From assembly GCA_024639765.1 (NCBI GenBank), contig JAHEHU010000017.1:1-46242 (forward strand): DNA of 46,242 nucleotides, given 5' to 3'. This document shows positions 1 to 46,242 of the stretch, piece after piece. Each line of letters opens with the position of its first letter. Position 1 is the first letter of the stretch. The DNA comes from Eudoraea sp. Lineage in GTDB: Bacteria; Bacteroidota; Bacteroidia; Flavobacteriales; Flavobacteriaceae. The notes under the pieces were generated by a model that was not told where the DNA came from, did not search any database, and saw nothing but the letters and a program-made list of their open reading frames with translations. Position numbers and translations under genes: made by a program.

Positions 1-684
1 ACCCTTACCTTTTTTCGCTACACATCCCTTAAGACAAAGATCTGGGCCTTTGGAATGATGCAATTTGCCCATAAGCAACTGCATAATGTTGAAGGCTTAC
101 TTTTTTATAAACTTTTGGGTAGTGGAAAAGCCGAATTTAATCCAAGACCAGATTGGTCCGTATATGCCTTATTGCAGGTTTGGGATAATGAGGCAAAAGC
201 GGTTCAGTTCCTTCAAGGATCTGAACTCATGGTCCAATACAAGCAGCGGAGCTCTCAGCAATGGACGCTTTTTTTAAAGAACAAGATGGCAAGGGGTAAA
301 TGGGCAGGGCAAAATCCATTTGTAAAGCACGCTCATCTTGCTGATGACATCCCGTATGTTGTGGCCATCACCAGGGCAACCATAAAAACCAAATTCTTAA
401 GGACGTTCTGGAAGAATGTACCGGCTTCTCAAAAACCACTGCTTGATAATGACGGACTACTTTTTACAAAGGGAATAGGGGAGGTGCCTATAAGTCAAAT
501 GGCCACCTTTAGTTTGTGGAAGGACCAGCAAGCTTTGGATGAATTCGCTTACCGCAGCAGGGAGCATATCAAAGTAATAGGGGAAACACGCCGGCTAAAT
601 TGGTACAAAGAGGAATTATTTTCAAGATTTCAACCCTACCGTTCCCTTGGATCATGGGACGGGGTAGCACCTATTCTTTTTTAA
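1..684 (+). CDS. crtA: CrtA-type carotenoid oxygenase, probably carotenoid 2-hydroxylase (5' end missing)
   Basis: Spheroidene monooxygenase (CrtA) family. The reading frame is open from base 1, and the residues before the first ATG at 55 (FFRYTSLKTKIWAFGMMQF) match the family N-terminus, so the gene starts outside the window and 55 is not the true start. Further family signatures are AITRATIKTKFLRTFW, GLLFTKGIGEVP, QMATFSLW, FAYRSREH and WYKEELFSRF near the end. In the Flavobacterium strain P99-3, a crtA-related gene encodes a carotenoid 2-hydroxylase that makes myxol, and the neighbouring cruF, crtD and crtZ fit that role better than the ketolase role of purple bacteria. It converges with cruF, 12 bp apart. 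The family call is firm; the exact reaction is inferred from context. Confidence 0.85.
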   Translation, partial: TLTFFRYTSLKTKIWAFGMMQFAHKQLHNVEGLLFYKLLGSGKAEFNPRPDWSVYALLQVWDNEAKAVQFLQGSELMVQYKQRSSQQWTLFLKNKMARGKWAGQNPFVKHAHLADDIPYVVAITRATIKTKFLRTFWKNVPASQKPLLDNDGLLFTKGIGEVPISQMATFSLWKDQQALDEFAYRSREHIKVIGETRRLNWYKEELFSRFQPYRSLGSWDGVAPILF

Positions 685-696
685 TTTTGCATTGGT

Positions 697-1329
697 CTAA
701 AACCAACTATAGAAATAGACAAAGAATAAGAGTTGAGCGGCGTATAAATGGAGTGAAAACCGGAGATCCCCTGTTAGCTTCGTCCACTTTACCAAGGTGT
801 GGAATAAGACAGCTATCAGGAACCAGCTGATGTAGTTCTTCAATGGGGCTAGTCCATCCTCGAATTCCCAAAAATCGAATCGAGGTGCACTGTGTTCCAT
901 AAAATAATCCAAAATAAGCATGAGGGTAGCACCTAAAAGTATCTGAACTATATTGTTTTTAATTAGATGCTGAGCAATTCTAGCGCTTATAAAAGTAAGT
1001 AATGCCCAGTTTATTCCTATTAATAGTGGAACACCATCTACTTTTAAACCCAGATTGGCTCCGTAACGGTAAGATCCAAATAGGATGCCGTAATGAACCC
1101 CCAGCCATTCGGCTAACATGCCCCCAAACCATAGTAGAGCGAAAACTGCTCCTTTTCTAGCAGTATTTACTGGAAATACAATAAAGAGCAACAACGTAGA
1201 GATTATAAGATTTAAGGGGGTTTTAGACACAAACCACTCTTCAAATCCAATACTTATACCCACCAGGGCCGCAATATTGAATATCCATAGTATCCAAATG
1301 GCTAAAATATCTTTTTTAAAGCTCCTCAT
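697..1329 (-). CDS. cruF: Carotenoid 1',2'-hydratase, CruF family (DUF422)
   Basis: A 210-residue integral membrane protein with about six hydrophobic segments. CruF adds water to the 1',2' double bond of the acyclic end of gamma-carotene-type carotenoids, giving the 1'-hydroxyl of saproxanthin and myxol. Family signatures are EWLGVHYGILFGSYRYG (about residues 74-90), DGVPLLIGINW and LDYFMEHSAPRFDFWEF, with the tail segment APLKNYISWF. It is the last gene of the merR-crtI-crtB-crtZ-crtD-cruF operon, 4 bp after crtD. A heterodimer-type lycopene cyclase was considered because it is also a small membrane protein, but the motifs fit CruF. Confidence 0.82.
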   Translation of the reverse strand: MRSFKKDILAIWILWIFNIAALVGISIGFEEWFVSKTPLNLIISTLLLFIVFPVNTARKGAVFALLWFGGMLAEWLGVHYGILFGSYRYGANLGLKVDGVPLLIGINWALLTFISARIAQHLIKNNIVQILLGATLMLILDYFMEHSAPRFDFWEFEDGLAPLKNYISWFLIAVLFHTLVKWTKLTGDLRFSLHLYAAQLLFFVYFYSWF

Positions 1330-1333
1330 TACG

Positions 1334-2815
<1,482 letters not shown>

Positions 2816-3268
2816 TTATTTCTTAAAATATTTGAATGGAACCCAGAGCATTCCAAAGCATTCACCTTCTTCCTTACCCAGGTGTTTATGATGAATCTTA
2901 TGAGCACGTCTTACACCTCGCGCATACCAATTATTTGCATTCCGGAACATTTTGAAGCGCTGATGAATAAAAATATCGTGTACTAAAAAATATGTGGCAC
3001 CGTAGGCCATAATCCCGAAACCTATAGGATAACCTACCCAGAATTCACTATTGCTTGCGAGCATTATAAAGCTCATACTTACCACTGCATAAAAAATAAA
3101 AAAGGTATCATTCCTTTCAAACCAGGAATCGTGGTCTTTTTTATGATGATCCTTATGCAAACTCCATAAAAAGCCATGCATAATATATTTATGGGTAAAC
3201 CAAGCCATGAATTCCATGATACTGAAGGTGATTATAAAAACTAGTATCCAGAGAGCAATCTTCATCAT
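2816..3268 (-). CDS. crtZ: Beta-carotene 3-hydroxylase CrtZ
   Basis: Non-haem di-iron membrane hydroxylase, 150 residues, of the fatty-acid-hydroxylase-like type. The histidine clusters that bind iron are all present: HKYIMH, HKDHH, HDIFIHQRF and HKIHH. It adds the 3-hydroxyl on the beta-ring, the ring end of saproxanthin, myxol or zeaxanthin. Four hydrophobic segments surround the histidine clusters. The protein starts with two Met codons, so either may be the start. It lies 7 bp after crtB and 6 bp before crtD. Confidence 0.92.
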   Translation of the reverse strand: MMKIALWILVFIITFSIMEFMAWFTHKYIMHGFLWSLHKDHHKKDHDSWFERNDTFFIFYAVVSMSFIMLASNSEFWVGYPIGFGIMAYGATYFLVHDIFIHQRFKMFRNANNWYARGVRRAHKIHHKHLGKEEGECFGMLWVPFKYFKK

Positions 3269-3275
3269 TATTTAT

Positions 3276-4115
3276 TTATACCAAATTTAATTTATAGTTT
3301 ACATAAGAGCTAGCCAGCAAACCAAATTTTTGATAGTTGGGTACCCGTATCCTGGCATTTTTAATTTCCATGGAGGGTGTTTTTTGAAGTTTTCGCAAGA
3401 GCTGGTAATAGTATTTGTAAGCTGTATATACACCAAATTTGGCTTCATTCGGAAGTTTTACTATTCCTTCGTACCCCCTGAGAAAATCATCTTTTATTTC
3501 TTCAACTATTCTATTTTTAGAGGCTTCGTCTAACTGTAATAAGTTGGTATTTGGAAAATAGGATCTGTTCAAATATTCATAATCTGCTTTCAGGTCCCGT
3601 AAGAAATTCACTTTTTGGAAAGCCGATCCCAGGGCCATGGCCGATTGTTTTAAAGATTCATACTGTTCATCATTGCCATTCACAAAAACTCGTAAACACA
3701 TTAGTCCAACCACATCGGCTGAACCATAGATATACTCCTCAAATTCGGCCTGTGTGGCGTAAACCTGTTTTTGGAGGTCCATACGCATACTCTTCATAAA
3801 GGCCTCAACTAAATGAAGCGGAATGGAATACTGATGATAGGTGTGCTGAAAAGAATTCAGTATGGGGTTAAGGCTAATTTTATTTTCTAAACTATTATAG
3901 AGCTCCTTTTCGAAATTATTGAATAATTCTTTCTTGTTGAAATCATGAAAACTATCAACTATTTCATCTGCAAATCGCACAAAACCATAGATGTTATAAA
4001 TATCCTTTCGAATTGAAGGGGCAAGCATTTTTGTCGCCAGCGCAAAGGATGTGCTGTACGATTGAGTGACTATCTTACTGCAGTCAAATGAAACATTGTC
4101 GAAAATAGATTTCAT
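3276..4115 (-). CDS. crtB: Phytoene synthase CrtB
   Basis: All-alpha isoprenoid synthase, 279 residues, joining two geranylgeranyl diphosphates into phytoene, the first committed carotenoid step. The two Asp-rich, Mg-binding regions are visible as FADEIVDSFHDF (about residues 47-58) and FQKVNFLRDLKADYE (about 186-200). Length is normal for the family. It is 9 bp downstream of crtI in the operon. The GGPP synthase (crtE) that would feed it is not in this window. Confidence 0.93.
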   Translation of the reverse strand: MKSIFDNVSFDCSKIVTQSYSTSFALATKMLAPSIRKDIYNIYGFVRFADEIVDSFHDFNKKELFNNFEKELYNSLENKISLNPILNSFQHTYHQYSIPLHLVEAFMKSMRMDLQKQVYATQAEFEEYIYGSADVVGLMCLRVFVNGNDEQYESLKQSAMALGSAFQKVNFLRDLKADYEYLNRSYFPNTNLLQLDEASKNRIVEEIKDDFLRGYEGIVKLPNEAKFGVYTAYKYYYQLLRKLQKTPSMEIKNARIRVPNYQKFGLLASSYVNYKLNLV

Positions 4116-4124
4116 ACCTACTAA

Positions 4125-5582
4125 TTACTTTTTTTGTTCAATGAGTTCGGAAACTAATTTACCCGAAATCAAGGATGGAGGAACTCCTGGCCCCGGAACC
4201 GTTAATTGTCCTGTGAAATAGAGATCCTTTACTTTTTTGCTTTTGAGCCCTGGTCTTAGAAAAGCGGTTTGCAATAGGGTATTGGCCATTCCATACGCAT
4301 TGCCTTTATAAGAGTTGTACTGTTCCTTAAAATCATTCACGCAGAATGACTCTTTAAATATAATATTATTTTCCACTTTTTGCTTAGTACGCTCTTCCAG
4401 ACGCTTTATGATAACATCAAAATATTGCTGGCGTAAGGCAGGAGTATCTTCCAGATCTGGAGCAATAGGGACAAGAAAGAAGCCGGTTTCATGTCCTTCC
4501 GGTGCCATACTCTTATCTGTGACCGATGGAAAATTCACGTAGAACAAAGGCTCCGTAGGCCATTTGGGATCATCATAGATCTCTTCTGCATGCCTTTCAA
4601 AATCGGTATCAAAGAAAAGATTGTGATGCTCTATATCTTTCAATTTCTTATTGAAACCTACATAGAAAAGGAGGGAGGAAGGAGCAAAGGTCTTGGCATT
4701 CCAATAATCTTCTGAATATTGACGATATTCTGGATCTAGCAAGGTTTCTGAATGATGGTAGTCTGCTCCCGACAGAATAAAATCTGCCGCTATGGTCTTA
4801 TTATCAACCATAATGCCAGTAGCCCGGCCCTTTTCAACAAGAATCTTTTCAACAGCGTGGCCCGTGTGGATGTCTACGCCCAGTTCTTCGGCCAAACTTT
4901 TCATTCCTTCAATTATTTTGTACATGCCTCCTTTTGGATGCCAGGTCCCCAGTCCAAAATCTGCAAAATTCATAAAGCTGTAAAACGATGGCGTTTTACT
5001 GGGCTTTGCACCAAGGAATAGCACCGGAAATTCTAAGGTTGCTATCAATTTTGGATTTTTAAATTGTTTACGAACCTGTCCGCTGATCGTTTTAAAGAAC
5101 TGATCTACCCGCAGTGCTGTATCTTTTGTGACAAGTTCGAAAGGGGATAGCCCAGGTCTGTATACAATTTTGTTGATGGCGATGTCATAATTTTCCTGAG
5201 CTTTGGCAATAAATTTTCTCAAATACTGAGAGCTTCCAGCTTCGATCCGCTCAAATTCTGTACAGATCTTATCCATGCTGTCTCCAATGGTGATCACATC
5301 ATCTGAGAAGAAGATCTTATATGCCGGACTTAGTTTATCCAACTCGTAATAATCAGCTGTACTCTTTCCAAAGTCATTAAAAAATCGTTCAAAAATATCG
5401 GGCATCCAGTACCAACTGGGTCCAATATCAAATGTGAAGCCCTGTTTCGTTAATTGCCTGGCTCTTCCTCCTACCGTTTTGTTTTTCTCATACAGCGCTA
5501 CCTCAAAACCTGCTTTGGCAAGGTAAGAAGCTGCCGAAAGGGAAGAGAAACCAGAACCGATTATCACTACTTTTTTTTGCAT
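4125..5582 (-). CDS. crtI: Phytoene desaturase CrtI
   Basis: FAD-dependent desaturase, 485 residues, converting phytoene stepwise to lycopene. It starts with VVIIGSGFSSLSAASYLAKAG (FAD fold), followed by GGRARQLTKQGFTFDIGPSW. It ends with the CrtI signature DLYFTGQLTVPGPGVPPSL. It is the first enzyme gene after the MerR-type regulator, with a 28-bp gap. No lycopene cyclase gene is visible nearby, so the cyclase must be elsewhere, perhaps just left of the window. Confidence 0.93.
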   Translation of the reverse strand: MQKKVVIIGSGFSSLSAASYLAKAGFEVALYEKNKTVGGRARQLTKQGFTFDIGPSWYWMPDIFERFFNDFGKSTADYYELDKLSPAYKIFFSDDVITIGDSMDKICTEFERIEAGSSQYLRKFIAKAQENYDIAINKIVYRPGLSPFELVTKDTALRVDQFFKTISGQVRKQFKNPKLIATLEFPVLFLGAKPSKTPSFYSFMNFADFGLGTWHPKGGMYKIIEGMKSLAEELGVDIHTGHAVEKILVEKGRATGIMVDNKTIAADFILSGADYHHSETLLDPEYRQYSEDYWNAKTFAPSSLLFYVGFNKKLKDIEHHNLFFDTDFERHAEEIYDDPKWPTEPLFYVNFPSVTDKSMAPEGHETGFFLVPIAPDLEDTPALRQQYFDVIIKRLEERTKQKVENNIIFKESFCVNDFKEQYNSYKGNAYGMANTLLQTAFLRPGLKSKKVKDLYFTGQLTVPGPGVPPSLISGKLVSELIEQKK

Positions 5583-5610
5583 GAAGGGAGTTAATATCTG
5601 TTACTACTTT

Positions 5611-6510
5611 TTATAGAGCCGCCGAGAGATGTTCTACAGATTCAAAGGTTCTGATGTGTTCCGGAAGGCTCTTTTTTCTCAGATATTCTGTTTGCCTTCC
5701 TAAGATCCAAAGTTTTGAGTCTCCGGATGGACTTAGTATGGTATTAAAGTCCTCAATATACTGCTGCAGACTGTCTTTGGTGGGGATGACGGTGAAATAG
5801 GATAAGAAATGGATATTCTTATAATATTTATCAAGGTCTGTTAGGCTTTCCAAAGGCATAGTCTGACCAAGGTAAATGGTCTTATACCCTCTTAAGAGCA
5901 GCTCATAATTTATGAACAACAAGCCAATTTCATGAATCTCATTTTCGGGAAGGAAGAGCACAAAAACCTTATCTTGTCTTGTTGGCTCAACTGTCTGTAT
6001 CTTTTCGGTACTGGTATAGATCTTTTGTTTAATAAGATTGGTAATAAAGTGCTCGTGTGAAGGACTTATAGTATCTGTCTGCCATAATAATCCCAATTCT
6101 GTCAATAGTGGAATAAAAACTTCCCAAAAAATATCTCTGAAAGACCTGTCTGCTAATAAACTGGCATATGTTTTCTGAAATAGGGAAAGGTCAAAATTAA
6201 TCATTGAAAGTTTAAAGGCGTTGATCGCATGGTTCTTGGTACTCTTCTGAGCCACTAATTCCCTAACGACAACAGGTAATTCACTTTCGGGAATCTTAGC
6301 GATCTTGGAGATCTTATACCCACTATTATAGAGTAGCGTTATGTTCAACAGTTTTTGTAAACTTGGTAAACTGTAGGTTCGTATGTTTGTTGAGGTACGC
6401 TCCGGGGACAAGAGGTTATATCTTTTTTCCCAAATACGTATAGTATGCGCCTTAATACCAGACAGGTTCTCAAGATCTCTGATACTAAAAAACTTTTTTA
6501 CGTTGTTCAT
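5611..6510 (-). CDS. CarH/LitR-like MerR-family regulator with B12-binding domain
   Basis: A 299-residue regulator. Residues 8-75 form a MerR-type winged helix (IRDLENLSGIKAHTIRIWEKRY). The C-terminal part resembles the cobalamin-binding region of CarH. It has the exact W-x9-E-H pattern at W143...E153-H154 (helical cap) and E-x-H-x2-G at E191-I-H193-E-I-G196, where the His ligates cobalt in CarH. In Myxococcus and Thermus, CarH tetramers with adenosylcobalamin repress carotenoid genes in the dark, and light breaks the Co-C bond and releases DNA. Its position as first gene of the crt operon suggests autoregulation together with crtI-crtB-crtZ-crtD-cruF. Light response in this organism is inferred from intact motifs and context. 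Confidence 0.85.
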   Translation of the reverse strand: MNNVKKFFSIRDLENLSGIKAHTIRIWEKRYNLLSPERTSTNIRTYSLPSLQKLLNITLLYNSGYKISKIAKIPESELPVVVRELVAQKSTKNHAINAFKLSMINFDLSLFQKTYASLLADRSFRDIFWEVFIPLLTELGLLWQTDTISPSHEHFITNLIKQKIYTSTEKIQTVEPTRQDKVFVLFLPENEIHEIGLLFINYELLLRGYKTIYLGQTMPLESLTDLDKYYKNIHFLSYFTVIPTKDSLQQYIEDFNTILSPSGDSKLWILGRQTEYLRKKSLPEHIRTFESVEHLSAAL

Positions 6511-6531
6511 TATTTCTGCCTAAAGATTAAA

Positions 6532-6539
6532 CAAATTTA
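6532..6539 (-). promoter_or_regulatory. Candidate -7 box of the merR-crt operon
   Basis: On the minus strand the sequence reads TAAATTTG, a full match to the Bacteroidota -7 consensus TAnnTTTG, 21 bp upstream of the merR start codon. A TTG triplet lies 14 bp further upstream (6554-6556), closer than the usual 19-21 bp, so the -33 element is uncertain. Confidence 0.45.
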
Positions 6540-6577
6540 CAATTTTTGAAATGCAACCTTCTAATAGGAACGTTAAA

Positions 6578-6591
6578 ATTTTAGCTAAAAT
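6578..6591. promoter_or_regulatory. 14-bp perfect palindrome upstream of the merR-crt promoter
   Basis: ATTTTAGCTAAAAT is its own reverse complement. It overlaps a second short palindrome, TAAAATTTTA (6574-6583). It lies 49 bp (centre to centre) upstream of the candidate -7 box, so it could be an operator for the CarH-like regulator or another factor. AT-rich sequence makes chance palindromes fairly likely. Confidence 0.3.
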
Positions 6592-6721
6592 GATGTCATT
6601 AGGCGCTTAAAGTAAGGATATAGTAAAACGTAAACAGTCCTCTTCCAAAAACATGAAAGATGATATTTTATATCTTTTGGATGGTAGGGATTATTATAAA
6701 TAGCTAAAGGTAGACCATCAC

Positions 6722-7972
6722 TTAAAACCGTCTTTCAGGATGAAAACCTTCAACCGACATTGATAAAGGTTTTTGCGAAATTAATTCGGACACCAGTTTA
6801 CCAGTGGCAGGACCAAGGCTCCAACCCATCATGGCATGACCTGTAGCCATTGTCAGATTTTTTATTTTGGACATACGACCAATATAGGGAAGGCCATCTG
6901 GAGTAACAGGTCTCAGACCGCACTGGGCCGCTTCCATTTCCTTTGTATTGATCTTAATGTTTTCATAGTAACTCTCCGCTGCCCTGGCAATTGCCATGAC
7001 CCTTTCTTTGCGAATGGTATTGTTGATCCCGGAAAGTTCCATCGTGCCTGCAAATCGCGTAAAATCGCGCATAGGTGTTACAGCCACTTTAGCTTCCATT
7101 AAGATGGCCGGTAGTGCGACCCCTGTTGGTCTCGCAACATTAATTCGATAACCTTTACCCGGCTCTATTAGGAGACGTATGCCCAATGCTTTGGCAAGTC
7201 CCGGTGTCCAGGAACCACTGGCAAGTACAATTTCGTCCGCAGCATACATGGCCTTATTCGTAATTACCTTGTTGATGGTAGTTTTGGTTAACTCAAATCG
7301 TTGAACCTCTTCATTGGCATGAATAAGAACTCCTACATTTTTTAGGTGTTCTTTAAGTTGAGACATGATCTCATTGGGCGATGTATGCGCATCACATTGA
7401 TAATGAATGGCCCCATCAATTTCCTTGTTCAAATTTGGCTGCAATCTATCCAGGGCCTCGCGCGTAAGTTCAGTTACTTCGAGACCTTCATCTGCAGCCC
7501 GTTTGGCTACTTCTTTTTCGTGGTTTCCCTCCTTTTGCGTTTTGTACAACATTAAGAGCCCCTTTTTTTCCAGCTGAAAATCCCCCAGTTCCCCCGAAGC
7601 GTGCATTGCACTATAAAGTTCTTTGCTTAATAGGTTGATGTCTTTGATCAGGGGGATTGCTTTTTCCACATTATATTTGGTGGAAGAACGGTTAAAGGCC
7701 CAGGCCCACCTAATAAAATCCGGGTCTAATCTTGGTTTCATATAAAAAGGACTGCTACTGTTGAACATCCATTTTAGTCCCTTAGCCATCATTCCGGGAG
7801 AGGCTAGTGGTATAATGTGGCTGGGAGTCAGATATCCGGCGTTTACATACGATGCTCCGCCTGTCATCGCAGATTTATCAATAACGGTCACCTCGTTACC
7901 TTCTTTTTGCAGATAGTAGGCGCAACTAAGTCCTACTATACCGCCTCCAATAACTAAAATTTTTTTTCCCAT
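6722..7972 (-). CDS. dadA: D-amino-acid dehydrogenase-like FAD oxidoreductase (DadA family)
   Basis: A 416-residue FAD-dependent oxidoreductase of the DAO/DadA family. The N-terminus KILVIGGGIVGLSCAYYLQ binds FAD. GGASYVNAGYLTPSHIIPLASPG resembles the DadA flavin region, and the C-terminal CGLRPVTPDGLPYIG...TGHAMMGWSLGPATG is the family's closing signature. DadA oxidises D-amino acids to 2-oxo acids and passes electrons to the respiratory chain. Some members act on hydroxyproline-derived D-forms, and the substrate cannot be told here. It stands alone between the crt operon and tRNA-Leu. It may be functionally linked to the D-glutamate-type genes at 19.8-35.1 kb, but nothing in the sequence proves this. 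Confidence 0.78.
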   Translation of the reverse strand: MGKKILVIGGGIVGLSCAYYLQKEGNEVTVIDKSAMTGGASYVNAGYLTPSHIIPLASPGMMAKGLKWMFNSSSPFYMKPRLDPDFIRWAWAFNRSSTKYNVEKAIPLIKDINLLSKELYSAMHASGELGDFQLEKKGLLMLYKTQKEGNHEKEVAKRAADEGLEVTELTREALDRLQPNLNKEIDGAIHYQCDAHTSPNEIMSQLKEHLKNVGVLIHANEEVQRFELTKTTINKVITNKAMYAADEIVLASGSWTPGLAKALGIRLLIEPGKGYRINVARPTGVALPAILMEAKVAVTPMRDFTRFAGTMELSGINNTIRKERVMAIARAAESYYENIKINTKEMEAAQCGLRPVTPDGLPYIGRMSKIKNLTMATGHAMMGWSLGPATGKLVSELISQKPLSMSVEGFHPERRF

Positions 7973-8036
7973 GATTTTCTTGTAGGATATAGGTGCTTCT
8001 TGAAAGAACTAAAATAGGCAATTGACGGCACCGTAA

Positions 8037-8081
8037 AAATAAAAAACCGCCAATCTTCGAAACGATCAAAGAAAAGCGGTT
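8037..8081 (-). terminator. Factor-independent terminator after tRNA-Leu
   Basis: On the minus strand, AACCGC (8081-8076) pairs with GCGGTT (8050-8045) and is followed by a T-rich run. Inside it, TCTTTGA pairs with TCGAAGA (one G-U) around a TCGTT loop, giving a long two-part hairpin. It starts 6 bp past the tRNA 3' end. Confidence 0.7.
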
Positions 8082-8086
8082 CCCGG

Positions 8087-8170
8087 TGCCCACGACTGGA
8101 CTCGAACCAGCACGTCCTTGCGAACACTACCCCCTCAAGGTAGCGTGTCTACCAATTCCACCACGTGGGC
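8087..8170 (-). tRNA. tRNA-Leu, anticodon GAG
   Basis: The minus strand folds as a class II tRNA of 84 nt. The acceptor stem is GCCCACG/CGTGGGC with A as discriminator. The D arm contains GGAATTGGTAGACAC. The anticodon stem CTACC/GGTAG holds the loop TTGAGGG, which gives anticodon GAG (codon CUC). A long variable arm follows (TGTTCGCAAGGACG), and the T arm is CTGG TTCGAGT CCAG. After the discriminator comes CCG, so the CCA end is not fully encoded. Confidence 0.95.
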
Positions 8171-8313
8171 CTAAAAACATATTTTAGGGCCGTAAAGATA
8201 GAGACCTTAATCCTTTCCACCAATACAAATGCTTTTAATTATTACTGAGGATGATCAGGGTAGAAAAATTCTGAAAAAGTTCGCTTTTTCTTTCAGGATG
8301 TAGGTTTGCTAGG

Positions 8314-8763
8314 CTAAGAATCCAGGATATTCCTTAGTTCTTCACTATCCATGACGTATTCGGTTACTTTGAACACTTTTTTACGATTCTCCCTAAATGT
8401 TTTCACAAAGGCTGCAATTTCATTTTCAAGTTCTCCATGAGTAGTAAAAAAGTCCTTTTTAGTAACCTCGGAGCCCCCTTTCACTAAGGTTGAGGCCATT
8501 TCCAGATGGGAAGACACTTTTTGTTGCAACTCGTCACAGCTAAGCGCCAGTTCATGCTCTCTTTTTCTCAGGTCGGCCACGCTTTCCAGATTCTCCTTTT
8601 TAGTGATCCAAATTAGATATTTCGCTATAAGATTATGCAAAAAACGCAGGTCATCTTTGTAAAACTCGAGATCTGATTTCCAATGTTTTGCAAGAAAATA
8701 GAGTTCTTCCCACTTGGAGTTCGGAAAATCACTTTTGCCGGATTCTGTGCTCAATTTGCTCAT
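8314..8763 (-). CDS. Small helical protein of unknown function, paralogue of the protein at 16928-17344
   Basis: A 149-residue, charged, all-helical protein without signal peptide or membrane segment. I do not recognise a named domain. It resembles the 138-residue protein at 16928-17344: both have an N-terminal W..L.FLA/FMADE..F...L pattern, a central stretch of charged helices and a C-terminal helix of similar length. A Crp/Fnr-type site with a correctly spaced -7 box precedes it (8789-8831), so it probably belongs to the local stress regulon. Its ABC-exporter neighbour ends about 70 bp upstream on the same strand, with its own promoter site further up. Confidence 0.7.
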   Translation of the reverse strand: MSKLSTESGKSDFPNSKWEELYFLAKHWKSDLEFYKDDLRFLHNLIAKYLIWITKKENLESVADLRKREHELALSCDELQQKVSSHLEMASTLVKGGSEVTKKDFFTTHGELENEIAAFVKTFRENRKKVFKVTEYVMDSEELRNILDS

Positions 8764-8788
8764 GACGAAAAGGTATTTGTATGAGTAT

Positions 8789-8831
8789 TAAATGTACGAG
8801 GAGAATAAAACAATTCTTATGATTTATATCA
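8789..8831 (-). promoter_or_regulatory. Crp/Fnr-type activator site and -7 box for the helical protein gene
   Basis: TGAT-TTAT-ATCA at 8820-8831 fits TGAY-N4-RTCA. On the minus strand, TACATTTA (8796-8789) is a TAnnTTT box whose centre lies exactly 33 bp away, placing the palindrome near -41 as in class II Crp/Fnr promoters. It is one of five such arrangements in the island. Confidence 0.6.
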
Positions 8832-8834
8832 TAT

Positions 8835-9536
8835 TTAATCAGTTCCGGAACCGTGTGAAATGATTTTACCATCTTCCATTTCTATGATGCGATCTGTTCT
8901 TTTCGCAAAATCGTGGTCGTGTGTCACAACTAACAAGGATAAGCCTTGTTCTTCCTTGAGTTTTTTAAAGATCTGAAACACATTCTCTGCATTAAAACTA
9001 TCTAGATTGCCCGTAGGTTCATCCCCCATAAGTATGGTTGGGTTATTTATCAGCGCCCGGGCAATGGCGACACGTTGTTTTTCGCCTCCCGAGATACGGG
9101 AAGCTCGTTTAACAGCTAAATGACCAATATTGAGCATTTCTAGTTTTTCTTTCGCATCTTTCTCAATTTCCTGATATGTCTTTGCACCTAATTTTCTGGC
9201 AGGTAGCATAACATTTTCCAGAACTGTGAACTCTGACAGCAGGTAGTGGAATTGAAAAACGAAGCCAATGTGTTCGTTCCTGATCTTGGAAAGGGTTTGT
9301 TGCGAATTGCCAGTAACCAGTTCACTGTTCAAGAATAGGTGTCCTTCATAGTCAGTGTCCATGGTAGATAAGATGTAAAGCAAGGTAGATTTCCCTGAAC
9401 CAGATTTACCCATGATAGAAGCAAATTCTCCTTTTTTAACCGAAAAACTTATGTTTTTGAGTACGTGAAAATCTACCGGTTTTCGGAAGTATTTATTGAT
9501 GTTCTTAGTTTCTAGTACAGGACTCATAATTTTCAT
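8835..9536 (-). CDS. ABC transporter ATP-binding protein (LolD/MacB/DevA type)
   Basis: A 233-residue ATPase. It has Walker [10 protein letters not shown] (residues 43-51), the signature [15 protein letters not shown] and Walker [14 protein letters not shown], followed by the switch His in [11 protein letters not shown]. It belongs to the LolD/MacB/DevA family that powers FtsX-type permeases without directly pumping substrate through the bilayer. The start codon directly follows the permease stop codon. With the upstream fusion lipoprotein and permease it makes a three-gene exporter operon. A second Met at residue 4 is an alternative start. Confidence 0.9.
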
Positions 9537-10799
9537 TTAGGTACCTCTGATAATACGTACCGGATCTATACGCTTTGCTTTGTTAGAGGGGAGGTAACCT
9601 GCTATAAAGGTTGAGATCAGAGCAAATACAATTCCTATCACATAAAAGTGCAATTGAAAATTTACAGGAAAGGTCTCAATAGTGGGTAATGCCTCCGTAT
9701 CAAAGGGGAGCCGGTCTATAAAGACCGAGAGGCCAAACCCAATGAGCAAGCCCATTAATCCGCCAACCAGGCCTATGATCATGGCCTGACTCATAAAAAT
9801 TAATTGTACGTCCTTACCTGAAAAGCCTGTTGCTTTCAGAATAGCAATGTCGTTCATTTTTTCATAGATGAGCATGTTTAGGATATTGTAAATACCAAAT
9901 CCTGCAACAATGAGCAGCGTGATGGATACGGCGTACGTAATGAGGTTTCGGATATCGGTTCCTGTTTCAAATTGTGCATTGGCCGTATTGATATCCGTAG
10001 CTGTAATATTGAACTGTTTTTCGAGTATTTGGGACATGGGAAGGGCCTTCTTCAGATCGAAAAGTTTTATATTGATATCCGTGATGTAATTTGTAGCTTC
10101 TCCCAGGATCCTCTGTACGGTAGATAAATTAGCATAACTCTGAATGTTGTCTATTTCCGCGATTCCACTTTGATAGAACCCAACGATCTTCAGTGGAAAA
10201 ATATCTCCTCTAACAGTACTGATCTGTACCCTATCACCAACAGATAAGGACATTTTATCTGCCAGTCCGGCACCAAGTAAGATCCCATTATCCAAATTTT
10301 CCAGATCCTCCGGACTCCCTTCAACAATGTAATCCCTGAAGTTAGACAGGCGAACTTCCTCCATAATATCCACACCAATTAAATTACCTCCCAATTCAAT
10401 AGACCCGGACAAATAGAATATTTGAGCCCTTGCCTGCGGGGTTGCACCTTTAACTTCAGGGTCTTTTTTTAAGTAGTTCAGAATAGGTAGGGCATTGTGA
10501 ATCTTTCGCTGGCTCAGTTTGGGTTTCACAGAATGAACTACATTGAACGCACCCTCAAAGGTTTCATATAAGGCCACTGGTTGCTTTTCTGAGGGTTGAA
10601 TTTCATTGTAAAGATGAATGTGCGGGGTTTGGTTCAATATGAGGTCGTCTAACATGGCATTTAGCCCAGTCATAAAACTTACCAGTGTGATATAAGCCCC
10701 TATTCCAAAAGTGACACCAAGAGCTGCAGTGACCGTAGACTTCATCTTGGTAACAAGATGGGTCTTGGCTATATTGAGTATAACGTTCCACTGGGTCAT
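9537..10799 (-). CDS. FtsX/MacB-type ABC transporter permease (DevC-like)
   Basis: A 420-residue permease with the typical layout: one N-terminal membrane helix (about residues 18-40), a periplasmic MacB_PCD domain (about 45-275), then three C-terminal helices. The region before the last helices reads IYNILNMLIYEKMNDIAILKATGFSG, the conserved coupling segment of FtsX-type permeases. Its start overlaps the stop of the fusion protein gene by 4 bp (ATGA), showing translational coupling. Substrate cannot be predicted; relatives export lipids, lipoproteins, peptides or macrolides. Confidence 0.88.
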   Translation of the reverse strand: MTQWNVILNIAKTHLVTKMKSTVTAALGVTFGIGAYITLVSFMTGLNAMLDDLILNQTPHIHLYNEIQPSEKQPVALYETFEGAFNVVHSVKPKLSQRKIHNALPILNYLKKDPEVKGATPQARAQIFYLSGSIELGGNLIGVDIMEEVRLSNFRDYIVEGSPEDLENLDNGILLGAGLADKMSLSVGDRVQISTVRGDIFPLKIVGFYQSGIAEIDNIQSYANLSTVQRILGEATNYITDINIKLFDLKKALPMSQILEKQFNITATDINTANAQFETGTDIRNLITYAVSITLLIVAGFGIYNILNMLIYEKMNDIAILKATGFSGKDVQLIFMSQAMIIGLVGGLMGLLIGFGLSVFIDRLPFDTEALPTIETFPVNFQLHFYVIGIVFALISTFIAGYLPSNKAKRIDPVRIIRGT

Positions 10800-11902
10800 T
10801 CGGCTGGTTTTAAAAGGTAGGTTGTCCTATTGATCCCGGATAGAATTTCCACAAATTGCAGATTTTGCAAGCCAGTAGTGATTTCTATAAGCCCGCTTTC
10901 AGTCTCTACCGTATTACTCCCTATCAGATATTCTTTAGGGATTACCAGTGCATCTTCCTTTTGTTGAATTATAATATTGCCTTCGCCAGATAAACCTGGA
11001 TATAATTTCTCCGGGGGTGTAATAAATGTAGCCTCAATTTTGAACGTCTGGGAACGGTCATCTTTTTTTGGATAGATTTTATGGATCCGGGTTTCGAATA
11101 CCACCGCCGGATAGGCATCAAGGGTAATGAGCGCTTTCTGGCCATGTTGAATTTTTACAATATCTACTTCGTCTACAAGCATTTCTACCACAAATACATC
11201 CGAACTTCCTACGGAAGCTACGGGTTCCGTAGTATTAATGATCTCTCCCGGGTTCTTATACAAGGCGTAGATAGTTCCATTGATCTTACTCTCAATAACA
11301 AAATCACGCGTATTTTTCGCAGCATTTTTATACGAATTCAGGGCTTGCTTATATTTTGTTTCCAGATCATTCCTTGTCTGTTCATATGATGTGCTGAGTG
11401 CTTTCACATTATTGCCAGAAAGTTCATAGGCCAGTTTTTTATTGTCGTATTGGGTTTGTGATCCAATATTTTGCTCCCAAAGGTTTCGTTGCCTCTTAAA
11501 ATTCAAGGAGTCATTATATAGTTGAAGTTCAGCAGCTTCGATTCTTTCGCGGATTCCTTTCAATACGGCGTCATTACCTAAGAAATTTTTTTTTGCTAAC
11601 TCAAGATTCAACCTAGCATTTTCAGTATTTAATTTTGGGACCGTGTTAATGATCTGTGCTATGGCCATACCTCTTTGTACCGTATCCCCTTCTTCCAGAA
11701 GATTTTTGTCAAGAATGCCAATTACTGCAGCATAGGCCTGATAAAGACTATCTGGCTGTATTGTAACGGATGTATACACAGATTCCGTTATGGGTTTAAC
11801 CATTGGCTGAATCCTCTCCCTTTTTGTGCCACAGCCCAGCATGATCAGCATACTAAATCCAAAGAGAAATTTATAAGCCAGATTCATACGTAGAAGTTGC
11901 AT
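10796..11902 (-). CDS. HlyD-family membrane fusion lipoprotein of the ABC exporter
   Basis: A 368-residue periplasmic adaptor. The N-terminus ends in the lipobox MLGC, so it is probably an inner-membrane lipoprotein. A lipoyl/biotinyl-like half (LEEGDTVQRGMAIAQI) is followed by a long coiled-coil hairpin (about residues 100-215) and the second lipoyl half, then a beta-barrel domain (VEMLVDEVDIVKIQHGQKALI). The candidate promoter box at 11921-11928 leaves only about 15 bp of leader before the ATG at 11902. The in-frame ATG at 11887 (MNLAYKFLFGF...) gives a more normal leader and signal peptide and may be the real start. First gene of the operon. Confidence 0.87.
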   Translation of the reverse strand: MQLLRMNLAYKFLFGFSMLIMLGCGTKRERIQPMVKPITESVYTSVTIQPDSLYQAYAAVIGILDKNLLEEGDTVQRGMAIAQIINTVPKLNTENARLNLELAKKNFLGNDAVLKGIRERIEAAELQLYNDSLNFKRQRNLWEQNIGSQTQYDNKKLAYELSGNNVKALSTSYEQTRNDLETKYKQALNSYKNAAKNTRDFVIESKINGTIYALYKNPGEIINTTEPVASVGSSDVFVVEMLVDEVDIVKIQHGQKALITLDAYPAVVFETRIHKIYPKKDDRSQTFKIEATFITPPEKLYPGLSGEGNIIIQQKEDALVIPKEYLIGSNTVETESGLIEITTGLQNLQFVEILSGINRTTYLLKPAE

Positions 11903-11920
11903 ACAACAAAATAATTTTAC

Positions 11921-11963
11921 CTAAATTAGGTAAATGAAGCTAGTAGAACAATGACAATTATCA
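11921..11963 (-). promoter_or_regulatory. Crp/Fnr-type activator site and -7 box for the exporter operon
   Basis: TGAC-AATT-ATCA at 11952-11963 is followed on the minus strand by TAATTTAG (11928-11921), with centres 33 bp apart. The box differs from TAnnTTTG at one defined position. This suggests the exporter operon shares its control with hpf, trx, usp and the lipoprotein gene. Confidence 0.5.
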
Positions 11964-12099
11964 TACGGGTAGTTCGTTTAAAATACCCGCAGTAATAGCA
12001 GATTTCCATTAGGACAGACATTAGGAATGTCATAGAGGAATATGAATTGTGATAAATATGTTCTCATTCACTAAATTGCTGCATTAGGAGCTAAGAGAC

Positions 12100-12142
12100 T
12101 GATAAATGTCATGGATTTTACTTTTTAAAAATTCTATTTTTA
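12100..12142 (+). promoter_or_regulatory. Crp/Fnr-type activator site and -7 box for hpf
   Basis: TGAT-AAAT-GTCA (12100-12111) precedes TATTTTTA (12135-12142), with centres 33 bp apart. The hpf start codon is 21 bp after the box. Confidence 0.6.
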
Positions 12143-12163
12143 TCAAACATAAATTTATTTACT

Positions 12164-12463
12164 ATGACCATAAACATACAGTACCTACACATGCCCACCA
12201 GTGAGGCAATGAACGAACTTCTTACTCAAAAAATTGAAAAACTTGGAGCTAAATATGATTGGATCGTCAGCACCGATGTCTATTTTAAGTTAGACAATGA
12301 TCCTACAGGTAAGAACAAGGTATGTGAGATTAAAATAGAGGCTCCGGGTCCTCGTATCTTTGCCAAATCCAAAGAAGATAATTTTGAGAAAGCTGCTGCC
12401 GCAACTTTAAAAGATCTGGAGAGACAACTTAAAAAAAGAAAGGCTATACATTCCAAACATTGA
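12164..12463 (+). CDS. hpf: Ribosome hibernation promoting factor, short HPF/RaiA type
   Basis: A 99-residue protein of the HPF/YfiA (sigma-54 modulation) family with the beta-alpha-beta3-alpha fold. It begins MTINIQYLHMPTSEAMNELLTQKIEKL, has the basic helix DNFEKAAAATLKDLERQLKKRK at the end, and lacks the C-terminal dimerisation domain of long HPF. Such proteins bind the small-subunit decoding region and silence 70S ribosomes in stationary phase or stress. It has its own Crp/Fnr-type promoter and converges on trxA, 11 bp apart. Its place among stress genes fits a dormancy or low-oxygen response. Confidence 0.9.
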   Translation: MTINIQYLHMPTSEAMNELLTQKIEKLGAKYDWIVSTDVYFKLDNDPTGKNKVCEIKIEAPGPRIFAKSKEDNFEKAAAATLKDLERQLKKRKAIHSKH

Positions 12464-12474
12464 TCCTTACGATT

Positions 12475-12774
12475 TTACGAGTGCGATCTCAGTATTTGTA
12501 CTAGGTCTTTTTTCTGCACCAGGCCGGATTGACGCCATAATTGCTCACCTTTCTTGAAAAGCAGCAGAGTGGGCACACCGCGTACCTGAAATTTAGCTGC
12601 TAAAGATTGATTTTTGTCCACATCTATCTTTATGACCCGTATAGAATCGCCCAGCTCATCTTTAACTTCTTTGAGAATAGGTGCCAACATTTTACATGGG
12701 CCACACCAGTCAGCATAAAAATCAACCAGGACTGGTATTTCGGATGAAATGATTTCTTTAAAACTTCGCTTCAT
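12475..12774 (-). CDS. trxA: Thioredoxin
   Basis: A 99-residue thioredoxin-fold protein with the active site W23-C24-G25-P26-C27 and the cis-proline segment VRGVPTLLLF. There is no signal peptide, so it is cytoplasmic. It reduces protein disulfides. It is divergent from the universal stress protein operon. The symmetric Crp/Fnr-type site at 12823-12834 has a TAATTTAC box 33 bp away on this strand, so the same regulator may control both directions. Most genomes also carry a housekeeping thioredoxin; this one may be a stress-specific copy. Confidence 0.93.
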   Translation of the reverse strand: MKRSFKEIISSEIPVLVDFYADWCGPCKMLAPILKEVKDELGDSIRVIKIDVDKNQSLAAKFQVRGVPTLLLFKKGEQLWRQSGLVQKKDLVQILRSHS

Positions 12775-12791
12775 GTTTTTATTTATGTAGG

Positions 12792-12865
12792 GTAAATTAT
12801 AAAATAATTTAATTGTTTAACCTGACGAATATCATAAATCAGCGATGCGGTTTACGCTACCTTTA
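12792..12865. promoter_or_regulatory. Bidirectional Crp/Fnr-type promoter region between trxA and the usp operon
   Basis: One palindrome, TGAC-GAAT-ATCA (12823-12834), lies midway between two boxes. They are TACCTTTA (12858-12865, plus strand, toward usp) and TAATTTAC (12799-12792, minus strand, toward trxA). Each box centre is exactly 33 bp from the palindrome centre, which suggests one dimer activating both directions. Confidence 0.58.
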
Positions 12866-12890
12866 AAGAAGTATACTAAAATTCCTGGTC

Positions 12891-13736
12891 ATGAGAAAAA
12901 TTGTTGTGCCGACAGATTTTTCAGAAAACGCATATAATGCCTTGAAATATGCCTGCGAGATCTTTAAATACGAACGTAGTGAGATCTGTGTTATGCACGC
13001 CTTTGCGGATGAAGTATATCAATTGGGAAATATTACGGATCGGGGTATTCTCAATAAAAGGAAAGATGAACTAGAACAAAAAACGGCTGCTTCCCTGGAG
13101 GAATTAATGAAAAGGATAAAGGAGCATGCACCAAATCCAAAGCATAGGTATATTTCCATAGCGGCCTTTGGATCTCTTATAGATGAAGTTAATGATCTGG
13201 TAGAACGAGAAAACACGGATATTGTGGTCATGGGTACGCGGGGTGCGGCCAATGACAGGAGTAATACATTTGGTAGTAATACCCTCAATGTTATGAAATA
13301 TGTGCAGTGTCCGGTACTGGCCATACCGGAAGATTATGGCTATCATCCTCCTAAAGCATTGCTGTTTCCCTCCAATTACTTAATTCCGTACAAACGAAGA
13401 GAATTAAAACTTTTGTGTGAATTAACAGGGACTTTTAGGTCAACCATACATTTGTTGTATATAGATCCCATGAAGAAATTATCCCTGCGACAGGAGGATA
13501 ATCGGGATTTTTTAAAAGCCGAATTGCGCAAAGCGACATTGCTCTTTGAAACCACACCGGAAAAGGACAAAACAATGGCCATTACAAAATATATTGTGCA
13601 CCAGAACATAGATATGTTGGTCATGGTTAATACAAGGCACTCTCATTTAGAGGATTTATTAATTCCCTCTACGCTAAATAAGATAGGCCTGCATCTCAAG
13701 ATACCGTTTTTGGTACTCCAGAATTTATCACGTTAA
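12891..13736 (+). CDS. Tandem-domain universal stress protein (UspA family), first copy
   Basis: A 281-residue protein with two Usp domains. The first (residues 1-145) has the ATP-binding pattern G-x2-G-x9-G-S in GTRGAANDRSNTFGS, after VPTDFSENAYNALKYA. The second domain (about 150-281) is degenerate and lacks the glycine motif. It is the first gene of a plus-strand operon: usp, usp, ATP-cone nuclease, beta-CASP RNase, helical protein. Usp proteins of this kind are induced by low oxygen, starvation or redox stress in many bacteria. Confidence 0.9.
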   Translation: MRKIVVPTDFSENAYNALKYACEIFKYERSEICVMHAFADEVYQLGNITDRGILNKRKDELEQKTAASLEELMKRIKEHAPNPKHRYISIAAFGSLIDEVNDLVERENTDIVVMGTRGAANDRSNTFGSNTLNVMKYVQCPVLAIPEDYGYHPPKALLFPSNYLIPYKRRELKLLCELTGTFRSTIHLLYIDPMKKLSLRQEDNRDFLKAELRKATLLFETTPEKDKTMAITKYIVHQNIDMLVMVNTRHSHLEDLLIPSTLNKIGLHLKIPFLVLQNLSR

Positions 13737-13753
13737 CGTAAAAACATTTCAAA

Positions 13754-14599
13754 ATGAAAAAGATAATTCTTCCTACCGACTTTTCTGATAATGCGTATAA
13801 AGCCATCTGTTATGCCTTGAAACTTTACAGCAATACGGAATGTACATTCTATCTATTAAATACCTATACCCCTGCCATTTATCAGTCCGAATATATCCTG
13901 CATAGCCCTGGGCAAATTGGCCTTGGGGATATTTATCAATCCTATTCGCAGGAACAATTGGACAATTTGAAGAAGGAACTGGAGCAAAAATTCAAAAATC
14001 CCAAACATACTTTAATTACGCATTCTGTCTTTAATTTGCTGGTAGATGAGATAGTCGATATTGCGAATAAGGAAGAGGCAGACATCATCATCATGGGGAC
14101 GCAAGGGGCTACTGGTGCTAAAGAAATATTTATGGGATCGCATACGGTACATGTGATAAAGAAAGCCCCATGCCCTGTTTTGGCCGTGCCTGCAGGGTAC
14201 AACTATGAAGAGCCTAAAGAAATACTATTTCCCACAGACTTTGAGATAAACTATCAGCACGCTCAATTGTCTGCCTTGTTAGATCTTGCGACGTTGTATA
14301 ATTCCCGTCTAGACGTTATCCATATTTCAACCGGGAATGAACTAACAGAGAAACAGCGGAAGAACAAGGATAGGTTGCAAAACTTATTGGGTGAACGTTC
14401 ACATCGTTTTCATGATCTCCCAAGCCAGGAGATCATTGAAGGAATTAATTCCTTCAAATCAAAATCGAAGGTGAACCTATTGGTAATGATACAGAACAAG
14501 CACACTTTTATGGAACGATTATTCATAGAGCCTGTGATCAAAAAGATAGGTTTCCATGTAACCATTCCTTTCATGGTATTACCGCACCCCAATGAATAG
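13754..14599 (+). CDS. Tandem-domain universal stress protein (UspA family), second copy
   Basis: Also 281 residues and clearly a paralogue of the preceding gene, 17 bp downstream of it. Domain one holds the ATP motif GTQGATGAKEIFMGS, again an exact G-x2-G-x9-G-S. Domain two lacks it. The start IILPTDFSDNAYKAICYALKLY matches the first copy. The equal lengths and adjacency indicate tandem duplication, with enough divergence to suggest separate roles or heterodimer formation. Confidence 0.9.
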   Translation: MKKIILPTDFSDNAYKAICYALKLYSNTECTFYLLNTYTPAIYQSEYILHSPGQIGLGDIYQSYSQEQLDNLKKELEQKFKNPKHTLITHSVFNLLVDEIVDIANKEEADIIIMGTQGATGAKEIFMGSHTVHVIKKAPCPVLAVPAGYNYEEPKEILFPTDFEINYQHAQLSALLDLATLYNSRLDVIHISTGNELTEKQRKNKDRLQNLLGERSHRFHDLPSQEIIEGINSFKSKSKVNLLVMIQNKHTFMERLFIEPVIKKIGFHVTIPFMVLPHPNE

Positions 14600-14638
14600 T
14601 GGCTTTGCTATGACCTAAATTTTAAATCGAACTGCCCC

Positions 14639-15478
14639 ATGGAGAACAAGGTTATTGAGATCAGGAAATCTTCAGGGGAACGTGTTCCCTTCTCCTCCCT
14701 AAAACTTGCTGAATCTCTGCGGCATAGTGGGGCAGATGAAAGTACGATAAACACCATACTTAAAAAGGTTGAGGATGAGTTGTTCGATGGCATCAGCACC
14801 AAAGAGATCTACAATAGAGCCTATGCGATCCTAAAACGCAAGAAACCCATATTTGCCTCTAAGTATAAATTAAAAAAGGCTATTTATGAACTGGGACCTA
14901 CAGGTTTCCCTTTTGAAAAATTTATTGGCACGTTGCTCGACTTTTCAGGATACCAAACCGAGGTGGGTAAAGTTGTAAATGGAAAATGTGTTTCCCATGA
15001 GATAGATGTGCTCGCCAGGAAAAATGGCAAAACTTTCCTTATTGAATGTAAATTTCATGGGGAAGAAGGACGCAAATGTAATGTAAAAGTTCCCTTGTAC
15101 ATACACTCCAGATTCAAGGATGTCTCTGAAACACAAAATAATAGTGTAGGCTTTGAAGTTCCCGATGAAGGGTGGGTGGTTACCAATACTCGGTTTACAG
15201 AGCAAGCGAATACCTATGGCCTTTGTTCAGGTTTATACCTTCTCAGTTGGGACTACCCCAAAGATGATGGTTTGCGTAACAGAATAGATAGGTTGGCTCT
15301 GTACCCTATTACAGTTTCCACCATGTTATCACAACGTGAAAAACACTTCCTGTTGAGCAGGGATATTGTGCTTTGCAGACAATTGTATAAGGATACCTTT
15401 TATTTAGACCATTTGGGTATCTCAGAGAACAGGAAAACAAGGATCTTAAAGGAAATAGGGCAATTATGTCAATTTTGA
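14639..15478 (+). CDS. ATP-cone domain fused to a PD-(D/E)XK (Mrr-like) nuclease domain
   Basis: A 279-residue fusion. Residues 4-85 resemble the ATP-cone of ribonucleotide reductases and NrdR (VIEIRKSSGERVPFSSLKLAESL, then ISTKEIYNRAYAILKR). Residues 90-205 resemble the Mrr-type restriction endonuclease fold. The putative active site is E93, D123 (in SHEIDVLARKNGK) and E136-C-K138 (in TFLIECKFH). The last 55 residues are helical and may form a small binding domain. I infer a nucleotide-sensing nuclease; the DNA or RNA target is unknown. It sits between usp genes and a beta-CASP RNase in one operon, so it is more likely a stress nuclease than part of a restriction system. No methyltransferase is nearby. 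Confidence 0.8.
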   Translation: MENKVIEIRKSSGERVPFSSLKLAESLRHSGADESTINTILKKVEDELFDGISTKEIYNRAYAILKRKKPIFASKYKLKKAIYELGPTGFPFEKFIGTLLDFSGYQTEVGKVVNGKCVSHEIDVLARKNGKTFLIECKFHGEEGRKCNVKVPLYIHSRFKDVSETQNNSVGFEVPDEGWVVTNTRFTEQANTYGLCSGLYLLSWDYPKDDGLRNRIDRLALYPITVSTMLSQREKHFLLSRDIVLCRQLYKDTFYLDHLGISENRKTRILKEIGQLCQF

Positions 15479-15494
15479 AAAGGTGATCAATGCC

Positions 15495-16856
15495 ATGGTA
15501 AAAATTCAATTCTTAGGAGCTGCTCACACGGTTACAGGATCTAAATTTTATTTGGAAACCGAGGGACTTAATTTGCTTATAGATTGTGGAATGTTCCAGG
15601 GCCTTAAAGCACTGAGAGAACAGAACTGGCAGCCCTTACCCATTGATGTTTCCTCCATAGATATGGTGATTCTTACCCATGGCCATCTGGATCATACAGG
15701 CTATTTACCCAGATTGCTAAAACAGGGATTCAAAGGAAAGATCATGGGAACCGAACCAACACTTGCCATTGCTGGCATCATCTTGAGAGATAGTGCAAAA
15801 ATTCATGAAGAGGAAGCAGAAAAAGCCAACAAGGAGGGGTATTCCAAACATAGTCCGGCTTTACCTTTTTATACCCTGGAAGAAGCTGAGAAGGCCATTG
15901 ATCTTTTTCAGGCAGTAGAACCAGATCAATGGATCAATGTATCGGAAGGGGTGCAACTACGATTTTCATATAATGGACATATTCTTGGAGCTACTTATAT
16001 CACCTTGAAGATTCATGAGAAGGACTATGTTTTTTCTGGCGATATAGGCAGGCCACGGGATTTACTATTAATGGAGCCTAAAAGACCACAGTGGGCAGAT
16101 TATCTTTTTCTGGAAAGCACCTATGGGAATAAATTGCACCCGGATGAGGACGTGGAATCCATACTTATTGAGTTAGTACATAAGACAATTAGGGAACAAG
16201 GTATCTTACTGATTCCTTCTTTTGCTGTTGAACGCCTTCAATTACTGATGGTTATCCTATGGCGGCTATATCAGAAAAACCGAATTCCGAATATCCCTAT
16301 TTTCATTGACAGTCCTATGGGGACAGACGTTTTAGAACTTTTTGAACGTTTTCCAAACTGGCATAAGATGCCACTTGCAGATCTTAACGCTATGTGTGCT
16401 CATATGACCCTTATCAGTTCTTATAGAGACACGTGGAAGACCATTGATGATCCCAGGCCTAAAATTGTGATTGCGGGCAGCGGAATGGTCTCTGGAGGAA
16501 GAATTCTCACCTATTTAAAACAAAAGGTAGACCTAATTACGACCACTGTTTTAATAGTGGGATACCAGGCCGAAGGTACGCGGGGCAGAAAGCTCCTGGA
16601 AGGAGCCACTGATATAAGAATATTTGGAAAAGATCACGAAGTAAAGGCCTCAGTGGTTCATTTGGAAAGTCTCTCTGCGCACGCAGATCAGGCCGAACTC
16701 ATGAACTGGCTAGGGGATGTTAAGAATGTTCCCGAAAATACCTTTTTGATCCACGGTGAACCGGAAGCATTGGAGGGCTTCAAGAGCATGATAGAAAAAA
16801 CCCTGAAGTGGCGTGTAACAATTCCGGACCTATTGGATACTGTGCAGCTTTTTTAA
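15495..16856 (+). CDS. Beta-CASP metallo-beta-lactamase-fold ribonuclease
   Basis: A 453-residue protein of the CPSF/Ysh1-like beta-CASP family, which cleaves RNA endo- and/or exonucleolytically. It carries the zinc motif H62-G-H64-L-D66-H67 and further family landmarks in NGHILGATY, FSGDIGRP, LESTYGNKLH, GSGMVSGGRI and SLSAHADQAEL, ending in the RMMBL-type region. I chose the ATG at 15495 (MVKIQFLGAAHTVTGSK), where homologues begin, rather than the in-frame GTG at 15483. As part of the stress operon it may degrade or mature RNA during dormancy, alongside HPF. Confidence 0.9.
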   Translation: MVKIQFLGAAHTVTGSKFYLETEGLNLLIDCGMFQGLKALREQNWQPLPIDVSSIDMVILTHGHLDHTGYLPRLLKQGFKGKIMGTEPTLAIAGIILRDSAKIHEEEAEKANKEGYSKHSPALPFYTLEEAEKAIDLFQAVEPDQWINVSEGVQLRFSYNGHILGATYITLKIHEKDYVFSGDIGRPRDLLLMEPKRPQWADYLFLESTYGNKLHPDEDVESILIELVHKTIREQGILLIPSFAVERLQLLMVILWRLYQKNRIPNIPIFIDSPMGTDVLELFERFPNWHKMPLADLNAMCAHMTLISSYRDTWKTIDDPRPKIVIAGSGMVSGGRILTYLKQKVDLITTTVLIVGYQAEGTRGRKLLEGATDIRIFGKDHEVKASVVHLESLSAHADQAELMNWLGDVKNVPENTFLIHGEPEALEGFKSMIEKTLKWRVTIPDLLDTVQLF

Positions 16857-16927
16857 AAAGAAAGCGGACCATATATAGAATACAATTAAAAGAATATGAA
16901 CAGATAATAGTTAAAAAAAGAACCCCG

Positions 16928-17344
16928 ATGGAAAAACAACTAGTGCTACGGAAAATGGGAATAGAAGCATTACATCAAGAATCAAAAAAGTGGATCTCGC
17001 ATCTTTTTTTTATGGCAGACGAGATCGTATTCTTCGATAATCTCTTGGATTCCTATGTTTTTGAACCAGATACCCCGATATTATTTGAAGACCTTCAAAA
17101 ATTTCAGGGGAGATTGATGCAGTCTAAAGAACGTTGCTCAAAAATTATTGGAGAAATTGTTGAACATGAAAATAAACTTGGTGGGCTAATAGAGATTTTA
17201 AATAGCACTCTGGACCAGGCCTATCAAACCAAACACCAACAATACAGAAAAGAAGTAGAGGACTGTCTTGATGATTTCAGAAGGTTGAAGTCTAACCTTT
17301 ATGTCTATGCGGCGGCAATTCTAAAAAAAAGGCACAAGAAGTAA
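16928..17344 (+). CDS. Small helical protein of unknown function, paralogue of the protein at 8314-8763
   Basis: A 138-residue, all-helical, soluble-looking protein rich in Lys, Glu and Gln. A longer open frame reaches back to 16808 but overlaps the RNase gene. The ATG at 16928 (MEKQLVLRKMGIEAL) is the natural start. It shares its helical pattern with the protein at 8314-8763 (a W..L.FMADE..F...L region near the N-terminus and similarly placed helices). It is the last gene of the usp operon, 71 bp after the RNase. No function is known to me. Confidence 0.7.
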   Translation: MEKQLVLRKMGIEALHQESKKWISHLFFMADEIVFFDNLLDSYVFEPDTPILFEDLQKFQGRLMQSKERCSKIIGEIVEHENKLGGLIEILNSTLDQAYQTKHQQYRKEVEDCLDDFRRLKSNLYVYAAAILKKRHKK

Positions 17345-17358
17345 TAATAGTGCCTAGC

Positions 17359-17401
17359 TGATAATTGTCATATGAAATTAATCTTATGACAAGTATCTTG
17401 T
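17359..17401 (+). promoter_or_regulatory. Crp/Fnr-type activator site and -7 box for the lipoprotein gene
   Basis: TGAT-AATT-GTCA (17359-17370) is followed by TATCTTGT (17394-17401), a partial TAnnTT box, with centres 33 bp apart. A second, imperfect site, TGAC-AAGT-ATCT (17387-17398), overlaps this box. Confidence 0.48.
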
Positions 17402-17441
17402 TATTGGTTCAGTTTGAATATGATTATAAAAAACCTACGTC

Positions 17442-18080
17442 ATGAAAACCTTTATTTGGACCTTTTTTATACTACTACTGGCCTGTTCCGACACAGAAAT
17501 TGTCAGTAGTTGGAAGAATCCTGATATTGTTCTTTTCGATGCCTACAAAGTACTGGTGGTTGGGATGACCCCCAATGCTGATGCCAGATTGGAATTTGAG
17601 ACCAGGATGACAGATAAATTTATACAGAGTGGTGTTGAAGCCATGAGGAGTATAGATCTATTTGATGTAGCTTTTACCACCTCAGTGCGAACAGATCGAG
17701 AATTGGATGAAGTGGAAGAACGACTGCTTGCAAAAGATTTTGATGCCATTCTCTTTACGAAAATATTAGGTTCCGAGAGCCGGCAAACCCTGAGTAAGAA
17801 ACTTTCGGAGTTGGACAGGAACAACCGCAGATTTAAGGACGATTATTTAAGTCATCAAAACATCTATTATGAAGATGAATACTATGAACAATTCACGGTT
17901 TATTTTGTAGAAACTGCCTTGTATTGTATTTGCGTTGATAAGGAGCGAGATCTTATTTGGAGAGGGGTTATAGAGGTTTCCGATCCTATAGAGTCAGAGG
18001 ATACCATTGAAGAATACATAGATCTTGTGGTATCTACCATGCAAAATGAGGATCTTATTTTCAGAAAAGAAAAACAATAA
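17442..18080 (+). CDS. Putative lipoprotein of unknown function (possibly DUF4136-like)
   Basis: A 212-residue protein with a lipoprotein signal peptide (MKTFIWTFFILLLACSDTE; lipobox LLAC). The mature start SSWKNPDIVLFDAYKVLVVGM and the alternating strand and helix pattern recall DUF4136-like periplasmic proteins, but I am not certain. The middle is strongly acidic and tyrosine-rich (YYEDEYYEQF). It is probably anchored in the outer or inner membrane facing the periplasm. It has its own Crp/Fnr-type promoter and converges with the cardiolipin synthase gene, suggesting an envelope role within the stress response. Confidence 0.7.
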   Translation: MKTFIWTFFILLLACSDTEIVSSWKNPDIVLFDAYKVLVVGMTPNADARLEFETRMTDKFIQSGVEAMRSIDLFDVAFTTSVRTDRELDEVEERLLAKDFDAILFTKILGSESRQTLSKKLSELDRNNRRFKDDYLSHQNIYYEDEYYEQFTVYFVETALYCICVDKERDLIWRGVIEVSDPIESEDTIEEYIDLVVSTMQNEDLIFRKEKQ

Positions 18081-18107
18081 AGAGATATACTTCAGCTTTT
18101 AAAGAAA

Positions 18108-19553
18108 TTACAAAACAGGCGCAAAGATCCTGGCGGTGCCTTCAATTAATTTATTTAATGCAGGTCTTTGGTTATGTACTTCCATCTTCAATTCGGTACT
18201 CTGTTCACAGTCTCTCAAAAAATTCTTGCGTAGAATCCTCGCCGTGTCTCTGTCGTAAAGCAGTGCGTTCACTTCATAATTGTGCTCAAAACTACGTACA
18301 TCAATATTTGCGGTCCCAATAGAGGCAATATCATCATCACTTACCAGGATCTTGCTGTGTAGAAAGCCATGAGGAAATAAAAAGATACGGACCCCCGATT
18401 TTAGAAACGAATCAAAGTAGGAGCGAACCGTCCAGGAAACAAGTTTGCTATCGCTTTTATCTGCAATTAATAATCGTACGTCTATTCCGCTTAGCGCAGC
18501 CATTTGCAGCGCCATAAGGATCTCATTGCTAGGAATTATATAAGGATTTGTGATATAAAGATACTTCTGTGCTTCATTAATGATAGATAAATACGATTGT
18601 TCAATATTGGGGAAGGCATCATCCGGTCCACTCGGAACTACATGAACAAGCGTTTTCAGATCAGCGTCTGTAGTTTCTTTATATGTAGTTTTCATAGCCA
18701 CTTTTTTCTCGGAGACCATGAACCAATCAGAAATAAAGATATGTTCCATAAAGGATACGGCTTCACCCTGAATCGCGAGGTGCATATCGTGCCATTTCAC
18801 CAGATCTTTGTCTTTTCTTAAATACTTATCTGAAATGTTGATACCCCCGGTAAAGCCAATGATACCATCTACAATTATGATCTTTCGATGATTTCGATAA
18901 TTTAGGGAGGAAAGGAACCGGCCAAAACGAAATGGAAGAAAGGGGTATGCCTCTACTCCTATGGCCTTAAGTTTTTTTATATAGGACGAACTCAATGAAT
19001 AACTACCCACCCCATCATAGATCATCTTTATTTTTACACCTTTTTGGATCTTCTTTTCGAAAATCATCAACAATTTATTAGCTAATATTCCCTCTTCAAA
19101 AATATAGTACTGCAGGTAAATAAAATGTTCTGCCTTTTCCAGAGCTTCAAAGATCTTATTAAATGTGTGTGCGCCATCTTCCAAAAGAGTTACTGCATTA
19201 TGATACGTTGGAGGATAATGTGTGACCTTTTTAATAAGGGTCATCATCTTCTTATATTTAGGTTGGCCAGCATCAGTTTCGATATTTACGGCGTAGGATG
19301 GAAGTTCAATAGAATTATTTCTGAGTCGGGCCAGCCTTTTTTTTCGTCTGTTCCTCCCCAGCATTATGTATAATAGAATACCAGCAACGGGAATTGTAAA
19401 GATGACAAGAAGCCAGGCCAGGGTTTTGGCAGGACGTACCCCATTGATCAATAATCCAATGATCATAAAAAGTGCGAGGAGTATATAAAGGATAACCAGG
19501 GAAGGTATAAGCATTCGTTCGGTTGTTCTTATAGATACACCTAAAGGTACCAC
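18108..19553 (-). CDS. cls: Cardiolipin synthase (phospholipase D superfamily)
   Basis: A 481-residue protein with two N-terminal membrane helices followed by two PLD domains. The catalytic HKD motifs are HRKIIIVDGIIGFTGGIN and HSKILVSDDDIASIGTAN (H-x-K-x4-D). It condenses two phosphatidylglycerols into cardiolipin at the inner membrane. The start is uncertain: the first Met (19553) adds 13 residues before a second Met (19514, MLIPSLVILYILLALF) that directly begins the first membrane helix. It is the last gene of the stress island, and a role in envelope adaptation is plausible. Confidence 0.9.
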   Translation of the reverse strand: MVPLGVSIRTTERMLIPSLVILYILLALFMIIGLLINGVRPAKTLAWLLVIFTIPVAGILLYIMLGRNRRKKRLARLRNNSIELPSYAVNIETDAGQPKYKKMMTLIKKVTHYPPTYHNAVTLLEDGAHTFNKIFEALEKAEHFIYLQYYIFEEGILANKLLMIFEKKIQKGVKIKMIYDGVGSYSLSSSYIKKLKAIGVEAYPFLPFRFGRFLSSLNYRNHRKIIIVDGIIGFTGGINISDKYLRKDKDLVKWHDMHLAIQGEAVSFMEHIFISDWFMVSEKKVAMKTTYKETTDADLKTLVHVVPSGPDDAFPNIEQSYLSIINEAQKYLYITNPYIIPSNEILMALQMAALSGIDVRLLIADKSDSKLVSWTVRSYFDSFLKSGVRIFLFPHGFLHSKILVSDDDIASIGTANIDVRSFEHNYEVNALLYDRDTARILRKNFLRDCEQSTELKMEVHNQRPALNKLIEGTARIFAPVL

Positions 19554-19680
19554 AGAATATTGACAATATGGAACAGAAGTTCAAAGTAATATGCCTCTTC
19601 TTTCTTAAAATAAGGCAACCATCATATTGATGCGTAGAACCTAATTTTCGAGAATATCACAGTAGACCTACACTAAAAGA

Positions 19681-19716
19681 ATTACCATATTTACATTAAA
19701 ATATGTAGTAATATTG
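19681..19716. promoter_or_regulatory. AT-rich inverted repeat upstream of the PLP enzyme operon
   Basis: The 217-bp gap between cls and the next gene holds no ORF. Within it, ATTACCATAT (19681-19690) is mirrored by ATATGTAGTAAT (19701-19712) apart from a 2-base insertion. Inside lies TACAT-N6-ATGTA (19692-19707). A weak -7-like box, TAATATTG (19709-19716), overlaps the right arm. This is a possible operator-promoter for the 19771-26161 operon; support is weak. Confidence 0.3.
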
Positions 19717-19770
19717 CTTTATTATATAAGATGATTTTAGTATACTCAAAGGAACTAATTAGGGCTGATT

Positions 19771-20832
19771 ATGAATCTTCGCGATGGTGTTAAAACGGCA
19801 GAAAACAAGGTCTCTTCGGAGACTTTAAAGCTTAGTGAATTTGTGATGGACCAGAGCAAATCAGTGACAGATCGTCTGGAAAGTTTTGAAGATATCCTTA
19901 ATCTTGAGGTGGGGGATACCGCCCTTAATAGGGCAAAAGCCTTGGAGCGTGAATTCAATATACGACAGCTGTACATCAAATACGAAGGAGACAACCCCAC
20001 AGGGACCCAGAAAGATCGTATAGCTTTCGCACAGGTGTATGATGCACTACGACGCGATTTTAATGTGGTATCTCTTGCTACTTGCGGAAACTATGGTGTT
20101 GCTGTTGCTTTGGCGGCAAGCCTGGCAGGGATGCATTGTAAGATCTATATACCCGAGTCCTATCATACCGATAGAATTGAAGAAATGAAATCCCTGAATG
20201 CCGAAATTATCAGGCTACCCGGCAGCTATGAAGATGTGGTTGCCCAAAGCACAGAACTGGCAAAAGCCAATGAATGGTACGATGCCAATCCGGGTGCTAT
20301 GAATACTCCTTTACAGATATCGGCGTATGCACAGATCGCAAATGAGATATATGAAGACCTGGGTGATGCTCCAAAATACTGTGCGGTTCCCGTTTCAAAT
20401 GGTACCCTGCTGGCTGGGATCTACAGGGGGTTTGTTAGTTTGTATAAACGGGGGAAAACATCCAGGATACCAAAAATGATCGCTGCCTCTTCTTCCTTTA
20501 AGAACCCAATAGTACAATCGTTTAATAAGGGCTTGGACCATTGTAAGGACCTAGAACCGAAGAATATAAAAGAAACCAAATACAATGAACCTCTTATCAA
20601 TTGGCATAGTTTTGATGGAGAGGAAGCATTATACGCCATTCGCGAATCTGAAGGTGAAGCAGTGAATGTGAGTGACAGGAAGCTGAGGGAGATGAGTGCT
20701 TTTCTGCACAAAAAAGAGGGATTCAGGATTCTTCCGGCCTCAACGGCAGGGTTGATCGCCTTGTTGGAGATCCACGAACAGAATTCTTTGGAACCAGATC
20801 GGTATGTGGCTATTCTAACTGCAAAAAACTAA
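19771..20832 (+). CDS. PLP-dependent fold-type II enzyme, threonine-synthase-like
   Basis: A 353-residue enzyme of the tryptophan-synthase-beta fold (threonine synthase, threonine/serine dehydratase, cysteine synthase). The PLP lysine is K81 in DNPTGTQKDR, and the cofactor phosphate loop is seen in ATCGNYGVAVALAASLAG (about 108-125). It lacks the long N-terminal domain of classical threonine synthase, so a housekeeping ThrC role is doubtful. It could be a lyase, racemase or beta-replacement enzyme. It leads a plus-strand block with the DgcN-like gene 10 bp downstream, so a role in the same amino-acid-related pathway is inferred. Confidence 0.75.
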   Translation: MNLRDGVKTAENKVSSETLKLSEFVMDQSKSVTDRLESFEDILNLEVGDTALNRAKALEREFNIRQLYIKYEGDNPTGTQKDRIAFAQVYDALRRDFNVVSLATCGNYGVAVALAASLAGMHCKIYIPESYHTDRIEEMKSLNAEIIRLPGSYEDVVAQSTELAKANEWYDANPGAMNTPLQISAYAQIANEIYEDLGDAPKYCAVPVSNGTLLAGIYRGFVSLYKRGKTSRIPKMIAASSSFKNPIVQSFNKGLDHCKDLEPKNIKETKYNEPLINWHSFDGEEALYAIRESEGEAVNVSDRKLREMSAFLHKKEGFRILPASTAGLIALLEIHEQNSLEPDRYVAILTAKN

Positions 20833-20842
20833 ACCAACAATT

Positions 20843-21913
20843 ATGAAAAAAACGATAGACGGCAAGGCCCTGGTATATTGTGAAGGAGCCTTTAACACCC
20901 CAAATGGTAAAACCGCCCATGGATTGGTGCGCTTCACTGAACGATATGAAGTGGTTGGCGTTATCGATAGCTCCTACACCGGGCTCGATGCAGGAAAAGT
21001 ATTGGATGGGAAAGCAAATGGCATTCCTATTTTTAAAGATCTGAAAACTGCTGCAAGCACATTGGCAGATAAAAATAAAAGTCCTGAAAGTCTGGTTATC
21101 GGCTTGGCACCAGATGGTGGCCGACTTCCAAAAGAAGCAAAACAAACTATTCGCGAAGCCTTGGAACGCAGTTGGAATGTGGATAGTGGTCTGCATGACT
21201 TCCTCAGCAATGATGAATCCCTGATGACCATTGCTCGAAAGAATGGTTGCCGGGTGCGAGATGTTCGTAAAACACCAGACAGGGATAAGCTTCATTTTTT
21301 TACAGGGGATATTGAAAAGGTAGACTGTTTAAAGCTGGCGATCCTGGGAACCGATTCGGCTATAGGCAAGCGCACCACTGCCTGGATACTTGTCCATGCC
21401 TTCCGAAAAGCAGGTTTAAAAGCTGAAATGATCGGTACCGGTCAAACCGGCTGGATGCAAGGTGCCAGGTATAGCATGATTTTGGATAGTTGCATCAATG
21501 ATTTTGTGTCTGGTGAAATAGAACATGCTGTTGTAAGTGCCTGGAAAAATGAAGATCCGGATGTCGTAGTGATAGAAGGGCAGGGGAGCTTAATGAACCC
21601 GGCATACCCCGGAGGATTTGAGATACTTGCAGCGGGCAGACCAGACTATGTGATATTGCAACATGCCCCAAAAAGGAAAGAATATGACGGATTTCCGGGG
21701 TATCGGCTACATTCATTGCCCGAACAAATAAAAGCCATTGAAGTCATTTCCGGAAAGAAAGTGATAGCCATTACGGTGAACCATGAGGAGATGACCAACG
21801 ATGAGATAGAACCTTCCTGTAAAGAGATCACTGAGGAGACAGGAATTCCTGCTTTTGACGTTTTGGCCTTTGGTGCAGATGATTTGGTGGCCATTTTAAA
21901 AAGTAAAGTATAA
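20843..21913 (+). CDS. dgcN: DUF1611 family protein, similar to D-glutamate N-acetyltransferase DgcN
   Basis: A 356-residue DUF1611 protein. An N-terminal Rossmann-like domain (residues 1-155) precedes a P-loop-like domain with LGTDSAIGKRTTAW (168-181) and GTGQTGWMQG (198-207), then VIEGQGSLMNPAYPGGFEIL. In marine Pseudoalteromonas, the DUF1611 protein DgcN acetylates D-Glu, and the enolase-superfamily protein DgcA racemises N-acetyl-D-Glu. A DgcA-like gene lies in the same locus at 32455. The two are usually adjacent, whereas here they are about 10.5 kb apart. The family call is strong; the D-Glu substrate is inferred. It might instead act on a peptide or another amino acid. Confidence 0.68.
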   Translation: MKKTIDGKALVYCEGAFNTPNGKTAHGLVRFTERYEVVGVIDSSYTGLDAGKVLDGKANGIPIFKDLKTAASTLADKNKSPESLVIGLAPDGGRLPKEAKQTIREALERSWNVDSGLHDFLSNDESLMTIARKNGCRVRDVRKTPDRDKLHFFTGDIEKVDCLKLAILGTDSAIGKRTTAWILVHAFRKAGLKAEMIGTGQTGWMQGARYSMILDSCINDFVSGEIEHAVVSAWKNEDPDVVVIEGQGSLMNPAYPGGFEILAAGRPDYVILQHAPKRKEYDGFPGYRLHSLPEQIKAIEVISGKKVIAITVNHEEMTNDEIEPSCKEITEETGIPAFDVLAFGADDLVAILKSKV

Positions 21914-21999
21914 AATCTTGTATGAAGTTGATTGTATGTTTCGGCGCAATACCAGATAAAGGAAGATAGTTTTTAGTCTAGCATAAAAAGAAAAGTAAG

Positions 22000-24900
22000 A
22001 TGTCAAAAAAGTTGGTAATATTCATATGCCTATTCCAATCGGTATTGCTTTTTTCTCAGCAGTATAGTTCACAGGAACTTCAAAAGTTTGTCCAAGAGTT
22101 CAAAAAGGACATCAGGGGTCCATACAAAGATATTCGTTGGTTTTGTACAGACGGTAGTATTCGTCAGCCAAAAGATCCTTGCCCGGACGAGATAGGCCCG
22201 GGAGTACAACACGCCCGTTATAAGGATGTGGTGGAAGACATTGCCAGGAAGAACAACATTTATTTGGGACAGATCCTTGCATATTCAAAACCTAGTGAAT
22301 TCTGGGATCCCAAAAGAAATTTTACACAATTAAAACAGTACCAGTTAGATAAATACCTGCGATCTGTAGACCAGGGATGGATCAACAACAAAGGTAGATA
22401 CTACAGGGGATCTGTTCAGGCTGAAGATGAAACTGCATGGGGGTTGGATTTTTTTAAAGAGATCTTGGGTGCGGACAAAAATCTTCAGCAACATTTCTTT
22501 GTGCTCAGAAACGCCATGAAAGATATACCCTATCAGGAAGATGAGAATATGGCGCAACAGATGAGAAGTCAGTCCAAAGTGATCTCCGATCTTTATCCGG
22601 CATTTATGGATCTTCGTGTAAAGATACATAGCCAGCCGCAAAGGGAAGATATGGAAGCGGTAGAGCTTTTTATTGAAAAGAACAAAGGAAAGTTAAGCCC
22701 GGAGCTTACCACCCAATTTTCATCGCTTTTAAAGTCGATGAATGCGTTTTTTAAGCCTACGGACCTTCAGATGCTATCCAAGGGCCTGCCAGTCATGACA
22801 AATCCTGAGCTTAGTTCTCAACTCTCTAATTTTTTGGTGACTGGGAAGGATGTAATGACACCATCTTCTTTAATTGAAGAGGGGGCCGATCTTATGTGGT
22901 CCATCAGGCAACATATCATTTCGGAGAAAAATCCAAAAACAAGACTTCAATTAATGGATCTGTCCCTGAAGCTTGAAGATATCATCTTTAAGAATGAGAC
23001 CAGCTGGAATCCAACAGACGTAAAGGGGCAGCTACAAAAGATCTGCAGCCTTGGTATGGCTTCGGCAGCAGCGGGCTATATGGAAAAATGGGAGTGGGAG
23101 CAGGTGTTTTCGGCATTGACCAATTTTGAGAAATCTACACTTACTTTAGAAGAACTCATGTACACTTTGGGAAGAGCCAGAAGTGCCGTAGAATGGAGTA
23201 CCAGTACGTTCAAGGCACAATTTGATGAGGTAGTGGCCCTATATGCCCCTTTTGAACCAATGGCCAACAGTTTTATAGATGATAAAATCAGAAGCTCTTT
23301 GGTCTTACAACTCGGTAAGGCGGTAGGTGACCTGGGAAATTTTATTGCAACAGAAGCTGCTCTGACCAATAACGTGGTGGACCTCACAAACCAAAGTGCC
23401 ATCCGTGGTTTAAATCCGGGGTATGCTTTTGGAGAATTAGTCGTGGTTGAAAATATGGCGGACGACCTCGAAGTTTCTTCAGACAAGATTTACATTTTTC
23501 AGAAACCACCTTCAGATCTCAAACCAGTTGCCGGTATCGCCACCGTTGCAGAGGGAAATCTGGTTTCTCATGTTCAACTACTAGCCAGAAATTTAGGTAT
23601 CCCTAATGCCGCCTTATCTGATGAGAATCTTCGGCAATTGAAAAAATATAGTGGGACTCGTGTTTTTTATGCTGTTTCAAATAAAGGTAATGTGCAGATG
23701 AAATCTGAACAAGAGATGTCTGCTGAGGAAAAGGCCCTTTTTGAAAAAAAAGAACGGAAAGATGAAAAAATCGAAGTTCCTGCAGAGGAAATTCGCCTCG
23801 ATGTGGTAAAAGTGCTTAATATGAGGGAAGTAGATGCCTCCAACTCTGGAAAACTATGTGGTCCTAAGGCAGCAAATTTGGGACAGCTAAAGAAAATGTT
23901 CCCTGATGATGTGGTTGAAGGTCTGGTTATACCGTTTGGGATCTTCAAGGAGCATATGGATCAGGATATGCCGGAAACTACCGGTTCGTATTGGGATTTT
24001 TTAAATACCATGTTTGCTGAAGCTGAGGCTATGCGAGCCAACGGGATTACAGAACAAGAGGTAGAACAGTTCCAATTAGAAAAACTTCAGCTTTTGAGAT
24101 CAGTCATCAAAACAATGCCTTTAAAAACCTCATTTGTGGAAGATCTTGAGAATAATTTTAAAGAGGGATTGGGAATGTCATTGGGTGAAATACCGGTTTT
24201 TCTAAGGAGCGATACAAATATGGAGGACTTGAAAGACTTTACCGGAGCCGGACTAAATCTTACCATTTTTAATACTGTAGACAGAGAAAAGATATTACAG
24301 GGGATCAAAGATGTTTGGGCTTCCCCATATACAGAACGCAGCTTTAAATGGAGACAGAAGTACCTGTTGAATCCGGAAAATGTATATCCTTCTATTCTGG
24401 TAATACCCAGTGTGGACGTAGATTACTCTGGGGTTATGATCACCAAGGGAATAAATATGGGTTCCGAAAAAGACCTCACGGTTGCATTTAGCAGGGGAGC
24501 CGGTGGTGCGGTAGACGGACAAGCTGCCGAAACGCATTTGATAACTACGCATGCATCCGTTTTGCTAGCGCCAGCCAGGGATCTGTATCACAACAGATTG
24601 CCCACTACCGGAGGTACTTTAAAAGAGATCGCAACCTTGGAAGACCCTATACTCACGAAAGAGAACATTAAACAGCTAAGGAATTTTGCGATCACCTTGA
24701 GGGACATACTCCCAAAAGCAACAAAATCTGATTATAAAGGAGCCTATGATGTAGAGCTTGGGTTTAAGGATGATAAATTATGGCTTTTCCAGATTCGGCC
24801 GTTTGTTGAAAATAAGAAGGCTATGGGATCCGCTTATTTAGAATCTATTACACCTAAGATCCGAAACGATAAGAAAATTCAACTTTCAACAAAATTATAA
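22000..24900 (+). CDS. Secreted dikinase-like protein (phosphohistidine domain followed by PPDK/PEP-synthase ATP-grasp domain)
   Basis: A 966-residue protein with a Sec signal peptide (MSKKLVIFICLFQSVLLFSQ, cleavage near residue 20). Residues 25-470 are helical and unassigned. Residues 470-575 form a phosphohistidine swivel domain with the putative catalytic H524 in LVSHVQLLARNLGIPNA. Residues 620-950 form a PPDK_N-type ATP-binding domain (GPKAANLGQLKKMF, FLRSDTNMEDLKDFTGAG, final QIRPFVE). PEP synthase and PPDK have the opposite order; the His-then-ATP order is that of glucan, water dikinases. There is no C-terminal PEP/pyruvate barrel. An ATP-dependent dikinase outside the cytoplasm is odd. 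The serine hydrolase gene starts 1 bp downstream. Confidence 0.78.
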   Translation: MSKKLVIFICLFQSVLLFSQQYSSQELQKFVQEFKKDIRGPYKDIRWFCTDGSIRQPKDPCPDEIGPGVQHARYKDVVEDIARKNNIYLGQILAYSKPSEFWDPKRNFTQLKQYQLDKYLRSVDQGWINNKGRYYRGSVQAEDETAWGLDFFKEILGADKNLQQHFFVLRNAMKDIPYQEDENMAQQMRSQSKVISDLYPAFMDLRVKIHSQPQREDMEAVELFIEKNKGKLSPELTTQFSSLLKSMNAFFKPTDLQMLSKGLPVMTNPELSSQLSNFLVTGKDVMTPSSLIEEGADLMWSIRQHIISEKNPKTRLQLMDLSLKLEDIIFKNETSWNPTDVKGQLQKICSLGMASAAAGYMEKWEWEQVFSALTNFEKSTLTLEELMYTLGRARSAVEWSTSTFKAQFDEVVALYAPFEPMANSFIDDKIRSSLVLQLGKAVGDLGNFIATEAALTNNVVDLTNQSAIRGLNPGYAFGELVVVENMADDLEVSSDKIYIFQKPPSDLKPVAGIATVAEGNLVSHVQLLARNLGIPNAALSDENLRQLKKYSGTRVFYAVSNKGNVQMKSEQEMSAEEKALFEKKERKDEKIEVPAEEIRLDVVKVLNMREVDASNSGKLCGPKAANLGQLKKMFPDDVVEGLVIPFGIFKEHMDQDMPETTGSYWDFLNTMFAEAEAMRANGITEQEVEQFQLEKLQLLRSVIKTMPLKTSFVEDLENNFKEGLGMSLGEIPVFLRSDTNMEDLKDFTGAGLNLTIFNTVDREKILQGIKDVWASPYTERSFKWRQKYLLNPENVYPSILVIPSVDVDYSGVMITKGINMGSEKDLTVAFSRGAGGAVDGQAAETHLITTHASVLLAPARDLYHNRLPTTGGTLKEIATLEDPILTKENIKQLRNFAITLRDILPKATKSDYKGAYDVELGFKDDKLWLFQIRPFVENKKAMGSAYLESITPKIRNDKKIQLSTKL

Positions 24901-24901
24901 G

Positions 24902-26161
24902 ATGTATACGACAATTAAATTACTGACTCTTCCGCTACTCTTTGTGCTTCTCAGTGTCTTGCTTTACCCAATAGATGGGTATGAACGAACTGGGATCAAA
25001 CGTCTTAAAAGGTTGGAGTTGATACAATTGGGAGAACTAAAAACTACAACACCTTTGCCGTCAGGTGCTTTAAGGTCCTGGAAGGACATCAGCCTAAATT
25101 TAAGATCCCTGGATACGGATAGCCTATCCACTTTTTTTAATGAGGACGCCCAATTACAAAAAGAGATTAGTGGACTTTTCAGAGGATTGGATAAGAGCTA
25201 TTCCCTTAGTGTAATAGATATATCGGATCCGTCCAAAGTGCGCTATGCACATAGAAATGAAACACTGGGCTATCAACCCGGAAGTGTTGGAAAGCTAGCC
25301 GTATTGGTAGCGATATTTACCCAATTGGAAAAGATATATCCAGACTCCTGGGAAAATAGAATAGCACTTCTTAGGAACAAATCTGTTGCATCTGGTGTTT
25401 GGGGTTTAACAGATGAGCATACAGTACCTATTTATAATTTAGAGAAGAATACCCTTGTTAAGCGACAGGTGATAGCTTCCGATATTTTTACCTTGTACGA
25501 ATGGGTAGATCATATGCTCTCCGTAAGCAATAATGGCGCTGCCAGTATTGTATGGCGCGAAGCAATGCTCATGGCTGCTTTTGGCAGCTCCTATCCCGAT
25601 CTTACCGAAGAACAGGCTCTGGCATATTTTAAGGAGACTCCAAAAAAAGAATTGACAGATCTGGGGAACGATGTCGTAAACCTACCTCTAAGGGCCCTGG
25701 GAATAACCACAGACGAATGGCGGTTAGGAAGTTTTTTCACCAGGGGTGCCAACACATACGTAGGGGACAAGGGCGGTAGCATTGGAACCCCTTTAGGGTT
25801 GATGAAATTCCTCGTAAAGTTGGAACAAGGAAATGTTGTTGATGAAGCCTCCAGTTTGGAAATGAAAAGATTGATGTATATGACTGACCGAAGGATCCGT
25901 TATGCCCAATCTCCGGCTCTAAAGGAAGCAGCAGTGTATTTCAAATCGGGAAGTTTGTATAAATGTGATCGAAGCAAAGGAGAGCCATGCGGTAAGTATG
26001 AGGGGAATGTTCAAAATTTTATGAATTCCGTTATCATAGTTGAACATCCGGATAATTGCAAATATATGGTGGTGCTTATGTCTAATGTACTTCGTAAAAA
26101 TTCAGCGTCGGATCATATGTATCTGGCTTCAAGCATAGATAAAGTCATTCGAAAGGGTTAA
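24902..26161 (+). CDS. Exported serine hydrolase of the beta-lactamase/PBP (SxxK) superfamily
   Basis: A 419-residue protein with an N-terminal signal or anchor helix (residues 4-22). It has the three motifs of the class A beta-lactamase/DD-peptidase fold: S128-V-G-K131, S209-N-N211 and K348-S-G350. It is longer than a class A beta-lactamase (about 290 residues). The extra sequence is mainly a 110-residue N-terminal extension. Four cysteines near the C-terminal part may form disulfides. Activity could be a DD- or D-amino-acid peptidase, amidase or esterase; resistance to beta-lactams is not implied. It starts 1 bp after the dikinase-like gene. Its stop overlaps that of the opposing transporter gene. 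Confidence 0.78.
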   Translation: MYTTIKLLTLPLLFVLLSVLLYPIDGYERTGIKRLKRLELIQLGELKTTTPLPSGALRSWKDISLNLRSLDTDSLSTFFNEDAQLQKEISGLFRGLDKSYSLSVIDISDPSKVRYAHRNETLGYQPGSVGKLAVLVAIFTQLEKIYPDSWENRIALLRNKSVASGVWGLTDEHTVPIYNLEKNTLVKRQVIASDIFTLYEWVDHMLSVSNNGAASIVWREAMLMAAFGSSYPDLTEEQALAYFKETPKKELTDLGNDVVNLPLRALGITTDEWRLGSFFTRGANTYVGDKGGSIGTPLGLMKFLVKLEQGNVVDEASSLEMKRLMYMTDRRIRYAQSPALKEAAVYFKSGSLYKCDRSKGEPCGKYEGNVQNFMNSVIIVEHPDNCKYMVVLMSNVLRKNSASDHMYLASSIDKVIRKG

Positions 26162-28977
26162 ACTTCCGATAGTTTGCTAAGGATTTGTGTGGCGAAATCT
26201 CTTATTCGTTCATCTTCATTTGTCATTATCATTTGAACAAGCGGGCCATACTTAGAATTCTTTTGTTGCCCAATGAGGAATAAGACCGCGAGTTTTATTT
26301 TATGATCATTTGCCTGAAGCAAACTCTGGAAACATTCGTATTCTGTTGGTACTTTTGTAATCAGATGTTGCTGAACTTCCTCAGAAGTAACATCCAGAAT
26401 GGTATTTTCTATGATGGGTAATAACTTTCGTTTAAGATCTCCATAAAGTAAATTATCCAGATATTCAATGGCCTTAGACTGAGCATCTTGTTTTTCACTC
26501 AAGATACCTTCATAGGCTATTTCGATATCCTTGGGGCCATATTTCAGACCGAGTAATTTAAAGATACGCTCAAGACCAGCATCCAGACGCCTTTCGAGGA
26601 GTTCCAACAGGCTAGAACGTGCGTTTCGTTCTTCATCTGTTACTACTTTCCTAGATTTGGTACGGTTTCGGTAGGAAATAATGATCTGGGTATGCATGGC
26701 AGAAAGTGTATGGTGGTACATTCTGCATTCTTCAAGGATATTCCGTACCACTTTTAAATGATCAAAATGATATTGAGGATGGGTTGTTTTTAATTCACTT
26801 AAGGCTCTGATGGCCTCCTGCCGTATGGTAACATCTTTATCTTCCAATAAGGTCATAAGTCCATTTACAGTCTCTTGTGATGGTAGATTCTTTAATACTG
26901 CAGGGATATACCGGCACAAAGAAATAGTTACAGATCTCTTCTCAATAAAATCGAGTAAATAGGGCCCTAAACGCTGGCCGTAGGAGAGTAATGATTCTAA
27001 TACCACCGGGCGCATCTTTTTATCTGGCAAGAAGCAGACGAGATCTTTTATAAAAGGTGGGTACAGGCTTAAACCAATTGCTTTAATTACTTCGAGCTGA
27101 TAGGTCTTGTCCTCACTGCGTAAAGCTTCCGATAGTCTGGGATATAATTCAGGAATATTAGCGGCTCCAATGGTCTTTAACAGAATTGGTTTCAAAAATC
27201 CTTTGCCATCCTCGTTATTTACAGCGTTTATTTGCTGGGCGATTCTTTCTTTTAGTTCGTATTGATTTCGTAAAGAGAGATTGTCTCTGGATTCCTTGGC
27301 AAGGCAAAATAGTGCCGTATTAGAGATCAACGGATCTGAATGCTCCAGATAATGATCAAATATTACTTCTTGTTGAGCATTGGCATGTAATAGCAGATAT
27401 TCCAGGGTAGCCATAATTAGTTCTTCGTCCTTCGAAGCTAGTAGTTCTGAGATCTCAGTGACCACAGTATGATCGTTTAAAAAATACATATTCTGTATGG
27501 CTGCTGTCTTCACTTTATTGGATGGGTGTCCGAGTAATTTATGAACCTCATGCAGGAAACGTTTATCATTAAGCTCCCGTAGTTTTCCAAGCATGAACAA
27601 TAGCTGCGACTCTGTTCCATTTTCAAAGACCTTTTTCATGCCATTGATTGCCGAAACATTTTTCAACTCAATTTTTTTAGCTGGTTCTTTTGTTTCCAGC
27701 ACCAGGGCCAGATTATCCCGAAAGGTCTGGAAATATTCATTCCGTACTTTGTACACAAAATAGACCCATAGGATCAGCAGAATTACAATGATCACAGTGA
27801 TATATACGGATGACAATTCCAGACCACGAACAAGAAATATCAAGATGAATCCGGCAATACCGGTAGCAAAACTATCTACCACCACATCTATGTAAGACTT
27901 CGTTTTGTTTTTAAGCTCAAAAGGTAAAGGAAGGGCCAGCAATTCCATGGCACTTTTGTTTACCGATTGTTTTAAGGAACCATCCACCGCTTTTATAAAA
28001 ATGATCACTGCGAGTTCCGGAAAAACCAAAAAAAGCAAACAGCCGGCAAGTATGCCAAGAGGAAGGAGTAACATGGAGAAGCCAACACCCCAAACCCCTA
28101 CCACCCGGTGCGTCACAAAGAGTTGTATTGCAAGGGAGAGTAAATTAAAGGTAGAGAACCAAAATGCAAAGAAGGCAGTTAGTTCATCCGGATCTAATAT
28201 TGAGGCCGAGGCAAAATCACTAAACTGATAATCTACTAATTTTGCCACCAAAACACTAACGCCCAATATGGAAGCGAGATAGGTAAGATGCTTGGAATTT
28301 CGAATGAGCCATAAAGGTTTGTCCGCATCATTCCCCTTGCGGTTCTGAAGCTTAAAAATGTTCAATTTTTCTACACGCAGCTGCCATATCACCTGTAAGA
28401 CAGGAATACACAGTATCAAAATCCCTATGGCCAGGAAAAACAGGTTGTCATTTCCTATAATTGGAGCCAAAATAGAGGTAAGATAACCACCAAATATACC
28501 ACCCAGGATAGCTCCGGATCCTATAAATCCAAAGAGTCGTTTTGCTTCTCTAGGGTTATACACGAGGTTAGCCAGTACCCAAAATTGAGAGGCAGATAAA
28601 ACGGCATGAATAGCTACCCATACATAGAAAAAATATAGCATCCAGGCGTTTAAGAGATTCATTTTGAGTAGTACGGTAAGGAGGGTCAACAAAACAATAG
28701 TGATGATTAAGGTGGTTTTGATGACCTTTTGAAGTGAGAATCTTGTGAGTGCCCTGGAATAGAAATACGAACTCAAATAAGCAATGATGGCCACCCATAA
28801 AAATGCAATGGGAAGACTTTCTACACCAAGTTCCGAAAGGAAAAGAGAATTTACGGTTGGTTTTATGATCAATAAACTGGTAATGATCAAAAAAACATAG
28901 AGCTGCATAAGAAAGGAGATCTTTAATTCTCCCTCCCTTATATTGAAGGTTTTTTTAATAAGTTCTTGAAAAAGCAT
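26158..28977 (-). CDS. Nucleotide (ATP/ADP) translocase-like membrane protein with C-terminal HEAT repeats
   Basis: A 939-residue protein. Residues 15-415 carry about twelve membrane helices with features of the NTT/Tlc ADP/ATP carrier family, for example ASQFWVLANLVYNPREAKRLFGFIGSGAILGG (about residues 130-160). Residues 435-939 are helical HEAT-like repeats (LLGHPSNKVKTAAIQNMYF, LLEDKDVTIRQEAIRALSEL) and should be cytoplasmic. NTT carriers exchange or import nucleotides in obligate intracellular bacteria and plastids; similar proteins with HEAT tails also occur in free-living Bacteroidota, where their substrates are unknown to me. Its neighbours include a secreted ATP-grasp protein. It is cotranscribed with or followed from the serine hydrolase gene upstream (14-bp gap). 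An MFS-type exporter is the alternative. Confidence 0.72.
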   Translation of the reverse strand: MLFQELIKKTFNIREGELKISFLMQLYVFLIITSLLIIKPTVNSLFLSELGVESLPIAFLWVAIIAYLSSYFYSRALTRFSLQKVIKTTLIITIVLLTLLTVLLKMNLLNAWMLYFFYVWVAIHAVLSASQFWVLANLVYNPREAKRLFGFIGSGAILGGIFGGYLTSILAPIIGNDNLFFLAIGILILCIPVLQVIWQLRVEKLNIFKLQNRKGNDADKPLWLIRNSKHLTYLASILGVSVLVAKLVDYQFSDFASASILDPDELTAFFAFWFSTFNLLSLAIQLFVTHRVVGVWGVGFSMLLLPLGILAGCLLFLVFPELAVIIFIKAVDGSLKQSVNKSAMELLALPLPFELKNKTKSYIDVVVDSFATGIAGFILIFLVRGLELSSVYITVIIVILLILWVYFVYKVRNEYFQTFRDNLALVLETKEPAKKIELKNVSAINGMKKVFENGTESQLLFMLGKLRELNDKRFLHEVHKLLGHPSNKVKTAAIQNMYFLNDHTVVTEISELLASKDEELIMATLEYLLLHANAQQEVIFDHYLEHSDPLISNTALFCLAKESRDNLSLRNQYELKERIAQQINAVNNEDGKGFLKPILLKTIGAANIPELYPRLSEALRSEDKTYQLEVIKAIGLSLYPPFIKDLVCFLPDKKMRPVVLESLLSYGQRLGPYLLDFIEKRSVTISLCRYIPAVLKNLPSQETVNGLMTLLEDKDVTIRQEAIRALSELKTTHPQYHFDHLKVVRNILEECRMYHHTLSAMHTQIIISYRNRTKSRKVVTDEERNARSSLLELLERRLDAGLERIFKLLGLKYGPKDIEIAYEGILSEKQDAQSKAIEYLDNLLYGDLKRKLLPIIENTILDVTSEEVQQHLITKVPTEYECFQSLLQANDHKIKLAVLFLIGQQKNSKYGPLVQMIMTNEDERIRDFATQILSKLSEV

Positions 28978-28991
28978 TAATTAAGAGGCGT

Positions 28992-29912
28992 CTAATTAAC
29001 TTTTTTGTAATTCTTGGTATTTTTTAAGGCCGTTTCAACTGGTCGTACCAAGTTTCTTATGATCTGTTCACCTGAAGGATCATCAATCAAAGCAACGAGA
29101 ATATAACGCCTGTTCTTATCAATACCCCAAACCAGCACAGAATCGGAGTGATAAGTTCTCCAGGACCCAGATTTTCTAAAGATACGCGCATCCGGGGCCA
29201 GGATGTTCAGTGTATTTACGAATTTATGATGTAGAGCCGGATTTTCTAGAATATCTAGCATCTGGGAAGATCGTTCCCTGGATACGAGTTTTCCGTTCGC
29301 CAAAAGGTAATAGTAACGGCATACTTGTGTAACGGTGGCAGCATGGCTGAGGTTCTTTAAAGGCTCCCTATTGGTATCCCCACCTCCTCCATAACGTTTG
29401 CCAACCCAAAGTCCTCCGCCAGTTTCCTCATCATAAAATTCATATTTAGGATCGGTCATGACGGACTCAATTTGATCGTACCCTATTCTATCTATCATAC
29501 GCGTTGAGGCTTTGTTATCCGATTTGCTTATCATTAACTGCATATCTTTCTTCACCTCAGAAGTTTCCTTCAATGTTCCTTTTTCAATAGCATCCATTGC
29601 TGCCAATAAAATGGCAATCTTTGGCAAACTGGCCGCATACATCATGTGGTTTCCATTGATACTTGCAAACGTAGCGCTTCTTGGATCTCTTAGATCCACA
29701 ACACCAACTGCCATTTTTTTTGAGTTGATCAACTGTTTCCATTTGGGATTTTTCATGAGTTGATTCTCAAGACTCATTTGTAATTTATTGTCCACCAAAG
29801 AACGGAGCGGTTTAATTTGGTCGTTGGGTAATGACAATGGAAGGGCTTCCTGTGCACTCAGTATGCCACAACACAGGAAAAGTAATATTATAAATGTAAA
29901 TCTGGTATCCAT
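28992..29912 (-). CDS. Exported serine hydrolase, class A beta-lactamase-like
   Basis: A 306-residue protein with a signal peptide ending CCGILSAQ (about residue 21). The catalytic motifs are S95-L-P-K98 in YAASLPKIAILLAAM, S131-D-N133 in ISKSDNKASTRMI, and K247-S-G249. Length is close to class A beta-lactamases. Many such proteins in Bacteroidota are annotated as beta-lactamase, but the context of peptidoglycan-related and D-amino-acid enzymes suggests a peptidase or transpeptidase-like function. Together with the gene at 24902 it forms a pair of SxxK hydrolases around the translocase-like gene. Confidence 0.8.
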   Translation of the reverse strand: MDTRFTFIILLFLCCGILSAQEALPLSLPNDQIKPLRSLVDNKLQMSLENQLMKNPKWKQLINSKKMAVGVVDLRDPRSATFASINGNHMMYAASLPKIAILLAAMDAIEKGTLKETSEVKKDMQLMISKSDNKASTRMIDRIGYDQIESVMTDPKYEFYDEETGGGLWVGKRYGGGGDTNREPLKNLSHAATVTQVCRYYYLLANGKLVSRERSSQMLDILENPALHHKFVNTLNILAPDARIFRKSGSWRTYHSDSVLVWGIDKNRRYILVALIDDPSGEQIIRNLVRPVETALKNTKNYKKVN

Positions 29913-29935
29913 AAATATCTTCTTATTTAAGAACG

Positions 29936-29973
29936 CAAAATTATTTCAATTAACAATAGGGTTGGTGTTAATT
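29936..29973 (-). promoter_or_regulatory. Candidate promoter with 8-bp inverted repeat upstream of the minus-strand serine hydrolase gene
   Basis: On the minus strand TAATTTTG (29943-29936) is a full TAnnTTTG match, 23 bp upstream of the start codon. Just upstream of it, AATTAACA (29948-29955) and TGTTAATT (29966-29973) form a perfect inverted repeat with a 10-bp spacer, centred 21 bp from the box. It overlaps the expected -33 region, which would suit a repressor. The rest of the 235-bp divergent gap shows no ORF. Confidence 0.42.
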
Positions 29974-30147
29974 TTTAAGGAGAACTCTTTGTGTCAGACC
30001 CAATAAATAAAGGATATTCCGTATGATTAGGCGGTTTAGTATGTTAAAAATATAGTACCTTTATAAGAGCAATGTGCCTGTTACACTCGTCATCTATCTT
30101 GCGGCCCTTTTGTCCTCATTCCATAAAAAAGCTGTCATTTACATATA

Positions 30148-31674
30148 ATGGTTAGAATTAACTCCCTTGTTGTCTTTAAAAAACTCCTAGTACATAAGTT
30201 GACTATAGAGCCAAAACGCGTAAAAGCAACCTACACGCTCATAAAAGAGGATGGGAGTGAAGCAAGTAATCAGTTGATCTACTCTTATAATTCCCCCTAC
30301 TTTGAACCTAAAAATGCCAAAGATGCCAACCTGGCTTCTATGATGGTGGCCCAAGTGGCTCTAAATTATGGCCTTTTTTTTGAAGAAATTGTATTTGACG
30401 GACTTTATGACCATGCCGATCAGCGCTTTCTGAAAGACATGATGGAAAATACCTCCCGCGAGATACTGGTATTGAAATTCTATGGAAAGAACGAATTTCT
30501 GAAGCCTCCATATGATGCGCTGGAGTTAGAGAACCTCCCCGAATATACGGCTGCAAATGTCACATTTACCAACTCCCAATTTCAGAACATGCAGTTTTCT
30601 AAATCTGTTCTGCAACCAAAAGAAGATGAATATGTGATTTTAAGCAGTGGCGGAAAGGACAGTCTGTTAAGTTATGGTCTTATTAAGGAAATAGGCATAG
30701 CTCATCCTGTATTTATCAATGAATCTGGTAGGCATTGGTTCACGGCCGTCAATGCCTATGATCATTACGAGGAAACAGAACCCAATACTGCTAAACCATG
30801 GTGCAATAGCGATAGGATTTTTAACTGGATGGTAAAGCAAATGCCATTCATCAAAGAGAATTTTCAAAATATCAGGGCCGATATCTACCCGATCAGATTA
30901 TGGACGGTGGCCGTTTTTCTTTTCGGCACCCTCCCAGTAGCCTTAAAAAGGGGTGCTGGAAATATATTGATAGGGAATGAGTATGACACCACTGTGAAAG
31001 GAAATTATCACGGAATTACCCATTATAATGGGTTATACGATCAGAGCAAGTATTTTGACAATGCCCTTACCCGCTATTACCAGAAAAAAGGCTGGAACAT
31101 ACGGCAGTATTCTATTTTAAGATCCTTATCAGAGCTACTGATCTTAAAGACCCTGGTGAAAAGGTACCCGGACCTGCAACAATACCAGGTTTCCTGTCAT
31201 GCAGCACATTCGGAAAATGGTAAAATGCTGCCTTGTGGTAGCTGTGAAAAATGCAGGAGGATCATAGGAATGCTGATGGCCCTCGATGAAGATCCCGGAA
31301 GATGTGGATACACCGAAGATCAGATCAAGAAAGGGCTCTTCGCCTTGGGAAATAGGGGTGTAAAGCAATTGGGAAGTGATGCAGCCCATTTGTATTTTCT
31401 ACTGGTATCCAAAGGATTGATTGAGGCCACCGAGCATACCAGGAAACTGGCTAAAAGACATGAGGAGATCGTCTCCCTGCGATTTGACAAAGAGCGAAGT
31501 AATATTGCTGACATTCCGGTACATATCAGAAAACCCTTGTTTAGGATACTCTCAGAATATTCCGAGGGCAGTGTAGAACTTCATGACCGGAAATGGCATA
31601 CTTTTACACCCGATAAAAGCTTTTTGGAGCGACCTTACTTTTTAATTAAAAACGATGAGTTTAAAAAAACATAA
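30148..31674 (+). CDS. MurL/QueC-like PP-loop ATP-dependent enzyme
   Basis: A 508-residue protein. Residues 1-150 form an N-terminal domain found in MurL-like proteins. Residues 163-172 carry the PP-loop motif (ILSSGGKDSL) of N-type ATP pyrophosphatases, and IGNEYDTT (275-282) fits a second nucleotide-site region. A Cys set, C350 with C363-G-S-C366-E-K-C369, resembles the zinc site of QueC. MurL of Xanthomonas epimerises the terminal L-Glu of UDP-MurNAc-L-Ala-L-Glu to D-Glu in an ATP-dependent reaction. The genes after it, including a DgcA-like epimerase, also suggest amino-acid stereochemistry. Its exact substrate is unknown. The creatininase-like gene starts inside its last 20 bp. Confidence 0.65.
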   Translation: MVRINSLVVFKKLLVHKLTIEPKRVKATYTLIKEDGSEASNQLIYSYNSPYFEPKNAKDANLASMMVAQVALNYGLFFEEIVFDGLYDHADQRFLKDMMENTSREILVLKFYGKNEFLKPPYDALELENLPEYTAANVTFTNSQFQNMQFSKSVLQPKEDEYVILSSGGKDSLLSYGLIKEIGIAHPVFINESGRHWFTAVNAYDHYEETEPNTAKPWCNSDRIFNWMVKQMPFIKENFQNIRADIYPIRLWTVAVFLFGTLPVALKRGAGNILIGNEYDTTVKGNYHGITHYNGLYDQSKYFDNALTRYYQKKGWNIRQYSILRSLSELLILKTLVKRYPDLQQYQVSCHAAHSENGKMLPCGSCEKCRRIIGMLMALDEDPGRCGYTEDQIKKGLFALGNRGVKQLGSDAAHLYFLLVSKGLIEATEHTRKLAKRHEEIVSLRFDKERSNIADIPVHIRKPLFRILSEYSEGSVELHDRKWHTFTPDKSFLERPYFLIKNDEFKKT

Positions 31675-32455
31675 ACCCACATTTATGTGGGAAGAAATGA
31701 CCTGGCCTGAGATAGAGGCTTATCTAAAAAAAGTGGATACCGCTATCCTGCCAACCGGGGCCATAGAGCAGCATGGTCCTCATTTGCCTGTTGATATCGA
31801 TTATTTTGATGCTAAATATATGGCTTACAAGGTAGCGGAAGCATGCAGTGATCCAAAACCGCTGGTATTGCCTCCTATACCCTTTGGAGTGTCATATCAC
31901 CATGACGATTTTAAGGGAACTTTAAGTGTTACCAATGACGCACTTTCCCGCTTTGTCTATGACATTGGGATGAGCCTTGCCAAGAACGGCATCAAAAAGA
32001 TCATCATCCTGAATGGTCACGGCGATAATGCCCCTACCTTGCATTATGCAGCGCAAATGATCAACAGGGATGCAAAGATATTTGTCTGTGTAGATACAGG
32101 GGAAACCAGTGATGTAGCCCTTTACGATCTTATAGATACCCCTAATGATATACATGCCGGTGAGATAGAAACAAGTACTACCCTGGCCATAAGACCGGAG
32201 ATGGTCCAAATGGATAAAGCAGTGAACCAAACATTGGAATTTGGAAGTAAATTCCTCGATTTTGACAATGATCAGGGTGTTAATTGGTATGTAAGAACAA
32301 ATAAGATTTCGGAAAGTGGGGTGATGGGAGATGCTACCAAGGCTACCGCCGAGAAAGGAAAGAAGATGTGGGAACTAATGATTCATCATATGGTCAAATT
32401 TGTAGATTCCATAAAGGATTCTACACTAGATGATTTGTATCAAAAACGATATTGA
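31655..32455 (+). CDS. Creatininase-family amidohydrolase
   Basis: A 266-residue metal-dependent hydrolase. Metal and catalytic motifs of the family are visible: GAIEQHGPHLPVDID (E38, H40, D49), LNGHGDN (H122) and DIHAGEIETS (E170). The family includes creatininase, formamide hydrolases of riboflavin/F420 synthesis (ArfB) and the peptidase MftE, all cleaving amide or cyclic amide bonds. In this locus it probably hydrolyses an amide or lactam of a glutamate-like compound, which is inference. It overlaps the MurL-like gene by 20 bp and the next gene by 1 bp, so the three are translationally coupled. Confidence 0.85.
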   Translation: MSLKKHKPTFMWEEMTWPEIEAYLKKVDTAILPTGAIEQHGPHLPVDIDYFDAKYMAYKVAEACSDPKPLVLPPIPFGVSYHHDDFKGTLSVTNDALSRFVYDIGMSLAKNGIKKIIILNGHGDNAPTLHYAAQMINRDAKIFVCVDTGETSDVALYDLIDTPNDIHAGEIETSTTLAIRPEMVQMDKAVNQTLEFGSKFLDFDNDQGVNWYVRTNKISESGVMGDATKATAEKGKKMWELMIHHMVKFVDSIKDSTLDDLYQKRY

Positions 32456-33513
32456 TGAAGATTACAAAGGTTTCCTTTGAACGCTTAGATCTCACTTTAA
32501 GTGTTCCGTATACAATTGCGTATGAAACGGTCAGTAAAACCAGTAATTTTATTCTGAAAATAGAGACCGATTCTAAGATTGTAGGATATGGTTGTGCTGC
32601 TCCGGATTGGGAAGTAACTGGCGAAACTCCCGAAATGGTTGAGGAAGCTATTACCGGACAGATCCTCCCGTACCTGAAAGGAAAATCCCCTTTTCATTAC
32701 GTTAGGATCCTTGAAGATTTAAATGCAATGTGCACAGACAGATCTTCTGCGCTGGCCATGGTAGATATGGCGTTGCTAGATCTTATGTCAAAAAAAATGT
32801 CCGTACCACTGTATCAATTCCTGGGAGGGTATCGGGAATCTATTCCTACGAGCATTACCATCGGGATCATGTCTATGGAGGAAACGTTGTGGCTGGCCGG
32901 TGAATTTGTAAAGAAGGGATTTACCATTTTAAAGATAAAGGGAGGTGCCGATCTGCAGGAAGACATTGCTAAAATGATCCGCCTAAGAGAACTGTTTCCA
33001 AAGGTAATATTTCGCTTTGATGGAAATCAGGGATATACCGTAGAAGATTCTATCGCTTTTGTGAAGGCTACCAAGACCGTTGGGATCCAGATCTTTGAGC
33101 AACCAACCAGGACCAAGGGTACTCATAAACTAGGCGAAGTTACCCATGCAGTGGGTATTCCGGTGATGGCAGATGAGAGTTTAAAAACGCTTGATGATGC
33201 TTTTAGGCTGGCACAACATGAACTGATAGATATGGTGAATATTAAGCTGATGAAAGTGGGGGGTATCATGGAAGGGATGCATATTAATTCTGTTGCAAGA
33301 TCGGCTGGGTTAGAGGCCATGGTGGGCTGTTTGGATGAATGTGCGTTAGGTATTTCTGCCGGCCTCCATTTTGCTTTGTCCAGACCCAATATTCATTTTG
33401 CCGATCTGGATGGTCATCTGGATCTGGAGAATGATCCCTTTACCGGACTTTTTCGACTAGAAAATGGAATTTTATATCCATCAGAAGCATATGGATTGGG
33501 ATACGCAGAATAG
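32455..33513 (+). CDS. dgcA: Enolase-superfamily epimerase, similar to DgcA / dipeptide epimerase
   Basis: A 352-residue protein of the muconate-lactonising subgroup. Catalytic and metal residues are all present: K160-I-K162, D189 and N191 (FRFDGNQG), E215 (FEQPT), D240 (MADESL) and K264/K267 (NIKLMK). Relatives include L-Ala-D/L-Glu epimerase, N-succinylamino-acid racemase and DgcA, which racemises N-acetyl-D-Glu in marine bacteria. A DgcN-like gene upstream in the locus favours the DgcA reading, but a dipeptide epimerase acting on muropeptides is the main alternative. I chose the ATG at 32455 over the TTG at 32452; it overlaps the previous stop codon by one base (TGATG). Confidence 0.75.
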   Translation: MKITKVSFERLDLTLSVPYTIAYETVSKTSNFILKIETDSKIVGYGCAAPDWEVTGETPEMVEEAITGQILPYLKGKSPFHYVRILEDLNAMCTDRSSALAMVDMALLDLMSKKMSVPLYQFLGGYRESIPTSITIGIMSMEETLWLAGEFVKKGFTILKIKGGADLQEDIAKMIRLRELFPKVIFRFDGNQGYTVEDSIAFVKATKTVGIQIFEQPTRTKGTHKLGEVTHAVGIPVMADESLKTLDDAFRLAQHELIDMVNIKLMKVGGIMEGMHINSVARSAGLEAMVGCLDECALGISAGLHFALSRPNIHFADLDGHLDLENDPFTGLFRLENGILYPSEAYGLGYAE

Positions 33514-33572
33514 TATTTGAAGAAGATCCTGAAAACAAACTAAAACGTATATCAAAGTAGTTATATAAAAAA

Positions 33573-35105
33573 ATGATTGAAATAGAAAATATTGACCTGT
33601 CATATCTCAGCATTGATGATTATCAGGAACTAAAGCAGGCGATGATTGAGGCATATGTTTCCATGCCCAATACGTATTGGAGGGAACATCACATCCAAAA
33701 ACTGATCGATCTGTTCCCAGAGGGGCAGGTAGTGATCAAGATAAACGGTGAATTGGCCGGTTGTGCGCTCTCTATCATTGTTGATTATCACAATTTCGAC
33801 GTTCGTCATACATACAAGGAGGTTACCGGGAATTATACCTTCAACACCCATACCATGGAAGGGGATATGCTATATGGGATCGATGTGTTTATAAAGCCGG
33901 AATTTCGTGGATTGCGACTGGGAAGACGTTTGTACGACTACAGGAAGGATCTCTGTGAACGTTTAAACCTCAAGGGAGTAGCCTTTGGAGGCAGGATGCC
34001 TAATTATCATTTGCATTCAGATACCCTATCTCCTAAGGAATACATTCAGAAAGTTCGGAGAAAGGAAATTCAGGATCCTGTTTTAAATTTTCAGATATCA
34101 AATGATTTTCATCCCGCTAAGGTCATCAAAGGCTATCTGGAGGGTGATGAAGCTTCCAATGAATTTGCCGTGCTCATGGAATGGGATAATATCTATTATG
34201 AAAAACCCACCAAAAAGGCTACTACCAGAAAAAAGGTGATCAGGCTGGGTCTTATTCAATGGCAAATGAGGCCTTATAAAGACTTGGATGAATTATTGCA
34301 GCATGCAGAATACTTCATCGATGCCGTTGCCGGGTATAGATCAGACTTTGCCTTATTTCCGGAATTCTTTAATGCACCTCTAATGGCAGATAATAACCAT
34401 ATGCCAGAATCGGAGGCAATACGCGAACTGGCAAAACATACGGAGGACATTGTAAAGAAATTCTCAGAATTTTCCATTTCTTACAACATAAATATCATTA
34501 CGGGAAGTATGCCCGAAATGAAGGATGGAAAATTGGTGAATGCCGGTTATCTGTGCAGGAGAGATGGTAGTATGGAACGGTATGAAAAATTACATGTTAC
34601 GCCAGATGAGGCCAAGGTGTGGGGTATGCAGGGAGGCAAAGAATTACGAACTTTTGATACCGATTGCGGTAAGATAGGCGTATTGATTTGTTACGATTCG
34701 GAGTTTCCGGAATTAAGCAGGTTACTGGCAGACGAGGGTATGGATATCTTATTTATCCCTTTCCTAACCGATACACAGAACGGGTATTCACGTGTGCGTC
34801 ATTGTGCGCAAGCGAGAGCCATTGAGAATGAATGTTATGTGGCCATAGCGGGTAGCGTGGGAAATTTACCCAATGTGCATAATATGGACATACAATTTGC
34901 CCAATCTATGGTATTTACACCATGCGATTTTTCCTTCCCAACCAATGGGATCAAAGCAGAAGCTACTCCTAACACTGAAATGATCCTGATTGCGGATGTA
35001 GATATCGATCTCTTAAGAGAACTGAATCAGTTTGGGGCTGTACGAAACTTGCGCGATCGCAGAAAAGATATTTTTGATCTTACACGAACAAAACAAGGAT
35101 CCTAG
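33573..35105 (+). CDS. GNAT acetyltransferase - carbon-nitrogen hydrolase (nitrilase superfamily) fusion
   Basis: A 510-residue two-domain protein. Residues 5-205 are GNAT-like, with the acetyl-CoA pyrophosphate loop R112-G-L-R-L-G117. Residues 222-500 are a nitrilase-superfamily amidase domain with the triad E264 (FPEFF), K339 (YEKLH) and C373 (LICYDSEFPE). Such enzymes hydrolyse amides, for example the omega-amides of 2-oxoglutaramate (Nit2) or N-carbamoyl amino acids. The fusion could couple acylation and deacylation of one amino compound. That fits the DgcN-like and DgcA-like enzymes of this locus, where an N-acyl intermediate must be deacylated. It is the last gene of the plus-strand block, 59 bp after the epimerase. 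Confidence 0.83.
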   Translation: MIEIENIDLSYLSIDDYQELKQAMIEAYVSMPNTYWREHHIQKLIDLFPEGQVVIKINGELAGCALSIIVDYHNFDVRHTYKEVTGNYTFNTHTMEGDMLYGIDVFIKPEFRGLRLGRRLYDYRKDLCERLNLKGVAFGGRMPNYHLHSDTLSPKEYIQKVRRKEIQDPVLNFQISNDFHPAKVIKGYLEGDEASNEFAVLMEWDNIYYEKPTKKATTRKKVIRLGLIQWQMRPYKDLDELLQHAEYFIDAVAGYRSDFALFPEFFNAPLMADNNHMPESEAIRELAKHTEDIVKKFSEFSISYNINIITGSMPEMKDGKLVNAGYLCRRDGSMERYEKLHVTPDEAKVWGMQGGKELRTFDTDCGKIGVLICYDSEFPELSRLLADEGMDILFIPFLTDTQNGYSRVRHCAQARAIENECYVAIAGSVGNLPNVHNMDIQFAQSMVFTPCDFSFPTNGIKAEATPNTEMILIADVDIDLLRELNQFGAVRNLRDRRKDIFDLTRTKQGS

Positions 35106-35123
35106 AAACAAAAAACAGGGGAC

Positions 35124-36530
35124 TTAAGAATCGAGTGTTTTTACCTCATCGTTGAGTTGCTCAAGCGTGGCTTTGGCATCACCAAAGAGCATTTTGGTCT
35201 TGTGGTGGAAGAACAATTGGTTTTGAATGCCGGCGTAACCGGGACTCATACTTCGTTTTAAGACTACGACATTCTTAGCTTCCCATACATTGATAACCGG
35301 CATTCCATAAACGGGACTTGCGGGGTCATCATATGCGGCAGGGTTCACAACATCGTTGGCACCGATCACCAGAACCATATCTGTATTTGGTAACGCTTCA
35401 TTGGCATCTTCCATATCCAATAATTTGGGATAGGGGATGTCTGCCTCTGCCAGAAGCACATTCATATGCCCTGGCATTCTTCCGGCTACGGGATGTATGG
35501 CATATTTCACATCCACACCATTGGCAGAAAGGAGGTTGTCTAACCTTTTTACCACTTTTTGTGCCTGTGCAACGGCTAATCCATATCCGGGTACAATAAG
35601 TACACTTTGAGAATAGTAGAGTTGAATGGCCAGATCTGTATAGGTTATTTCTTTGGCCAACTGATTATCGCCATTGTCGCTGGATTTGTGATTGTTTTCC
35701 CCAAATCCACCTATTAAAACATTGAGTAAAGATCGGTTCATGGCGTTACACATTAAAACGGTAAGGATGATCCCGGCAGATCCCACTAATATTCCACCTA
35801 CTAACATGATCTTATTATCATATATGAGTCCGGCTGCTGCCGCTGAAAGTCCCGTAAAGGCATTAAGAAGGGAGATCACTACAGGCATGTCTGCTCCTCC
35901 TATGGGAGCCACAAAAGAGAATCCGTAGACCAGAGAAAGCACCATTATAAGGACGATATACCATAGTGTTGGATCTGCCATGTTGAGGTAAACATAAACG
36001 CTCATGGCTAACAAGGCTCCCAGTAAGATCAGGTTGACAATATTGTGTTTTGGAAAGGTTACCTGACTATCTTTTAAAAGTCCCTGTAATTTTGCATAGG
36101 CCAGCATACTCCCTGTAAAAGCTATGGCCCCAATGAGTAGGGTTATCAGTAAAATTAGCAGCTGTCCGTTATTCAGTATAGTGACTCCCTTTGCATATTG
36201 CACCAATTCAGTAGATGCCAGTACAGCGGCACAGGCACCGCCCAGGCCATTGAAAACAGAAACCATCTGCGGCATGGCCGTCATTTCAATTTTCACGGCG
36301 CTTATATAGCCAATAATACCGCCCACGATCATGGCTCCGAATATCCAGAGATAATTGTTGGGAGCATCCGTAATTGGGATAAACAAGGTAGCCACAATTG
36401 CGACGACCATCCCAAAGGTTGCCAGGGCATTTCCTTTTCGGGCAGTGTCTGGGGAACTCATTTTTTTCAAACCAATAACAAACGAGGTGGCACCCAGAAG
36501 ATAGATAAGATTAATAGCGGTAATGAGCAT
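35124..36530 (-). CDS. pntB: NAD(P) transhydrogenase subunit beta
   Basis: A 468-residue protein with about nine membrane helices (residues 1-280) and a C-terminal NADP(H)-binding domain III containing PGYGLAVAQAQ and HPVAGRMPGHMNVLLAEA. Together with the two alpha polypeptides it couples hydride transfer from NADH to NADP+ to proton entry. It is the last gene of the minus-strand operon, with 1 bp between it and the preceding gene. Confidence 0.95.
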   Translation of the reverse strand: MLITAINLIYLLGATSFVIGLKKMSSPDTARKGNALATFGMVVAIVATLFIPITDAPNNYLWIFGAMIVGGIIGYISAVKIEMTAMPQMVSVFNGLGGACAAVLASTELVQYAKGVTILNNGQLLILLITLLIGAIAFTGSMLAYAKLQGLLKDSQVTFPKHNIVNLILLGALLAMSVYVYLNMADPTLWYIVLIMVLSLVYGFSFVAPIGGADMPVVISLLNAFTGLSAAAAGLIYDNKIMLVGGILVGSAGIILTVLMCNAMNRSLLNVLIGGFGENNHKSSDNGDNQLAKEITYTDLAIQLYYSQSVLIVPGYGLAVAQAQKVVKRLDNLLSANGVDVKYAIHPVAGRMPGHMNVLLAEADIPYPKLLDMEDANEALPNTDMVLVIGANDVVNPAAYDDPASPVYGMPVINVWEAKNVVVLKRSMSPGYAGIQNQLFFHHKTKMLFGDAKATLEQLNDEVKTLDS

Positions 36531-36531
36531 T

Positions 36532-36843
36532 TTATTTTTTCTTTTTGGAGAACATCTTTAACATTCGGTTGGTCACTGCAAAACCACCCACTACATTGAT
36601 CATTCCAAGAATCACGCCCAAAGCACCAAGGCTAAGACTGAAGTAATCGGTGGGTGAGGCATTACGAATTAGTAATATAGCCCCTATGATCACCACTCCG
36701 CTTATGGCATTTGCGCCAGACATTAAGGGGGTGTGTAATACGGTAGGTACTTTAGAGATCACTTCAAAACCCAGGATGACAGTGAAGATCAAAAGATAGA
36801 TAAGGATCAGGTTATTTTCCAGAAAGAGAAAGAGTTGTTCCAT
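36532..36843 (-). CDS. pntAB: NAD(P) transhydrogenase subunit alpha part 2 (membrane part)
   Basis: A 103-residue membrane protein with three helices, including the conserved GFEVISKVPTVLHTPLMSGANAISGVVIIGA. It corresponds to the membrane segment of the E. coli alpha subunit, encoded separately as in Rhodospirillum and many Bacteroidota. It lies 29 bp after pntAA and 1 bp before pntB. Confidence 0.94.
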   Translation of the reverse strand: MEQLFLFLENNLILIYLLIFTVILGFEVISKVPTVLHTPLMSGANAISGVVIIGAILLIRNASPTDYFSLSLGALGVILGMINVVGGFAVTNRMLKMFSKKKK

Positions 36844-36872
36844 GCATTCAATTAATTGATGTTTTTATATGA

Positions 36873-37943
36873 CTAGCAGACCAGGGTCTTTGCTATGATC
36901 TCATTAGTTTGGTCTAACTGTAATTGACCTTCTTTTACGATCAGTTTTAAATAGTTGGCCACATTGTTGCTGTAAAAAAAACTTGCATCTTTTGGCATAT
37001 CAGCAGCCAGATGACTATTGCCAACAATTTTCACTCCTTTATAGAGTACGGTCTTGTTGTTTTCCGTTACTTCACAATTACCACCGGTGGATGCCGCCAG
37101 ATCTATGACCAAAGAACCGGGCTTCATTTTACTTACGGTCTCTTCGGTTAGCAGTATTGGAGCCTTTTTACCCATGATCTGGGCAGTGGTGATCACTACA
37201 TTAGATTTAGAAGCTCTGTGTGCCACTTCTTCTTGTTGCTTTTTTAAAAACTCTGGTGTCTGCTCCACTGCATAGCCGCCCGCATCTTTTTTATCGATGG
37301 CCCCCGGAACTTCAACGAATTTAGCGCCCAGGCTTTCTACCTCTTCTTTGGCCGCAGCCCTTACGTCAAAGGCCTCTACCATGGCCCCCAATCTTCTGGC
37401 CGTGGCAATGGCCTGCAAACCGGCAACACCTGCTCCTAAGACTAATACCTTACATGGTTTTATACTACCGGCTGCTGTGATCAGCATTGGGAAAAAACCT
37501 GGGAATTCATTGGCAGCCAATAAAACAGCTTTATAACCAGATATCGCGGCCATGGATGATAATATATCCATTGTTTGGGCAATTGTGGTTCTGGGGATCA
37601 GATCCAGACTTGCTGCTTTTAACCCTAAATTTTTGATATGTTCAATAAGGGCCTCATTCGTATATGGAGCAAACATGGCCACCAGAAGGGCTCCTTTTTT
37701 TACCTTTTTAAGGTCCTCCTTTGGAATGGGATTAATAGTAACAAGAATGTCAGCCTCCTTGAGAATGGCATCCCGACTTTTTATGCTACCGTATTTCTCA
37801 TATTTTGAATCAGGGAAACTTGCCAGTTCTCCGGCTTCTTTCTCGATCCAGAAATCGGTATTTGCTACATTAAACTTTTTGAGGGTACTTGGAACAAGTG
37901 ATACGCGTTTCTCGTGTGGTTCTTTAAGAATTCCTATGATCAT
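36873..37943 (-). CDS. pntAA: NAD(P) transhydrogenase subunit alpha part 1 (NAD-binding)
   Basis: A 356-residue soluble domain I protein of the alanine dehydrogenase/PNT family. The N-terminal segment IGILKEPHEKRVSLVPSTLKKF and the NAD fold VLVLGAGVAGLQAIATARRLGA (about residues 166-188) are clear. It is the first gene of the transhydrogenase operon. A 16-bp palindrome lies about 80 bp upstream of its start (38025-38040). Confidence 0.94.
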   Translation of the reverse strand: MIIGILKEPHEKRVSLVPSTLKKFNVANTDFWIEKEAGELASFPDSKYEKYGSIKSRDAILKEADILVTINPIPKEDLKKVKKGALLVAMFAPYTNEALIEHIKNLGLKAASLDLIPRTTIAQTMDILSSMAAISGYKAVLLAANEFPGFFPMLITAAGSIKPCKVLVLGAGVAGLQAIATARRLGAMVEAFDVRAAAKEEVESLGAKFVEVPGAIDKKDAGGYAVEQTPEFLKKQQEEVAHRASKSNVVITTAQIMGKKAPILLTEETVSKMKPGSLVIDLAASTGGNCEVTENNKTVLYKGVKIVGNSHLAADMPKDASFFYSNNVANYLKLIVKEGQLQLDQTNEIIAKTLVC

Positions 37944-38024
37944 ATATGGGCAGATATTATCTAAGAGACCTCAATGTAAGTATAAAAATTGGAAAAAAAC
38001 AATTAGAAAATAGGTTATGTAATC

Positions 38025-38040
38025 TTATTCGTCCGAATAA
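38025..38040. promoter_or_regulatory. 16-bp perfect palindrome upstream of pntAA
   Basis: TTATTCG-TC-CGAATAA has 7-bp arms and a 2-bp spacer. It is GC-containing and so less likely by chance than AT-only palindromes. It lies 82 bp upstream of pntAA in a 203-bp gap that has no ORF, after the end of the RND operon. Possible operator. No full -7 match is seen at a regular spacing. Confidence 0.35.
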
Positions 38041-38146
38041 TAATATAGCCGACAAAGGGCCTCAGGAATCTTGCTAAAGATGTTTAAATGATCCATCTGT
38101 TAATAAGACATTTTCCAGCCCTTTCTATATCGGATCACCAATTTTC

Positions 38147-38332
38147 TTACTCCTTAACTCCCATTTTATCGAGAATATCATCCATCAAACACCATTTGGT
38201 AATTGAAGATTGCAAGAGATTGGCACCTACAAAGGCAGTAAACCACAACCAATTGATATTCACATAAATTGCCAGAATAAGACTAATTAGGATAAAGGAA
38301 CCGGCTATGGCTCGTACAATTCTGTTTTTCAT
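38147..38332 (-). CDS. DUF2892 (YgaP-like) inner membrane protein
   Basis: A 61-residue protein with two hydrophobic helices: NRIVRAIAGSFILISLILAI and WLWFTAFVGANLLQSSITKWC. The N-terminal segment and the closing CLMDDILDKMGVK match DUF2892 proteins, which often accompany RND efflux operons or rhodanese domains in Bacteroidota and Epsilonproteobacteria. It is the last gene of the efflux operon, 10 bp after the PII-like gene. Its role is unknown. Confidence 0.8.
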   Translation of the reverse strand: MKNRIVRAIAGSFILISLILAIYVNINWLWFTAFVGANLLQSSITKWCLMDDILDKMGVKE

Positions 38333-38342
38333 ACTATTTTAT

Positions 38343-38648
38343 TTAAATGAATCTTTCTATCGGAACAACAATCGCTTTTATGGGATTGTTGGTCTCAATG
38401 TTTTGGTTAAATTCTTCTATAAGATTAAAAAGCTGATCAATATTGGCCTCCTGTGTAAACGAGAAAAATAAACTGGAATCTACTCCTCCTTTTTCACTGG
38501 GGAACCAGCTGGCTGTCCGTACCATGGATGTCGTATTCTTGTACCCATCAATATGACTTTCACTAAAACTTTCAATATTGGCTTTTTTAAAAAGCCGTAG
38601 AATATCTTTTTCAAATTCCTCTACCACGGTAACAATTAATAGTTTCAT
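38343..38648 (-). CDS. Small PII-like protein in the RND operon
   Basis: A 101-residue protein with a beta-alpha-beta pattern: MKLLIVTVVEEFEKDILRLFKKANIESFSE..., a central loop, then DSSLFFSFTQEANIDQLFNLIEEFN and IKAIVVPIERFI. This is a ferredoxin-like fold as in PII and DUF3240 proteins. It lacks a clear T-loop uridylylation site. It lies 24 bp after the RND pump gene. PII-like proteins next to transporters often bind nucleotides or metals to tune transport; that role is inferred from position. Confidence 0.65.
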   Translation of the reverse strand: MKLLIVTVVEEFEKDILRLFKKANIESFSESHIDGYKNTTSMVRTASWFPSEKGGVDSSLFFSFTQEANIDQLFNLIEEFNQNIETNNPIKAIVVPIERFI

Positions 38649-38672
38649 GTTTACAATTTTTAATTAATCAGA

Positions 38673-41600
38673 CTACGCGTTCTCTTCTTCTTTTATCTCC
38701 GCGGCTTCAAGGGAAACCTCCGGATAGTTTTTGCGTTCAATCATAAAATAGACCAATGGCACCACTAATAGCGTAAGCACTGTGGAAACAATAGTGCCAC
38801 CCATAAGGGATATAGCCAGACCCTGGAAAATAGGGTCAAAAAGGATTACGAAGGCCCCGATGACAACGGTTCCTGCGGTCAACAAGATAGGAGTAGTCCT
38901 TACCGCTCCGGCTTCTATCACGGCTTGTTTGATGGGGATGCCCTCAGCCAGTCGCAGGTTCACGAAGTCTATCAGCAGTACAGAGTTCCTTACCATAATA
39001 CCGGCCAGCGCTATCATTCCTATAAAAGAAGTAGCTGTAAAAAAAGCACCCATTAGCCAATGCCCTAAAACAATACCGACCAGTGAAAGAGGAATAGCCA
39101 CCATCATAACCACCGGAGCCTTAAAATTTTGGAACCAGCCTACTATCAAAATATAAATGATGACAATAACACCCAGGAAAGCGATGCCAAGGTCTCGGAA
39201 AACCTCTAAGGTGATCTGCCATTCGCCATCCCATTTTACGGTATAATCATCCTCAAAATCTGGTTGTTTAATATAGAGTTCCTCAATATCATACCCTTCA
39301 GGGACATTCAATCCCTTCAATTTATCGGTCATTCCCAGAATGGCATACACAGGGCTTTCTAATTCCCCGGCCATATCGGCCATCACATACACCACTCTTT
39401 TTTGATTCTTTCTATAAATGCTCTTGGCACTTGTTACCTCCTGAATGTCTGTAAGATCTCCAATAGTGATCATATTCCCCTGATTGGATCTTACCTTAAG
39501 TTGAGCAATATCACTAACGGTCGATTTTTCCTTTTCATCCAGGGCCAATAATAATCCTACCTGCTTAGCCGCATCTTCATCATATAAATTAGTTACTGCC
39601 CTTTCTGAAAGAGCCATGTTCATGGTGTGGGCAATTTGCTGAGGCGCCACCCCATATAACATAGCCTTTTCTTTATCAATGGTAAATTGGTACTCCTGCT
39701 GGTCTTCCTCAACCATCCAATCTACATCCACCACATCATCTGTATTTTTAAGGATACCCTGTACCTGATTGGCAATATCCATTTGTGTTTCGTAGTCGGG
39801 TCCATAGATCTCTCCTACAATGGTAGATAGTACAGGTGGTCCCGGGGGTACTTCAACAATTTTAATATTGGCATTGTACTTGGCCCCGATCCGTTGAATT
39901 TCCGGGCGATAGCTGCTAGCGATACCGTGACTTTGAGCACTGCGATCCCCCTTGTCAATTAAATTGACCTGAATATCGGCCATATTGCTGCCTCCCCTAA
40001 GATCGTAATGCCGTACCAAACCATTAAAGGTGATGGGTGCCGAGGTGCCAACATAACTCTGGTAGTTAACTACTTCAGGTCTTGTGCGCAGGTATTGGGC
40101 TACTTCCTGAGTAACTACCGCTGTGCGCTCAAGGGTGGTACCTTCCGGCATATCTATAACCACCTGAAATTCATTCTTGTTATCAAATGGTAACATTTTA
40201 ACTGCTACCGATTTTGTAAAGAACATTGCCACCGATCCCAGCAGTAAGAAGAAGGTGATACCCAGGAACATCCATCGATATTTTTTATGCTCTATTAATG
40301 GGCGTTCAAATTTGGCGTACATTCTGTATATGAAGGTCTCCTCAAGGCTTTTTTCATTTTTCTCCTCTTCTTTCCCATCTTTAGAACGCGACGATTTTTC
40401 TTTTTCCCGAAGAAATATATATCCCAGATAGGGTGTAATAGTCAGGGCTACAAAGAGGGATAGCAACATGGCAATGGATGCCCCAATAGGCATTGGAGAC
40501 ATATAGGGCCCCATTAGACCAGACACGAAGGCCATTGGTAAGACTGAGGCTATCACGGTAAACGTTGCCAAAATGGTAGGATTGCCAACTTCATTTATGG
40601 CATACAAGGCAGCCTGTTTAAAGGGCAGCTTTTTCATCTTAAAATGCCGGTGCATGTTCTCCGCAATGATAATGGAGTCGTCCACCACAATACCCGTTAC
40701 AAATACCAATGCGAACAAGGTGATCCTGTTAAGGGTGTAATCTAGCATATAGTAGCTCAACAACGTAAGTGCGAAGGTGATAGGCACGGACAAGAATACT
40801 ACCAAGCCACCACGCCAGCCCATGGCCAGCATCACTACAAAAGTTACTGCAATGATGGCACCAATTAAGTGCATTAGTAATTCAGACACTTTGTGTGAGG
40901 CAGTTTCTCCATAATTTCTGGTTACTTCTACATGTACATCATCTGGTATCAAATTCTTTTTGAGGTGGTCTACCTTCTCCAAAATAATGTCCGAAATTTT
41001 CATGGCATCGGCTCCTTTTCGCTTGGCAATGGATATAGTGACAGCAGGGTACTCTGATCTATAAGTGCCAGACATTTCACTTGCCTGTCCATACCCATGC
41101 GCCACGTAACTTTTGGGTAGCTCAGGACCGTCTTTAATACTTGCGATCTGTTTCAGGTAAATTGGGTGATCTTGGTGAACACCCACCACCAGGTTCTCAA
41201 CATCAGAGACCGTTTCTAAAAAATTTCCCGTTGTGACCAGAAATTCGGTATCGTTCCTGTTAAAACTGCCACCGCTCAATTGTTGATTGTTCGCCCTTAT
41301 CATTTCCGCGACAGACAGAAAATCGAGTCCGCTGGCAGCCATTTTATCTTTGTCTAATATGACACGCAACTGACGGTCTCGGCCCCCGATCTTTTTAGTG
41401 GCTGAAACGTCTGTTATTTTTTCGATCTCCCCGGTCAATTCCTGTGCAAGTTGCTTTAAGCGATAATCGTCATAACTTTCACTCCACAGTGTTAACCCCA
41501 ACATGGGCACATCATCTATGGCACGGGTCTTTACAAGGGGAAAGGTTACCCCTTGGGGCATAATATCCATATGCTTATTGATCTCATTGTAGAGCTTTAC

Positions 41601-41930
41601 GAACGAACGTTCAATATCCTCCCCCACATAAAATTGTACGATGACCATCCCTTGTTCTTTCATCGATGTGGAGTACACATATTCAACTCCTTTGATGTTA
41701 GAGATCAGCTTTTCAAGGGGTTTTGCCACTCTGCTTTCTACTTCTGTTGGACTTGCGCCCGGATAGCTCACAAAAATATCGGCCATCGGTACGTCTATCT
41801 GAGGCTCTTCCTCACGCGGAATAAGGAACGAGCTATAGACTCCAATGATCATGAATACGATCATCAAAAGCACCGTTAATTTGCTGCCAATGAACATTTT
41901 GGCGATCTTCCCTGCTAAACCTTCTTTCAT
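38673..41930 (-). CDS. RND-family efflux pump, inner membrane transporter (HAE/AcrB type)
   Basis: A 1085-residue protein with the standard RND layout: one N-terminal helix, a large periplasmic loop, a helix bundle around residue 340-510, a second loop and a second bundle (about 900-1060). The proton-relay pair is present in FVTGIVVDDSIIIAENM, which fits HAE-type pumps rather than the metal pump CusA. Substrates cannot be deduced. It is preceded by the fusion lipoprotein gene (85-bp gap) and followed by PII-like and DUF2892 genes. Confidence 0.92.
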   Translation of the reverse strand: MKEGLAGKIAKMFIGSKLTVLLMIVFMIIGVYSSFLIPREEEPQIDVPMADIFVSYPGASPTEVESRVAKPLEKLISNIKGVEYVYSTSMKEQGMVIVQFYVGEDIERSFVKLYNEINKHMDIMPQGVTFPLVKTRAIDDVPMLGLTLWSESYDDYRLKQLAQELTGEIEKITDVSATKKIGGRDRQLRVILDKDKMAASGLDFLSVAEMIRANNQQLSGGSFNRNDTEFLVTTGNFLETVSDVENLVVGVHQDHPIYLKQIASIKDGPELPKSYVAHGYGQASEMSGTYRSEYPAVTISIAKRKGADAMKISDIILEKVDHLKKNLIPDDVHVEVTRNYGETASHKVSELLMHLIGAIIAVTFVVMLAMGWRGGLVVFLSVPITFALTLLSYYMLDYTLNRITLFALVFVTGIVVDDSIIIAENMHRHFKMKKLPFKQAALYAINEVGNPTILATFTVIASVLPMAFVSGLMGPYMSPMPIGASIAMLLSLFVALTITPYLGYIFLREKEKSSRSKDGKEEEKNEKSLEETFIYRMYAKFERPLIEHKKYRWMFLGITFFLLLGSVAMFFTKSVAVKMLPFDNKNEFQVVIDMPEGTTLERTAVVTQEVAQYLRTRPEVVNYQSYVGTSAPITFNGLVRHYDLRGGSNMADIQVNLIDKGDRSAQSHGIASSYRPEIQRIGAKYNANIKIVEVPPGPPVLSTIVGEIYGPDYETQMDIANQVQGILKNTDDVVDVDWMVEEDQQEYQFTIDKEKAMLYGVAPQQIAHTMNMALSERAVTNLYDEDAAKQVGLLLALDEKEKSTVSDIAQLKVRSNQGNMITIGDLTDIQEVTSAKSIYRKNQKRVVYVMADMAGELESPVYAILGMTDKLKGLNVPEGYDIEELYIKQPDFEDDYTVKWDGEWQITLEVFRDLGIAFLGVIVIIYILIVGWFQNFKAPVVMMVAIPLSLVGIVLGHWLMGAFFTATSFIGMIALAGIMVRNSVLLIDFVNLRLAEGIPIKQAVIEAGAVRTTPILLTAGTVVIGAFVILFDPIFQGLAISLMGGTIVSTVLTLLVVPLVYFMIERKNYPEVSLEAAEIKEEENA

Positions 41931-42015
41931 TTTTCTTTACGTTTTTGGTAATCCAATCTTCGTTTTGCTTTTCCTCCTTACGTTGGTGTCAAAAAGAGCT
42001 GCGTCTCAAAGCTGT

Positions 42016-43092
42016 CTATTGAATTGAGATATTAACTCCGTTGTATAATTTTCCATCTGCCGAAACAATGTATTTTTCATCAGCAGAAAGCCCGGAAAGT
42101 ACTTCCACCTTATCTCCAAATACGCGCCCAAGACGCAACCACCGCAATAATGCCGTATTATTTTGGCTAACCGCATAAATGCCTGTTAATTGTCCATTGT
42201 GCACTAAGGCGTCCTTGGGAACCATGATCGCTTTTGAGGATTCTTGTTTCGCGGGAAATTGAACGGTGGCATACATGCCGGATAAAATATCGGCATCTGA
42301 GGTCTCCAACAGAACTTTGACCATATATTGGCCACCTGTATTTCTGGCTGAGGTACTAACCTCTGTTATTTTACCTGCCACCATCCTATCTAAGGTTTTT
42401 AATTGAACCGCTACCTTGGTAGCTTTCTGAATATCAATAATTTCCGATTCCGGAACCAGTGCCAACACATGGTATGTACCCGGGGCTTCCACTTCCAATA
42501 GTGGCATACCCGGATTTGCCATGTCACCGGCATCTATGAACTTGCTGGTCACTACACCGTTAAAAGGTGCGCGAATATTTGAATACGACAATTGGGCATT
42601 CACTTCGTTTTTCATTTGTCTGGCAGCTTCCAGACGGGCCTTGGCCATTTCGAAATGGGCTGTCATATCGTCCAATTCTTTTTGGGAAGCACTGTTCTCG
42701 TTAAACAAGACTGTATAGCGGGTAAAATCCTTTTCAGCATTACTGAAAGCGGCTTGTGCTTCTGTTATCCCAGCGTTGACCTGGGCTAATTTTGCGGCAA
42801 CATCGGCATTACTAACACTTATTAGTAGTTGTCCATCTCGAACCTTATCGCCCACCTGAACATAGATCTTGTCTACATATCCCATCATTCGGGTACTGAT
42901 GTTTGTACTTTGGGCAGCTTCTACTTTACCACTAGCCGTTACAAATGCATTCCTGCCGTCTTCAGAAACCGAACTCACCTTTACTGTCACTGCAGGGGTA
43001 TCCACAGCCATGGTCTTTTTGTCTTCAGTGCCACAACCAATGGCGAGAAAGCTTAGTGCGAAAAGTGTAATTATATAGTTTGTATACTTCAT
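42016..43092 (-). CDS. RND efflux membrane fusion lipoprotein (HlyD/AcrA type)
   Basis: A 358-residue adaptor. The signal peptide ends in the lipobox AIGC (about residues 17-20). Next come the barrel-sandwich half GYVDKIYVQVGDKVRDGQLLISV, a short helical hairpin (about 90-165), the second lipoyl half YSNIRAPFNGVVTSKFIDAGDMANPGMPLLEV, and a beta-barrel with a membrane-proximal domain. It links the pump at 38673 to the TolC-like channel at 43136. It lies 43 bp after the channel gene. Confidence 0.92.
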   Translation of the reverse strand: MKYTNYIITLFALSFLAIGCGTEDKKTMAVDTPAVTVKVSSVSEDGRNAFVTASGKVEAAQSTNISTRMMGYVDKIYVQVGDKVRDGQLLISVSNADVAAKLAQVNAGITEAQAAFSNAEKDFTRYTVLFNENSASQKELDDMTAHFEMAKARLEAARQMKNEVNAQLSYSNIRAPFNGVVTSKFIDAGDMANPGMPLLEVEAPGTYHVLALVPESEIIDIQKATKVAVQLKTLDRMVAGKITEVSTSARNTGGQYMVKVLLETSDADILSGMYATVQFPAKQESSKAIMVPKDALVHNGQLTGIYAVSQNNTALLRWLRLGRVFGDKVEVLSGLSADEKYIVSADGKLYNGVNISIQ

Positions 43093-43135
43093 GTCTTTTT
43101 TGGTTTGAATATTTATTAATTGTTATGTCCTGTTT

Positions 43136-44437
43136 TTATTCTTTTGTTAAGAATCGCACATATGCCAGTGCGTAATTGTGTTGAAAGATCGTTGCATAAT
43201 ACTCCAATTGTTTCCGGGAATACTGGGTTTCAGCCAGAAGCAGGTCTGTAGTCTTTTCTAAACCTTGTCCGAAACGATTCGTTCTAATACGCAACGATTC
43301 TTTGGATTGTTGCAAGGCCAGTGCCGTTAGCTTCAGCTTGTTCCGGGCATCTTCAAGACTTCTTTTGGCCTTATTGAGCTCTAATTGACTTTCTGATTTG
43401 TACTGGGCCAATTGTAATTTCGATTTGTCATATTCGGCTCTGCTTTTTTGTGATTTACCGATACGGCTACTGCCCTCGAACAAATTCCATTTAAGTTCTG
43501 CGCCAAACAGATAACCTTTTGCATTGGTCTGAAAAATTTCATCATCATGTAGTTCATAAGTTCCAAAAGCATTCAATCTGGGAAGAAAGGCCATTTGATC
43601 TGCCTTATGCATTTGCCTGTAAGCCTCGGTTGCCGCGTTCATTGCAAGGATGTCTTTACGGTTTTCCAGTAGATGCTCCTGTACATAAGATTCAGTAAGA
43701 ATGACCAGAGAATCTGCAGGTTTTAAAAGCTGATTACTGTCTGCGTTCATCAAAACAGATACATAGTTGCTGCTATTTAAAATATTGCTTTTGGCATATT
43801 GTAATTGATTGTCTATCTCGGTTACGCGTACTTCTACGGCCAACACATCCGATCTTTGCAGATAGCCCTGTTTAAAGCTATTATCTGCGATTCGCTTGTT
43901 TTCCAGAGCGGTTTCTTTTGCTTTTTCCAATACCTCTACGGACTTATAGGACAGCTGTAATTGCATATAGGCCTTCTCTATTTCCAGGTCTATGTAGTCT
44001 TCTGTGCGTTCAGATTGTAATTCGGTAGCCGTCCATTTCGCCCTGGCCGCTTTGCGCTGAAATACTCCATCAAAATTCAGCAGGGGTTGTTGTATCTCAA
44101 TTCTCGTGGCGAAATCTTCTATTTGATCGGGATCGTTTAACAGATCGGGATTAAAATCGGCTGCAGTTAGGATCTCCTGGTTGAGTCTGGAACCAAATGC
44201 CATAAGGGGATTGGTAGTGGCGATCCCGGTATGGGAGACGCTGATATTGGGTAATAAAATGGCATTTGTCTGATTGAAGTCGCCTTTGGCCGCCAACACA
44301 TCTTGCTCCGCCATTTTAAGGGTATTGTTACTTTCCTTTACCTTGGCAATAACTTCTTCTTTGGTGATAAGTGTTGTACCCTGGGCTATTCCTAGTTGAA
44401 CGGTGAAAAATAAAACCCATACTAATCCTTGCTTCAT
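43136..44437 (-). CDS. TolC-like outer membrane efflux protein
   Basis: A 433-residue protein with a signal peptide (ending GIAQG, about residue 20) and long alpha-helical repeats typical of TolC: an early segment around NTLKMAEQDVLAAKGDF and a later repeat around LKLTALALQQSKESLRIRTNRF. It includes the usual amphipathic strands for the barrel. It is the first gene of the efflux operon, with a promoter-like box and palindrome upstream (44457-44501). Confidence 0.9.
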   Translation of the reverse strand: MKQGLVWVLFFTVQLGIAQGTTLITKEEVIAKVKESNNTLKMAEQDVLAAKGDFNQTNAILLPNISVSHTGIATTNPLMAFGSRLNQEILTAADFNPDLLNDPDQIEDFATRIEIQQPLLNFDGVFQRKAARAKWTATELQSERTEDYIDLEIEKAYMQLQLSYKSVEVLEKAKETALENKRIADNSFKQGYLQRSDVLAVEVRVTEIDNQLQYAKSNILNSSNYVSVLMNADSNQLLKPADSLVILTESYVQEHLLENRKDILAMNAATEAYRQMHKADQMAFLPRLNAFGTYELHDDEIFQTNAKGYLFGAELKWNLFEGSSRIGKSQKSRAEYDKSKLQLAQYKSESQLELNKAKRSLEDARNKLKLTALALQQSKESLRIRTNRFGQGLEKTTDLLLAETQYSRKQLEYYATIFQHNYALAYVRFLTKE

Positions 44438-44456
44438 AGTAATTTCTTATTTGCTA

Positions 44457-44501
44457 CAAAATTAGAATAGGAAAACGTTATAGAAGGTAACCAATGTTAC
44501 C
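44457..44501 (-). promoter_or_regulatory. Promoter box and palindromic activator-type site for the RND operon
   Basis: On the minus strand TAATTTTG (44464-44457) fully matches TAnnTTTG, 19 bp upstream of the TolC-like start codon. GGTAAC-CAAT-GTTACC (44486-44501) is a perfect inverted repeat with an N4 spacer. Its centre is exactly 33 bp from the box centre, as at the stress-island promoters but with different half-sites. It could serve a second Crp/Fnr-family factor, or a TetR-type repressor. Confidence 0.55.
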
Positions 44502-44548
44502 AAAGGAATAAGGTGCTTTAGGGATTTGGTATACTATAGGAAGGTGTT

Positions 44549-45697
44549 TTAAGTAATGAGTCTGGTTCCTGTACCAGTTGTCACGTGATAGGCAGTTATG
44601 GCCTTGTTGAAACGCGCCTTATACTCTTCTTTTGCAGTGTGGATAAAGGAATCTATCTTCTCTGTTTTGACCAGATTTAGGGTACATCCTCCAAAACCAC
44701 CACCCATCATCCGTGCCCCCGGTACATCATCTGACTTCCGAGCCACATCCACTAGAAGATCAAGCTCTTCGCAACTTACCTTGTATTGATGTTGAAGTCC
44801 GGCATGAGATTCAAATAACAGGGTTCCTAAGGTCTTTAGGTCATTATTTCGTAAGGCGATAACAGCATTAAGGACCCTATTGTTCTCTTCCAGCACAAAA
44901 AGGGCCTTTTGAAAGATGTCATTCTCAAATTTTTGTCTATTGTCTAGCAATGTCTGAACATCAAGGTCTCTCAGAGCGGGAACGCCCAGTTGCTGAGCGA
45001 CACCACTACAGGTGTTACGGCGATCATTATAGGCACTATCCGCAAGATTGTGCTTTACCTTTGAATCTAATAAAATCAGTGAAAATTCATCATTTCTAAA
45101 GGGGATCACTTCAGCTTGTAAGGTCCTGCAATCTAGAAACAAAGCAGTGTTTTGTTTGCCAAACATACTGGCATATTGATCCATGATGCCGCATTGCACG
45201 CCTGCAAAAGTATGTTCGGCGGCTTGTGAGAGCAAGATCATTTCCATTTTGGAGAGGCCCAGTTGAAAAAGTTCATTTAAACCAAAGACCAGGGCGTTTT
45301 CCAGGGCAGCAGATGAGGAAAGTCCGGCTCCCGGGGGTATATTCCCTCCAAAAACCACATTAAAAGGAGCTATGGTCCTGTCCTTATTTAGAATTTCATA
45401 TACTACCCCCATGATGTAATTCTGCCATCCTCCCTCAGGAATAGGTGTTCGTTGATCTAATGGAAAGCTAAAGGACTCTGAGATATTGATAGCTGTGGCG
45501 GTACAGTACGGTTCCTTACTTTTTTGGATGGCCAATACGATGCCCATGTCAATAGCTGCCGGTAGTACATAGCCCTCATTATAGTCTGTATGCTCCCCAA
45601 TCAGGTTGATTCTACCGGGGGAGAAGACCACAACAGGCGATGTCTGGAATTGCTCCTGAAATTGATCCCTGACCTTTTGCACTAGTAACTGATCCAT
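44549..45697 (-). CDS. galK: Galactokinase
   Basis: A 382-residue GHMP kinase from the chosen start. The galactokinase signature PGRINLIGEHTDYNEGYVLPAAID, the ATP loop PPGAGLSSSAALENALV and the C-terminal GARMMGGGFGGCTLNLV are all present. It phosphorylates galactose at C1 (Leloir pathway). The reading frame extends 14 codons further upstream, but homologues start at the MDQLLVQ-type Met at 45697. It is divergent from the truncated gene at 45920, with a 222-bp gap. Other gal genes may lie outside the window. Confidence 0.94.
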   Translation of the reverse strand: MDQLLVQKVRDQFQEQFQTSPVVVFSPGRINLIGEHTDYNEGYVLPAAIDMGIVLAIQKSKEPYCTATAINISESFSFPLDQRTPIPEGGWQNYIMGVVYEILNKDRTIAPFNVVFGGNIPPGAGLSSSAALENALVFGLNELFQLGLSKMEMILLSQAAEHTFAGVQCGIMDQYASMFGKQNTALFLDCRTLQAEVIPFRNDEFSLILLDSKVKHNLADSAYNDRRNTCSGVAQQLGVPALRDLDVQTLLDNRQKFENDIFQKALFVLEENNRVLNAVIALRNNDLKTLGTLLFESHAGLQHQYKVSCEELDLLVDVARKSDDVPGARMMGGGFGGCTLNLVKTEKIDSFIHTAKEEYKARFNKAITAYHVTTGTGTRLIT

Positions 45698-45919
45698 TAT
45701 AGGTAGAACTAAGGCCTCAAAAGTGCATAAAAAAACCATACTTCCAAGGTTCTGATATGCGAGGATACTTTTGAGAAATATTAATATAAAGAATATTAAC
45801 TCTTTTTAACATAAAATAGTAGCACTAAGGTTAAAATAGAACATAAAGTGGAAAATATGCTTGTTTTATGGCAGGCCCAAATGTTGGAATTTTGCCCTTT
45901 AATTTTAAAAAATGCTATT

Positions 45920-46242
45920 ATGTCTAAAATAACATATTATCCTACTATATTTCATACGAACCCATTCGCCTACAATATGACGGAGCTTTGGGAACAAAAA
46001 AGTAGCCTTGCCAAGGAGCTGATCCTTAAAAACAGCAAGGCAAAGGAGTTAGGAATTACTCAAATGCAATTGAATGTATCTAAATTTTCGGTTGTAGATA
46101 AAAACGGTAAGGAATTTGTTCAGCAGAATTTTCCTAGGATCGTAGAGTTTACCTCTAAAGGAATTGAGACCCAGTTTTATGTGAGGAAAGAGAGTAGCCT
46201 TCAACTAGAGAAGGGAGCGTATACTACCATCCGCTTTTATCT
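45920..46242 (+). CDS. Unknown protein, 3' end beyond the window
   Basis: An open frame from ATG 45920 to the window edge (107 codons, no stop). The start MSKITYYPTIFHTNPFAYNMTEL has no signal peptide, and the visible part has alternating Lys, Glu and hydrophobic residues. I do not recognise it. It is divergent from galK, so a sugar-related role is possible but unsupported. The gap before it contains repeated AATATTAA blocks (45777-45798) but no clear promoter. Confidence 0.6.
   Translation, partial: MSKITYYPTIFHTNPFAYNMTELWEQKSSLAKELILKNSKAKELGITQMQLNVSKFSVVDKNGKEFVQQNFPRIVEFTSKGIETQFYVRKESSLQLEKGAYTTIRFY

Follow-up and report, generated by a model that had tools for sequence, protein, structure and literature searches.

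Sites and promoter boxes in the window

The window analyzed here is a 46,242-nucleotide stretch of a contig from Eudoraea sp. (Flavobacteriaceae). Six genes or operons in it lie behind TGAY-N4-RTCA palindromes and TAnnTT (-7) boxes (Table 1), with products that include a ribosome hibernation factor, a thioredoxin, and Usp proteins.

Table 1. Sites, -7 boxes, and downstream genes in the window
Feature	Position	Strand	Remarks
Site TGATATAAATCA (read on -)	8820-8831	-	aimed at helical-protein gene 8314-8763
-7 box (TAnnTT), helical-protein gene	8791-8796	-	27 nt from box end to ATG
Predicted helical protein, 149 aa	8314-8763	-	no Pfam match
Site TGATAATTGTCA (read on -)	11952-11963	-	aimed at exporter operon
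-7 box (TAnnTT), exporter operon	11923-11928	-	20 nt from box end to ATG
Exporter operon	8835-11902	-	three genes, named from sequence reading alone
Membrane-fusion-type protein (exporter operon)	10796-11902	-	sequence reading
Permease (exporter operon)	9537-10799	-	sequence reading
ABC ATPase (exporter operon)	8835-9536	-	sequence reading
Site TGATAAATGTCA	12100-12111	+	aimed at hpf
-7 box (TAnnTT), hpf	12135-12140	+	23 nt from box end to ATG
Short Hpf/S30AE ribosome hibernation factor	12164-12463	+	Pfam PF02482
Divergent site TGACGAATATCA	12823-12834	both	common to trxA (-) and usp operon (+)
-7 box (TAnnTT), trxA	12794-12799	-	19 nt from box end to ATG
Thioredoxin (trxA)	12475-12774	-	Pfam PF00085
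-7 box (TAnnTT), usp operon	12858-12863	+	27 nt from box end to ATG
Usp operon	12891-16856	+	genes by Pfam; operon inferred from spacing
First Usp (usp1)	12891-13736	+	Pfam
Second Usp	13754-14599	+	Pfam
ATP-cone and Mrr_cat protein	14639-15478	+	Pfam
Beta-CASP MBL nuclease	15483-16856	+	Pfam
Site TGATAATTGTCA	17359-17370	+	aimed at lipoprotein-like gene
-7 box (TAnnTT), lipoprotein-like gene	17394-17399	+	42 nt from box end to ATG
Protein read as lipoprotein, 212 aa	17442-18080	+	no Pfam match

The five intergenic palindromes described in the initial annotation are all present, and the one at 12823 does have a box in each direction, at 12794 (-) and 12858 (+), both 32 bp away. The spacing claimed to be constant is identical in six of six directed boxes (site-to-box gap of 23 bp), at 32.0 bp from centre to centre instead of the 33 bp given there. 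A value of 33 would hold only with the 8-mer TAnnTTTG taken as the box. In total, the window contains 10 TGAY-N4-RTCA palindromes compared to 3.9 expected, a number reached in 0 of 100 shuffles. None of the other five (16405 and four at 32.3–33.6 kb) has a box at this distance of 32 bp; at 33614 there is one at 31 bp. Boxes at 6 of the 10 directed positions give P ~1.4e-9, which is post hoc because the spacing had been chosen by the earlier reader. The calculation used a TAnnTT frequency of 0.0138 per position and strand from 13 intergenic stretches of the window, site-bearing ones included.

Excerpts of a study of Flavobacterium psychrophilum place the -7 box TAnnTTTG at -12 to -5 (PMC9723704). 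Because the sites lie 32 bp from the box centre (6/6) and the box has this published place, the predicted site centre is at -41.5, the class II position for Crp/Fnr proteins, and the earlier placement near -41 holds.

Distribution of the motif

The pairing of site and spaced box, as proposed in the initial annotation, is enriched across the 3.19 Mb genome, with 50 exact matches compared to 1 for the reversed pattern, a count that tests the spacing independently of how it was first chosen. Six of the 50 fall in the window, and the description of the regulon as local is too narrow for an arrangement that is genome-wide. An open reading frame of at least 70 aa begins within 300 bp of 45 matches; the other five consist of two matches at contig ends and three that resemble small RNA (sRNA) genes. 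One match, inside a kinase gene (C205:8868), is probably due to chance. The site consensus is aa[AC]TGAtatataTCAT, constructed from 49 of the 50 sites (one was too close to a contig end), and the T following the palindrome is 88–93% conserved. A CRP (cAMP) regulon was rejected: the sites do not follow TGTGA-N6-TCACA, and the consensus has no TG before TGA.

In 80 loci of other species, most of them retrieved with a query from the usp operon of the window itself, 443 boxes occur at a gap of 23, compared to 7–23 at each of 36 other gaps (8 to 44). Three scrambled palindromes yielded 0, 1, and 1 boxes at gap 23 in the same loci. A background contig set, from which the site-bearing contigs C73, C133, and C143 had been swapped out, yielded zero at this gap, a value that is uninformative.

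Target genes

Sites and boxes precede all six targets named in the initial annotation, and conservation in relatives' loci differs among them. A full site was found upstream of 64/66 usp1, 5/6 helical-protein, 9/13 hpf, and 17/33 trxA homologs. It is poorly conserved before the lipoprotein-like gene (17/61), and the exporter is the weakest target on the list (full site before one of seven homologs of its first gene, any palindrome before three). The MBL nuclease, also listed as a regulon member, has no site of its own in any of 77 homologs, and the window's second Usp likewise lacks one; both would therefore be operon-internal. Homologs with less than 150 bp upstream or less than 60% of the query matched were dropped, and paralogs were assigned to the best-matching query. 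Start codons picked by script underlie the homolog, fnr-like, kinase-neighbour, and usp/cbb3 site counts.

Beyond the window, CcoS, CcoNO, HemN, and PFOR exceed NCBIfam cut-offs, and each is encoded downstream of a site. Together with hpf and trxA in the window, the targets include a cbb3 oxidase operon, hemN, PFOR, an Hsp20-like protein, and Usps. Full sites precede 33/33 hsp20 and 5/5 ccoS homologs in relatives' loci and 20 of 30 usp matches examined (43 matches in total). Among 16 genomes searched, 14 encode cbb3, 12 of them with a full site upstream. A usp gene with a site also lies directly 3' of the fnr-like gene described below. Other first genes, named by sequence reading only, include FtsH, PPDK, glycogen synthase, a zinc ADH, and MscS. 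No hcp, nor, or nrf was recognised by eye among the first genes read after sites. Genes for cbb3 and heme are raised under oxygen limitation in F. psychrophilum, according to excerpts of PMC9723704. With cbb3, hemN, PFOR, Usps, hpf, and trxA among its targets, a low-oxygen/energy-stress regulon is supported, and the earlier reading, in which low oxygen was a suggested signal, is essentially right; for the signal, the support comes from the target genes alone.

Candidate regulators

The initial annotation called for a Crp/Fnr activator. Four Crp/Fnr proteins were found in the genome, two of which have an ExxxR recognition helix: an FNR-like protein and a response regulator in which receiver and Crp domains are joined (REC-Crp), an equally serious candidate. 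The Glu and Arg common to both are not found in the other two (on C175 and C34), which were set aside because their helices read SRVVISR/SRVVVSR.

The fnr-like gene adjoins the cbb3 operon. Its product exceeds the cut-offs for PF00027 (cNMP-binding fold) and PF13545 (HTH_Crp_2), and its best NCBIfam match is the Fnr model PRK11161, at 106.4 bits and below the cut-off of 228. Canonical FNR ligands are three N-terminal cysteines and one in the beta-roll, a pattern that this protein does not have. In an alignment with a solved FNR-type regulator, C5, C8, and C107 fall on cysteines, and Asn14 takes the place of the third N-terminal one; C54 is invariant instead. C5, C8, C54, and C107 are jointly present in 30/30 homologs, and in a further 12 are either all present (9) or all absent (3). 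These co-conserved residues probably hold a putative oxygen-labile Fe-S cluster. E192 and R196 of the recognition helix occur in at least 90% of the 30 homologs and in all 12 others. A palindrome lies within 160 bp upstream of the fnr-like gene in 28/30 loci; among 12 further, mostly more distant loci, 10 have one within 300 bp. Only 2 of the 30 have a TAnnTT box at gap 23, and the gene may therefore be repressed, rather than activated, through its own palindrome.

REC-Crp is encoded beside a PAS histidine kinase (Pfam domains in the window's genome). A kinase-type gene, recognised by its C-terminal motif, is directly upstream in 29/29 loci with upstream sequence, and phosphorylation of REC-Crp by the adjoining kinase is probable. 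PAS matches cover residues 11–125 of the kinase. A search of its first 345 residues against solved structures matched one histidine kinase (E = 0.00036) and nothing FixL-like.

A predicted small RNA family

A structural model (R1) was built from nine training sequences, predicted transcripts chosen for following a site. Double changes occur in 21 of 31 pairs, and the covariation score was reached by 0/500 shuffles. R1 copies are often tandem, with 2–4 in some genomes when weak matches are counted; weak minus-strand matches were left out. In the window's genome, R1 matched two copies on contig C143 (58.8 and 27.4 bits) and missed C143:1352 and C205:1736, which show a weak resemblance by DNA alignment. 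The promoter precedes 13/27 matches, a partly circular count because R1 was trained on transcripts following a site. The independent test is confined to seven further genomes, whose 13 matches are at most ~80% identical to the training sequences over their length; a full site precedes seven of the eight loci found without using the promoter. Under strict filters R1 matches 8 of 100 genera, and the family is therefore patchy or diverged. The copies probably form a tandem array of predicted structured sRNAs under control of the site.

A probable shared regulon and its alternatives

The site, its fixed position, enrichment, conservation, and list of targets can be read directly from the genomes. 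We consider it likely that these are class II sites of a genome-wide Crp/Fnr-type regulon, with the FNR-like protein and REC-Crp as probable users and the sRNA array probably included. Sigma-A RNA polymerase would occupy the Bacteroidota -7 box (TAnnTTTG), and a Crp/Fnr dimer bound beside it to TGAY-N4-RTCA, with the site centre at -41.5, would switch on low-oxygen and energy-stress genes; activation, binding, and signal are what we infer. Oxygen input would come through the Fe-S cluster on the four cysteines of the FNR-like protein, and a second input through phosphorylation of REC-Crp by the neighbouring PAS histidine kinase. The structured sRNA array, which follows a site, would be under the same control, its expression likewise being predicted. 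A more specific proposal is made tentatively and given slightly less than an even chance: that a single Flavobacteriaceae class II code is read by two sensors, a phosphorelay REC-Crp and an FNR-like protein whose four cysteines form a new arrangement, and drives, in addition to respiration and stress genes, a previously undescribed tandem sRNA family, a Bacteroidota counterpart of FnrS.

Comparisons among genomes suggest that both regulators use the site. A regulator was scored as absent when none was found among the best 8 to 11 candidates per genome. By this measure, G102 and G167 have REC-Crp with no fnr-like match; they also gave no cbb3 match, and they keep the motif (26 vs 5 and 29 vs 0); 17 family genomes with an fnr-like gene and no REC-Crp match keep it as well (267 vs 61). 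A different division of labour, in which two regulons use the one motif, with REC-Crp as activator of the usp/hpf/trxA island and the FNR-like protein acting on cbb3, hemN, and its own gene, is a real possibility, although we lean against it. In 38/80 relatives' loci, a REC-Crp homolog and the marker gene of the usp operon are no more than 10 kb apart, and in G102 and G167 three of four Usps examined in each have sites. Five FNR-only genomes (G143, G176, G186, G181, and G048) have cbb3 with a site and no window-like Usp at E ≤ 1e-25. Motif excess in the family is higher with a REC-Crp match (median 21, n = 23) than without (14, n = 17), but this comparison ignores relatedness and genome size. 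However, G201 has FNR, no REC-Crp match among its best 8 to 11 candidates, and a Usp with a full site, and the usp gene directly after the fnr-like gene in the window's genome is also at odds with such a division. All five family genomes without an fnr-like match among those candidates have other ExxxR Crp proteins, with helices ESLSR (G102, G167), ETLSR (G167), ETVIR (G039, G236, G241), and EVITR (G241). REC-Crp thus shares the ExxxR helix with other Crp proteins in G102 and G167 and is not proven as the motif reader in genomes lacking an fnr-like match.

Sensing of nitric oxide instead of oxygen, by a DNR/NnrR/HcpR-like regulator, is unlikely. The TGAY half-site is compatible with several Crp/Fnr branches. 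HcpR of Bacteroides is implicated in the answer to nitrosative stress in excerpts of PMC13370916, but the genes read after sites included cbb3, hemN, and PFOR and no recognised hcp, nor, or nrf. The joint conservation of four cysteines suggests an Fe-S cluster, and the F. psychrophilum response to oxygen limitation (excerpts of PMC9723704) also argues for oxygen. It is very improbable that a sigma factor, and no regulator, binds the palindrome as an extension of the promoter: the rigid spacing to the -7 box and the conserved T would fit, but a dyad with N4 spacing is typical of Crp/Fnr, and before the fnr-like gene the palindrome occurs without a box in most loci examined. Genomes in which a regulator was found also show a larger motif excess (1715 vs 313; 115 genomes) than those in which neither was (353 vs 179; 131 genomes, many small). 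Chance alignment of five AT-rich palindromes, to which the five window palindromes without a box and the choice of spacing after looking would lend some weight, has practically no standing and is ruled out by the genome-wide and other-species gap counts.

Comparison with known systems

Searches of open-access literature yielded no described master regulator of the oxygen response for Flavobacteriaceae; a Flavobacteriales Crp/Fnr homolog has been hypothesised to sense carbon (excerpts of PMC8510549). For the regulon with two probable readers favored here, the promoter code, two candidate genes, and conserved targets could be tested in culturable Maribacter or Aquimarina.

The E. coli FNR regulon uses TTGAT-N4-ATCAA at class II promoters. 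The system described here is similar in the Crp/Fnr fold, the helix Glu and Arg, the N4-spaced TGAY dyad, its centre at -41.5, low-oxygen targets, and four jointly conserved cysteines. Unlike in E. coli, the outer T of TTGAT is not conserved (A or C), the third N-terminal cysteine is missing with C54 invariant instead, the -7 box is of the Bacteroidota type, a Usp, Hsp20-like, and Hpf island is targeted, and the site is perhaps shared with a REC-Crp protein. In the rhizobial FixL-FixJ-FixK cascade, a PAS histidine kinase, a receiver, and a Crp/Fnr output lead to a cbb3-type oxidase. Here, too, kinase, receiver, and Crp output are encoded together and a cbb3-type oxidase is targeted, but the kinase has no FixL-like match among solved structures, and receiver and Crp output share one protein. 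This fusion would cut the FixLJ-FixK cascade to one protein, with one transcription step fewer.

Through the predicted sRNA family, the low-oxygen response may also have a non-coding arm. FnrS of Enterobacteria is a small RNA behind an FNR-type site, as is the predicted structured RNA here, which is not known to share the FnrS structure and differs in its tandem copies in some genomes and in its phylum. Excerpts of PMC13370916 describe SnoA of Bacteroides thetaiotaomicron as antisense to the hcp promoter, at a level independent of HcpR. There too, in a member of the Bacteroidota, stress defence involves a Crp/Fnr-family regulator together with a regulatory RNA, whereas the RNA predicted here follows a class II site. 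Rfp18 of F. psychrophilum (excerpts of PMC9723704) is a structured flavobacterial sRNA, as is predicted for the R1 family.

Promoter architecture and enrichment

All five intergenic TGAY-N4-RTCA palindromes reported in the initial annotation are present in the window, and their spacing to a TAnnTT box is identical in each case, as claimed, but measures exactly 32.0 bp centre to centre (a gap of 23 bp) rather than 33 bp. There are six boxes in total because the 12823 site acts in both directions, and the distance from box end to ATG is 19–42 nt. The window contains 10 palindromes versus 3.9 expected; none of the remaining five (16405; 32.3–33.6 kb) has a box at 32 bp, and one has a box at 31 bp.

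The proposed genome-wide scan of the source assembly (3.19 Mb, 225 contigs) identified 50 copies of TGAYN4RTCA-N23-TANNTT versus 1 of the reversed pattern. Within the site-bearing stretches of this genome and the window, 48 boxes were found at gap 23 and no more than 5 at every other gap from 8 to 44. A gene of the window's usp operon was used to retrieve 80 loci of other Flavobacteriaceae, both named strains and MAGs. They yielded 443 boxes at gap 23, 7–23 at each of the other gaps, and 0, 1, and 1 for three scrambled palindromes; 79 of these loci have at least one site. Counts over the order (246 genomes) are 2068 for the pattern and 492 for the reversed control.

A passage of PMC9723704 places the sigma-A -7 box TAnnTTTG of F. 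psychrophilum at -12 to -5, and the site centre therefore falls at -41.5. The consensus is aa[AC]TGAtatataTCATttt ... TAntTTt, in which the T directly 3' of the dyad is kept in 88–93% and the mirror position is A or C, making the promoter-side flank asymmetric. For Crp/Fnr proteins, -41.5 is the class II position. The observation in the initial annotation is correct, and its interpretation as a Crp/Fnr regulon is right in essence: the sequence patterns predict a class II, FNR-like regulon in which the cysteine pattern is unusual and for which we infer activation, signals, and small RNA (sRNA) function. No description of this regulon was found in the open-access titles, starts of abstracts, and passages covered, including those of PMC9723704, PMC8510549, and PMC13370916.

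Predicted regulon members and conservation

Predicted targets in the window, assigned by Pfam, include a thioredoxin, Hpf/S30AE, two Usps, an ATP-cone plus Mrr_cat protein, and a beta-CASP nuclease. Outside the window, first genes behind sites that score above NCBIfam cut-offs include ccoS followed by a fused ccoNO, hemN, PFOR, a YfhL-type ferredoxin, and the alpha subunit of a 2-oxoacid:acceptor oxidoreductase. Several Usps are also first genes, as is an Hsp20-like protein whose best-scoring model falls below its cut-off. Site-led genes assigned by reading the sequence alone would code for FtsH, PPDK, a zinc ADH, a glycogen-synthase-like protein, and a mechanosensitive-channel-like protein, the last heading an operon with a histidine kinase and a receiver–Crp response regulator (REC-Crp). 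Together they cover respiration at low oxygen, pyruvate use of the fermentation type, and dormancy-like stress.

Conservation was scored as a full site within 300 bp upstream of homologs in the 80 loci. Sites precede 64 of 66 usp1 homologs, 5/6 for the 8.3-kb helical protein, 9/13 for hpf, 17/33 for trxA, 17/61 for the lipoprotein, and 1/7 for the first exporter gene. The 16.9-kb helical protein, which in the window lacks its own site, has one in 32 of 54 homologs. Operon-internal genes gave 4/82 (ATP-cone) and 0/77 (MBL nuclease). For genes beyond the window, the counts in these loci are 33/33 for hsp20, 5/5 for ccoS, and 0/2 for hemN. The cbb3 operon was sought in 16 genomes and found in 14, of which 12 have a full site before it.

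The ATP-cone in the usp operon (window 14639–15478) is fused to an Mrr-type nuclease domain and was found in 51 of 246 genomes (E ≤ 1e-20). A carotenoid-synthesis-like cluster, assigned by reading (window 697–6510), lies beside a MerR-type regulator with a possible B12-binding part (5611–6510), an arrangement like that of light-controlled LitR/CarH loci. Two closely similar LigD-polymerase-like genes, also assigned by reading (L035:8190–9382, contig C143; L049:3599, contig C179), have near-identical sites and represent either a duplication or a strain mixture; the stated assembly contamination is 4.2%.

A predicted structured RNA family

No ORF follows the sites at C143:1352, C143:1636, and C205:1736, each of which leads into ~230 nt closed by a strong hairpin with a T run. 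At gathering scores, Rfam gave nothing in these contigs and only a tRNA in the window. A common structure was found in nine predicted site-driven ORF-less transcripts of relatives, and the model built on them (R1) has 20 matches (E ≤ 7e-9) in 90 sources, several in tandem and including C143:1965–2103 of the source genome. Among these matches, 21 of 31 pairs have double changes and 93.6% of cells pair; the covariation score was reached by 0 of 500 shuffles, for an alignment favourably fitted to R1 and with kinship uncontrolled. R1 matches 8 of 100 genera. In seven other genomes, found without use of the promoter, the exact site is 85–127 bp 5' of the first copy in seven of eight loci, the exception being a second locus of genome G303. 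Across their length, these matches share at most ~80% identity with the training sequences. An sRNA arm of the regulon is probable.

Loci with copies, often tandem, of the structured, covarying sRNA family behind a -41.5 site
Feature	Locus	
sRNA copies	L035:1352-2103 (own C143)	
sRNA copies	L036:1736-2010 (C205)	
sRNA copies	L227:5172-5861	
sRNA copies	L236:3142-3771	
sRNA copies	L242:4003-4475	
sRNA copies	L244:3507-4121	

Candidate regulators

The source genome encodes four PF00027 proteins (E ≤ 0.001). In two of them the recognition helix carries Glu and Arg at FNR spacing, as TESCIR in a 229-aa FNR-like protein and TETAIR in the 358-aa REC-Crp; the remaining two have SRVVISR and SRVVVSR.

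The fnr-like gene sits between ccoI-like/cco genes and a usp, and homologs occur in at least 110 of 246 genomes (E ≤ 1e-30; best 8 to 11 candidates scored per genome). Upstream of the gene, TGAYN4RTCA is found within 160 bp in 28 of 30 loci, but just 2 of the 30 also have the -7 box at gap 23. Of 12 additional loci, most of them more distant, 10 have the palindrome within 300 bp. The arrangement resembles autoregulation, perhaps by repression. All 30 proteins share C5, C8, C54, and C107, as do 9 of the 12 additional homologs; the other three, which belong to family f5, have none of the four and keep Glu and Arg. This joint presence or absence suggests one predicted cluster site. Aligned to a solved FNR-type regulator, C107 corresponds to the beta-roll cysteine and C5/C8 to the N-terminal pair, and the third N-terminal cysteine of that regulator aligns to Asn14. 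In the f5 genomes (L270, L271, and L272), a palindrome lies 18–19 bp before the gene for the homolog without these four cysteines; here the signal may have changed and the DNA site stayed the same.

REC-Crp has a REC-cNMP-HTH_Crp architecture by Pfam and homologs in at least 30 of 246 genomes (E ≤ 1e-40; best 8 candidates scored per genome), with 50%–61% identity in a close clade and 39%–48% in a wider one. In 38 of the 80 loci a homolog is present, which puts it no more than 10 kb from the usp-operon marker. Upstream sequence is available for 29 REC-Crp loci, and in all of them REC-Crp is overlapped by a gene with a histidine-kinase-type tail or has one ending at most 68 bp 5' of it (kinases recognised by motif in relatives and by Pfam in the source genome).

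Genomes with a single candidate suggest that FNR-like and REC-Crp may each use the motif alone. Two genomes (G102 and G167) have REC-Crp, no fnr-like or cbb3 matches (fnr-like: best 8 to 11 candidates scored per genome), usp sites, and motif counts of 26 versus 5 and 29 versus 0 for the control. Conversely, 17 family genomes with fnr-like and no REC-Crp match (best 8 candidates scored) have 267 versus 61. This argument is not proof because other Crp proteins with ExxxR helices occur in genomes lacking an fnr-like match: G102 and G167 also encode ones with ESLSR or ETLSR, and G039, G236, and G241 keep the cbb3 site with no fnr-like match and have a short Crp protein with ETVIR.

At L036:7464–10276, a PAS histidine kinase is followed by the REC-cNMP-HTH_Crp fusion, a pair kept in the relatives examined. 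REC-Crp is a possible phosphorelay partner of the regulon. The fusion protein is like a FixJ-FixK cascade in a single protein.
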